From: Moorena sp. SIO3I8
GTDB lineage: Bacteria > Cyanobacteriota > Cyanobacteriia > Cyanobacteriales > Coleofasciculaceae
NCBI RefSeq assembly: GCF_010692325.1
Contig: NZ_JAAHHW010000059.1
Span: 1 to 40,042 of the forward strand
Direction of reading: 5' to 3'
DNA: 40,042 bases
Shown here: piece after piece, positions 1 through 40,042 of the stretch
Position numbering within the stretch: the stretch's first letter is position 1
Layout: each line of letters begins with the position of its first letter
Translations under genes and position numbers: made by a program
The notes under the pieces: generated by a model
What the model was told of the DNA's origin: nothing
Database searches by the model: none
The model's input: the letters and a program-made list of their open reading frames with translations, nothing else

Positions 1-287
1 TCTCTTTGATGACCGTCTTTGTTTATTGGTTTACACTCTCGCCCAAAGAGCCTTACGCCAAGCTCTCGCCCGGACTAAGCAAACTATTAACAACCAATTG
101 GGTAAGCCGACGGCTACCCCGACAATGGGGTGGGTATTTCAGTGCTTTCAGTCGATTCATTTAGTTATCCTAGGCGGAGTCGAGCAAATTTTCAACTTAA
201 CTCATGAGCATCACAGGATTCTTCAGTTTCTTGGTGCTCCCTGCCAAAAATATTATCTACTGGTGTGACAAACCTGCGGAATGTGGG
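1..287 (+). mobile_element. IS1634-family element, right end only (C-terminus of transposase plus right inverted repeat)
   Basis: The window opens inside a transposase frame whose last 80 codons (to the TGA at 266-268) match the C-terminus of the complete transposase at 37542-39167 with about a dozen substitutions; the shared ending is CQKYYLLV. The right inverted repeat (AACCTGCGGAATGTGGG, about 271-287) follows at the same distance as in the complete copy. The two are therefore related but not identical copies of one IS type in the same orientation. The 5' part lies outside the window, so whether this copy is intact cannot be judged. The 7 bp after the repeat, TTGACAA, recur just left of the other copy. 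Confidence 0.9.
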
Positions 288-636
288 TTGACAACTTTTT
301 AGGACATCGTGTACTATAAATATATGGATGAAAAAGCGAGCACCTTAAATAAACCGGAAGTGCCCGCTTAAGTAGGCCAGAGTGAACTAGACCTAGATTA
401 AGTATCTCTTATTTCTAGGTCGCCACAGCACCTAGACAAATCTATAGTTTTAGACCAATGAAGAACTCAAGGAATCTTGTAAGTAGTACGGATTTACTGC
501 TACTAGGACGGGATGTGGCTTGTTTTTGGGGAACATGGTTGATTGTGTATCATCTGTGTCGATAAAAGCTAGCGGTAACGAGGGAGTAACGACATTTGGC
601 TCTCCTACTCAAAGGCTTTTTCCTAACAATTGATGA
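288..636. other. Non-coding stretch right of the IS
   Basis: No convincing gene. An imperfect hairpin (AAGCGAGCAC at about 334-343 pairing with GTGCCCGCTT at about 361-370, one mismatch) could be a terminator or the remains of one. Nothing else recognisable before the iteron cluster. Confidence 0.5.
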
Positions 637-720
637 CTTATGTCGCCCTACATAACGCTTATGTACGCCCTACATAAGACTATGTCGCCCTACATAACGC
701 TTATGTACGCCCTACATAAG
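636..720. repeat. Tandem iterons, two 42-43-bp units, each made of two ~21-bp palindromes
   Basis: Units at 636-678 and 679-720 are nearly identical. Each contains two variants of an imperfect palindrome, TTATGTCGCCCTACATAA and TTATGTACGCCCTACATAA, so four ~21-bp sites lie in a row at two helical turns. This is the arrangement of iterons or of a multi-site operator. They lie about 270 bp before the HTH gene at 988, whose product is the obvious candidate ligand (inference). Confidence 0.8.
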
Positions 721-789
721 CTCCAAGAAAACTTGATGCGATAAATGTGTTGAGTTAATCAATGCACAAAGTTATTTATTAAAAAGTGC

Positions 790-812
790 TATGACCGGAG
801 CCTCCGGTCATA
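790..812. promoter_or_regulatory. Perfect 11-bp-arm palindrome (TATGACCGGAG arms)
   Basis: Arms TATGACCGGAG and CTCCGGTCATA surround a single C. The same arms recur around a 3-bp spacer at 1055-1079 inside the following gene. Likely binding site of a dimeric DNA-binding protein, plausibly the neighbouring HTH protein. Confidence 0.75.
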
Positions 813-836
813 AGAGTACTTAGGAAAAAACTTAAA

Positions 837-896
837 CCTTATGTAGGTCAGCGTCGGTCATAAGGATGCGTTATGACCGGGACAACCTTACATAGG
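837..896. promoter_or_regulatory. Nested palindrome combining both TTATG motif families
   Basis: Outer arms CCTTATGTAGGT and ACCTTACATAGG resemble the iterons at 636-720. Inner arms CGGTCATAA and TTATGACCG match the palindromes at 790-812 and 1055-1079. The order is mirror-symmetric, suggesting a compound operator or origin element shortly before the HTH gene. Confidence 0.65.
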
Positions 897-987
897 GGTG
901 CATTTAAGGGAAAAAATGCACGTACATGGCTGTCATATGCAGGTGTTGGCAAGTTTTATTCATTGCTGATTTTTGATCCATAGACAG

Positions 988-1467
988 ATGAACGTAAAGA
1001 ATATTACAGCATACGCAGAAGCCAGTACTACGACTGTCCCGGTCATGGAAGTCGTTATGACCGGAACCTCCGGTCATAAAAAATTAGCTCTCATCAATGA
1101 GGTCTATCAGAATTTCTTCTTGTACAACCCCAAGAAGAAGATGACAAGAATTGAAGTCAGAGATAAGTTTGGCATTTCTCGTCAAGCTTTGTACGACTGG
1201 CAAGTAAATGTGATAGATCCAGTCCCTCATGATTATGCCGTCATAATAAGAGGTGAATTTTACACAAAGAATGGTTGCAGACCAACAAAAACCATCAGAG
1301 GTCTTACTATTCACCAAGTGTTTGTTTTCTGGTTAATCTATCAAGTCATGAAGCTTGTGAACACCTACAAGCAAGCAATTCCTCTACTTGGGAGGCTATT
1401 AGAAGTGTTCACAAAAGAAGATTTTGATACTAGGTTTGAAGCCTGGAAAAGCAATTATTCAGTTTAG
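988..1467 (+). CDS. Small HTH DNA-binding protein with palindromic sites upstream and inside its gene
   Basis: About 159 residues, basic. Residues 52-73 read as a helix-turn-helix of the type that picks a DNA site (TRIEVRDKFGISRQALYDWQ). No known family is recognised for the remainder. The start is uncertain: TTG 973, ATG 988, ATG 1045 and ATG 1057 are in frame and none has a good ribosome-binding site; 988 is chosen as the first ATG. The 5' part of the coding sequence carries a palindrome (TTATGACCGGA arms, 1055-1079), translated as part of a linker; a start at 1057 would put most of it in the leader. It begins a rightward run with 1485-6187. A plasmid copy-control, partition or initiator role is inferred only from the iterons. 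Confidence 0.6.
   Translation: MNVKNITAYAEASTTTVPVMEVVMTGTSGHKKLALINEVYQNFFLYNPKKKMTRIEVRDKFGISRQALYDWQVNVIDPVPHDYAVIIRGEFYTKNGCRPTKTIRGLTIHQVFVFWLIYQVMKLVNTYKQAIPLLGRLLEVFTKEDFDTRFEAWKSNYSV
1055..1079. promoter_or_regulatory. Palindrome inside the 5' part of the HTH gene
   Basis: TTATGACCGGA and TCCGGTCATAA arms around ACC, matching the upstream palindrome at 790-812; a half-site CGGTCATG precedes it at about 1040. A binding site that is also coding, or a leader site if translation starts at 1057. Confidence 0.7.
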
Positions 1468-1484
1468 ATCCACAGGAGAAAATA

Positions 1485-2216
1485 ATGACTTTCATCACAA
1501 TCGACGAAGCTATCGACCTTCTTTCTACTGGCCAAGGAATAAGTCACGATCAAGCGAAAGAGGCGGTATCAGATATATGCAAGCAGCACGGCATCAATCC
1601 TGAGGACAACAAGATTGACTACAACTTGGTGGTCAGTGCCAGCAAAGGATTCACTGCGGTAGATAAAGGGATAAACAAAGCCATCGCTTCCTCTAAGTCG
1701 GCGGAAAGCAAAGGAGGTGCTCTCTCTACTCAAGAAAGGAAAGATGAGGCCATGGTCTTTGTGCAGGAAGAGTTGCACTTGGCAGGGATTGATAATTTTC
1801 CAGTCCAAATTATGGCAACCCGTATCGACAACGCCATCATGGATGGGATTCAAGATGCTGACGCCACTGACTATGCTCGTCGCCAGGCTTTTCTGCAACG
1901 CACACGAGACAACAACACTCGTTTCTACAACGAAGTACTGGAAGTCGAACAGCAATCTCGCGAAGAAGCAAAAGAGGTTGCAGACGCCATAACTCACCAG
2001 GGGATTCAGTATCACTTCCAGCCTGTTGAGTCTAATGTCAGTCACTACACCTCTGTTCTAAAGCAACGAAGGCTCTCTCAAAGAACAGCTCAACAAAACC
2101 AAGCCAGCCTAGTGCAGAAAGCTGCCGAGGACAGAAAGACCAGCCAAGCGATCGCTAAGGCTACTTCGTTCCTAGATGACCTCGAAGCTGAGGTCGAAGC
2201 TGAGTTGGGTCAATAG
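1485..2216 (+). CDS. Hypothetical acidic, helix-rich protein (243 aa)
   Basis: A good ribosome-binding site (AGGAG about 8 bp before ATG 1485) and a short 17-bp gap after the HTH gene support translation and operon membership. The sequence is soluble, rich in Glu, Gln and Ala, and predicted largely helical, with no signal peptide or membrane segment. The C-terminal third (about 150-243) looks like long amphipathic helix. No family recognised. A stem-loop follows its stop. By position it belongs with the HTH and membrane-ATPase genes; its function is unknown. Confidence 0.75.
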   Translation: MTFITIDEAIDLLSTGQGISHDQAKEAVSDICKQHGINPEDNKIDYNLVVSASKGFTAVDKGINKAIASSKSAESKGGALSTQERKDEAMVFVQEELHLAGIDNFPVQIMATRIDNAIMDGIQDADATDYARRQAFLQRTRDNNTRFYNEVLEVEQQSREEAKEVADAITHQGIQYHFQPVESNVSHYTSVLKQRRLSQRTAQQNQASLVQKAAEDRKTSQAIAKATSFLDDLEAEVEAELGQ

Positions 2217-2223
2217 TTCAATA

Positions 2224-2250
2224 GCCTGGGTCTTCCCAGGCATCTTTTGT
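2224..2250 (+). terminator. Stem-loop after the 1485 gene
   Basis: GCCTGGG-TCTT-CCCAGGC (2224-2241) followed by ATCTTTTGT. A short perfect stem with a modest T-run; either a terminator or partial attenuator between this gene and the membrane-protein genes, which start 27 bp later. Confidence 0.6.
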
Positions 2251-2276
2251 ATGTATCGAAAAGTTGGTTCAGGACA

Positions 2277-2753
2277 ATGCCTAATAAGTATTATTTGATT
2301 TCACTAGCGCTTAGCTTTGCAGCTATCGGTCATGTAGCAAACTCTACGATCGCAAATGGTCAGAGAGATTCAGAGACAAAGAACAAAATAGCTGAGTCTA
2401 AAAAGCACTACGACATCAAGACGGCTCAAATGGAGCAAGAAAAGGCTTTCTCCGAAGCTAGGGTCAAAAATAAAGTGGGAAGTCCAGTCAAGAAGATCAT
2501 ATTGAATCATTATTACTACGATCCAGAGAACCCGACATTCCCAAAGGGTTTCAGCCTTGATTTCCTAAATAATGCGGGCAATAATTCTCCCGATGGCATT
2601 GCAACCATAGTGGACAAAAATTCCCCTGCGACATGCATCGGGGTTTCGGTTAAGTCAAAAATTCCAGGGAAAGACGGAGTCTTTTACTTTATTGGTTCCA
2701 AGAACCCAGCTTACGCTGCTTACGCTGAACAAATGTGTGGTATTCACGGGTAA
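2277..2753 (+). CDS. Hypothetical membrane-anchored or secreted small protein (158 aa)
   Basis: ATG 2277 is preferred over TTG 2247 because AGGA lies 4 bp upstream of it. The N-terminus has a single hydrophobic stretch (about residues 5-22, LISLALSFAAIGHVA) after a short positive start: a signal anchor or signal peptide. A hydrophilic region follows, then a likely folded domain (about 65-158) with two late cysteines. No family recognised. The stop is 4 bp before the next start, so it is probably co-transcribed with the polytopic protein and the ATPase at 3512, possibly as a minor subunit of one envelope complex (inference). Confidence 0.7.
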   Translation: MPNKYYLISLALSFAAIGHVANSTIANGQRDSETKNKIAESKKHYDIKTAQMEQEKAFSEARVKNKVGSPVKKIILNHYYYDPENPTFPKGFSLDFLNNAGNNSPDGIATIVDKNSPATCIGVSVKSKIPGKDGVFYFIGSKNPAYAAYAEQMCGIHG

Positions 2754-2757
2754 GGTT

Positions 2758-3435
2758 ATGGCACGAACTATTAGAAGAATAAACAATCCAGCCAAGGATA
2801 GATTGAGTTATCTAGAAAAAAGTGAAGCGGCTAACAGGATTACTCCCTTTGGGGCAAAGTTTATCGTCAATGCCAATAGGGTGATATTCAAGGGGATAGG
2901 TTCTATTGGGCTAGTTATCGTTACCACTGCTGAGAATCTGTTAAGTCCAAATGGATGCCTTTTTCTCGGAGGTGTTTGTGCGATCGCTGGGTTAGTCATC
3001 TCAACGGACACCTACTATCAGCAGATAACTGGAGTCCCTCTCCTTCCGTTCTTTGAGGAAACGTGGATAGATCCTGTTAGGTACAGGCAAGCTAGCTTTT
3101 GGTTCTCCTTTCAGTTTATTTTCTCTTCTCTAATGTCTTTGGTTGTGGACTGGATCCAATCACTGGCATTAGTAAGCAACTTGGTTCCAAAAGCTAGCAA
3201 ACTAACAAAAACTCAGAAGATGATTGTCACTAGGATAGGGCTGTTTGCTTACGCAGTAGAGCTACTTTTTGCCTTTAGCTCCCGTGGTATTGCAGGTCTG
3301 GATACCTATCGAAAAATATCTGTCTTCCTCTATAACCTAGGAAGCATCTTTGGAGCTGAAGCAGGGTTCGCCTTGGCCGCAGTATCAAAAGAAAACTTGG
3401 AAAAAGCCGCAAGAGAAGCTAAGTCTGAAGAGTAG
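2758..3435 (+). CDS. Hypothetical polytopic membrane protein (225 aa)
   Basis: Start at ATG 2758 (MARTIRRINN), 4 bp after the previous stop; the open frame extends further upstream but only through the neighbouring gene. After a basic cytoplasmic N-terminus there are hydrophobic segments near residues 43-60, 66-83, 117-137, 168-182 and about 200-215. The C-terminus is short, basic-acidic and probably cytoplasmic. No family recognised. It lies between a one-span protein and a membrane-anchored ATPase, which suggests an inner-membrane component of the same assembly. A strong hairpin follows the gene. Confidence 0.75.
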   Translation: MARTIRRINNPAKDRLSYLEKSEAANRITPFGAKFIVNANRVIFKGIGSIGLVIVTTAENLLSPNGCLFLGGVCAIAGLVISTDTYYQQITGVPLLPFFEETWIDPVRYRQASFWFSFQFIFSSLMSLVVDWIQSLALVSNLVPKASKLTKTQKMIVTRIGLFAYAVELLFAFSSRGIAGLDTYRKISVFLYNLGSIFGAEAGFALAAVSKENLEKAAREAKSEE

Positions 3436-3446
3436 TCCCTAAAAAC

Positions 3447-3470
3447 GATGGAGTTTAATCCGACTCCATC
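3447..3470 (+). terminator. Perfect 8-bp stem-loop between membrane gene and ATPase gene
   Basis: GATGGAGT and ACTCCATC separated by 8 bases, followed by TCAATTTAAT. Terminator or attenuator; the T-run is weak, so read-through into the ATPase gene is likely. Confidence 0.55.
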
Positions 3471-3511
3471 TCAATTTAATCCAATTACATCATGGAATCA
3501 ATTATAGACCA

Positions 3512-5617
3512 ATGTTTGACGACAACAAAAAATACCGCAGAGGAAAGCTTAACTCAGATCCAGATGTACACGAAGAAATCATAGACGTAGAAGCGTATCT
3601 AAACGATCGCATTAATTTTTTGGGCAAGAAAGCGGAGAAAGAACGGGGGTTTGGTGACACAGCCAAAACTATGGGTGGTGGAGTACTTCTTGTGTCATTT
3701 TTCTGTGCAACTGCTATTCCCGGTTCGCCTATAGTCATTGGAGCTTCATTGGCTGGATATTTAGTAGCTTTATATGGAGACTATTCGACAACTGGTCGCC
3801 TAAGATTTCTTCCAAGTAGAAGGACTTTCTTAAGTCTAAAATCAGAAGACGAAGAAAAAGACTTTATAGATTTAACGGCAGATTTTGAAGAAGATGTCTC
3901 TTATCTTCCTCGCAAAGAGAATGTTGAAGCTAGATTTATTAATAGATACTTTGAAGAAATATCTGAAAAGCTTAGTGAGATGCCAGTTCCAATCAGGGCA
4001 AAGACCTATAAAGCAATAATAGATAACGTATATAGCCGCAAAGCTCAATCAAAATATTACAAGTACTTTGAAGCTAGAAGCAGGCAAAAAGACCTAGCTG
4101 TTGAAACTGAAATTGATCAGATGAAGTCTGTCCAGGACACTTCTGCTGTTTTTACTCAAGCGCTACAACCTAGAAAGCAAATAAAGACTATCGAGGCTGA
4201 CTTAGATCTAGAATGTCAGCTTTTTGAAAGCGACCCACAAGTTAGTCATCATCAAAAAACAGAAGATTTTGAATCTCCAACTAGTCAGCCCCCTATATTT
4301 GTTGACAAAAGAAAGACCCAGGTCACTGGATATAATACGATAGCTAAGAAATGGCAGTTTTGTACTTTTACGATCGCAGGGCAAGGTGCTGGAAAAAGTG
4401 AACTGTACTATTGGCTAAGTAAATATTTAGCTGGCCAAGACGTTCGGGTTTACTATCTTAACTTAGCCTCAAAAAAAGAAGATTTTGGACGAGATTGGGA
4501 AGGCCATGCTCAATGCGTAAGATGTGACCTCAGGAAACTAGACCCTAAAGGAGCGAAAGGAGTCATCTCAGATGTTTACCAGCTGATAAAGAATTACGAT
4601 AGCTGCGAGGAAAAGAAAATGCTCATAATTGATGAAGCTAACGTTACATTCCTCAAGGTTCATCGATATGCAAAAGACCTGGGAGAAATGAGAGATTATC
4701 TTGCTGCTCTAATCGGAGACCTTGTATCTGCGGGAGGAAAAGGATTCGAGTCTATCCATGCCTTAGGTCAAGGATTGAAAGCTAGTACACTGTCTGACGG
4801 AATTTTCCCTCTCTTTAAGGCCATGCTTTTGAATTACATGACAGTGGCTCCGGGGAAAGAAGTTTACGCTGCCGATCGGAATCAAATGATAGGAGAAGAT
4901 AACACAACCCGTCGAGACGTTGTCAATAATTTTGGGAAAGACTGCGCTAATCCGCCTGTAGGAATTGAAGGAGGTCGTATATTGAACTATAACGGCACTT
5001 GGTACCCCACCGGAGGGAAAGCAGATCTAGGTTTCACTGATAGTGATTCAACCAGCGAAAAAGATCTATCAGCTAGTAGAACTTCATCAACAACGGCTCA
5101 AAAAAAAAGATCTCAGATAGAAGAACTGATAGCAGAACTAGAGGAAGACGGATATGATACCTTGTGGTCTTTTGCTGAAGCAATGGGAATGCCTTCTTCT
5201 GGCGCTAAGCGTAGATTGATTGAGATTATTTCTATTTACCTGGAAAGCAAAAGGCCAGATCTCGCTAGTCGCTTTGCTAGGGACAAGAAGAACCAGTTTT
5301 CTAGTTTTGATGGCCGATACTCCTACCCAGACAATAACGAGAAAGAGCTCAAGACTCGATTATTGACTAACTTTTGCTGTTGCCTATGCCAAAAAAGATC
5401 AGAAGATGTAGAGATCCACCGAACATCATACCTAGGAGCAGACGATCAGCCGGGGGAGAATATGTTCCCACTGTGTGAAGTTTGCCATAACGAAGCCCAT
5501 GAGGCCGGTAACTGGAATTCAATACTTGATTCGATATGGTCTTCTCACCAAACTGAAGGTTTTACTAAAAGAATCAATTTAGGATTGAATTTCTTAACTC
5601 AAAATATTGATTATTGA
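3512..5617 (+). CDS. Membrane-anchored P-loop ATPase with C-terminal HNH motif (701 aa)
   Basis: Order of parts: acidic N-terminus; two close hydrophobic segments (about 55-89) forming a membrane hairpin; a long charged linker; a P-loop ATPase with Walker A AGQGAGKS (289-296) and Walker B MLIIDEAN (D374, E375) followed by a QGLK-type polar segment; a small helical module about 534-585 resembling SAP/Rho-N-like DNA-binding segments; and a Cys/His module with CxxC (C623, C626), H636, CxxCH (C655, C658, H659) and H663, the pattern of an HNH nuclease. The ATPase most resembles the FtsK/HerA/TraG class of DNA pumps by its anchor and layout, but this is inference. Flanked by membrane proteins on both sides, it is a candidate motor for DNA transfer or a membrane-located defence nuclease. 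Confidence 0.75.
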   Translation: MFDDNKKYRRGKLNSDPDVHEEIIDVEAYLNDRINFLGKKAEKERGFGDTAKTMGGGVLLVSFFCATAIPGSPIVIGASLAGYLVALYGDYSTTGRLRFLPSRRTFLSLKSEDEEKDFIDLTADFEEDVSYLPRKENVEARFINRYFEEISEKLSEMPVPIRAKTYKAIIDNVYSRKAQSKYYKYFEARSRQKDLAVETEIDQMKSVQDTSAVFTQALQPRKQIKTIEADLDLECQLFESDPQVSHHQKTEDFESPTSQPPIFVDKRKTQVTGYNTIAKKWQFCTFTIAGQGAGKSELYYWLSKYLAGQDVRVYYLNLASKKEDFGRDWEGHAQCVRCDLRKLDPKGAKGVISDVYQLIKNYDSCEEKKMLIIDEANVTFLKVHRYAKDLGEMRDYLAALIGDLVSAGGKGFESIHALGQGLKASTLSDGIFPLFKAMLLNYMTVAPGKEVYAADRNQMIGEDNTTRRDVVNNFGKDCANPPVGIEGGRILNYNGTWYPTGGKADLGFTDSDSTSEKDLSASRTSSTTAQKKRSQIEELIAELEEDGYDTLWSFAEAMGMPSSGAKRRLIEIISIYLESKRPDLASRFARDKKNQFSSFDGRYSYPDNNEKELKTRLLTNFCCCLCQKRSEDVEIHRTSYLGADDQPGENMFPLCEVCHNEAHEAGNWNSILDSIWSSHQTEGFTKRINLGLNFLTQNIDY

Positions 5618-5623
5618 CTAAAA

Positions 5624-6187
5624 ATGAGGTCACATAGAATGGTATCAAAAAGGACAAGACTATTGCTGGCGCACGTTAAAGGTATCGGATTCTTGGTCTT
5701 AACTACTCCCATGATAACTTTGGGGCTACCTCAATCTATTAATAGCTTCTTTCCTGAAGCACACTTAGTGCCTAATTTCTTCGATCCCGATAAAGGTATT
5801 TTCCTTTGGAATGTAGTTAACTTATCTACAAGAGAAGGGCTAAAAGCTCTAGGCGCAATGTCAGCCTTAAAGGTTACCCAATGGTGCCTTTTGACGGCTC
5901 CTTTCGGAAAACTATTTTCCTGGTTGCCGTGGGAAAACAAGCAACGATTAATATTGGTGGGATTACTTTTATGCCTTTACGAGCTCCTTTTAATTGTATC
6001 CGTAACTTTCCCTACTGAGTTTGAGGTGTCAAGCTCAGCTATGGTTTTCTTTATTCTCCACTCTCTTCTTGTCATATGTATCCCCTGGATAATATATGGA
6101 TTCATCTGTATTTCTGTTGACCTGTATAAAATATCTCTTCGATCGGCTAAAAGGAAGAATTCAGGCGCTTCCGGAATTCCCGACTAA
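5624..6187 (+). CDS. Hypothetical polytopic membrane protein (187 aa)
   Basis: Starts 6 bp after the ATPase stop; an internal ATG at 5639 is an alternative start. Basic N-terminus, then hydrophobic segments about 18-36, 108-128 and 135-165, with an amphipathic middle; the C-terminus is basic and likely cytoplasmic. No family recognised. Its position makes it the probable last gene of the rightward membrane/ATPase operon, before a GC-rich hairpin at 6222-6255. Confidence 0.7.
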   Translation: MRSHRMVSKRTRLLLAHVKGIGFLVLTTPMITLGLPQSINSFFPEAHLVPNFFDPDKGIFLWNVVNLSTREGLKALGAMSALKVTQWCLLTAPFGKLFSWLPWENKQRLILVGLLLCLYELLLIVSVTFPTEFEVSSSAMVFFILHSLLVICIPWIIYGFICISVDLYKISLRSAKRKNSGASGIPD

Positions 6188-6221
6188 GATATTCGACCAA
6201 AAATCCTAATCCCAAAAAATG

Positions 6222-6255
6222 AGCGATCGCTTCTGGTTCTAAAGGAGCGATCGCT
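6222..6255 (+). terminator. Hairpin formed by two HIP1 palindromes
   Basis: AGCGATCGCT occurs at 6222-6231 and 6246-6255; each copy is palindromic, so together they form a strong stem-loop. It lies between the membrane operon and the helicase gene and is probably the operon terminator, although no T-run follows. Confidence 0.5.
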
Positions 6256-6293
6256 ATCAAAACAGTAACTAATTAAGCACACCTGCTTAGTAA

Positions 6294-7907
6294 ATGACAA
6301 CTGATCCAGGTATTAGCATGGCACAAAGCATTGACATTCAACAACCTTTTTATCGTGACTTGAACAGTGAGATATCACTGAGAAATTATCAAGAAGAACT
6401 AGTCTTTGGTGTGTTTGAAGAGTGGAGGAGTGGTAAGCGGCGAGTGATGGTGCAGTTACCTACAGGTGGAGGCAAGACGGTCTGCATTGGAGCATTGGTT
6501 CAATACTTTGTGCAGCAGGGTCTCAAAGTCTTAGCGATCGCTCACCGCAAAGAGTTAATAACTCAACTAAGCGAAACACTCGAAAACATAACAAAATTGC
6601 CTATTGGCAAAATCAAAGCTGGCATTCCTCCAGCTCCTCAGTACAACATTCAAGTAGCTTCAATCCAGACATTAATCCGAAGGCAGCCCTTCCCTGAAGC
6701 TGACTTATTAATAATTGATGAAGCCCATCATTCTGCATCAAGATCCTATACCGATGTGATGTCTGCGTACCCAGATGCATATATTGCGGGGTTCACCGCT
6801 ACGCCCACGAGAACCGATGGCCATGGCTTCCTGCAAACCTACGATGCCCTAGTGAAGGGAGTGACGACAGCCTACTTAATCGAGCATGGATATCTCTCCC
6901 AATTCAAAGTCTACGGTGGTGTGACTATTAACACCAAAGGGCTGAAATCTTCCGTCGAGGATTATCAAAAAGGAGCACTAGAAAAACGAGCCATGGCAGT
7001 CGTTGGAGACGTTGTCCCGGCTTGGAAGAAACACGCCCTCGGGAAAAAGACCATTGTTTTTGCTGTCGGCGTCAAGCATTCTCAAGCCATTGCAGCAGCA
7101 TTTAACAACGAGGGTATTACGGCTGAGCACTTAGACGGCAAAACTTCTGCCGGAAAACGAGAAGAAGCTCTAGAACGTTTTAGGAATGGAAAAACGACTA
7201 TTTTGTCTAATTGTGGCCTTTTTGGGGAGGGAGTAGATATTCCCTCGATAGAAGCTGTCCAGATATGTCGTCCAACTGTGTCTAAGATTGTTCATTTCCA
7301 GCAAATAGGACGGGCACTAAGACCTTCCCCTGGGAAAACCCATGCCGTGATAATAGACCATAGCGAGAATTGGCGCTATCACGGGCTTCCAGACACCCAC
7401 GTCGAATGGTCTCTAGAACCAATCTCAATTCCCAACAACGAGTATGCAACCAAGTGTTCTTGCTGCGGTCACTGTTTTCTCCCTTTTCCCCATGATCTAA
7501 AAACTCCCATCAGGTTAGACAAAGACAAGGACGGGAATTTAACCCCCATTTATCACATCACTTGCCCTAGCTGTTTGACCACTTTGGAGTACATCAAAGG
7601 AGCAGGGGCGGCGATAGAACCGGACGAGGAAGCAGGTGGAGAAAAGGAACGGCTAGAAGGCTTGATGATGGAAATCGTCTTAGAGGCAAATCCTGAGTAC
7701 ATCAAGGAAATCGACCAAGCGATCGCGAAACAAACGAAAAATGGCTATAAGCGGGGGTGGGTCTTTCACCATCTATTGAAGGAATTCAGTGGTTCCCAGT
7801 TTAGTGTTGGGGATTGGCGCTATGTCGCCCATCAGTTAGGTTATGAATTGGGCTGGGCAAACTATGCCTGGAGGGATTCCCAGGTTTTTTCCAGTAGCGA
7901 ATTTTGA
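6294..7907 (+). CDS. DEAH-type superfamily 2 helicase with C-terminal zinc motif (537 aa)
   Basis: Complete SF2 core: Walker A PTGGGKT (56-62), DEAH (142-145), motif III-type TAT (168-170), a second RecA-like lobe with GEGVDIP (311-317) and motif VI QQIGRALRPSPGK (336-348). After the core comes a zinc-binding cluster (C388, C390/C391, C394, C424, C427), then a helical C-terminus. The layout is that of RAD25/SSL2-like SF2 helicases found on phages and plasmids, without a nuclease domain. It should unwind DNA using ATP. ATG 6294 gives a normal N-terminus. It has its own intergenic region, so it may be transcribed separately from the membrane operon. Confidence 0.9.
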   Translation: MTTDPGISMAQSIDIQQPFYRDLNSEISLRNYQEELVFGVFEEWRSGKRRVMVQLPTGGGKTVCIGALVQYFVQQGLKVLAIAHRKELITQLSETLENITKLPIGKIKAGIPPAPQYNIQVASIQTLIRRQPFPEADLLIIDEAHHSASRSYTDVMSAYPDAYIAGFTATPTRTDGHGFLQTYDALVKGVTTAYLIEHGYLSQFKVYGGVTINTKGLKSSVEDYQKGALEKRAMAVVGDVVPAWKKHALGKKTIVFAVGVKHSQAIAAAFNNEGITAEHLDGKTSAGKREEALERFRNGKTTILSNCGLFGEGVDIPSIEAVQICRPTVSKIVHFQQIGRALRPSPGKTHAVIIDHSENWRYHGLPDTHVEWSLEPISIPNNEYATKCSCCGHCFLPFPHDLKTPIRLDKDKDGNLTPIYHITCPSCLTTLEYIKGAGAAIEPDEEAGGEKERLEGLMMEIVLEANPEYIKEIDQAIAKQTKNGYKRGWVFHHLLKEFSGSQFSVGDWRYVAHQLGYELGWANYAWRDSQVFSSSEF

Positions 7908-7954
7908 GCATCGTCTTTTGTTATCTTTTTGCTGACGACGACGGAAAGATAAAG

Positions 7955-8005
7955 TATAATGTGAAAAGCGGGCGAGGGTAGTTCTACCAAAACCCCTCAC
8001 CCGCT
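7955..8005 (+). promoter_or_regulatory. Likely -10 box and strong leader hairpin before the giant gene
   Basis: TATAAT at 7955-7960 follows TTGCTG at about 7929-7934 with over-long spacing. About 7 bp downstream, AGCGGGCGAGGG (7967-7978) pairs with the CCCCTCACCCGCT strand ending at about 8005. The hairpin would sit at the very 5' end of the mRNA, about 45 bp before ATG 8050. Confidence 0.5.
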
Positions 8006-8049
8006 GTGATTCCAAAAGAAATCACTGTACTAATGCCCTCTATTTTAAG

Positions 8050-11000
8050 ATGAATACCACAGCGAACAACAGTGGTACAACAGTACCATCTGAACCCAAG
8101 CAACTGGTCGCGGTTAAGTGCAGAGTCCCTCTGGCTAGTATTAAGCAGTGGATTGAGTCCAAGGAAACCAAGAATTTCCTCCATGTGATCAAGCACCAAA
8201 ATGGACTGCCTCTTACGCTGACCTGTGAAGATTTTTACTACTACGATAAGGGCTGCGGTGTACTGTACTTATACGATCACTCACAACTACACCTCACCTT
8301 CAAAGCTTGGCAGGATATAGTCTACAAGGAGTTACAGTTGGGTCTTGTTCCAGTAGATTTTGGCTCCGTGACAAATGAGCAGACCATCGAATGGCTCAAG
8401 AGTGAACGCACAAAGAAAGCAATCCAGGGAATTAAAGACCGTCACGGGGAAGGTGACCGAAACTACCTAGTCGGGACTCGCAATAAAGATACTGGGAAAT
8501 TTCTACTACATCCTGAACTCATCCCTACCTTCAAGGCAGACTTTGGGATTGAGACTAAGCCTACTACTGAACCTGTTGTAACTCTTCCCACAGAAGTCAC
8601 GTCACAAAAAATTACACCGCAGCATACCACATTGGTAACATCACAAACTTCTGTGGAACCTGAAGAATCAGCTCAAGTCACTTTTCTCCCAGAAGTTCCC
8701 GATAACTACCATCTGGTCAACGAAAAGTTACTGAAAGAAGAAATCCGTAGTTTGCGTGATCGCCTCTCTTGTGGAGAAATTACAGAAGCTGAAATCATTA
8801 CAGACGTAGTATTTCGTGGAAGGTTTAAGTCTGAAATTAGCAGGAGTCACAAGGGACTACTGAAAGAGATAGCCACCTCAGGGGAAAAAGCTTATATCTT
8901 CAACAGGAAGACTCAAACCTTGTGGTGTCACCCACGGTTAGCCGAAGCATTTTTGAATCCAGTCCCTGTTGATGAAGAGGAGATTCCTTTCATCCAAACG
9001 GAAGTAATTCCTCGGGAAGAACGGGAGATGACTGAAGAAGACCTGACTGACCCGGACAATGTCGAGTTAAGGAATGCAGTCCTTGAAGCTACCGGGCTTT
9101 TGGAACCAGCAAAAAAGGAAATGGAAAGGTTGCATTCCATCGAGGAAAATTTGAAAAACCAGTTGCGTAGGGTCAATCAAAAGGATGCAGAAACAGGTGA
9201 ATCCCCCTTGTCGTTAACTGGCTCAGCAACTTTCGTTTCCGAGCCCACCTTTGTAAGGCTAAACGAGGTACTTCAACAGCACAGTCTGACTCGGGGACAG
9301 TTCCTTGATTTTGTAAAAAGTGACAAAGGGACAAAAAGTCAGTCAGCGATCGCGACAAATCTGGGAATCGAACCGAGTGATGTGGTGAACTGGATAGACC
9401 GGAACAATCCTTTTGTTTGCCAAGAGTACTGCAATACCTTCGTTGTATGGGCTGAAGCAGCAGCTAAGACCATTGAAACGACCTATTGGGAGTTAGAAGA
9501 CCTAACAGCAACCTTCTTCTTGTCAGACGGGGAATTCGAGCAGTTCAATGGCCTAAAATCATCAGTAGCGCTACGGAAGCAAATTATTGGGACTGAAGGA
9601 ATTGAAGCAGTGGTTTACTACGGTGACAAGGCCAAGCTGCACCCCGACTACCGGGATGCTTTCGTTAAATGGATCAAAGACCCATGGCCGGAAATGCCAG
9701 GCCATTACATGTTGATTCCGGGACACTTTGATATTGGTTGGGACAAGACTAGTTTCATCGACAGCCACGATGAGATATTGGAAGAGCTAGAAGAAGAAGG
9801 AGAGCCTGGGGAGACTGTCTTAGCTCGGGCAAAGGCAGATAAGCCCTGCCTCGAAACCATTCAAGAGTTCACTGAATACCTAGAAGAGGAAGCAGGCGAG
9901 ACCTTAGCGAGGTTAAACGCAGAAGAGGCATTCACTTATGGCTGGAAAGATGGTCTGTTCTGGTGTCACCCTAACCTTTACTGCCGTTTCAAAGCACGTC
10001 ACGACCAGGCCGCATCTATGAGCCTATTGGAACTAGTCGAAGAGACCAAGCAGGATTTAGATAGGTTTTTAACCTACTTTTCCACAAATGAAGCGATCGA
10101 CAAAGCTGAGGGGATAATGGCCTATTGGGGTTTGGAAAAAGTGGAGGTCTTGAATTTGTCGAATCCAGATGACCCGAGGGTTGATGGTCACTTGTTCGAT
10201 CACTTCTTGATGAAAGCCAGGAGGGAAGATAATCCACTACCTGATTACATTCCGTACCATCAAGTGCTGAAGCAGACTGGAGCGACTCCCGAACAGCTCT
10301 TTGGATTTGAGTGCAATGTTCTCGCACTGATGCCATTGAGGCATGAGGCTGAGAAATTCGGGCTGTCTCACTCTGAGCTATCCAGAAGGCAGAAGGCAAT
10401 CAACGGTGAGGATAGTGTCAAGGAGTACCATCCTGCTTTTGTCAAAGTTTTTCGACAGGTTGCTCTGGGAGAAGGCGAAACAGATTGTTCTCTTTTGAAG
10501 GTTGCACGCAAAGAAAATGAAGAAAGAACCTCTGAGTTTGCCAGAGTAAGACAGATGGCTAGTGAGGTGGTAGCATCTAAGGCAGTTGAAGCTTCAAACA
10601 CCTTGCAGGACAAGGAAACTAGGGTGGTAGCATCTGAGGCAGTTGAAACTTCAAACACCTTGCAGGACAAGGAATGCCTTATTGACCAGGAAGGTTTGAA
10701 GTACTCCCCAGTGCCAGAGGGCTGCTTCAAAACCATTGACAACCTGCACGTTAAAGCTGCCAGTAAGGACTACTTATCAGTCCGGCAAGTCTGCCAGGTT
10801 GTTAACGACCTACTGAAGGAAATGGGTAGCCCAATTCATGCCAAAGTAGGGGACGTAAATCAGGCTTTAGCTGAACTGGGGTATCAAAAAAAGGATGGGC
10901 GAAAGTGGCCTGTTCTTCCTGCTGGTCGGCACCTGCGCCGTGGAAACCAATGGCTTAATTCCGTTTGCCAAGTGCTTGCGGACAAGTTAGCTGTGGTGTA

Positions 11001-12789
11001 CTTAACGGCTAAGGAGCTACTAGAAAAAATAAAAACGTCATTAGACCGGAACGACATTACAGCCCGTATGCTTAGCAAAGCTCTTGAGGGCTTGGGTCTT
11101 CATAAGCGGATGGAATCATCAAGCGAAAAAGGGAAAAAATACAAATATTGGGGCGTGGGACAGAGTGCGATTGCTGAAGATGGCACGGTGTTAGTCAAGG
11201 CCAAAGGTAGTCGCCGGGTAGTCTATCACTCAGATTGCGTTTCACTATTGAGTAAGACTGAAAACCAATCTTACTTCCAGAAGCCTGAACGGAAACGGAG
11301 CAAGTCCCCTAAGAAAGCATCTGGGGACTGTCGTTGTCTGGACCTCATAGCCATTGGACTATTGAAAACCTCCACAGATGCCCAGGTTAAGCCCTCGCCT
11401 GTGATTAGGAGAATAGAACATGACGGAGAGTACTTTGATTTCGTTGATTACTGTCCAGAAGTTCCAGACCACTATTACATGATTCAGGGAGAGCAGCCAG
11501 GAGAGTGTGTTCTTAAATCAAGGATTCTTAGCCCATTCTGTATAGAAGATGAAGAACAACTAGACTCTCCTGATAATTTTAAGCCCTATGAAGAGGTTAC
11601 CCTAGACTTGATATATTCTCTAAAAGCCTTTGCTTATGGAGTGGATAAAAAGACAGCGATCGCTATAGAACAATCAGGGGAGAAGCTGTTTATAGAGACA
11701 GATGGAGTTACCTGGTGTCACGGGAGGATTCTTGACCGTTATGACTATAATCCAAAAGGTGAGTTGTCTCCTAAAATTTCGGTACTGCTTGAAAAATACC
11801 CTGATATAAGTGAGTCACGATTTTTGGCTTACTTGGAATCTGAGCAAGGGAAGAAAGACCTGATGAACTTAGCTGAAAAGCATGGACTGGATTCAGTAGA
11901 AATAGCTGGTTTTCCAGAAATAGAAGATGAAGAGGGATGCACTGAGAAATCAGATGAGATGATGGTTGATGAGAATTACTTCAGGGGCTTTGTAATGAAG
12001 TGCCGGAGAGAGGATAATCCTTTACCTGATTACATCTCACTCTCTGAGTTATTGACAGAATCAGGCGTCACCCTAGATGATTTTTTCATTTTTCAAAAGT
12101 CTATTTTAATGTCCTACTTTGTTATTTCTGAGATAGCGAGCCACCTGGGATTAACTGCATCAGATATGACCAAAGTAAGAGGGAAAGAAACAATCTATCA
12201 TCCTTCCTATGCTGAAGCTCTGAAAGTATGGAAAAAGAAAATGGAAGGAGCTAAAGGCAAGAATGACCAAGATTGTCCACCTAACCTAGATAACCACGAG
12301 ATTACTCCTGGTCTGACCTCTCAATTGCTTACTGAACAAGCAGTTGAGGCTTCTTCTCCTAATGGGAACAAAAACGAGCCATTAATCCCTGAGATTATTG
12401 CTGAGACTGAAGTAGAAAGTGGGAACGTGACTAACCACGAGATTACTCCTGACCCGGTAGCTGGAACGGTCACAGATCCCGCTGATAAATGGCAGTCGGT
12501 GGAATGTTGTACTTTAGGCTTTGCCGTGGAAGGGAAGCCGGAGCCAGTAACTTTTCCCTACTTCTTTTTGCCTCAAATATTGAATACCGTTCCAAAAGAT
12601 GAAATCCGACATCAGCTATATCTGGATCGACAGAATATGTCGTTAGAAGAACGGTTTACCAGAGCAATGGCCTCTATTCCCTCCAACTCGGAAGAGTATC
12701 CAGAGTACCTTGAAATGTGGACTGAACTACCTGAGCACGAAAAAGATCAGCATCTGAGAGAGGTCCATGAAGATGTTCTTCTGACTTGA
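8050..12789 (+). CDS. Giant repeat protein with recurring HP...F..W motif (1579 aa)
   Basis: No catalytic domain recognised. The protein is an array of divergent modules, each ending in an aromatic-x-HP-x-(YLF)-x(4-5)-F-x(2)-W-like signature: about residues 78-92, 153, 293, 455, 531, 638, 793, 1221 and 1382 (for example LHPDYRDAFVKW and YHPSYAEALKVW). The signature resembles the C-terminal part of KilA-N/Bro-type DNA-binding domains (W-x-HP ... A-x-W), which is inference. One long module is duplicated: about 715-805 and 1310-1400 share REDNPLPDYI and their HP ending. A 57-bp tandem duplication lies at 10567-10680. Acidic overall; no signal or membrane segment. A scaffold or multivalent DNA/protein-binding role is possible. 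Confidence 0.75.
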   Translation: MNTTANNSGTTVPSEPKQLVAVKCRVPLASIKQWIESKETKNFLHVIKHQNGLPLTLTCEDFYYYDKGCGVLYLYDHSQLHLTFKAWQDIVYKELQLGLVPVDFGSVTNEQTIEWLKSERTKKAIQGIKDRHGEGDRNYLVGTRNKDTGKFLLHPELIPTFKADFGIETKPTTEPVVTLPTEVTSQKITPQHTTLVTSQTSVEPEESAQVTFLPEVPDNYHLVNEKLLKEEIRSLRDRLSCGEITEAEIITDVVFRGRFKSEISRSHKGLLKEIATSGEKAYIFNRKTQTLWCHPRLAEAFLNPVPVDEEEIPFIQTEVIPREEREMTEEDLTDPDNVELRNAVLEATGLLEPAKKEMERLHSIEENLKNQLRRVNQKDAETGESPLSLTGSATFVSEPTFVRLNEVLQQHSLTRGQFLDFVKSDKGTKSQSAIATNLGIEPSDVVNWIDRNNPFVCQEYCNTFVVWAEAAAKTIETTYWELEDLTATFFLSDGEFEQFNGLKSSVALRKQIIGTEGIEAVVYYGDKAKLHPDYRDAFVKWIKDPWPEMPGHYMLIPGHFDIGWDKTSFIDSHDEILEELEEEGEPGETVLARAKADKPCLETIQEFTEYLEEEAGETLARLNAEEAFTYGWKDGLFWCHPNLYCRFKARHDQAASMSLLELVEETKQDLDRFLTYFSTNEAIDKAEGIMAYWGLEKVEVLNLSNPDDPRVDGHLFDHFLMKARREDNPLPDYIPYHQVLKQTGATPEQLFGFECNVLALMPLRHEAEKFGLSHSELSRRQKAINGEDSVKEYHPAFVKVFRQVALGEGETDCSLLKVARKENEERTSEFARVRQMASEVVASKAVEASNTLQDKETRVVASEAVETSNTLQDKECLIDQEGLKYSPVPEGCFKTIDNLHVKAASKDYLSVRQVCQVVNDLLKEMGSPIHAKVGDVNQALAELGYQKKDGRKWPVLPAGRHLRRGNQWLNSVCQVLADKLAVVYLTAKELLEKIKTSLDRNDITARMLSKALEGLGLHKRMESSSEKGKKYKYWGVGQSAIAEDGTVLVKAKGSRRVVYHSDCVSLLSKTENQSYFQKPERKRSKSPKKASGDCRCLDLIAIGLLKTSTDAQVKPSPVIRRIEHDGEYFDFVDYCPEVPDHYYMIQGEQPGECVLKSRILSPFCIEDEEQLDSPDNFKPYEEVTLDLIYSLKAFAYGVDKKTAIAIEQSGEKLFIETDGVTWCHGRILDRYDYNPKGELSPKISVLLEKYPDISESRFLAYLESEQGKKDLMNLAEKHGLDSVEIAGFPEIEDEEGCTEKSDEMMVDENYFRGFVMKCRREDNPLPDYISLSELLTESGVTLDDFFIFQKSILMSYFVISEIASHLGLTASDMTKVRGKETIYHPSYAEALKVWKKKMEGAKGKNDQDCPPNLDNHEITPGLTSQLLTEQAVEASSPNGNKNEPLIPEIIAETEVESGNVTNHEITPDPVAGTVTDPADKWQSVECCTLGFAVEGKPEPVTFPYFFLPQILNTVPKDEIRHQLYLDRQNMSLEERFTRAMASIPSNSEEYPEYLEMWTELPEHEKDQHLREVHEDVLLT
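10567..10680 (+). repeat. 57-bp tandem duplication inside the giant gene
   Basis: Two consecutive 57-bp units starting GTGGTAGCATCT, with a few substitutions, encode VVASKAVEASNTLQDKE and VVASEAVETSNTLQDKE. They fall in a linker between modules. Confidence 0.85.
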
Positions 12790-12806
12790 TTTTTTGTGAC
12801 CCAGGA

Positions 12807-12832
12807 CTCCCCGGTCGTGCATACGCGGGGAG
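12807..12832 (+). terminator. GC-rich hairpin after the giant gene
   Basis: CTCCCCG (12807-12813) and CGGGGAG (12826-12832). It abuts the inverted-repeat element starting at 12834. Similar CCCCGG...CGGGG hairpins occur at 32797 and 36574. No T-run; it could equally be an IS200/IS605-type end hairpin. Confidence 0.5.
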
Positions 12833-12833
12833 C

Positions 12834-13581
12834 TTGACAATCCCCATGGCTATAAGCCAGGGGATTTTTGCTAACAGAAATCGAGTAATATTTGCTTTTG
12901 CCTGATATTAGACTTAAAAGCCTTACCAGCTATGCCTTGCAGATTATACAAAAAGCCTATATATTAGGGTTTGAGATACTACTTTTAAATATATCCATTA
13001 CCAACAAATACTGTTGTTGTATTTTTTAATCACCTAAAAGTAGTATCTTGCTAATTTACCGTGAATTCTTCTAATTATTGTTGCTGTCGAGTTGGGTGAA
13101 CTAGGAACGGTGCCCACGTTGGCCAAACCTCAAAAAGTGCAATGCAGCACGGAGAAACCTTTGCCTTTCCTAGCTTTCGGAAGTATCAACATGCTCTTTT
13201 GCAGCGCGACTCCAAGGGGGGACAGATTTTGTCCCAGAAATGTTCAGAAACCTTACTGGTAAAAGGTTTCAAGGGGGTACGCGGGTACGACAACCCAAAC
13301 TCACATTTCACCTGGTGAGGTCGCCCTGTAATTCTTTGATAGCAAGGTTTCCAAAACTCACAACCGATATTTTGTTATTTTTCTCCTCAAGGCCATTGAA
13401 GATAACAAAAAGGCGCAGTCGGTTCTCCGGTTGCGCCACTGAATTTTCAATCGCTGAGATTAGGTAACTTTATCAAACGCTTGGGGAGATTTATCCTCTA
13501 CTCTTCTTGGTCACGGCCTGGTTGAGCAAGATAATTCGTTGAACCAAGAATCCCCTGGCTTATAGCCATGGGGAGTGTCAA
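12834..13581. mobile_element. 748-bp non-coding element with 33-bp terminal inverted repeats
   Basis: The left repeat 12834-12866 and right repeat 13549-13581 match as inverted repeats at 32 of 33 positions, starting TTGACA and containing CCCCATGGCTATAAGCC. Each end is itself a bulged hairpin (TGGCT-ATA-AGCCA inside CCCC/GGGG), recalling IS200/IS605 ends, but the opposite orientation of the two ends fits a classical inverted-repeat element better. No transposase gene is inside and no target duplication is seen. The interior holds further hairpins (TTCTTGGT/ACCAAGAA near 13504-13550 and GGCGCA/TGCGCC near 13411-13437). Best described as a MITE-like or internally deleted element; an RNA function is possible. 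Confidence 0.7.
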
Positions 13582-13692
13582 ATTTGCCTTCTAATCGGGA
13601 ATAGCTGAAACCCATAGCCGGTAGGAGTAACAGCTGCTTTGAGTAGTTGGAGGTTGATGGTACTCGGTAATCCAGCTTTCCCTGCGATCGCT

Positions 13693-13998
13693 TTATCTTT
13701 GGAGGACAATCTCTTTTTTGCTGTATTTCGCACAGGAGAAGGAGTTCCTCACTGTGACTTTTATTTCATCTTTAGTCGTAATAAGATCGGAAGAAAAATC
13801 AATACTTGAGACCGGTTTGTCAGAAAGGTGAAACACGATCCCTCCAGCCTTCCAATCTTCCCCAATTCCCCTCACGTGGAAAAAGGCTACGGTTTGCCAG
13901 GGGAATTCCTTGAGGGCACGTCTATCTATAGTGGTTCGCAAAAGCCCATCTTTGATTATTTCAGCGGAGACTTGAGTCCTATCGTCAGAAATCTGCAT
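13693..13998 (-). CDS. Hypothetical protein (101 aa)
   Basis: A moderately long leftward open frame with mixed hydrophobic/charged composition and a plausible folded middle (FPWQTVAFFHVRGIGEDWKAGGIVFHL). No ribosome-binding site stands out before ATG 13998, no family is recognised, and the region around it is otherwise non-coding. It may be a real orphan gene or a remnant. Confidence 0.35.
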   Translation of the reverse strand: MQISDDRTQVSAEIIKDGLLRTTIDRRALKEFPWQTVAFFHVRGIGEDWKAGGIVFHLSDKPVSSIDFSSDLITTKDEIKVTVRNSFSCAKYSKKEIVLQR

Positions 13999-14452
13999 AT
14001 ACGGCTAATCCAAAATCAACAACGCACCTAATCTTGCCCAAAACCAAAGGACATATCAAGTGCAGCACTTTCTGGCAACAAATGAACTACAGAAAAGGTT
14101 TTCGCCGTACCATTCCAAGGCTATGCTGCCACTGGATTAGAGGTACTTTTTTCGAGAAAATGTCGTACCCGCCGATTCCGAGTGATTGACAGAGAGCGGG
14201 GATTTCCCAAAAGTTATGCCACAACCCAACGAACCCCCAAACGGTGGGAGTTCCAGCCGTTGAATTCCGTGCCACAAGGATGTCACAACGAATTGGTTTT
14301 GGAGTGATTCCTCGTAACTCCTACCATTACTGGGATACAGGGTTTTTATTATTAATCATAAAAACTCCTTTAGAGCCTGAAGCCCAGTGTTTGATGGGAG
14401 TAACAGCCGTTTTGGCAGAGGGTGTGTCTACTATACACACCCTTTCCACTTC
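13999..14452. other. Non-coding interval
   Basis: No supported gene; short frames on both strands lack start signals. GGGTGTGT and ACACACCC (14420-14442) form a perfect hairpin followed by a short T/C stretch, just before block A1. Confidence 0.5.
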
Positions 14453-14641
14453 TTGATGCTGCGATCGCACCCAAAGAAGAACCCACCCGTTCCTGCGCCT
14501 CTGACGGCTTTGGATTTCGGATGGGTACTATAGATTAAATAGTAAATTCGTAACTCCTAGAGCCTAACCTGCGCCCGGTACTGGCAGCGACTGAGTAACC
14601 GAAGGAGCGTACAGGACGCCGTAGGCTCTATCTTGGGGAGC
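14453..14641. repeat. Block A, copy 1: structured element directly 3' of the 230-aa membrane gene
   Basis: Homologous to 17863-18047. Both contain a first stem (ACCCACCCG with CGGATGGGT, 14481-14526) and a larger domain closed by AGAGCCTA/TAGGCTCT (14559-14629), with the shared string GGAGCGTACAGGACGCCG. It ends within a few bases of the stop codon of a leftward gene in each copy, so it would form the 3' untranslated region: a terminator, structured RNA or recombination site. Confidence 0.8.
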
Positions 14642-14643
14642 GA

Positions 14644-15336
14644 TTATTCGTTTTTAGGAAAAAAAGAATAAATGCTTAGGTCAAATAAAAAGCTTTTTGC
14701 ATTTTTAAATACGTTAGACCAACAAGGTCTGTCTTTATAAGCTTTAATAAAACTAAGTTGATTCCATAAAAAAAGTATTATAACGCTGCAACTTGTTAAT
14801 ATAGTAGGTTCTGTACTGTTATCAATTAGTGTTTCTAAATCTTTAACAAATAAACCTATTAAAGTAAAAAGGATAAATAAGTGGAGTATTTCAGTTGTAT
14901 TTTTAATAAGTTCTATATTTTTTAAGTTAAAAAATAAATTTTGTAATATAGTTAATAAACACATACTTATGATAATAATAGTAGATGCACATAGTTGACA
15001 AACTAAAAGAGTACCCGCCACTACAAATACATAACTACCTATAGCCCCCATAGTATAACTACTGCCTCCATTTAACATTATGGGCGAAATAGTAACTCCT
15101 AATATTATTCCTTTAAACATATGGTTAGCAATAAGTAAACCTAAGTATTCATTTGATTTAGAAAATACATTTTTCAAGAAGAATAAAAGTGCTAAAAAAA
15201 CACTAATAGCAGGGAATCCTAAAATTGCAAAACCTGTATTAACTGGGAGTACTACAAAACCTATTCCAAAAGCAATAAGAAATACAGCAAAATAAAATGA
15301 CAATTGTAAATTGACTATATAACAAGTAAGTTTCAT
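14644..15336 (-). CDS. AT-rich polytopic membrane protein (230 aa), lies between blocks A1 and B1
   Basis: About six to seven hydrophobic segments spread over the full length, with short loops; C-terminus cytoplasmic and mildly basic. No transporter or enzyme family recognised. Very AT-rich and Ile/Leu/Phe-rich, unlike the plasmid-core genes, suggesting recent acquisition. ATG 15336 has no clear ribosome-binding site. Its surroundings (A at the 3' side, B at the 5' side) match those of the poly-Thr peptide gene at 18049, so the two genes occupy equivalent slots. A second polytopic protein of similar size and composition lies at 16934. An immunity, export or sensing role alongside the peptide is conceivable but unsupported by motifs. 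Confidence 0.75.
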   Translation of the reverse strand: MKLTCYIVNLQLSFYFAVFLIAFGIGFVVLPVNTGFAILGFPAISVFLALLFFLKNVFSKSNEYLGLLIANHMFKGIILGVTISPIMLNGGSSYTMGAIGSYVFVVAGTLLVCQLCASTIIIISMCLLTILQNLFFNLKNIELIKNTTEILHLFILFTLIGLFVKDLETLIDNSTEPTILTSCSVIILFLWNQLSFIKAYKDRPCWSNVFKNAKSFLFDLSIYSFFPKNE

Positions 15337-15481
15337 AATTATGGTTTTAAAGTATCTAAATTTGTGATTAGTTTAAAGTGATTAGTGACTTGTGATCTTA
15401 CCGGCTTTATCCTTTTTAATGCAATAAAGATCCAAATCGGTTTCAGACGTTACGTTAGTAAAGGAATTACTAGTGAGAAAG

Positions 15482-15643
15482 AAGTCCTGTTCTCACAACT
15501 AAAGCCATTGATTGGTTGCTCGGGGATAAACTGATGTAGTTAAGTCTATTTAATGTCGCAGTGCTATAGGTTGATATAGGTATACAAAGCTGTGTTCCAC
15601 CCCAAAGTAATTAAGTTGACTTGGGGCACTCCAACTGGAGTGC
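15482..15643. repeat. Block B, copy 1: upstream element with two variable hairpins
   Basis: Homologous to 18528-18685 (shared AAAGCCATTGATT, TTTAA-GTCGCAGT and AATTAAGTTGACTTGG). It contains two stem-loops whose sequences differ from those of copy 2 but which sit at the same places: GGTATACA/TGTGTTCC (15579-15598) and GCACTCC/GGAGTGC (15626-15643), the latter right after GTTGACTTGG. Confidence 0.75.
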
Positions 15644-15747
15644 AACGAGGTAAGCAAGCAAGTGTGCGTGCTTCTAATTAACGGTGGATTTCTGATTACC
15701 TGCGAAGATACTCAAATCCCCACTGGTCACAAAAAAAAGACGCCCTG

Positions 15748-16230
15748 TCAACGGAGGAATGGGAAGAGATTAGCAGCTAACGCAAGGATTAGATGCATCA
15801 TTACAAAACAAAAAAATATAACGCCGAAAAATGCCGCAATAATTAATAAAGCGGACTCTTCTTTTGCGGCGGGCAATTGATACTGCGTGGCTTCTCGGGG
15901 AGGGGCTCTCCTGTATGCCTCGTCGTACTGATTCATTTTGTCTTTTACTTGCCAAAAAGTGGGAGGATCAAACTCAAACCATTCTTCGCCACCACCTCGC
16001 AACTGGTATTCAGCAAAAAAACGATGCAGCTTCTTCTCTACCTTGTGGGCTTGACTCGATCGGATTTGATGGTAAACATGGGCATAGTTTCCACTGAAGC
16101 CGGTCTGAAGTTGCTTAGCTCTGATCCTTGGGTCGTTCTTGGTCACCCCAATCTTAAAATGGCCAATGGCCTTGTTTGTTCTAGCGTCTTTCTTCCCGAT
16201 CAGGTAGACGTACTTGAATTCTTCATTCAT
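15748..16230 (-). CDS. GIY-YIG (T5orf172/MUG113-like) nuclease with C-terminal membrane anchor (160 aa)
   Basis: Residues 7-90 show the T5orf172-type GIY-YIG pattern: YVYLIG (7-12), FKIGVTK (25-31), a conserved-looking E65 in KVEKKLH, and the EWFEF ending (83-87). The family cuts DNA with a single metal ion. Residues 127-157 are strongly hydrophobic, so the nuclease domain would be tethered to the membrane, which is uncommon for this family. ATG 16230 has a GGGGAT-like ribosome-binding site. The gene sits between blocks B1 and C1, at a point where the homologous second locus has no gene (its B and C are adjacent), which suggests insertion or loss as a unit. Confidence 0.85.
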   Translation of the reverse strand: MNEEFKYVYLIGKKDARTNKAIGHFKIGVTKNDPRIRAKQLQTGFSGNYAHVYHQIRSSQAHKVEKKLHRFFAEYQLRGGGEEWFEFDPPTFWQVKDKMNQYDEAYRRAPPREATQYQLPAAKEESALLIIAAFFGVIFFCFVMMHLILALAANLFPFLR

Positions 16231-16336
16231 TATCCCCAGGATTTAATGGAGTCGTTTATTTTCCAAAGTATATTACCGCTATATTAATTTATCTACTGCC
16301 CAGAAAGTAGTTAAGACTCCCTAATAACCTAGAGCA

Positions 16337-16702
16337 TTAAGTTGATTTTGGCACTCAAGTCAGAGTGCCCTCCTTAGACATTAAGTTGACTTGGACATGA
16401 TAACTTACGCCTATTTTTCTGTTATTTCCTAACAGGAACTAGAAAGATGATGAAAAGTATTCTTAGTTCCTGTAATCGGAATTATTGGTATTTCCTTTTT
16501 GCCTCTAATTCCCCCTAAAATTCACTTTCTATTACTTTTGATTTTGTTGGCAAAAATAACAGGAAGTTGAAAACTGACTGTAATGGGAAGTAGTTCCGCT
16601 GTCGGAATTCTGTCAACGGAACAGGGTTGAGTCCTGGAATTAGAATTGGGTCGTGTGTCGGTGACATGCCCAAGTACATGAAGTTGACAGATATGTTTAC
16701 AC
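16337..16702. repeat. Block C, copy 1: GTTGAC-foot hairpins and conserved tail
   Basis: Homologous to 18699-18972. TTAAGTTGATTTT is followed by the hairpin GGCACTC/GAGTGCC (16350-16369). TTAAGTTGACTTGG recurs at 16381. AGGAACTA/TAGTTCCT (16434-16471) is a third hairpin. The tail (about 16586-16702) shares GGAACAGGGTTGA, CTGGAATTAGAA and CCCAAGTACATGAAGTTGACAG with copy 2. Confidence 0.75.
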
Positions 16703-16933
16703 ACCTGCTAAGTACAGGACAAAAACTTGAAAAGGTAGACAGGAAAAGGGTTTCATGGAAAAAACAATTCCCGTTATTAATAAAACACTAGGCGTATAAA
16801 TATAAAATCCCCAAAACCCTAAAATTAAGATGTTTCACCTAACTTCAATATCATGACTTATATCACTTCTGTAATCTGTAAACTGAGAAATATTTGATAA
16901 GTTTAACAATATCAGATAAAATCTAGTGGTTTT
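16703..16933. other. AT-rich non-coding interval
   Basis: No gene supported. It lies downstream of the leftward membrane gene; no clear terminator is visible. Confidence 0.4.
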
Positions 16934-17551
16934 TTAGTGAAAAAATTCTGGTAAATCTTTGTGAACAATAAAATTCCTAGAGTATTTAAATATATTCTGC
17001 ATAGTAGGTTTTACATGTAAACCTATAAATAAGGTATATTGATTTACAAGAAAAATTCCAAAAATAACAAAATTTATACTATCACTATATCCATCAGCTT
17101 GATTCCTAGCGATCTGACCCCCAAGTCCAAAAATCATACTTATTAGTGCCGATAATAGCTGAATCAGTACAAGAGTAATATGCCTTGTTTTGCTATTATT
17201 AATTAATAAAAATAAAACAACATTTAATATTAAAATTAGAAAAAATTCAAATAAATGAAGTACAAAAATAGAAGCAATAATATATACTGTTCTTTCTACT
17301 AAATGAGGTTTTATACTTAATAAACCACCTAATAACATCCCGGTTGAAATTGTATGAAGTATCAAAGAAATTAAAAACTTACCTTGTTGATAAGAATTAT
17401 GTGCTCCTATAAGACTTGGAAAAAATAGTATAGGGAAAAATATAAAATTACTACCTGCACCAATAACTACAAAGATAAAATTACTTGCAAATACTAATAA
17501 TATAAATATGTTAAAAATTAACACATATTTAACAGGATTTAATTCATTCAT
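16934..17551 (-). CDS. AT-rich polytopic membrane protein (205 aa)
   Basis: Six or so hydrophobic segments (for example VLIFNIFILLVFASNFIFVVIGA near the start and FVLHLFEFFLILILNVVLFLLI in the middle). ATG 17551 is preferred over an in-frame TTG at 17560; no strong ribosome-binding site. No family recognised. It is leftward, downstream of the poly-Thr peptide gene and block A2, and could be co-transcribed with them or expressed from its own promoter near the palindrome at 17624-17637. It resembles the 230-aa protein at 14644 in size, hydropathy and base composition, but alignment by eye does not prove homology. Confidence 0.7.
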   Translation of the reverse strand: MNELNPVKYVLIFNIFILLVFASNFIFVVIGAGSNFIFFPILFFPSLIGAHNSYQQGKFLISLILHTISTGMLLGGLLSIKPHLVERTVYIIASIFVLHLFEFFLILILNVVLFLLINNSKTRHITLVLIQLLSALISMIFGLGGQIARNQADGYSDSINFVIFGIFLVNQYTLFIGLHVKPTMQNIFKYSRNFIVHKDLPEFFH

Positions 17552-17623
17552 ATTTATCAAAACTATTTAAAATAAATTAACATAATAACAACTAACTAAG
17601 AGTATCACTGTCATTAAACAATT

Positions 17624-17637
17624 GGTAATTAATTACC
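17624..17637. promoter_or_regulatory. Perfect 14-bp palindrome upstream of the 205-aa membrane gene
   Basis: GGTAATTAATTACC, about 70 bp upstream of ATG 17551 on the leftward strand: a plausible operator. The rest of 17552-17862 is AT-rich without a supported gene. Confidence 0.5.
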
Positions 17638-17862
17638 GTTATAAATTTTAAGCTATCATTCACAATCTTCTAAGTCAATAAAAAATATAATACTAAAAAC
17701 TAAACTTTCTTTGCGTGACTCTCTACACTGAACGTACTCGGAAACGTATCCCTGTATTAGCCAAGCGCGTAGGTAGCTAGGGTTTTAATTTGCCTATCTC
17801 TCCACCCTAGTCATGTGTGAGGTTTTTATCATTTTGGATAAAAACTCCTGGAGTTTCGGGAG

Positions 17863-18047
17863 CTGATGCTGCGATCGCACCAAAAAACAACCCACCCGTT
17901 CCTGTGCCTCTAACGACCTAGGAGTTCGGATGGGTTACGAAATAATGACTAACTTTTTATACACGACTACAGCCTATCCTACGCCCAGTACTGGGAGCGC
18001 CTGGGTACCGAAGGAGCGTACAGGACGCCGCAGGCTCTATTTTGGGG
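17863..18047. repeat. Block A, copy 2: structured element directly 3' of the poly-Thr peptide gene
   Basis: Same layout as 14453-14641: first stem AACCCACCCG/CGGATGGGTT (17889-17936), then a domain closed by AGCCT/AGGCT (17971-18036) with CCCAGTACTGGG and GGAGCGTACAGGACGCCG inside. It begins 1-2 bp past the peptide's stop codon in the leftward direction. Confidence 0.8.
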
Positions 18048-18048
18048 T

Positions 18049-18219
18049 TTATTTTATTCCGGTTCCCCTACAAGTAGTAGTTGTTGTAGTAGTTGTAGTA
18101 GTACCACCTGTAGTAGTAGTTGTAGTAGTTGTTGTATTACCACCTATAATCTTTTCCAAGCCTAGGTTTATAGTTTCAAGTTTACTTACTTTAAGATCAG
18201 TTACCATTATCTGTGCCAT
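18049..18219 (-). CDS. Poly-threonine peptide with double-glycine leader (56 aa)
   Basis: A leftward 57-codon gene with a strong ribosome-binding site (AAGGAG, 8 bp before ATG 18219). The first 27 residues form an amphipathic leader ending LEKIIGG, fitting the double-glycine consensus (hydrophobic at -7 and -4, GG at -2/-1). The rest is N, nine Thr, GG, ten Thr, then CRGTGIK with one cysteine. The Thr tracts use ACT and ACA irregularly, so protein-level selection rather than simple repeat slippage is plausible. Double-glycine leaders are cut by ABC exporters with a C39 peptidase, or by RiPP machinery; neither is present in the window, so processing would need factors elsewhere. Likely an exported or modified peptide (bacteriocin, signal or adhesive); exact role unknown. 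Confidence 0.75.
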   Translation of the reverse strand: MAQIMVTDLKVSKLETINLGLEKIIGGNTTTTTTTTTGGTTTTTTTTTTCRGTGIK

Positions 18220-18234
18220 TTTACTTTCTCCTTT
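18212..18234 (-). promoter_or_regulatory. Strong ribosome-binding site of the poly-Thr peptide
   Basis: On the leftward strand AAAAGGAGAAAGTAAA precedes ATG 18219. It is one of the best Shine-Dalgarno matches in this AT-rich region and decides the start. Confidence 0.75.
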
Positions 18235-18527
18235 TGTCTTTTAATGTTGAAGTTATTCTGTTGTATTTTTATTCACAACATTAGTTTATGGTATAAGCAC
18301 CTATATCTATAAATACCTGTTATTAATACTTGAAACCTATGTATTGTAGTAATTTACATGATTTCATAGCTATTTTATACAGGTAATTAAATACCAGTAA
18401 TAACTATATCAATTTTTTGAAAGTAGGATTATAAAAGTTTCTTAATGATTTTGTGAAATAACTTTATAATTAGTTTAAATCTACTAAGTAGTTCCAGAAA
18501 AAAGAAATATTTGGTAGTTAAAAAAGT
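18220..18527. other. AT-rich leader interval of the poly-Thr peptide gene
   Basis: Apart from the ribosome-binding site there is no supported gene; the promoter is presumably here or in block B2. Confidence 0.4.
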
Positions 18528-18685
18528 GATGTCCTCACAAGTAAAGCCATTGATTAGTTACTAGGGCATAAATTGCTGTAGTTAAGTTAATTTAACGTCG
18601 CAGTACATTCAGTTGATATTGGTACACCGATTGGTGTACCACCCCAAGGTAATTAAGTTGACTTGGGTGAGAAAAATGTCTCACC
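18528..18685. repeat. Block B, copy 2
   Basis: Matches 15482-15643. Hairpins GGTACACC/GGTGTACC (18621-18640) and GGTGAG/CTCACC (18666-18685) occupy the same positions as the differently sequenced hairpins of copy 1; the second again follows TTAAGTTGACTTGG. Confidence 0.75.
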
Positions 18686-18698
18686 TACCCTAGTACTG

Positions 18699-18972
18699 TT
18701 AAGTTGACTAAGGTATTGTTTAATACATCAATTATTTGTTATCTTGTGATTTTAAGTGACAAGATAAAGAAAAGTATTGTTAACACCGGAAATGGGCGTT
18801 ATTGGTACTTCAGTTGACCTGTTTACACAATAGTTTTACACAATAGTTTTGACTCTGGTGGGAAGTAGTCTCATTGTCGAAATTCCGAGAATGGAACAGG
18901 GTTGATTCCTGGAATTAGAACTAGGTCGTGTGCCTGCGAAATCCCCAAGTACATGAAGTTGACAGGTCTGAG
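18699..18972. repeat. Block C, copy 2
   Basis: Matches 16337-16702. TTAAGTTGAC (18699-18708) is followed by GTATT/AATAC (18713-18726), then TTATCTTGT/ACAAGATAA (18739-18767). The conserved tail runs to CCCAAGTACATGAAGTTGACAG. Here C follows B2 directly, with no gene between. Confidence 0.75.
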
Positions 18973-18999
18973 TACGCCATCAAAATGGATTTTTATTGC

Positions 19000-19111
19000 T
19001 TTCCGGAAAACAACAAGGGAATATTGCTAGAATGTTGACTGGTTATGATTCATATATAGTCAAAAATACAGCAAAAATAAATCCAATAAACTATTTTACA
19101 CTTTCCGGAAA
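19000..19111. promoter_or_regulatory. Paired TTTCCGGAAA palindromes, left boundary of the STAND/recombinase island
   Basis: TTTCCGGAAA at 19000-19009 and at 19102-19111, 102 bp apart. The second is embedded in ACACTTTCCGGAAAGCAAT. A matching pair, 103 bp apart, lies at 25902-26014 just past the tyrosine recombinase gene. Candidate attachment sites or operators. Confidence 0.6.
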
Positions 19112-19190
19112 GCAATCTAATAGTGGAGATAGGCAAATAAGGCGATCGCCCACCTAACAACCTCATCTGCACACTAAACACAGAGGTGCC

Positions 19191-19232
19191 CTAGGGTAAG
19201 ACCTAGGCATCGACTCTAATATGATCTAGAGT
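19191..19232. promoter_or_regulatory. Two small inverted repeats upstream of the STAND gene
   Basis: CCTAGG-GTAAGA-CCTAGG (about 19191-19208) and ACTCTA/TAGAGT (about 19213-19232) lie 75-115 bp before ATG 19306. Possible operator or leader structure; no clear -35/-10 pair. Confidence 0.35.
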
Positions 19233-19305
19233 TAATCCGGAAAAAGAATAACTTTGACTGTAGTACTCATGGATACCTTAGTAAATCTGCCCTAGTTACT
19301 CAGAT

Positions 19306-19758
19306 ATGGAAGCTCTAGCCATTGCCGCCCTAGCCTTTATCGGTACCAAAGCTGCGGAAACTACAGTAGAAAAGGTCACTGAGGCAGCCATAGAAAAAGC
19401 TCAGCCCCTGCGCGAGAAGATTATTAATAAGTTAAGGAGTAATCCGAGGGCTGAAGTAGCTTTGCTAGGTGCCTCCCCAGGGTCAAAGACTGAGCTAAAA
19501 ATTGTATCTGACTATTTGCCAGAGGCGATGAAAGCAGATTCTCAATTTGCCCAGGAGATTGAAGCATTAGCAAGAGAAATCGATAATTTAAACCAAAGGC
19601 AAGGGGAAAATTGGCAAGTGTCTGGTGGCGAGGTAAATTACAACAGGGGATCTGGTAAGATAACTTCTAACACTGAAAATAAAGGTCCAGTTATTAACGA
19701 AGCTGGTAATAATAATACCTTCAACTTTAACAACTACACTAATCCTCCTCAACATTAG
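19306..19758 (+). CDS. N-terminal part of a STAND protein, or separate small protein (150 aa), ending at an in-frame TAG
   Basis: Ala-rich N-terminal helices (EALAIAALAFIGTKAAETTVEKVTEAAIEKA), an amphipathic middle, then a Gly/Asn-rich tail (GNNNTFNFNNYTN). This composition is typical of small N-terminal or stand-alone modules next to cyanobacterial NB-ARC proteins. Its TAG at 19756-19758 is the only stop in a frame that otherwise runs unbroken to 23259. It may therefore be the front end of one large STAND protein split by a nonsense codon, or a true separate subunit. No good ribosome-binding site precedes ATG 19306. Confidence 0.65.
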   Translation: MEALAIAALAFIGTKAAETTVEKVTEAAIEKAQPLREKIINKLRSNPRAEVALLGASPGSKTELKIVSDYLPEAMKADSQFAQEIEALAREIDNLNQRQGENWQVSGGEVNYNRGSGKITSNTENKGPVINEAGNNNTFNFNNYTNPPQH

Positions 19759-19977
19759 CTGAAGTCGCCTGGGGAGCAGGTTAACCAAATCCCAGTTGCT
19801 AATCCTAATAATTTAGCTAGAGTACACAGTGGAGTACTCAACACCAACTACAGCCGTCCACCTGCTGGTATTCCTTTCCAAGTTCCATATCTACCATCGT
19901 ATTTTGTAGAACGCTCAGAAGTCAGCCAAGAGCTAAAAAAACGTCTGTTAGCAAAAGAAACAGCTCGAACAGGAACT

Positions 19978-22900
19978 TTGGTCGTCAGTGCCATTTACGG
20001 TTTAGGAGGTATCGGTAAATCAACTCTCGCTGCGGCTTTAGCTCACGATCCAGAAGTGCAGAGGCATTTTCCCGACGGTGTACTGTGGGCTACTTTAGGA
20101 CAAACACCCGACCTACTTCCATTTCTCAGCACCTGGATACAAGCGCTCGGAGATTACGACTTTAAACTAACCACCTCAGAAACCGCCTCGCTCCATTTAA
20201 GGACTTTGTTACATAACAAAGCCATTCTCCTAGTCGTAGATGATGTTTGGAATTCAGACCATGTAGAACCATTCCGAGTTGGGGGTTCTAACTGTAGGGT
20301 ATTGGTAACTACTCGGGAAGCAGTAGTCAAAGGAGCAGTCCGCTTCGACCTAGATGTGATGACAAAAGAGCAAGCTTCAAAGCTGCTAACCCATCCATGG
20401 AAAGGTCAACTAACAAATGTTCAGAAACATCAGGCAGAAGCTTTAGCAAAGACCGTCGGCTACTTACCCTTGGCTCTGGAATTAGCCGCTGCTCAAGTGA
20501 AGGATGGCGTGTCTTGGAGCGAGTTACTCTCGGATTTGCAAGCAGAAATTGCCCGCTTGGAAGTTTTAGATTTACTAGGTGCAGATGAAATACACAGTGA
20601 GGAAAAACGTAAGGACTATAGTCTACTGGCTTCATTTAACCTCAGTCTGCGGCGATTACCCTCCGAAAGGCGAGAGGAATTTGTCTGGTTAGGCGTGTTG
20701 CCCGAAGATGTGACTATTACTGAGAAAATGGCAGTCACGCTGTGGAAGTGTAATCAATCCAGGGCAAAGACAACTCTGCATTATTTGCGTTCTAAGGCGT
20801 TATTGTTACCAGGTGTATCTAGTGATGAGACTACTAGCTATCGCTTACACGATTTACTACATGATTTAGCTCGTAACTTATTAACTAATCCCACAACACC
20901 GGAAGAAGGACAGTTACCAGGTTTTGGACTAACACTACTATCAGCTCACCAAACTCTATTACAACACTATCGAGCAAAAACTAAAAATGGCTTGTGGCAT
21001 ACTCTTCCCGATGATGGCTACATTCATAATTATTTGACATGGCATCTGCTCAAAGCCGAATGGAATGATGAGGTGCATCAGCTATTAAAAGAAGAAACTG
21101 AAAAAGGGGAAAATGGTTGGTATCAAGCTTGCGAGCGTTTAGGAAAAATAGCTATATATATTGTGGATATAGCTAGAGCATGGCAGCTAGCAGAAGAAGT
21201 TTTCTCAGAAAACCCGTCACAAGCAATTGCTTGGCAATGTCGTTATGTTCTCATAATCTCCTCTCTCAAGAGTTTAGCAGCGAACATTCCGGCTACATTA
21301 ATAGCAACACTGGTAAAAAAGAAGATATGGACTCCAGCCTTGGGGTTAACTTATGGGAAGCAAGGAAAAAATCCAGCAAGACAAGCAGAAGTCTTGAGGG
21401 AGTTAGCTCCTCATCTGCCTAAAAGTCTACTACCACAAGCACTGGCAGAAGCACGGAACCTTTTGGATGATGGCGCTCATAGCTACCGAACGACAGCACT
21501 GAGCGGGCTTGTTCCTTATCTGCCTAAAACTTTACTACAAGAAGCCCTAACATCGGCACGGAGCATTCGGGATGATTGGAAACGAGTGAAAATACTGAGC
21601 GGGCTTGTCCCTTATTTACCTGAAATCCTGTCAGAAGCCCTGGAAGCAGCACGGAGTATTACGTGTGGGATATATCGAGCGAACGCGCTGATATGCCTAG
21701 CACCCAATCTATCTGAAATTATACTACAAGAAGTCCTAGCAGCGGCACAGAGTATTCCCCATGCGAACTGCCGAGCGGAAGCACTCAGGGAGCTTGTCCC
21801 TTATTTACCTGAAATTCTACCAGAAGCCCTGAAAGCAGCACAGAGTATTTCGTATGTGAGGCACCGAGCAAAAGCATTGAGAAAGCTTGTCCCTTATTTA
21901 CCTGAAATCCTGCCAGAAGCCTTGACAGCGGCACGGAGCTTTAGGGATGAGAGCTTCCAAGCGGAAGCACTGACGGAGCTTGTCCCTTATTCACCTGAAA
22001 TCCTGCTAGAAGCCTTGACAGCAGTACGAAACATTCCGGATGAGTCAGCTCGCGCATCTGCATTGAGCAGGCTTGCCCCCCATCTGCCTGAAATTCTACC
22101 AGAAGCCCTGGCAGCAGTATGGAACATTCAGGAGGAGAATTACCGAGCTAGAACACTATACAAACTAATTCCCCATCTACCTCAAAATCTACTACTAGAA
22201 GTACTAGAAGCCTTACAGAACATTTGGGATGAGTCAGCTCGCGCATCTGCATTGAGCAGGCTAGCACCCCATCTGCCTGAAATTTTACTACCAGAAGCCC
22301 TGGAAGCAGCACGGAGTATTCCAAATGAGTCAGCTCGCGCATCTGCACTGAGGGAGCTTGCCTCCCGTCTGCCTGAAATTCTACCAGAAGCCCTGGCAGC
22401 AGCACGGAGCATTAATGATGATAGCTACCGAGTGGAAGCACTGAGCAGGCTTGCCCTCCATCTGCCTGAAATTTTACCAGAAGCCCTGGAAGCAGTACGG
22501 AGTATACAGGGTACTGAGAGTGAGTTGGTATCAGCTCGCGTATCCGCACTGAGCAGGCTAGCACCCCATCTGCCTGAAATTTTACTACCAAAAGCCCTGG
22601 AAGCAGCACGGAGTATTTCGTATGATCCATCTCGCGTATCTGCACTGAGCGGGCTGGTACCCTATCTGCCTGAAATTCTACCAGAAGCCCTGGAAGCAGC
22701 ACGGAGTATTTCGTATGATCCATCTCGCGTATCTGCACTGAGCGGGCTGGTACCCTATCTGCCTGAAATTCTACCAGAAGCCCTGGAAGCAGCACGAAGT
22801 ATTACGTATGATCCATCTCGCGTATCTGCACTGAGCGGGCTGGTACCCTATCTGCCTGAAATTCTACCAGAAGCCCTGGAAGCAGCACGGAGCATTCATA

Positions 22901-23259
22901 ATGAGAGCGACCGAGCGGAAGCACTGAGTAGGCTTGCCCACCATCTATCTGATGAAATACTATTAAAAACCCTAGCAACGGTACGGAGCATTCAGCATAA
23001 GGGGTACCGAGCCTCATCAGTAATGATGCCATTACCTCATCTGCCAACTATTATGAAATCTGTGTATGAGCAACTAAATCCTAATTCTGTTGACTATAAT
23101 ATCTGGAAGGAAATCCTGCATTTTTTAGCAGATAACGATCGTCAAGTAGTATTAGAAAGTATCCCGAAGTTGAGTTCTATTATCATTGCTTTAGGTGGTT
23201 CAAACGCTTTTGCAGAAATAGCTCATGCTATTCAAGATGTAGGGCAATGGTGGCCATGA
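19978..23259 (+). CDS. NB-ARC STAND NTPase with about 18 helical repeats (NLR-like)
   Basis: NB-ARC core: P-loop GLGGIGKST (8-16 from TTG 19978), Walker B LLVVDDVW (about 84-91), LPLAL motif near 162, then winged-helix-like and helical regions. Residues about 470-1030 hold some 17-18 repeats of 26-31 residues (SRVSALSGLVPYLPEILPE type), an alpha-solenoid sensor; three at 22611-22889 are almost identical at DNA level. Such proteins couple ligand sensing to oligomerisation, as in bacterial NLR-type antiphage defence or signalling. The frame is open back to 19759 and encodes the conserved lead-in (VPYLPSYFVERSEV) before the P-loop, yet no ATG, GTG or TTG exists there before TTG 19978; the natural start is probably ATG 19306 through the TAG. 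Confidence 0.85.
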   Translation: MVVSAIYGLGGIGKSTLAAALAHDPEVQRHFPDGVLWATLGQTPDLLPFLSTWIQALGDYDFKLTTSETASLHLRTLLHNKAILLVVDDVWNSDHVEPFRVGGSNCRVLVTTREAVVKGAVRFDLDVMTKEQASKLLTHPWKGQLTNVQKHQAEALAKTVGYLPLALELAAAQVKDGVSWSELLSDLQAEIARLEVLDLLGADEIHSEEKRKDYSLLASFNLSLRRLPSERREEFVWLGVLPEDVTITEKMAVTLWKCNQSRAKTTLHYLRSKALLLPGVSSDETTSYRLHDLLHDLARNLLTNPTTPEEGQLPGFGLTLLSAHQTLLQHYRAKTKNGLWHTLPDDGYIHNYLTWHLLKAEWNDEVHQLLKEETEKGENGWYQACERLGKIAIYIVDIARAWQLAEEVFSENPSQAIAWQCRYVLIISSLKSLAANIPATLIATLVKKKIWTPALGLTYGKQGKNPARQAEVLRELAPHLPKSLLPQALAEARNLLDDGAHSYRTTALSGLVPYLPKTLLQEALTSARSIRDDWKRVKILSGLVPYLPEILSEALEAARSITCGIYRANALICLAPNLSEIILQEVLAAAQSIPHANCRAEALRELVPYLPEILPEALKAAQSISYVRHRAKALRKLVPYLPEILPEALTAARSFRDESFQAEALTELVPYSPEILLEALTAVRNIPDESARASALSRLAPHLPEILPEALAAVWNIQEENYRARTLYKLIPHLPQNLLLEVLEALQNIWDESARASALSRLAPHLPEILLPEALEAARSIPNESARASALRELASRLPEILPEALAAARSINDDSYRVEALSRLALHLPEILPEALEAVRSIQGTESELVSARVSALSRLAPHLPEILLPKALEAARSISYDPSRVSALSGLVPYLPEILPEALEAARSISYDPSRVSALSGLVPYLPEILPEALEAARSITYDPSRVSALSGLVPYLPEILPEALEAARSIHNESDRAEALSRLAHHLSDEILLKTLATVRSIQHKGYRASSVMMPLPHLPTIMKSVYEQLNPNSVDYNIWKEILHFLADNDRQVVLESIPKLSSIIIALGGSNAFAEIAHAIQDVGQWWP
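22611..22889 (+). repeat. Three near-identical 93-bp tandem repeats in the STAND gene
   Basis: Units start at 22611, 22704 and 22797 with an exact 93-bp period and differ at only a few bases. Each encodes one 31-residue solenoid repeat; the older repeats around them are well diverged. Confidence 0.9.
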
Positions 23260-23361
23260 AAAAGGGAGAACTTTGTACGGAATGATAGGTTAGTAAACTT
23301 CAAAACAAATAAGATGTTTTATTTGTTTTCGCTCAAGTTTTAGAAAATAGTTGGGGAATCT

Positions 23362-23574
23362 AGGGATGTCTTAGATCGCAAGGGTTCCGTGCGTCCCGTA
23401 GTCCTGTTCAGGAAAGGGAACACCAAAGGCAAGCTTGCCACCCGGACCATCCCGGTACTGGAAGATCTTCGGAAGTACTTAACGGACTACCACCCTCCTA
23501 AGTGGGCGAACGAACTATCTATTCCCAGGGAGGCACGGGAAAGGAGATATCACCTCAGAGCCACCAGATAGAAA
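23362..23574 (+). pseudogene. Degenerate internal fragment of a tyrosine recombinase
   Basis: Nucleotide match to about 25305-25500 of the intact recombinase (shared CGTGCGTCCCGT and ACCAAAGGCAAGCTTGCCAC). It covers the beta-sheet region with the catalytic lysine, then goes out of frame after KYLTDYHPPKW and ends at a TAG. The catalytic Arg, HxxR and Tyr segments are absent. A remnant of an earlier copy, or of a duplication during island rearrangement. Confidence 0.85.
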
Positions 23575-23907
23575 AAGAGCGTAAGTACTAGAAGGGGGAT
23601 TATCGGTACTTCAGTACCAGAATCCGGCCAACCTTCATGCTTGAAAGGAGTACGACTCGGTTTGCGTACAGAAGCAGTAACCCAGATGCATCAAGGGCTA
23701 AAAACAGTACGACATTATCTATTGCCAGCTGGCAGCCATTTTCACCAGTGAGGAGTTCGGGGGAAAGCTTTGACTTTTAGTTCAAGATGTACCAGGGTTT
23801 GGCGGTGGGGAGCTTAGAAAAAGACAGCACCACTACCCCCAATGAGGCCAATTCCCTACTCCCTACTCCCTACTCCCTACTCCCACCATATGGCTCTAAA
23901 ATGTTCA
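23575..23907. other. Non-coding interval with a short tandem repeat
   Basis: No gene. CCCTACTC-type units are repeated in tandem about four times near 23858-23888, a simple-repeat tract common in cyanobacterial intergenic DNA. Confidence 0.5.
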
Positions 23908-23951
23908 GTGAACGTCCGGTGAACGTCCGGTGAACATTTACTGAACATCCA
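23908..23951. repeat. Four tandem 11-bp iterons before the HTH gene at 23956
   Basis: GTGAACGTCCG (23908), GTGAACGTCCG (23919), GTGAACATTTA (23930), CTGAACATCCA (23941): an exact 11-bp period, one helical turn, ending 5 bp before the start codon, so a bound protein would block translation start or the promoter. Confidence 0.85.
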
Positions 23952-23955
23952 GCAG

Positions 23956-24609
23956 ATGGCTATGAATCAAGAAATAGACAAGTTTCCCCTCAAAGATTTG
24001 CAAAGCCGATATGACATAGGTCGCACCGCCCTTTATGAGCGACTTAAGCATATAAATATTAAGGCAAACAAAGAGGGGAGAAGCTCTTTCGTATCCGGGG
24101 AACAACTTGAAGAATTAGATCGCTTGCACAACCATCTAGAAGGGGGTGGAACGTTTGAGGACTTTGAATCATTATCAACCACCGGAAACAGTCAGGAAGC
24201 TATCTCCCTAAAAAGTTCACCGAACAGTTCACTGAACGTTCACCGGACGAATTCCTGGGAGGCGGAACGGGAACCATTATTAGAGGTATTGATTGATGCG
24301 ATGAAGCAAAGCTTCCACTACGCAATCACTTACGGTGTCTCTCTACCCAATGCTGGAAAACCTGTGACAGCAATCGACCGCCATCAACAGCTGAAAGTTG
24401 CTGCTGAAGAGGGCTGGCTACTGACAACTTTGGAGGTGAAGGAACTTATCGGGGTTAAGCCTCAAGCCGGAAAGGGTGAGAATAAGTATACCCGAGGCTC
24501 ATGGACATTCATCAAGTCTGGAAAAATTGGACGAGGAACTGCTTGGAGAGTAGAACGAAGCATGTCCCCAGAGAACAGGATGAAAAGGATTGAAGGACTT
24601 CCGGATTGA
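23956..24609 (+). CDS. HTH DNA-binding protein with matching iterons upstream and inside its gene (217 aa)
   Basis: Residues about 11-35 form a MerR/HTH_17-like helix-turn-helix (PLKDLQSRYDIGRTALYERLKHINI), followed by a variable linker and a C-terminal region (about 95-217) of unknown fold. Codons for the linker (around SSPNSSLNVHRTN) contain three copies of the iteron in opposite orientation. No strong ribosome-binding site; ATG 23956 or 23962 are both possible. Four 11-bp sites overlap the promoter/leader, suggesting autoregulation. It lies inside the TTTCCGGAAA-bounded island beside the recombinase and could be an excision/replication regulator. Layout parallels the HTH gene at 988, but the proteins are not obviously homologous. 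Confidence 0.7.
   Translation: MAMNQEIDKFPLKDLQSRYDIGRTALYERLKHINIKANKEGRSSFVSGEQLEELDRLHNHLEGGGTFEDFESLSTTGNSQEAISLKSSPNSSLNVHRTNSWEAEREPLLEVLIDAMKQSFHYAITYGVSLPNAGKPVTAIDRHQQLKVAAEEGWLLTTLEVKELIGVKPQAGKGENKYTRGSWTFIKSGKIGRGTAWRVERSMSPENRMKRIEGLPD
24215..24248. repeat. Three inverted-orientation iterons inside the HTH gene
   Basis: GTTCACCGAAC (24215), GTTCACTGAAC (24227), GTTCACCGGAC (24238), spaced 12 and 11 bp. The last is the exact reverse complement of the upstream GTCCGGTGAAC, so the two clusters face each other across about 265 bp. Confidence 0.8.
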
Positions 24610-24662
24610 CCTTAAAATGTCAGAATGATTTTGAGATTGATTTTGTCTTTTTGTCAGCGATG

Positions 24663-24744
24663 AAGCGTTCGCTTCCGCGTGGCCTACGGCCTCAGCTTCC
24701 GCGCTTGAGCGATTAGCCCGAAGGGCGTTGGCTAGCGAACGCTT
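24663..24744. repeat. Nested GC-rich intergenic hairpin
   Basis: AAGCGTTCGC (24663-24672) pairs with GCGAACGCTT (24735-24744), enclosing smaller stems (GGCCTACGGCC; AGCCCGAAGGGC). It is the type of dispersed hairpin repeat common in cyanobacterial intergenic DNA and also serves as a boundary between the converging HTH and small membrane genes. Confidence 0.7.
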
Positions 24745-24751
24745 ATTGATA

Positions 24752-24964
24752 TCAAGGTCTGGGTTTATTAGAACCCTTCCCCTTAGGCTTATTTTGTTCC
24801 TTTGATGACTTGTTTAGCAATTCGCTCGCTGTTTTTCCTGTCAATATCAAGTAGTTAGCTCGTTGATTTTCATCAAAGAACGCGAAGGCAGTCGATACGG
24901 CAAACATTACAATTACTACTAGTGTTTGAACCTTCTCTTGGAAGGTTTGATTTTTCTTTAGCAT
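24752..24964 (-). CDS. Small single-span membrane protein (70 aa)
   Basis: Starts at ATG 24964 behind GAGGAAAT about 11 bp upstream; frames extending further upstream overlap the recombinase leader and lack support. Short basic N-terminus, one hydrophobic span (about 13-30, LVVIVMFAVSTAFAFF), then a hydrophilic tail ending in Lys/Pro/Gly-rich sequence. Unknown function. Transcribed away from the recombinase gene at 25135, from which it is separated by about 170 bp; the two could share a divergent promoter region. Confidence 0.65.
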   Translation of the reverse strand: MLKKNQTFQEKVQTLVVIVMFAVSTAFAFFDENQRANYLILTGKTASELLNKSSKEQNKPKGKGSNKPRP

Positions 24965-25134
24965 CAAAATTATTTCCTCTAAAATCAAGTCAATAATTAT
25001 GTGACTAGTAGTTGTTGAATTTGAGCTTTCCAAGGTTCGGATAATACTACTTAACGATTGCAAAAAAAATATATTTGACCAGGGCACACCAAAGTTGTTC
25101 AATAAATAGGCAGGGGTGTATTGAGGCGTGGGGC

Positions 25135-25806
25135 ATGAAAATTGACCGCCATGGCCAGGCAAAGATTTTAACAGCAGAGGAAATCCAGCTGCTGTTTAAC
25201 GAAGGGGCAACCCTTAACCCGCCACGAGACCGGGCGCTGTTTGCTGTCATGCTCTACACTGCCTGTCGGGTCAATGAAGCGGTGACCTTAAGAATAAGGG
25301 ATGTTTACGATCGCAAAGGGTCTGTGCGTCCCGTTGTCCTATTCAGGAAAGGGAACACCAAAGGCAAGCTTGCCACCCGAACCATCCCGGTACTAGAAGA
25401 TCTGCGGTTTCACTTAACGGACTACCACCCTCCAAAATGGGGAAACTATCTATTCCCCGGAAGGCATGGGAAAGGGCACATCACCTCAGATGCCGCCAGC
25501 TGGATCCTTCGGGAGGCTTGCAAGCGTGTGGATATAGAAGGGGTCAGTACTCATAGTTTCCGCAGGACAGCACTCACCCAGTTAAGTAACGCAGGAATCC
25601 CCCTGCGGGTAATCCAGGAAATATCCGGGCATCGGACATTGGATGAGTTGTACAAGTACTTGGAGGTGCGACCCGAGCAAGTAAGGGGGGCTATCAGTGC
25701 CTTGTCAATGCTTAGTCCGGTTGAATCCGCCGAGCCGACTGAACCTGTGCCGGATTACACCGTTAAACCGGCATTGCCCGATGTAACTAATACTTCTGAA
25801 CCATAA
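25135..25806 (+). CDS. Short tyrosine recombinase (integrase), catalytic domain only (224 aa)
   Basis: Catalytic set complete: R45 (TACRVNEAV), a beta-hairpin lysine (K76 or K78), H140-x-x-R143 (HSFR), H166 (SGHR) and a nucleophile in ELYKYLEV (Y173 or Y175). There is no N-terminal core-binding (SAM-like) domain, so it is about 100 residues shorter than XerC/XerD; an internal fragment of a relative lies at 23362. ATG 25135 is chosen over an upstream in-frame ATG at 25075 because homology begins near it. The C-terminus carries a Pro/Glu-rich tail. Paired TTTCCGGAAA sites 100-200 bp downstream and at 19000-19111 are candidate substrates. Confidence 0.9.
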   Translation: MKIDRHGQAKILTAEEIQLLFNEGATLNPPRDRALFAVMLYTACRVNEAVTLRIRDVYDRKGSVRPVVLFRKGNTKGKLATRTIPVLEDLRFHLTDYHPPKWGNYLFPGRHGKGHITSDAASWILREACKRVDIEGVSTHSFRRTALTQLSNAGIPLRVIQEISGHRTLDELYKYLEVRPEQVRGAISALSMLSPVESAEPTEPVPDYTVKPALPDVTNTSEP

Positions 25807-25901
25807 GCGACTCGAAAGTCCAGATGGCGTAAGCCTCCATCGGTAAATGTGTTTCCCCTGGGGCTACTCGATTCGGTAGTCTGTGAAGACTAGATTATTG
25901 C

Positions 25902-26014
25902 TTTCCGGAAGGCAATAAAGCAATTTATAGTGAATTACCTGAGCCTATAAGCCAGAGCTGAAAAGTGTTTTAAGTGACAACTATCTTTCCCTAATCATCA
26001 ACGTTTTCCGGAAA
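25902..26014. promoter_or_regulatory. Paired TTTCCGGAA palindromes, right boundary of the island
   Basis: TTTCCGGAAG (25902-25911, inside ATTGCTTTCCGGAAGGCAAT) and TTTCCGGAAA (26005-26014), 103 bp apart. The half-arms ATTGCTTTCC and GGAAAGTGTA are shared with the left pair at 19000-19111. Confidence 0.6.
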
Positions 26015-26862
26015 GTGTATTGTTGATATGTCCTATGAATTTCGGCAATATTAGAAAGCGATCGCGACAAAATCGGAATAAAATGTACCCCCTTTTAAAG
26101 CCTTACCAGCCTGGGTTTCAGCCATTTTCTTGTTGCAGAACGTATCCCCTTTGTAGTCCGCCATTGGCCTGGAGTTTGGCTATTTTCTTGACAGCTTTTG
26201 TCCCCACCCTTTAATTAAAGGGGCGTAACTGGGGATTTTGGCTGCGTCTTTTTGTTATCTTTGCAGGAGGTTTCGATAAAAGGGGACAAAAAAGAACAGT
26301 GTGGATTCTCCCCGTAAGTCAACTTAATACCGAGGGTCGGTGATAAACTTTTATCACCCAAGCTGACTTGGTCTTTGTCTTCCACAGTAGGACTCATTAG
26401 AAGATGCGTCGAGAACCACGCAAGGTCAATGAAAAACAGTCTTCATATTCACAAAAACATTTTTACTCATTTGGGAGCAAAAATCAAAGTCATTGTCAAG
26501 CACCCTAATAGGAGGGTCAATTTATAATCGTGTAAGCCTTGCTGGGTATGCGATTAACTCCTAATACTAAGCAAAAAATAAAAACCTTCAATTAATGTTA
26601 TAAGAAGTAACATACTCTACCTATTGGTTCGGATGCTCCATTTCGGAGTCGTGAGAAACTCTCCAGCAAAGGTTTTCAGGCTTTTGTTGGAGAGTTTTTC
26701 GGACCCGTTCCCGCGAGGATTTCGTATTTGTCGCGATCGCTTTTTGTCCCAATTTACCGCAACTAACCGCAGTTATCAGGGAGCTGGCTGAAGTTTTGAT
26801 AGGGATTTTGAACACAAGGGGTCGATTAGTTGCGGTTAGTTACTTCTTGCTCAAAAATGGAC
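26015..26862. other. Intergenic region with several hairpins, no supported gene
   Basis: A GTTGAC-type element at 26316-26372: AAGTCAACTT and AAGCTGACTT enclose GGTGATAA/TTATCACC (26339-26358). A stem CTCTCCAGCAAA/TTTGTTGGAGAG followed by TTTTTC (about 26658-26701) looks like a rightward terminator. Two TAACCGCA-type sites lie near 26754-26776 and the inverse near 26823-26842. Short frames here lack start signals. Confidence 0.5.
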
Positions 26863-26905
26863 AACAAAAAGACACAGTGGGCAATTCCGACTGTGTCTTT
26901 TTGTT
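26863..26905. terminator. Strong bidirectional rho-independent terminator
   Basis: AACAAAAAGACACAGT (26863-26878) and ACTGTGTCTTTTTGTT (26890-26905) form a perfect 16-bp stem with A/T tracts on both sides. It ends the leftward gene at 26931. Confidence 0.9.
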
Positions 26906-26930
26906 GCTTTATCGGGCGTTAAAGACCGGA

Positions 26931-27368
26931 TTAAACGCCTCGGAAAGTGTAATCAAAATTGTTCCAGTAATCCCAAAAGGCACCCCATCCGTCTTCCGGA
27001 GGGAATTCTTCCTCATCTTCAGGAAAAATGGAAAATAGCAAGTCATTGCTGTTCGTTTCTTCTGCCCATTTAATTAAACATTCACGAGTCAATCTTACAA
27101 GAATCCTTTGCTTCCCCTGCTTTGTCAAGTAGTCCTGTCCCTCAGTAAACTCAAGTGAATACAAACCCTTGAGAGCCTTGTCTTCACTTTTATAACCCAA
27201 GGCGAGGTAAGCGTCTTCTAGGAGGATAGGGAAAGGGGTATTGGCATTCAGGTATTGAAGAGTAACTCGTTTGATTGCCTTGTCAATCTTTACCTGGCTC
27301 CGTTCAAACTTCCGCTGTAATCGCCTTTGTTCCTTGTCGGCTTTCCGTTTTTTCTTCCTTTTAACCAT
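26931..27368 (-). CDS. Basic protein resembling phage antirepressor/KilA-N-type domains (145 aa)
   Basis: A very basic N-terminus (KRKKKRKADKEQRRLQRKF) then a compact domain (about 45-115) with LGYKSEDKALKGLYSLEFTEGQDYLTKQ followed by RILVRLTRECLIKWAEETN. That order (fold ending in F-x-EG-x-DY, then LT-x-E-x-x-K-x-W) recalls AntA/Bro-N-type antirepressor domains; this assignment is tentative. The C-terminus is acidic and aromatic. The start codon lies only 6 bp after the U-tract of a strong terminator hairpin (27374-27404), so expression must rely on read-through, attenuation or a promoter inside that hairpin. Confidence 0.7.
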   Translation of the reverse strand: MVKRKKKRKADKEQRRLQRKFERSQVKIDKAIKRVTLQYLNANTPFPILLEDAYLALGYKSEDKALKGLYSLEFTEGQDYLTKQGKQRILVRLTRECLIKWAEETNSNDLLFSIFPEDEEEFPPEDGWGAFWDYWNNFDYTFRGV

Positions 27369-27373
27369 AAAAA

Positions 27374-27405
27374 TAAAAAAACCGCTACCTCTCTAGGGTA
27401 ACGGT
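27374..27405 (-). terminator. Rho-independent terminator/attenuator directly before the 26931-27368 gene
   Basis: Leftward strand: ACCGTTACC, loop CTAGAGA, GGTAGCGGT then TTTTTTATTT. A 9-bp stem with one wobble pair and a long U-tract. It ends the operon above (stop at 27456) yet lies immediately before the next start codon. Confidence 0.85.
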
Positions 27406-27455
27406 CTCTATACTTAAGTAAAGTGCAAGATACCAAAATTATACTTTTAGCTTTT

Positions 27456-27932
27456 TCACTTTAATTCTTCAAGCTGCTGTTCAATATATTGAATATTTTT
27501 CAACAACCTCTCATTGCTTCCTCCCCTAGTCGAAAAGTTGTGCCCAATATATGTTAAAACACTATGAGGAGAATTTTGTACTATTTGAAAAAGAGCCTTT
27601 GCTTCTTTTTCGGAACTAAACCCTTCATTACTCGCATTGTTGAGCCAGCTTTTAGCTTTCTCCTTGTCGCCCAATACAGCATAGCACTTCCCCAACAACA
27701 GAGCGGTAGTAGGTTCCATCGTTTCCCTGTAATTGATATCTAACAATGCTATCGCTCTTCGGTAGTCACAGATAAGGGGATTTGGCTTATCTATCAATCT
27801 AACAGCAACATCGTGCCAAGTCTCCCCATCTTCCAGGCAATACTCAGTAGTGGTGTCGATTTTTAAGGGAGCAAAATTGTGATGGTCAGAAATGAATCTT
27901 TCAGTGATTTTGGCAGTCTTAGTTGTCTTCAT
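27456..27932 (-). CDS. TPR/Sel1-like hypothetical protein (158 aa)
   Basis: ATG 27932 (MKTTKTAKI) is taken; an in-frame ATG at 27947 is possible. The middle (about 65-130) reads as two or three helical-hairpin repeats of TPR type (ALLLGKCYAVLGDKEKAKSWLNNA). No membrane segment. The start overlaps the end of the gene at 27919, so the two are probably translationally coupled. Likely a protein-interaction adaptor; partner unknown. Confidence 0.65.
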   Translation of the reverse strand: MKTTKTAKITERFISDHHNFAPLKIDTTTEYCLEDGETWHDVAVRLIDKPNPLICDYRRAIALLDINYRETMEPTTALLLGKCYAVLGDKEKAKSWLNNASNEGFSSEKEAKALFQIVQNSPHSVLTYIGHNFSTRGGSNERLLKNIQYIEQQLEELK

Positions 27933-28332
27933 AAAACAAGAAATCAAGGTTTATTTTAACTAACAGTCCAGCTACTTCGTCCCTAGAGAATCTTTGATGA
28001 TTGCAGCGGCTGTAAGGTACTTGGTGGGTTTGGTAGCTGCACTCCTGATCCTCTGGCACTTTAATGCCTGGACAAGCTCTTTTGTTTTCAAGGAAAATAG
28101 ATTGGCAGTTGTCTGTAACCCACTGTTTGATGTACTTTCGAGAGATTCCAGTTAGTTCCCACAAAACGGAAAGGTTAATGGCTAAAGTCCTTTTTGGGTT
28201 GTAAGAAATGTTTTCGTTATACTTTCTGATCGAATCAAAAGCTCTTTTGAGTTTTTCGCTTCTAGCCTCTGCCCCCCGGTAATCAAATAGATCAGAGTTA
28301 GACCACTTGGTCAAGTCAAATTCATGCCGCAT
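27919..28332 (-). CDS. Hypothetical HTH-like protein (137 aa)
   Basis: ATG 28332 lies 6 bp after AGGAGG and overlaps the end of the upstream gene by 11 bp, so this start is strongly favoured over 28362. A central segment (about 50-80, INLSVLWELTGISRKYIKQWVTDN) looks like a helix-turn-helix, followed by CNHQRFSRDEV. The overall look resembles DNA-binding accessory domains of cyanobacterial plasmid proteins, but no family is firmly recognised. Coupled with the STAND-like gene before it and the TPR-like gene after it. Confidence 0.65.
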   Translation of the reverse strand: MRHEFDLTKWSNSDLFDYRGAEARSEKLKRAFDSIRKYNENISYNPKRTLAINLSVLWELTGISRKYIKQWVTDNCQSIFLENKRACPGIKVPEDQECSYQTHQVPYSRCNHQRFSRDEVAGLLVKINLDFLFYEDN

Positions 28333-29005
28333 CGACTCCCTCCTGTAAATCGAAATCAACAATCATGCTGCGAATATCCCAAAGGTCACCGGCATACTTT
28401 CGGAAGTACTCCAGGGATTCATTTGAACAAAGCCAGAACAGTAGGGTCGTGCCACGGGAAACAATTGCCTCACGAGAAAGGTTCAGCTGCCTTAATTCGG
28501 ACACTATCGTTTCATGCGAGAGGGTCTCCAACCCCACCACCGCTACATGGTCGCAGGGACCGAAACGTTGACGCAACCACCGGGTAAGTCCGACTTGCCC
28601 TTGGTCGAAAAAGAACGATTCAGAAGCTTTCAGCCCACTCTCCACCTTCCGAAAGATGGGACTACGGTGCGTTACATCTGATGCGATCGCGAAAACTATG
28701 GAAGATTGCCCTTCTCCCATCTCAAACGTCTGGAACATTTCGGACACCTGCTGGTCTTCTTTTTCTTCCAGTGGTGCAGCGTACTTAGCCGGAAAGTACT
28801 CCACCCCTCCATGTTCTGTGAGATACCGGCACTGAAATAGTACCCTCCGGCCATCCTCTCTAATGGAGTATTGTGGACAAGCCTTGAGGTCTTCTTTTTC
28901 CACGTTCAGCAAGGCCGGAGGTTCGTCCATCCATCCGAGGAATTCTGTTGTCTTTTCGATTTTGGCGCGATGGCTTCGCGATTCGTTGATTAAATTAAAT
29001 ATCAT
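28322..29005 (-). CDS. STAND-like protein without P-loop (227 aa)
   Basis: The segment about 165-222 (NLSREAIVSRGTTLLFWLCSN, then LEYFRKYAGDLWDIRSMIVDF) matches the pattern seen after the sensor strands of many bacterial STAND/AAA proteins, in which an LN-x-x-RE helix, a hydrophobic strand ending in FWL and an APDLW-x-WR-type helix follow one another. No GxxxxGK motif is present, so ATP binding is not expected; it may be a stand-alone inactive adaptor or an adapted remnant. The gene has no obvious ribosome-binding site, and is coupled to the HTH-like gene downstream by an 11-bp overlap. Confidence 0.6.
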   Translation of the reverse strand: MIFNLINESRSHRAKIEKTTEFLGWMDEPPALLNVEKEDLKACPQYSIREDGRRVLFQCRYLTEHGGVEYFPAKYAAPLEEKEDQQVSEMFQTFEMGEGQSSIVFAIASDVTHRSPIFRKVESGLKASESFFFDQGQVGLTRWLRQRFGPCDHVAVVGLETLSHETIVSELRQLNLSREAIVSRGTTLLFWLCSNESLEYFRKYAGDLWDIRSMIVDFDLQEGVDAA

Positions 29006-29034
29006 GGTTGGTATCGTGGCAATTGATTGACGAA

Positions 29035-29058
29035 AGACGGGAAGAGCAACTCCCGTCT
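29035..29058. terminator. 8-bp stem-loop between two operon segments
   Basis: AGACGGGA (29035-29042) and TCCCGTCT (29051-29058). Followed by GTTTTGTCTT rightward and TTTCG leftward: a weak bidirectional terminator between the 29160 gene and the gene starting at 29005. Confidence 0.45.
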
Positions 29059-29102
29059 GTTTTGTCTTGCTTAACTATAGCGATAGAGTTTATGGCCTGA
29101 GA

Positions 29103-29145
29103 AACCGCAGTAAGCTGCGGTTAGCTGCGGTTAGCTGCGGTTAAC
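29103..29145. repeat. Three tandem 10-bp GCTGCGGTTA repeats plus one inverted half
   Basis: GCTGCGGTTA at 29114, 29124 and 29134, preceded by the inverse AACCGCAGTA at 29103. The same TAACCGCA core recurs near 26754-26776, 26823-26842 and 32046. Looks like a small operator or iteron cluster upstream of the leftward gene at 29005. Confidence 0.75.
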
Positions 29146-29159
29146 AAAAAAAAGGAACG

Positions 29160-29606
29160 TCAACGTCTTTTCTTCTTGCTAACCCCTGGGCGTCCCGGCT
29201 TTTTCCCCTTCCCTGTTACCTTTGTCGTCTTCTTTTTCTGGTCTGAGACAGAGGAGGACTGCTGTGCGAGGCGACTCAGATCAATAGTCTTAGTCTTTGG
29301 TGGCTGCTCTTTTTCCTTGATACAGCCATTCTCTATCAAGCGGTCACGCACCCAGTCGTCCCATTCTGAAGCGGTCAAATACAGGTTCTCTGATTTCTTG
29401 GATATTGCAAATCCATCAATGAACCACACCTCTCCATGAGCTTTCAATCCCGCTCGAATGTCCTGGAAAAAGGCATCCTCGTCGAATGGCTCATTTAAGA
29501 GGTCGTCATGAAAAAGTATCAATTCTGGGGTTGACTCTATTACTTGCCAAATGCGTACCCCTGGCAAGGCTTCAATATTTTTTAGTTGGTTGATTGTTGT
29601 TAGCAT
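29160..29606 (-). CDS. Hypothetical protein with Lys/Arg-rich tail (148 aa)
   Basis: A folded N-terminal part (1-95) with no recognised family, then a flexible, very basic tail (about 105-148, KKKTTKVTGKGKKPGRPG) ending KKKRR, which suggests nucleic-acid contact. No membrane segment. It belongs by orientation and spacing to the leftward small-gene series. Start ATG 29606 has no clear ribosome-binding site. Confidence 0.6.
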   Translation of the reverse strand: MLTTINQLKNIEALPGVRIWQVIESTPELILFHDDLLNEPFDEDAFFQDIRAGLKAHGEVWFIDGFAISKKSENLYLTASEWDDWVRDRLIENGCIKEKEQPPKTKTIDLSRLAQQSSSVSDQKKKTTKVTGKGKKPGRPGVSKKKRR

Positions 29607-29669
29607 TGGATATTCTTGATTGATTTGTGCAAAACCTGGGGCAGTTTTTTTCCAGGTATCTATTTTTAA

Positions 29670-29882
29670 CTACAGAACAAATTCGTAAGCGAATGGAACA
29701 TCGTGCTCCTGCCCGCAATTATCAATCCAGGTACTGTAGACTTCGGTTAAGGTCGTTCGGCATTGATCCTCTATTACATCTTTCGGAGCACATCCGATTT
29801 TCCACTTAGCAAAAGTAGGGTTAGTTTTGCGAAAATTACTGATGCGAACGCGAGAAGTTTGAGTAAGAGTAAACGTGTTCAT
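29670..29882 (-). CDS. Small hypothetical protein (70 aa)
   Basis: Starts at ATG 29882, 4 bp after the stop of the preceding gene, with GAGGAGG about 9 bp upstream lying inside that gene's last codons: strong evidence for translation and coupling. Basic-to-neutral, two cysteines, no membrane span, no family recognised. Confidence 0.7.
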   Translation of the reverse strand: MNTFTLTQTSRVRISNFRKTNPTFAKWKIGCAPKDVIEDQCRTTLTEVYSTWIDNCGQEHDVPFAYEFVL

Positions 29883-29886
29883 TGCA

Positions 29887-30306
29887 CTACACCTCCTCGT
29901 TGAAATCACATTCGTCATAGTCATACCCCGATTCATCTTCCAAGCCCAGAATCCAGACCACTTCATTCACAGCAATACGAATTTTAGAAGTCACTTTTGA
30001 AACAAACTTATCTAACTTGACCCGAGTACTGACTGCCTTCATCTTGGCTAGAGCAATCACATACTCGTGGTGCGTTGGGGCAAACTTCCAAAGGAAATCA
30101 GAACTGAAGCTGTACATGCCGTGCCAATACCAGTTGCGGTAGTGCTCACAGAAGCAGTCTTCTGCTAAGTCAGCGGAACCACTGGCGATTAACGTTACCG
30201 GATGACCGCACTCAACAGAGAAGAAATGCTGAGCAGACTCCAGTTGATCTTCGGTGCATGCGCGGATCATCAAGCTTTTGCCATCAGTAAAGAGGTAGGT
30301 TTTCAT
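29887..30306 (-). CDS. Hypothetical protein (139 aa)
   Basis: ATG 30306 (MKTYLFTDGKSLMIRACTEDQLESAQ) gives a natural beta-strand start; an in-frame upstream extension to 30366 runs through a GC-rich hairpin and is less likely. Probably an alpha/beta soluble protein with an acidic C-terminus. No family recognised. It is followed after 4 bp by the 70-residue gene. Confidence 0.6.
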   Translation of the reverse strand: MKTYLFTDGKSLMIRACTEDQLESAQHFFSVECGHPVTLIASGSADLAEDCFCEHYRNWYWHGMYSFSSDFLWKFAPTHHEYVIALAKMKAVSTRVKLDKFVSKVTSKIRIAVNEVVWILGLEDESGYDYDECDFNEEV

Positions 30307-30341
30307 TCTTTTTTTTGCAATTTCAATCAGAGAGAAGGTTA

Positions 30342-30424
30342 CCCCGCACCCGGCGGGGCAGTTCAATTAACGGGGGTTCTTAACTTGAGGCTTTGGCTTG
30401 ACCCTGCGGCGGAGTATACTCCCG
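30342..30424 (-). terminator. GC-rich hairpins before the 30306 gene
   Basis: CCCCG/CGGGG around 30342-30358 and AACGGG/CCCGTT closing about 30370-30427. They lie between the 36-residue gene and the 139-residue gene; possible terminator or leader. Confidence 0.35.
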
Positions 30425-30535
30425 TTAGTTCCTTGAGTGCCCCCTTTTTTTGATTAACTTTTCGCGTTCAGCAATCGACTTTGCCGCGCCCTTAGGGGCA
30501 ATCGCTTCGTCTATGGCTTTCGATAAATCTTCCAT
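30425..30535 (-). CDS. Very small protein (36 aa)
   Basis: A 37-codon gene reading MEDLSKAIDEAIAPKGAAKS and so on, with AGGAGAGGAAG directly before ATG 30535 and starting 9 bp after the stop of the 100-residue gene. Helical and charged, no membrane span. The strong ribosome-binding site and tight spacing support it; function unknown. Confidence 0.6.
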   Translation of the reverse strand: MEDLSKAIDEAIAPKGAAKSIAEREKLIKKRGHSRN

Positions 30536-30544
30536 CTTCCTCTC

Positions 30545-30847
30545 CTACTTGTTGACTCGTCGGCAAAAAAAGCCGATTGACTTGACTTTTGCTTCTGATT
30601 TCGATTGCCGTTTAGGCGCTAGGGCATTATGTCCGTTGTCCTCTGTTGTAGTCCTCACAGCCTCGCGGAAACCACACGAAGTGGGAACGATATCACCGAA
30701 AAGCCTGCCAGTACCTTTGTACTCCTCACCACCTTTGTCACTGGTCTTTACCGGAGTATCACTGCGCCTGCCCATTGTTCCGGTGAAATGATTCGTCCTT
30801 TTAGACTTTGAGGTCACAGTAGGCTGAGGGTTTTGCTTGCGTCCCAT
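30545..30847 (-). CDS. Basic, low-complexity hypothetical protein (100 aa)
   Basis: Its ATG overlaps the stop of the preceding gene (TAATG at 30849-30845) with AGGAGG just upstream, the hallmark of translational coupling. Rich in Lys, Arg, Thr and Gly, probably disordered; a nucleic-acid-binding role is plausible. No family recognised. Confidence 0.65.
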   Translation of the reverse strand: MGRKQNPQPTVTSKSKRTNHFTGTMGRRSDTPVKTSDKGGEEYKGTGRLFGDIVPTSCGFREAVRTTTEDNGHNALAPKRQSKSEAKVKSIGFFCRRVNK

Positions 30848-31293
30848 TACTCGACCTCCTGCTGATAGATTGCTTGAATGCCAGCAGGAGTTATCCCACC
30901 GTTATTTACAGAAACAGTAGCCTCGGCATTATCAAACGTGCGGGATACTATGGACTGAATGATCGCATCTGCATCAAAGCCTGCACAAACCCAGAGGTAA
31001 GTCCGCAGGCTAAAATGACTCAAGTCTGGGGCAGTACCAGGTTTGTAATCGCGAATTAGCTCAATGGCAAAATCCTCCCCGAAAAGTTCCAAACTAATCA
31101 CCTGGTCTGAAAGGTGAACGTTTAAAGTGGCCTCAGGAAGGTAGTTGTTCTGGTTAGCGAATTCCCGTACTACGGACGAGGAGTTATTGATAAGAGTGGC
31201 ACAGGCTTTAGCAGAACTTAACACCTGACCCTGTGGAGTCTTAATAAAAACTGACAGCTCTGATTTTGAATCAGGCTGGTGTTTGATTAGCAT
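30847..31293 (-). CDS. Hypothetical protein (148 aa)
   Basis: Soluble, mixed alpha/beta composition; the C-terminal half (about 85-148) is Ala/Ile/Asn-rich. AGGA lies about 6 bp upstream of ATG 31293. No family recognised. It is the first gene of the tight small-gene chain 31293-29670 and is coupled to the 100-residue gene by TAATG. Confidence 0.65.
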   Translation of the reverse strand: MLIKHQPDSKSELSVFIKTPQGQVLSSAKACATLINNSSSVVREFANQNNYLPEATLNVHLSDQVISLELFGEDFAIELIRDYKPGTAPDLSHFSLRTYLWVCAGFDADAIIQSIVSRTFDNAEATVSVNNGGITPAGIQAIYQQEVE

Positions 31294-31382
31294 GAGATTG
31301 TCCTATGAATACTGGGACTCATCAAGGCGATCGTTCTGTTTGCGGTAGCGATCGCCTTTTTGAATACGTTTTTAATTTAGCA

Positions 31383-31476
31383 CGTTTGGTATAGTGCTGT
31401 CAATTCTTATTGTTGTTTATTTTTCAATAATTTTCAGCTTTTGTAATCAATCATAAAAGATAACGTTTGGTAGGTA
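31383..31476. promoter_or_regulatory. CGTTTGG sites 3' of the double-HTH gene
   Basis: CGTTTGGTATAG (31383) and CGTTTGGTAGGTA (31464-31476). The latter 13-mer recurs with one change (CGTTTGGGAGGTA, 31894-31906) just upstream of the same gene. Both gene borders thus carry the motif, consistent with an autoregulated repressor that also controls the operon starting at 31293. Confidence 0.5.
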
Positions 31477-31498
31477 GCGCAACACTTGTGGATTGGTA

Positions 31499-31846
31499 TC
31501 AATCGAAATACAGGCTGTTGACGTCGTACCATCGGTGGTTCCGGCTATCTCGCTTAGTTAGAATTCTGCCTTCCTCCTCCCAATTAATCAGAGTATTTTT
31601 GCTTACCCCCAGAATCTCCCTGGCATCCTTGGGGGTAACCCAGTTAGGTCTGTAGGGGTCAAGGGCTACTGGCAAGCGGTCGAGCCTCTTTTTGTTCTTT
31701 TTGCTCGCGATCGAATCCAAATCAAAACGTCTGACACCGTTGGAGGTAATTACAGCTTCTATCATTCCTTGCTCATGCCAGTACTCTAGGGTCTTGATAG
31801 TAATCCCTAGTTCCTTGCAAGTTGCCTTAGGAGTCCTTAATCTCAT
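31499..31846 (-). CDS. Tandem MerR/HTH_17-type DNA-binding protein (115 aa)
   Basis: Two related helix-turn-helix/wing units: residues about 5-47 (TPKATCKELGITIKTLEYWHEQG ... RRFDLDSI) and about 69-112 (TPKDAREILGVSKNTLINWEEEG ... RWYDVNSL). Both have the MerR/excisionase pattern. No effector domain, so probably a small regulator or recombination directionality factor. It lies between the primase-helicase region and the leftward small-gene operon. Confidence 0.8.
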   Translation of the reverse strand: MRLRTPKATCKELGITIKTLEYWHEQGMIEAVITSNGVRRFDLDSIASKKNKKRLDRLPVALDPYRPNWVTPKDAREILGVSKNTLINWEEEGRILTKRDSRNHRWYDVNSLYFD

Positions 31847-31893
31847 TGGTTTTCCGTCTTTTGCGTTTACCCCTACCGTAGCAAACGCTCAAC

Positions 31894-31906
31894 CGTTTGG
31901 GAGGTA
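31894..31906. promoter_or_regulatory. CGTTTGG site upstream of the double-HTH gene
   Basis: CGTTTGGGAGGTA, and with CAAACG at 31882 it makes an inverted pair spaced by 6 bp. Likely operator about 40 bp before the start codon. Confidence 0.5.
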
Positions 31907-32705
31907 ATCAAATGACACATGTACCCAGGACTGGACAGAGGGATCTTACTGGTCCCCAACAGTCCAATACTTTGAACCATCCCTCGCTTTATGTACATAT
32001 TTGGGCAATAATGACTATGTTTTAAGCCCCTCTATTGGTTATTTTACTGCGGTTCGTTGCGGTACTGGACAGCTAAAGACAGCCCAAAACTGTATTAAGT
32101 TAACTTAACAAGGTTTAGGTCGATGGTATATAGGGAACTCTATTTATTTAGTTGGTTAACTTCTCGAAAAATGTGTAAATGTGTATTTTTTACACAAACT
32201 AAGATCGAAGATAAAACTTATATATATCAAGGGTTATAGCCTTTACTTAAAAAGTGTGTGTGTAGTGTAAAACTGAGTTTGTTTTAAAACTCGACTCTAT
32301 AATGTCAGTTAACTCTGCAACATTGACGCTATTTATTTGACTCTCTTCAGTTAGCATACAAGTCGTCCTCCATTAACTAGCAAACCAAGGAAGGAAAAGC
32401 GCCTCAAGCCCTGAGCAAAGGCAGTTTTTGCGGTACTTCCTACTGATCAGCCACACAAAACTCAAAATTTGTACCTTACTAGCTTTAAATTTAATTAAAC
32501 ACATTCTAATATCGATCAAGTTAGTGTTTAGATTTTACACACATTACACTTTTACACGCTAGCCTCTCAGATTGTTATACAGTAAAGGTTATAGACTCTT
32601 GAGTACTACTTTTCTGTTTTACACTTTTACACACTTTCCGAGAACTTGATGGAATTTATGATAGGTGCAGCGGATGAGCTTTATTACCCTAAAAAGGTAC
32701 GAGGT

Positions 32706-32747
32706 GGCGATAGGGTTTGTTGAGCTGTAGGGCGACAAACCCTATCG
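32706..32747. repeat. Perfect 14-bp-arm hairpin
   Basis: GCGATAGGGTTTGT and ACAAACCCTATCGC around a 14-base loop, followed by a further CCCTATC copy. No T-run; possible single-strand initiation or origin structure. Confidence 0.7.
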
Positions 32748-32796
32748 CTGACCCTATCAGGTACAGCGTCGGGAGTACGTCACGTCACGCAATCAG

Positions 32797-32819
32797 ACCC
32801 CCGGCTAAAGCACGGGGGT
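32797..32819. repeat. IS200/IS605-like end hairpin
   Basis: ACCCCC and GGGGGT around GGCTAAAGCAC, followed by TCTCAC: the form typical of cyanobacterial IS200/IS605 ends. No associated tnpA or tnpB remains. Confidence 0.5.
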
Positions 32820-33015
32820 TCTCACATGTCACGAAGCTTTAAGAGTATCCCACAGATGAAAATGGGAGTGTTCGATACTGCTTAGAATCCACGCAATTTC
32901 AATCCGTGGAGAGTTCAACTTTATCTTGTGGTTATTTTTTTTTGCAACGCAAAATAGCTCAGTGCCTTGATACGGCTAGAGCCTAAGCTAACCCTTGAGG
33001 AGTATCAACAGTCAG

Positions 33016-36000
33016 TTAAGAGCGATCGCTTTCCTTGTCGGAGTATACGAAGGTCGATATCTCTGAGAGGGGAATTTGATGCATGTCTATTAGTGGGTTG
33101 GGTTCTCGCGTTGCTGGGCAGGTATCCAAGGCAATCCATTCTTGATTAGGGTCTTGGTACTTAGAATCGTCTACCCTGTAGGTTTCCAAGGTCGGAGAAC
33201 AAGATTTAAGGACGCACTGAACCATTTCCAATTTCAGTGGAACAGCCCCCAGTTTTTCGTTTGCAATTTCGACCCCAACAAACTCATCTGTGAGAAGTAC
33301 AGAGCGATCGCGATAGTCTCGAACAATTTGGTAACAAGTACCAGTCTTTTTGAACGAGTCGAACCTGGGGTTTTCTCTTTCATCTTTGACTGGTGGGGGA
33401 TCCTTGGGTTTGCTCTGAGGCTGACCAAAACCTTTCGCCTTGGTCTGTTGCACCTTCTCTGGTGGTTCATCCAGTACTGTCACTACTGAGGGTAAGGCAT
33501 GGGAAGTCTCTAGCGGTGAACTTGAGGGGTGCTGCTGAACCGCCTGTAATTTGCTAGAAGGAGCTGTTTGGGTGCTAGAGCTACTTGTTCCTACCGAAAC
33601 TAATTCCCTTGTGGGTGCCGACGAAGAAACATCAAGCTGTGCTTCTTTGATCTGTTCCCGTATTTGTTGCTCAATACCAGTGTTTGGTGGGTTGCCAGGG
33701 ATAGGACTAGGCGAGCTGGAACCTCCTCCGTCATTCTCTCCGCCTTCATTTGGCTTATCTAGGTACAGAACCTTGTCAACCAAGTAGCCTTTCCCCATAG
33801 AATCCAGCTCTTCCATCAGTATTAGAGCTTTCTTAACATTCATCCTTCCTTGAATGTCTCTGGGGTTCCGCCAGGTATTTGTGATATCGCGGGTAGTTAC
33901 TTTGCCGGTTTTCTGAAGCCTCTTGTAAAGCTTTAGCAGGGTTCCACTGATGTTTTCGCTTCTTTGTACAAGCCCCTGGATTAACTTAATTTGATCGATA
34001 TAGTAATCGACTAATATCACAGCCCGCTTAACAGTTTCAATCTCTATGATGTCAAGGCTTTTAGACCTATCAAAGGCACATTCAATTCCGTGAATCACTA
34101 AAGACAGGCGAGCTAAATTAACTCGCATTTTTGCGTACACCTGGGAAATTGCGGGATTTGTTTCTTCGTATTGTTCAATCAAATCGCTAAGTCGCTTAAA
34201 ATGCTCGTCGTAAAGTTTCTCAGATTCGGGAGAAAAATGACTAATCAACTGAACGGGGTTATCTCTGTCTTGCGCGTCCAAAAAATAGCGATAGAGGCTG
34301 TCTAGTATTGGGTTAATGTCAACATTTGACCTTGATAGAACACCAAAGTTCTTTGGTCTTTGGTATAGGTGTGGCAAGGCTCTACCAAGCATTCCGTTGG
34401 CGTCATTTATAAAGTCAAATAGTTGAATGATTCGAGCAATCTGAACCCCTCCGCATAGACAGAGCGAATGGCGGTTGAAGAATCTCGAATTCTCTTCATT
34501 GACCCGATCACTGCTCCCAACAGCTAACCCACTCCAAAGCTCAAGAAGCATCTCTAGATAGGAATTCTTAGCATTGGTGTAACGATCCATTGAGGAGAGC
34601 TTGAGTAACTCATCGAATACCTGGAGAACGATAGAATATTTTGGCTGCTCCCCTAATATTCTTTCGACAGCTTCAGGGGTAGCTCTACCATTGACAGTTA
34701 ATCGACGTCTTTTGTTTTTCTTCTTGAATTCTTCTGGATCCTCGTCTGTTCCAACGGCCTCTGTTTTTTCCTCTTTTGACTTTGACTCCCAGTTAGCCTG
34801 TAATCTTTTTAGCTGTTTCTTGCCTTCTTCATAATCGAGTCGATAACTTTCCTCTATATCCATCAAGGGACCCAACCCAATTTTTAGTGCTGGAGATTTT
34901 CCAGAGCCAGGTCCCGCTACAACAATAGGCCATAGTATCGGACTTTCAATAAAACCTTTAGCTACTCGCACTGCTCGGTTCGACATTGCGGTGCCAGTCC
35001 CGGCTAATATCGATTGAAAAATCATCATAGGGTCCAGCCCACCATTTTTAGCTGAGGCTATAATTGCCGTTGCTAATTGCTTGGGAAGAACTGAGTACAA
35101 GTCGAGTTTCTTTTTCTGAGCGGCAAACAGTTCATTATTTTCGTCTCTGGACTCTGCTACCTCAGCTCTGTAATCGCGCTCTGTTTCGAGATCTTCTAAC
35201 AGCGATCGCACATCAGCATTTCGCCAACCAGCTTTATTAGCGAGGTCAGAAATCTTCCCTTTTCGCTCAGCCCCAGATAGGCATGGTTCTACTATTTCAA
35301 TTTGAAGAGTAAGAGCCAGCTCGCTAGATGGGATATAGGTTTTTTCAAAGCCTTTACCTCCTCTTTTCTGGTCAAACAGGTTCCCCTGTCTGACAGCTTG
35401 TGAATTTCCGATATCTTTTTCTGTCCTGATCGCTGCTAGGATTTGTTCTTTTGTTGCTCCATCCTCTACCCAGTCAACAATGTCCGCACCACCAGCGGCA
35501 GGAAGGTGATTCCATGTTCCACTTTCTGGGTAAGGGTAAAGCCATTTTCCGGGGCCTGTCACTTCTTGGATTTTTCGCATGTGCTCTATCCCTGGCTTGT
35601 CCATATCAGGAATAAAGACCAGATGTGGGTAACCCTCCAAAAACTCGTATTGCTCAGCCTGAAATCCTGAAGTCCCTCCTTTATTAGTAATTGCAACCAG
35701 CCCAAACGAATTAACGAGATCAGCACAGGGTTCCCCTTCAGTTATTGCGATCAGTTCTTCCTGCTCCATAGCCTCTATGGCCTTCTGGTAATTGAGAACC
35801 TCCCAGTCCTTGTAAGTTAAGTCCCCAAGCCCGCTAACCCAATGGCCATCACTTGTCATTCGAGACTGCCTTATCGTTTTCTCGGGATCGGTTCGCCTTA
35901 CCTTGACTACTGGCCGACCCTGTTTGTCGCAGTAGATCCATTCACGGGTTTGAGCCTTCCGCTGTTTTTTCTTGGGGGCGTTGGGATCATGTTTCAGATG

Positions 36001-36225
36001 GTCTTGATGGACGAAGAACATTCCTTGTTGTACTCCGCCGACCTCTTTCATCGCAACATAATTTCCTACAATGTCCCCTTTCTGGATTCCAAGTTCTAAA
36101 GCTTTAGTACAGTTGACCTCTGTCCTGTGCCCGTCATGACCACAAGGTGCATCTCCCTTCCTCCCAAAGGTGGAGCAGATAGGGCATCGATCTTTTTTGG
36201 AAAAGGATTTCCAGCTTCCCATCAT
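33016..36225 (-). CDS. Toprim primase fused to DUF3987-type helicase (1069 aa)
   Basis: Start at ATG 36225: it overlaps the stop of the preceding gene (ATGA) and has AGGAGG 5 bp upstream. Parts in order: zinc-binding N-terminus (C14, C17, C28, C39); primase-like region; Toprim fold with E163 (ITEGEP) and DxD at 207-209 (PDMDKPG); then the DUF3987 ATPase with Walker A GPGSGKS near residue 438-444; a helical lid; and a Ser/Pro/Gln-rich linker before a small C-terminal domain (about 960-1069). Such proteins replicate plasmids, phages and mobile islands by priming and unwinding. This is the clearest replication gene in the window. Confidence 0.9.
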   Translation of the reverse strand: MMGSWKSFSKKDRCPICSTFGRKGDAPCGHDGHRTEVNCTKALELGIQKGDIVGNYVAMKEVGGVQQGMFFVHQDHLKHDPNAPKKKQRKAQTREWIYCDKQGRPVVKVRRTDPEKTIRQSRMTSDGHWVSGLGDLTYKDWEVLNYQKAIEAMEQEELIAITEGEPCADLVNSFGLVAITNKGGTSGFQAEQYEFLEGYPHLVFIPDMDKPGIEHMRKIQEVTGPGKWLYPYPESGTWNHLPAAGGADIVDWVEDGATKEQILAAIRTEKDIGNSQAVRQGNLFDQKRGGKGFEKTYIPSSELALTLQIEIVEPCLSGAERKGKISDLANKAGWRNADVRSLLEDLETERDYRAEVAESRDENNELFAAQKKKLDLYSVLPKQLATAIIASAKNGGLDPMMIFQSILAGTGTAMSNRAVRVAKGFIESPILWPIVVAGPGSGKSPALKIGLGPLMDIEESYRLDYEEGKKQLKRLQANWESKSKEEKTEAVGTDEDPEEFKKKNKRRRLTVNGRATPEAVERILGEQPKYSIVLQVFDELLKLSSMDRYTNAKNSYLEMLLELWSGLAVGSSDRVNEENSRFFNRHSLCLCGGVQIARIIQLFDFINDANGMLGRALPHLYQRPKNFGVLSRSNVDINPILDSLYRYFLDAQDRDNPVQLISHFSPESEKLYDEHFKRLSDLIEQYEETNPAISQVYAKMRVNLARLSLVIHGIECAFDRSKSLDIIEIETVKRAVILVDYYIDQIKLIQGLVQRSENISGTLLKLYKRLQKTGKVTTRDITNTWRNPRDIQGRMNVKKALILMEELDSMGKGYLVDKVLYLDKPNEGGENDGGGSSSPSPIPGNPPNTGIEQQIREQIKEAQLDVSSSAPTRELVSVGTSSSSTQTAPSSKLQAVQQHPSSSPLETSHALPSVVTVLDEPPEKVQQTKAKGFGQPQSKPKDPPPVKDERENPRFDSFKKTGTCYQIVRDYRDRSVLLTDEFVGVEIANEKLGAVPLKLEMVQCVLKSCSPTLETYRVDDSKYQDPNQEWIALDTCPATREPNPLIDMHQIPLSEISTFVYSDKESDRS

Positions 36226-36446
36226 GCCACCTCCTGAGAAGTAGGGTTGACGTCTTGGCCAGTTTGCCAATTATTTTTCTTATCTAACTCTAAATTCTCT
36301 GAAACCGCAGTGGACAGCAGTTCGGCTGTGTCCTTGTCTGATAATTGCGGAGTTGTTTGGGCGTTTCCGGGGTTTTCTTTTTGGAATTTTTGGTATAACA
36401 TTGAAATATGATTGAAATTTTTTGTGGGTTGTTTCTCACGACTCAC
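36222..36446 (-). CDS. Small hydrophilic protein coupled to the primase-helicase (74 aa)
   Basis: Ends in an ATGA overlap with the primase-helicase gene, whose ribosome-binding site it contains. GTG 36446 is the first start; an internal ATG (about 36401) is possible, and neither has a good ribosome-binding site. Polar, Gln/Asn-rich, probably disordered with a short helix. Function unknown; may mainly serve translational coupling. Confidence 0.5.
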   Translation of the reverse strand: MSREKQPTKNFNHISMLYQKFQKENPGNAQTTPQLSDKDTAELLSTAVSENLELDKKNNWQTGQDVNPTSQEVA

Positions 36447-37140
36447 ATGTTTCGCGAGAGATAACCTTTTTACTTAGGTATCGCGTATAGCCTGATCAGA
36501 GTCACGAAAAAGCAATGATCAGCAACAACACAACTCAATCATCTGAAGTTAGTATTTTAGTTCAGATGTCACCCCCCGGTCTTTGTCAAGACGCGGGGAA
36601 TTTTCGTTAAAGACTCAGTGTATTTAGTTGACCGTAAACATTGACTGAATCCGGGAACAGGGTGTTGCTCCTGTTCTCCTTTCAAATAAATAATAACGCA
36701 AATCCTGGAAAAATATCGCGAAACTTTTGATAAACGACGCGACGCACAATCCAGAGGCAGAAAAGACTTCAGGTTTTTCAACATATTATTTATCTCTGGG
36801 TTATCAACCGCAACTAACAACAACGGTTCAATTAAAGCTTTACTAGCCAAGGGTTTTTGCAGAACTGTTATCTTTGGGCAGGCAAAAGATTCTCCACAAA
36901 TTTCCTTTTTGTCGCGTTCGCGCAGCGTAGCCCTTTGGGCTAATGGTGATTCAGTCTGATTTGCCTGGTCGTGTTCCCTGGACATTAAGTTGACTTTTGA
37001 AACCAAAGTGAAAGGAAAGTCAACTTAATGTCCAGGGGTTACAGTGCGGGTGGAGTTGGCTTCTTAGAACTGGACTTCTATCGGGGCAGACCTTAAGGCA
37101 ACTTAATGTCTAGGGTCTGCGATCACTCCCCCAACCAAAA
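36447..37140. other. Intergenic region with several hairpins
   Basis: CATCTGAA/TTCAGATG (36540-36568); CCCCCCGGTCTT/AAGACGCGGGG (about 36573-36598) resembling IS200/IS605-type ends; a GCGTTCGCGCAGCGTAGCCC-type cyanobacterial repeat near 36915; and the GTTGAC hairpin at 36979-37034. A 145-codon leftward frame here spans these repeats and is not considered a gene. Confidence 0.5.
36978..37036. repeat. Large perfect GTTGAC inverted repeat
   Basis: Arms of about 21 bp, containing GGACATTAAGTTGACTTT and its reverse complement, flank an 18-base loop. It is the cleanest paired form of the TTAAGTTGAC motif; another copy of the foot (GGCAACTTAATGTC) lies at 37097-37110. Confidence 0.85.
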
Positions 37141-37392
37141 TCAACCACAGCTGCAATGCGACGGCCAGCTGATTTCAAGGTCAAGTCCTAATGCTTTGAT
37201 CATCTTGTCCAAGGTTCGCTCTGGGATGCTTTTGTATCGACCATTCTCGATATGCCTCCAGTGAGACTGGTCTAATCCTGCTTTCCTGGAAGCTGCTGCT
37301 ATAGTCAAGCCTAATTGCTCCCTTGCCTCTCTTATTACTCTGGGCAAGTCGTCGATTACTACCGACACAGTAATGGTTCTGTTGATTATCAT
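37141..37392 (-). CDS. XRE-family (HTH_3) transcriptional regulator (83 aa)
   Basis: Residues about 18-70 form a Cro/CI-type helix-turn-helix (LPRVIREAREQLGLTIAAASRKAGLDQSHWRHIENGR, with the final helices following). Short N- and C-terminal extensions; no effector domain. It should act as a dimeric repressor. ATG 37392 without a strong ribosome-binding site. It heads the leftward replication block next to the IS insertion. Confidence 0.85.
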   Translation of the reverse strand: MIINRTITVSVVIDDLPRVIREAREQLGLTIAAASRKAGLDQSHWRHIENGRYKSIPERTLDKMIKALGLDLEISWPSHCSCG

Positions 37393-37495
37393 GAGTTTTC
37401 GTTTTGGATTAGTCTCTTTATACTAACTCCTAGGATATGGAGTCCTCAAAGGGCATAAACCGACTAATGAAAAACTTTTCATAGACCCTTGACAA

Positions 37496-39186
37496 CCTAC
37501 ATTCCGCAGGTTGGACAGAAAAACTATGGTATTTTTGTTTCATGACACCAATAGCATCATCAATTAGAGTACAAGATCTTGACCACTGCGGGATAGTAGC
37601 GGGAATAATCGACCAGATGGGGTTGGTGGAGCAAATTAACCAGGAACTGGGAACCCACCCCCAAGAAATTCTGAGTGCTGGAGTAGGGGTCAAAGCCATG
37701 ATTATCAATGGATTGGGCTTAGTCAGTGCCCCCCTCTACTTGTTTGAGAGATTTTTTGTGGGCAAAGCCACTGAACACCTGCTGGGAGAGGGAATTAAAC
37801 CGAAACACCTCAACGACGACCGTTTGGGGAGAGTCCTCGACCAACTCTTTGAAGCTGGATTGACTCAACTGTTTGTCAAAGTAGCCCTGGCAGCAGCCTC
37901 CAAGTTTGGGGTTAACTTTGACAGCCTCCACCTCGATTCAAGTTCGTTCCACGTTCATGGATCCTATCTTAGCCAAGAGAGCCTCCCCTCAGAAGAGCCA
38001 ACAGCCCTCAAGATTACTCATGGCTATTCTAGAGACCATCGGCCAGACCTCAAGCAGTTTATGGTGGATTTGATCTGCAGTGGAGATGGAGATGTACCCC
38101 TATACTTGCGGGTAGCTGATGGTAATGAATCAGACCAAGCCGTCTTCGCCCAGTTGATGAAAGAATTTAGACAGCAGTGGGACGGCAATGCTCTGTTTGT
38201 TGCCGATGCCGCTCTGTACAATCAGGAGAACCTTCAGTCGTTGACCAATCTGCGATGGCTCAGCCGAGTGCCAGGGACAATCAAAGGGGCACAACAGTTA
38301 ATGGAACAGTTACCTGAAGAAGCTTTCCACCCGTCTCAATTGAGCCAATACCGATGGTCTTGTGTCTGTAGTACCTACGCCGGTATCAAACAGCAATGGT
38401 TGATCGTAGAGAGTCAAGCCAGAAAAGAAGCTGACCTCAAGCACCTGGAACAGAAAATCCAACAGCATCAGGAGTTGGCTAAAAAACAACTCAAGCAGTT
38501 AGGTCAACAAGACTTCGCCTGTGCTGCTGATGCCTTAGCAGCCGGCCAAAAGTTAAACCAACAGTTGCGCTATCATCGCTTGTGTCAGCTCGAAGTGGTA
38601 CCGCACCCTTACTACCGCAAGGCGGGACGACCGCGAACAGGACAAGCTCCTGACGGCTATCACTATCGTCTCCAAGGGACCTTGACAGTTAAAGAAGAGG
38701 TGGTTGCCCTGGCTCGAACCAGGGCGGGACGATTCGTTCTTGCCACCAATGTCCTTGAATCGAAACAACTCAGCCCAGATCAGCTCCTATGTCAGTACAA
38801 AGGGCAACAAAGCACTGAGAGGGGTTTCCGTTTTCTCAAAGATCCGATGTTCTTTACCGACAGTGTCTTCCTCAAAACTCCTGAGCGGGTAGCTGCCTTG
38901 GCCATGGTGATGGGTTTGTGTTTGTTAGTTTACACTTTGGCACAAAGAGCCTTACGTCAAGCTCTGACCAGCACCAAGCAGAAGATTCAGAATCAATTGG
39001 GCAAGCCAACGGCTACCCCAACGATGCGTTGGGTATTTCAGTGTTTTCAGTCGATTCACTTGGTCATCCTGAATGGAGTGCAGCAGATTGTCAATTTAAC
39101 TCCTGAGCATCAGAGGATTCTTCAGTTTCTCGGTGCCCCATGTCAAAAATATTATTTATTGGTCTGACCCACCTGCGGAATGTGGG
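37496..39186 (+). mobile_element. Complete IS1634-family insertion sequence
   Basis: Left inverted repeat CCTACATTCCGCAGGTTGG (37496-37514); right inverted repeat (39168-39186) reads CCCACATTCCGCAGGTGGG on the other strand, 17 of 19 matching. It encloses one transposase gene. The two flanks of this copy do not share a target duplication; its left flank instead matches the right flank of the IS at 1-287. Confidence 0.9.
37542..39167 (+). CDS. IS1634-family transposase (DUF4277 type, 541 aa)
   Basis: Full-length for the family. The N-terminal DUF4277-type region (1-100, including GVGVKAMIINGLG) is followed by a DDE core: D132 in LHLDSSSFH, a second Asp in FVADAALY, and a Glu in QQSTERGFRFLKDPMF followed by the YK/LK-type pattern typical of IS4-related transposases. 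The insertion domain between the second and third carboxylates is helical and Gln/Lys-rich. It begins 28 bp inside the left inverted repeat. No frameshift or stop, so it appears active. Copy 1 at the window start shares its C-terminus. Confidence 0.93.
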   Translation: MTPIASSIRVQDLDHCGIVAGIIDQMGLVEQINQELGTHPQEILSAGVGVKAMIINGLGLVSAPLYLFERFFVGKATEHLLGEGIKPKHLNDDRLGRVLDQLFEAGLTQLFVKVALAAASKFGVNFDSLHLDSSSFHVHGSYLSQESLPSEEPTALKITHGYSRDHRPDLKQFMVDLICSGDGDVPLYLRVADGNESDQAVFAQLMKEFRQQWDGNALFVADAALYNQENLQSLTNLRWLSRVPGTIKGAQQLMEQLPEEAFHPSQLSQYRWSCVCSTYAGIKQQWLIVESQARKEADLKHLEQKIQQHQELAKKQLKQLGQQDFACAADALAAGQKLNQQLRYHRLCQLEVVPHPYYRKAGRPRTGQAPDGYHYRLQGTLTVKEEVVALARTRAGRFVLATNVLESKQLSPDQLLCQYKGQQSTERGFRFLKDPMFFTDSVFLKTPERVAALAMVMGLCLLVYTLAQRALRQALTSTKQKIQNQLGKPTATPTMRWVFQCFQSIHLVILNGVQQIVNLTPEHQRILQFLGAPCQKYYLLV

Positions 39187-39188
39187 AT

Positions 39189-39542
39189 CTAACACTACAA
39201 TTGTTAATTTTACTTTTACAAAATCATCTAAAGGTGCGCTTGTCGGACTTAGCTGAACGATTTCCACAACCGATAAAATATCAGAGCCGAGTACGCAGTT
39301 TAAAAATATTTTTATATTTACATCAATTGAGTGCCAAACTTTTGTGGTTTCCCATCCTCAAGCAAATACTTAAACAAGAGTTTCGGATTCGTATCTCTAA
39401 TCGCAAACAAATAAGACAATGTAAAAAGCTAAAGCTTATTCATCAAGGATATCTGCTATTAATTATTGAAATAACTCAATGGAAAGAGCGAAATTTAGCG
39501 ATGCATCGCTTTTATACGACTTTAAAATTTTATGGTAATTGA
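39189..39542 (+). pseudogene. IS4-type transposase remnant, 5' end cut by the IS1634 insertion
   Basis: Reads LLILLLQNHLKVRLSDLAERFPQ then a region with RIRISNRKQIRQCKKLKLIHQG and TQWKERNL: the N-terminal domain and first catalytic region of a cyanobacterial IS4-family transposase. The position of the first catalytic Asp (usually in a V/I-I-D-x-T-QW context) is Glu here (LIIEITQW), and the frame degenerates and stops after WKERNLAMHRFY, so it is dead. Its start codon region is replaced by the right end of the IS1634 element, showing that the IS1634 copy landed in, or recombined next to, an older IS. Confidence 0.75.
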
Positions 39543-39934
39543 TAAAATATTTGCTAATTTTTATCAATTTACGTTTTTAATTGTCTGTACGAGACTAAGC
39601 AGAATTAAAAGGAATAAGTATTCTGAATTACTAAGTTGACTTTTTAAGTGGTTTTTCCCACAAAATGGTGAACACTTTACATTTAAAGAGTTTCAGGCTA
39701 TTTCGTCACCCCTTCAGAGTCTTGTGGGAATTCCTTCTCTTAGCGATTCATAAAAATTCAAAAATAAAAATCATGAAATGCAGGTATAATAGCTGAAGGA
39801 TTACTATTTCACTCAAAAAAAATGCTCAAATGAAATAGAGTACCCATAACTCGATGTCCCTTTGCTTTGAACAATTATGCATGTGTTGTGATGATTGGTT
39901 CAATAACAAAAACTCAAAAAAAAGTCAACTAAAT
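39543..39934. promoter_or_regulatory. Upstream region of the ectA-like gene with a likely promoter
   Basis: No gene. TATAAT at 39785-39790 is a good -10 box; no convincing -35 box is seen. The leader would be about 140 bp. CTAAGTTGACTTTT (39631) and AAAGTCAACTAAAT (39921, just before the start codon) are further variants of the GTTGAC motif. Confidence 0.5.
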
Positions 39935-40042
39935 ATGAAAGCCGATTCTATTATAACTTACAGACATCCAAGGTTAGAAGATGGACTTGAGGTTTATCAT
40001 CTAATCAAAAAATGCCCACCTTTAGATGTTAACTCCCAATAC
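39935..40042 (+). CDS. ectA: Start of a diaminobutyrate acetyltransferase-like gene (EctA), cut by window end
   Basis: ATG 39935 opens a frame that runs off the window: 36 codons reading ITYRHPRLEDGLEVYHLIKKC then PPLDVNSQY. The pattern of a beta-strand, LEDG, a helix, then CPPLD-x-NS-x-Y is the highly characteristic N-terminus of EctA, the GNAT enzyme that acetylates L-2,4-diaminobutyrate in ectoine synthesis. With only 36 residues visible a different GNAT cannot be excluded. If ectB and ectC follow, the host can make this osmolyte, which is unusual for cyanobacteria. It marks the probable chromosomal side of the IS1634 junction. Confidence 0.7.
   Translation, partial: MKADSIITYRHPRLEDGLEVYHLIKKCPPLDVNSQY

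Follow-up and report, generated by a model that had tools for sequence, protein, structure and literature searches.

The window, that is, the whole stretch of DNA analysed here, comprised bases 1-40042 of contig C466 in a genome of 8.0 Mb and 510 contigs (hereafter the source genome), which by its gene content looks cyanobacterial. A gene for a poly-threonine (poly-Thr) peptide was located at 18049..18219, the coordinates given by the original prediction, and lies on the minus strand, which that prediction had left unsaid. The gene and the features around it are as follows.

18049..18219, minus: poly-Thr precursor gene, 56 codons plus stop
18139..18219, minus: leader, 27 codons, ending LEKIIGG; a homologous leader is known in genome G003
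18052..18138, minus: core, 29 codons, N T9 GG T10 CRGTGIK
18074..18145, minus: two 36-base tandem units, each coding for GG-x-T9
18228..18232, minus: ribosome-binding site AGGAG, 8 bases upstream of the ATG of the poly-Thr gene
18428..18457, minus: promoter-like site TTCACA-18-TATAAT, 11/12 consensus match
17821..18047, no strand: element A', whose end lies 1 base away from the stop codon of the poly-Thr gene
18520..18667, no strand: element B', 81% like B at 15478-15625
18850..18965, no strand: element C', 83% like C at 16575-16690
16934..17560, minus: 208-aa hydrophobic, polytopic-looking protein, with no convincing relative elsewhere
14644..15336, minus: 230-aa hydrophobic protein, apparently a distant paralogue of the 208-aa protein

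From leader to tail, the peptide reads MAQIMVTDLKVSKLETINLGLEKIIGG NTTTTTTTTT GG TTTTTTTTTT CRGTGIK. The translation confirmed the predicted 27-residue leader ending LEKIIGG, followed by a core made almost purely of Thr, and the ribosome-binding site (AGGAG, 8 bases before the ATG) is a good one. The count of 19 Thr in two blocks split by GG, with a single Cys, also stood, to which the tail CRGTGIK adds one more Thr; Thr accounts for 20 of the 29 core residues. Because each 36-base unit codes for GG-x-T9, the second GG of the peptide was regarded as a copy of the end of the leader. Little weight was given to the promoter-like site, since two such sites were counted by the scan against a shuffle mean of 7.0. 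A Pfam search up to E 1 gave no family for the peptide; its three NCBIfam matches lay far below cut-off and were taken as chance.

The core was searched for with two patterns, both of which are blind to other layouts of a Thr-rich core: hydrophobic-GG-any-T8 gave 49 stretches in a collection of 84,980 species (5 of them lie in short frames, and inspection by eye showed no leader peptide), and GG-any-T6 was found in 19 of 388 genomes of the order, the present gene being the only leader peptide by eye. On the basis of these two scans the poly-Thr core is unmatched by the patterns used, and within them the supposed absence of any other GG-leader poly-Thr peptide held. Relatives of the whole peptide were not confirmed in genome contigs, plasmids or viral contigs (a collection from which records of the source genome were possibly excluded), and the order's 387 other genomes gave no orthologue of the whole peptide. 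A whole-peptide search of the source genome gave no second copy either; with neither an orthologue elsewhere nor a second copy, the poly-Thr core shows no conservation. A limited literature search returned, among the matches listed, no poly-Thr RiPP core in print.

Surroundings of the gene in the window

By Pfam, no exporter, HlyD or known RiPP enzyme was detected among 29 of the 42 other window ORFs of at least 90 aa, and HlyD, C39/ABC and cluster proteins gave no tblastn match to the window. Nothing in the window exceeded the Rfam gathering score. The AT-rich polytopic membrane protein neighbours of the original prediction were recovered: the neighbouring DNA has GC 0.304 and 0.336 in two 1-kb windows, and the two hydrophobic genes have GC 0.244 and 0.263. 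The 230-aa and 208-aa proteins matched each other at their C-ends with 28% over 39 aa (E 2e-4, in a single comparison). Up to E 1 neither gave a match to Pfam or NCBIfam, and searches of plasmids and viral contigs yielded no relatives. For the 208-aa protein, no PADLOC match was obtained and the best other match in 147 genomes (E 0.003) was in a frame with two stops; for a profile of the 208-aa and 230-aa proteins together, the best other match in 340 genomes (E 0.0011) was in a frame with three stops. An assignment of the two proteins to known families of immunity or transport was rejected, as there was neither a Pfam/NCBIfam match nor a convincing relative; they could be putative immunity or transport partners.

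The elements A, B and C, all within 14341-18975, are repeated at 81-83% and 2.3-3.4 kb apart, with unlike genes between the copies. Within A', 17864-18047 is 81% like 14454-14638 and 17821-17849 is 83% like 14341-14369, both of the latter lying downstream of the 230-aa gene. The 230-aa gene is placed between B and A and the poly-Thr gene between B' and A', and the 208-aa protein follows A'. Both copies of A, the only two occurrences of this element in the genome, lie within a few bases of a stop codon, of the 230-aa gene and of the poly-Thr gene, respectively. An integron-like cassette was rejected, since no convincing attC was seen by eye and the fold was no better than that of shuffles (z -0.08).

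Farther along the plus strand, an NB-ARC protein (Pfam; 19978-23259) preceded by a 150-aa protein carries many 93-base repeats that correspond to 31-aa units, e.g. ALSGLVPYLPEILPEALEAARSI, one repeat array matching at 95% at the DNA level; these repeats are recently amplified, in a bacterial NLR-like protein. Eight ORFs on the plus strand occupy 973-12789, with a 701-aa protein, a ResIII helicase (537 aa) and a 1579-aa protein in that order. Only the helicase, among the six of these eight ORFs submitted to PADLOC, matched, and it did so with broad helicase/restriction models; the 1579-aa and 701-aa proteins had no Pfam family over cut-off. A tyrosine recombinase (25075-25806, plus) and a DDE transposase with DUF4277 (37542-39167, plus) give the region an accessory, mobile-looking character.

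The leader and its relatives

The consensus of double-glycine leaders has hydrophobic residues at -4 and -7, and the present leader, as read from the translation, ends in GG with I at -4 and L at -7. The original prediction had proposed a search for homologous leaders with other cores, and one such leader was found. With the whole peptide as query, 99 of the 388 order genomes had a match at E <= 1, the source genome among them, and the bulk of these matches must be due to chance. They were judged from the table, and a match in G003, a genome of the same genus, with E 0.284, was singled out for a closer look because its contig was already known for double-glycine precursors. The match (C400:24009, equal to L179:4010-4186) is a precursor of 58 residues with the leader MANIQIKQLQITESELIDVNSSKIFGG followed by the core CTVTAENGTTIEVPDAQCVAIIRELVGLKPK, and AAAGGA lies upstream. 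A second match in a precursor-bearing contig, G093:C85:7972, had E 0.46 and was aligned over residues 6 to 49.

The source and G003 leaders both have 27 residues, were aligned without gaps over 27/27 positions with GG at 26-27, and share 10 identities and 17 positives (BLOSUM62 score 52). This score was reached by 0 of 33,394 decoy ORFs, by 3 of 100,000 shuffles of the G003 leader and by 1 of 100,000 shuffles of the source leader, and the next-best score was 25 in a set of 6,119 distinct N-termini, taken from 136 loci with the 49 loci of the poly-Thr scan of genome contigs left aside. The match was self-selected, yet the score margin (52 vs 25) is wide. At the DNA level, the 81 leader bases are identical at 13, 19 and 11 of 27 codons for codon positions 1, 2 and 3, respectively. 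The core of the G003 precursor is not poly-Thr, and that precursor, unlike the present one, sits in a set of genes for an exporter and HopA1/LxmK-like proteins. A leader-only search of 57 genomes returned the gene itself and two weak matches, one (E 0.88) with an internal stop and the other (E 1.54) in an 807-residue frame, which were taken as chance.

Two leader families of cyanobacterial double-glycine precursors were compared with the present leader. On a profile of 20 ISDLNHLE leaders it scored 0.1 bits, the best decoy scoring 10.1 bits and 3,626 of 55,395 decoys scoring at least 0, by which these leaders were ruled out as the parent family; a three-row profile with the present leader as one row did not list the poly-Thr gene in the source genome at E <= 10. 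The second query was the consensus MA.I.ISDL.P.GSELF, which we take to be that of a known leader type. It gave matches in 35 of 147 genomes, so that such a leader family does exist, and at E <= 0.1 none of its precursors was found in the source genome. The cores of this family vary widely, and two (L148, L150) contain much Thr, Ile and Val.

The present leader shares the start (MA.I.V.DL) and the end of the MA.I.ISDL family. On a profile of the N- and C-ends of 42 leaders, which excludes the present leader and whose members had passed a self-written N-terminal filter, it scored 15.1 bits and ranked first among 656 window ORFs. Of 33,239 decoys, 5 did as well; none did among the 2,625 decoys that carry a Shine-Dalgarno (SD) sequence. 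However, all peptides of the family scored higher (22.2-42.0 bits), 176 of 20,000 shuffled leaders (0.9%) reached 15.1 bits, and the end preferred by the profile in the present peptide is the second GG. From the top rank in the window, set against these three points, the leader appears to be a distant or convergent cousin of the family rather than a member.

C39 exporters and candidate modification genes

A genome-wide search for C39 exporters, also proposed in the original prediction, gave five Pfam matches at four places in the source genome: two on contig C480, one on C501 and one split on C44. Uninterrupted C39 proteins number three (two on C480, one on C501). On C44 the C39 domain is split into two matches about 1.3 kb apart (L023, G000:C44 5618-9665), and transposase-like frames were seen by eye between the exporter halves. 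This exporter is 95.6% identical to that of G003 over the ABC part and 91.3% over the C39-bearing part, and the G003 orthologue is open over 935 aa. The C480 exporters adjoin HlyD-like proteins and precursors with ISDLNHLE leaders; export of the poly-Thr peptide by them is doubtful, since its leader misfits these leaders.

In G003 the precursor is flanked on one side by a C39-ABC exporter (L186 12027-14834), HlyD and PpiC, and on the other by two TENA-like proteins, an LLM oxidoreductase, two HopA1 proteins and an LxmK-like protein. The HopA1 matches exceeded the Pfam cut-off, and the LxmK-like protein scored 32.9 bits against NF038156, far under the 315 set as cut-off for that model. The available part of PMC9486802 describes HopA1 and LxmK relatives as lyase and kinase of class V lanthipeptides. 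HopA1 and LxmK gave no tblastn match in four stretches (three contigs) of the source genome or in the window. HopA1 and LxmK-like genes (tblastn) adjoin GG-leader precursors in G003, G093, G011 and G012 (L179, L182-L185); these sets are cyanobacterial class V-like clusters, and two of them have Thr/Ile-rich cores.

LanM was found near MA.I.ISDL-family precursors in G001 and G002. In both genomes (L180, L181) LanM synthetases stand among precursors of the MANI...GAELFNDSESFM type, several with Cys in the core; one in G001 was recognised by TIGR03897 and two more by tblastn. Five precursors of relatives had no NCBIfam or Pfam model over cut-off, and the two Thr/Ile-rich ones among them matched lanthipeptide/lantibiotic models at E 0.028-0.13, below cut-off. 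The LanC-like domain PF05147 had zero matches in the source genome (99.48% complete); as controls, this model matched in 1 of 14 control genomes and does detect the LanM of G001, which is of the same genus. A LanC-type lanthipeptide (classes I-IV) was rejected on this result. As no LanC-like domain was found in the source genome, the suggested cyclisation with the single Cys is unlikely in the form of a lanthionine ring made by a LanC-type enzyme.

Assignment of the gene and rival explanations

The gene consists of an ORF with a ribosome-binding site, its leader has an in-register relative within an exporter and class V-like gene set, and C39 exporters are present in the source genome. We favour, with moderate confidence, the reading that it is a lone precursor of a cyanobacterial double-glycine (C39-exported) peptide system; it is probably a displaced precursor with an extreme core, exported through another C39 exporter. 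The variable cores in genomes of the same family, two of them Thr/Ile-rich, also count towards a double-glycine precursor. What weakens this reading is the E value of 0.284 and the self-selection of the G003 match, the low scores of the leader on both family profiles, the LxmK-like match below cut-off in G003, the lack of an exporter or enzyme among the window ORFs covered, and the lack of a second copy or orthologue in the genomes searched. The precursor would be translated, its leader would deliver it to a C39 ABC exporter, and the exporter would cut after IIGG and release the 29-residue core. The C44 exporter is the likely ancestral partner, now interrupted, so that one of the three uninterrupted C39 proteins (C480, C501) would serve in trans. 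The core would have grown through duplication of the 36-base GG-x-T9 unit. Thr has a high beta propensity, and our leading guess at a function is an extracellular peptide in which a GG turn links two beta-strands of Thr that might form a hairpin or a stack, with the single Cys free to pair two peptides; by analogy, it may serve as a sticky or matrix-like material and not as a lantibiotic with rings.

Very little credence is given to the view that the ORF arose by chance where a trinucleotide-like repeat lies in non-coding DNA, or that the overlapping plus-strand ORF (17930-18244, encoding poly-Val) is the true gene. The tract is open in several frames, the plus-strand ORF has AGGAG ahead of its ATG, and the A/T variation of the tract falls at the third codon position whether the tract is read as Thr or, from the opposite strand, as Val; for this last reason the variation was dropped as proof of Thr coding. 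On the other hand, the leader lies almost entirely outside the 36-base repeat and has its in-register relative, and the first part of the plus-strand ORF is duplicated at 14454-14638 in a copy with 8/7/11 differences at the three codon positions and frameshifting indels. Since such differences resemble non-coding DNA, the poly-Val ORF was rejected as a real gene. The repeat tract alone is no proof of a gene, and the minus strand is favoured by the leader relative together with the non-coding-like duplicate of the plus-strand ORF. A leader-shaped pattern, which was designed with the poly-Thr peptide in view, had one SD-bearing occurrence in the window and was found in 6 of 55,783 ORFs from 100 Markov-resampled windows (4.0 Mb), or 2 of 4,392 ORFs with SD, which, with the profile score above, puts the leader beyond what chance would give.

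The splitting of the likely partner exporter makes a serious rival, even if an unlikely one, of a stranded and decaying remnant. On this view the precursor sits in an accessory region, has no working exporter, and carries a core that has turned into a runaway repeat. Such a remnant would fit the lack of a whole-peptide orthologue in the 387 other genomes, the tandem repeat of the core and the duplicated surroundings without convincing relatives; it sits less well with the intact start, SD sequence, leader and frame, and with the three uninterrupted C39 proteins that remain. We also hold it improbable that a class V-type LanK/LanY pair (LxmK/HopA1) acts in trans to phosphorylate and dehydrate the Thr residues, which would give runs of dehydrobutyrine and maybe a thioether or disulfide at the Cys. 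Pointing that way is the G003 contig, where the homologous leader is accompanied by two HopA1 proteins (over the Pfam cut-off) and one that is LxmK-like (below the NCBIfam cut-off). The available part of PMC9486802 points the same way: the cacaoidin enzymes CaoK/CaoY act on a single precursor and dehydrate eight of its Ser/Thr, and one group among the candidate class V precursors is made up of cyanobacterial sequences only. Against it stand the absence of HopA1/LxmK matches from the source-genome stretches and the window, the absence of an MA.I.ISDL precursor from the source genome at the threshold given above, and the split exporter locus that matches the G003 one. The extreme form, in which all 19 block Thr would be dehydrated in trans by LanK/LanY and an exported poly-dehydrobutyrine would form two rigid strands with a GG turn and a Cys cap, is highly doubtful.

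Reading the gene as a lone double-glycine precursor allows comparison with known systems. Two cyanobacterial families of double-glycine precursors have very diverse cores rich in Gly, Cys, Ser and Thr, according to the available part of PMC3140520 (Wang, Fewer and Sivonen 2011). The present gene resembles these C39-cluster precursors in being short and in having a GG leader, C39 exporters in the genome and a highly individual core. It differs from them in that no exporter was found among the ORFs covered in the 40-kb window, in having Thr at 20/29 core positions, and in a leader that misfits ISDLNHLE and has no clear fit to MA.I.ISDL; unlinked precursors remain compatible with the broad C39-exported double-glycine kind. 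The original prediction had placed the peptide outside the precursor types it could name, which stood for the unmatched poly-Thr core and not for the leader, which goes with cyanobacterial double-glycine precursors. The precursors L148 (G011) and L150 (G012), from genomes of the same family, also combine a GG leader with short, beta-prone, Thr-rich cores, in contrast to which their Thr is mixed with Ile/Val, their leaders are of the full MA.I.ISNL.P.G.DLF form, and LxmK-like and HopA1 genes lie nearby. Graspetides (the microviridin kind) use Asp/Glu partners in the core, and this class was rejected, as the present core contains neither.

The double-glycine peptides EbfG1-4 of Synechococcus elongatus are required for biofilm, and their efficient secretion requires the C39 protein PteB (PMC4997328, in the part available); expression of EbfG1-3 in E. 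coli gave an amyloid phenotype (PMC9981879, likewise). They are small GG-leader peptides with C39-dependent secretion and an extracellular place, which for the poly-Thr peptide would hold by analogy alone. The tail contains RGTG and in this is like the RG(S/T)GR motif of PatS/PatX in the available part of PMC7761841; the motif alone was compared, RGTGIK lacks its last Arg, and a PatS/PatX signal was rejected since the pentapeptide is unmet.

The present case illustrates how far the core of a cyanobacterial exported peptide can move towards repeating one residue with its leader still recognisable, and the poly-Thr core offers a simple homopolymer substrate for work on exporter proteases and class V dehydratases with repetitive cores. 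The computed monoisotopic mass of the unmodified 29-residue core is 2881.38 Da, from which 18.01 would be subtracted per dehydration, giving an exact mass prediction.
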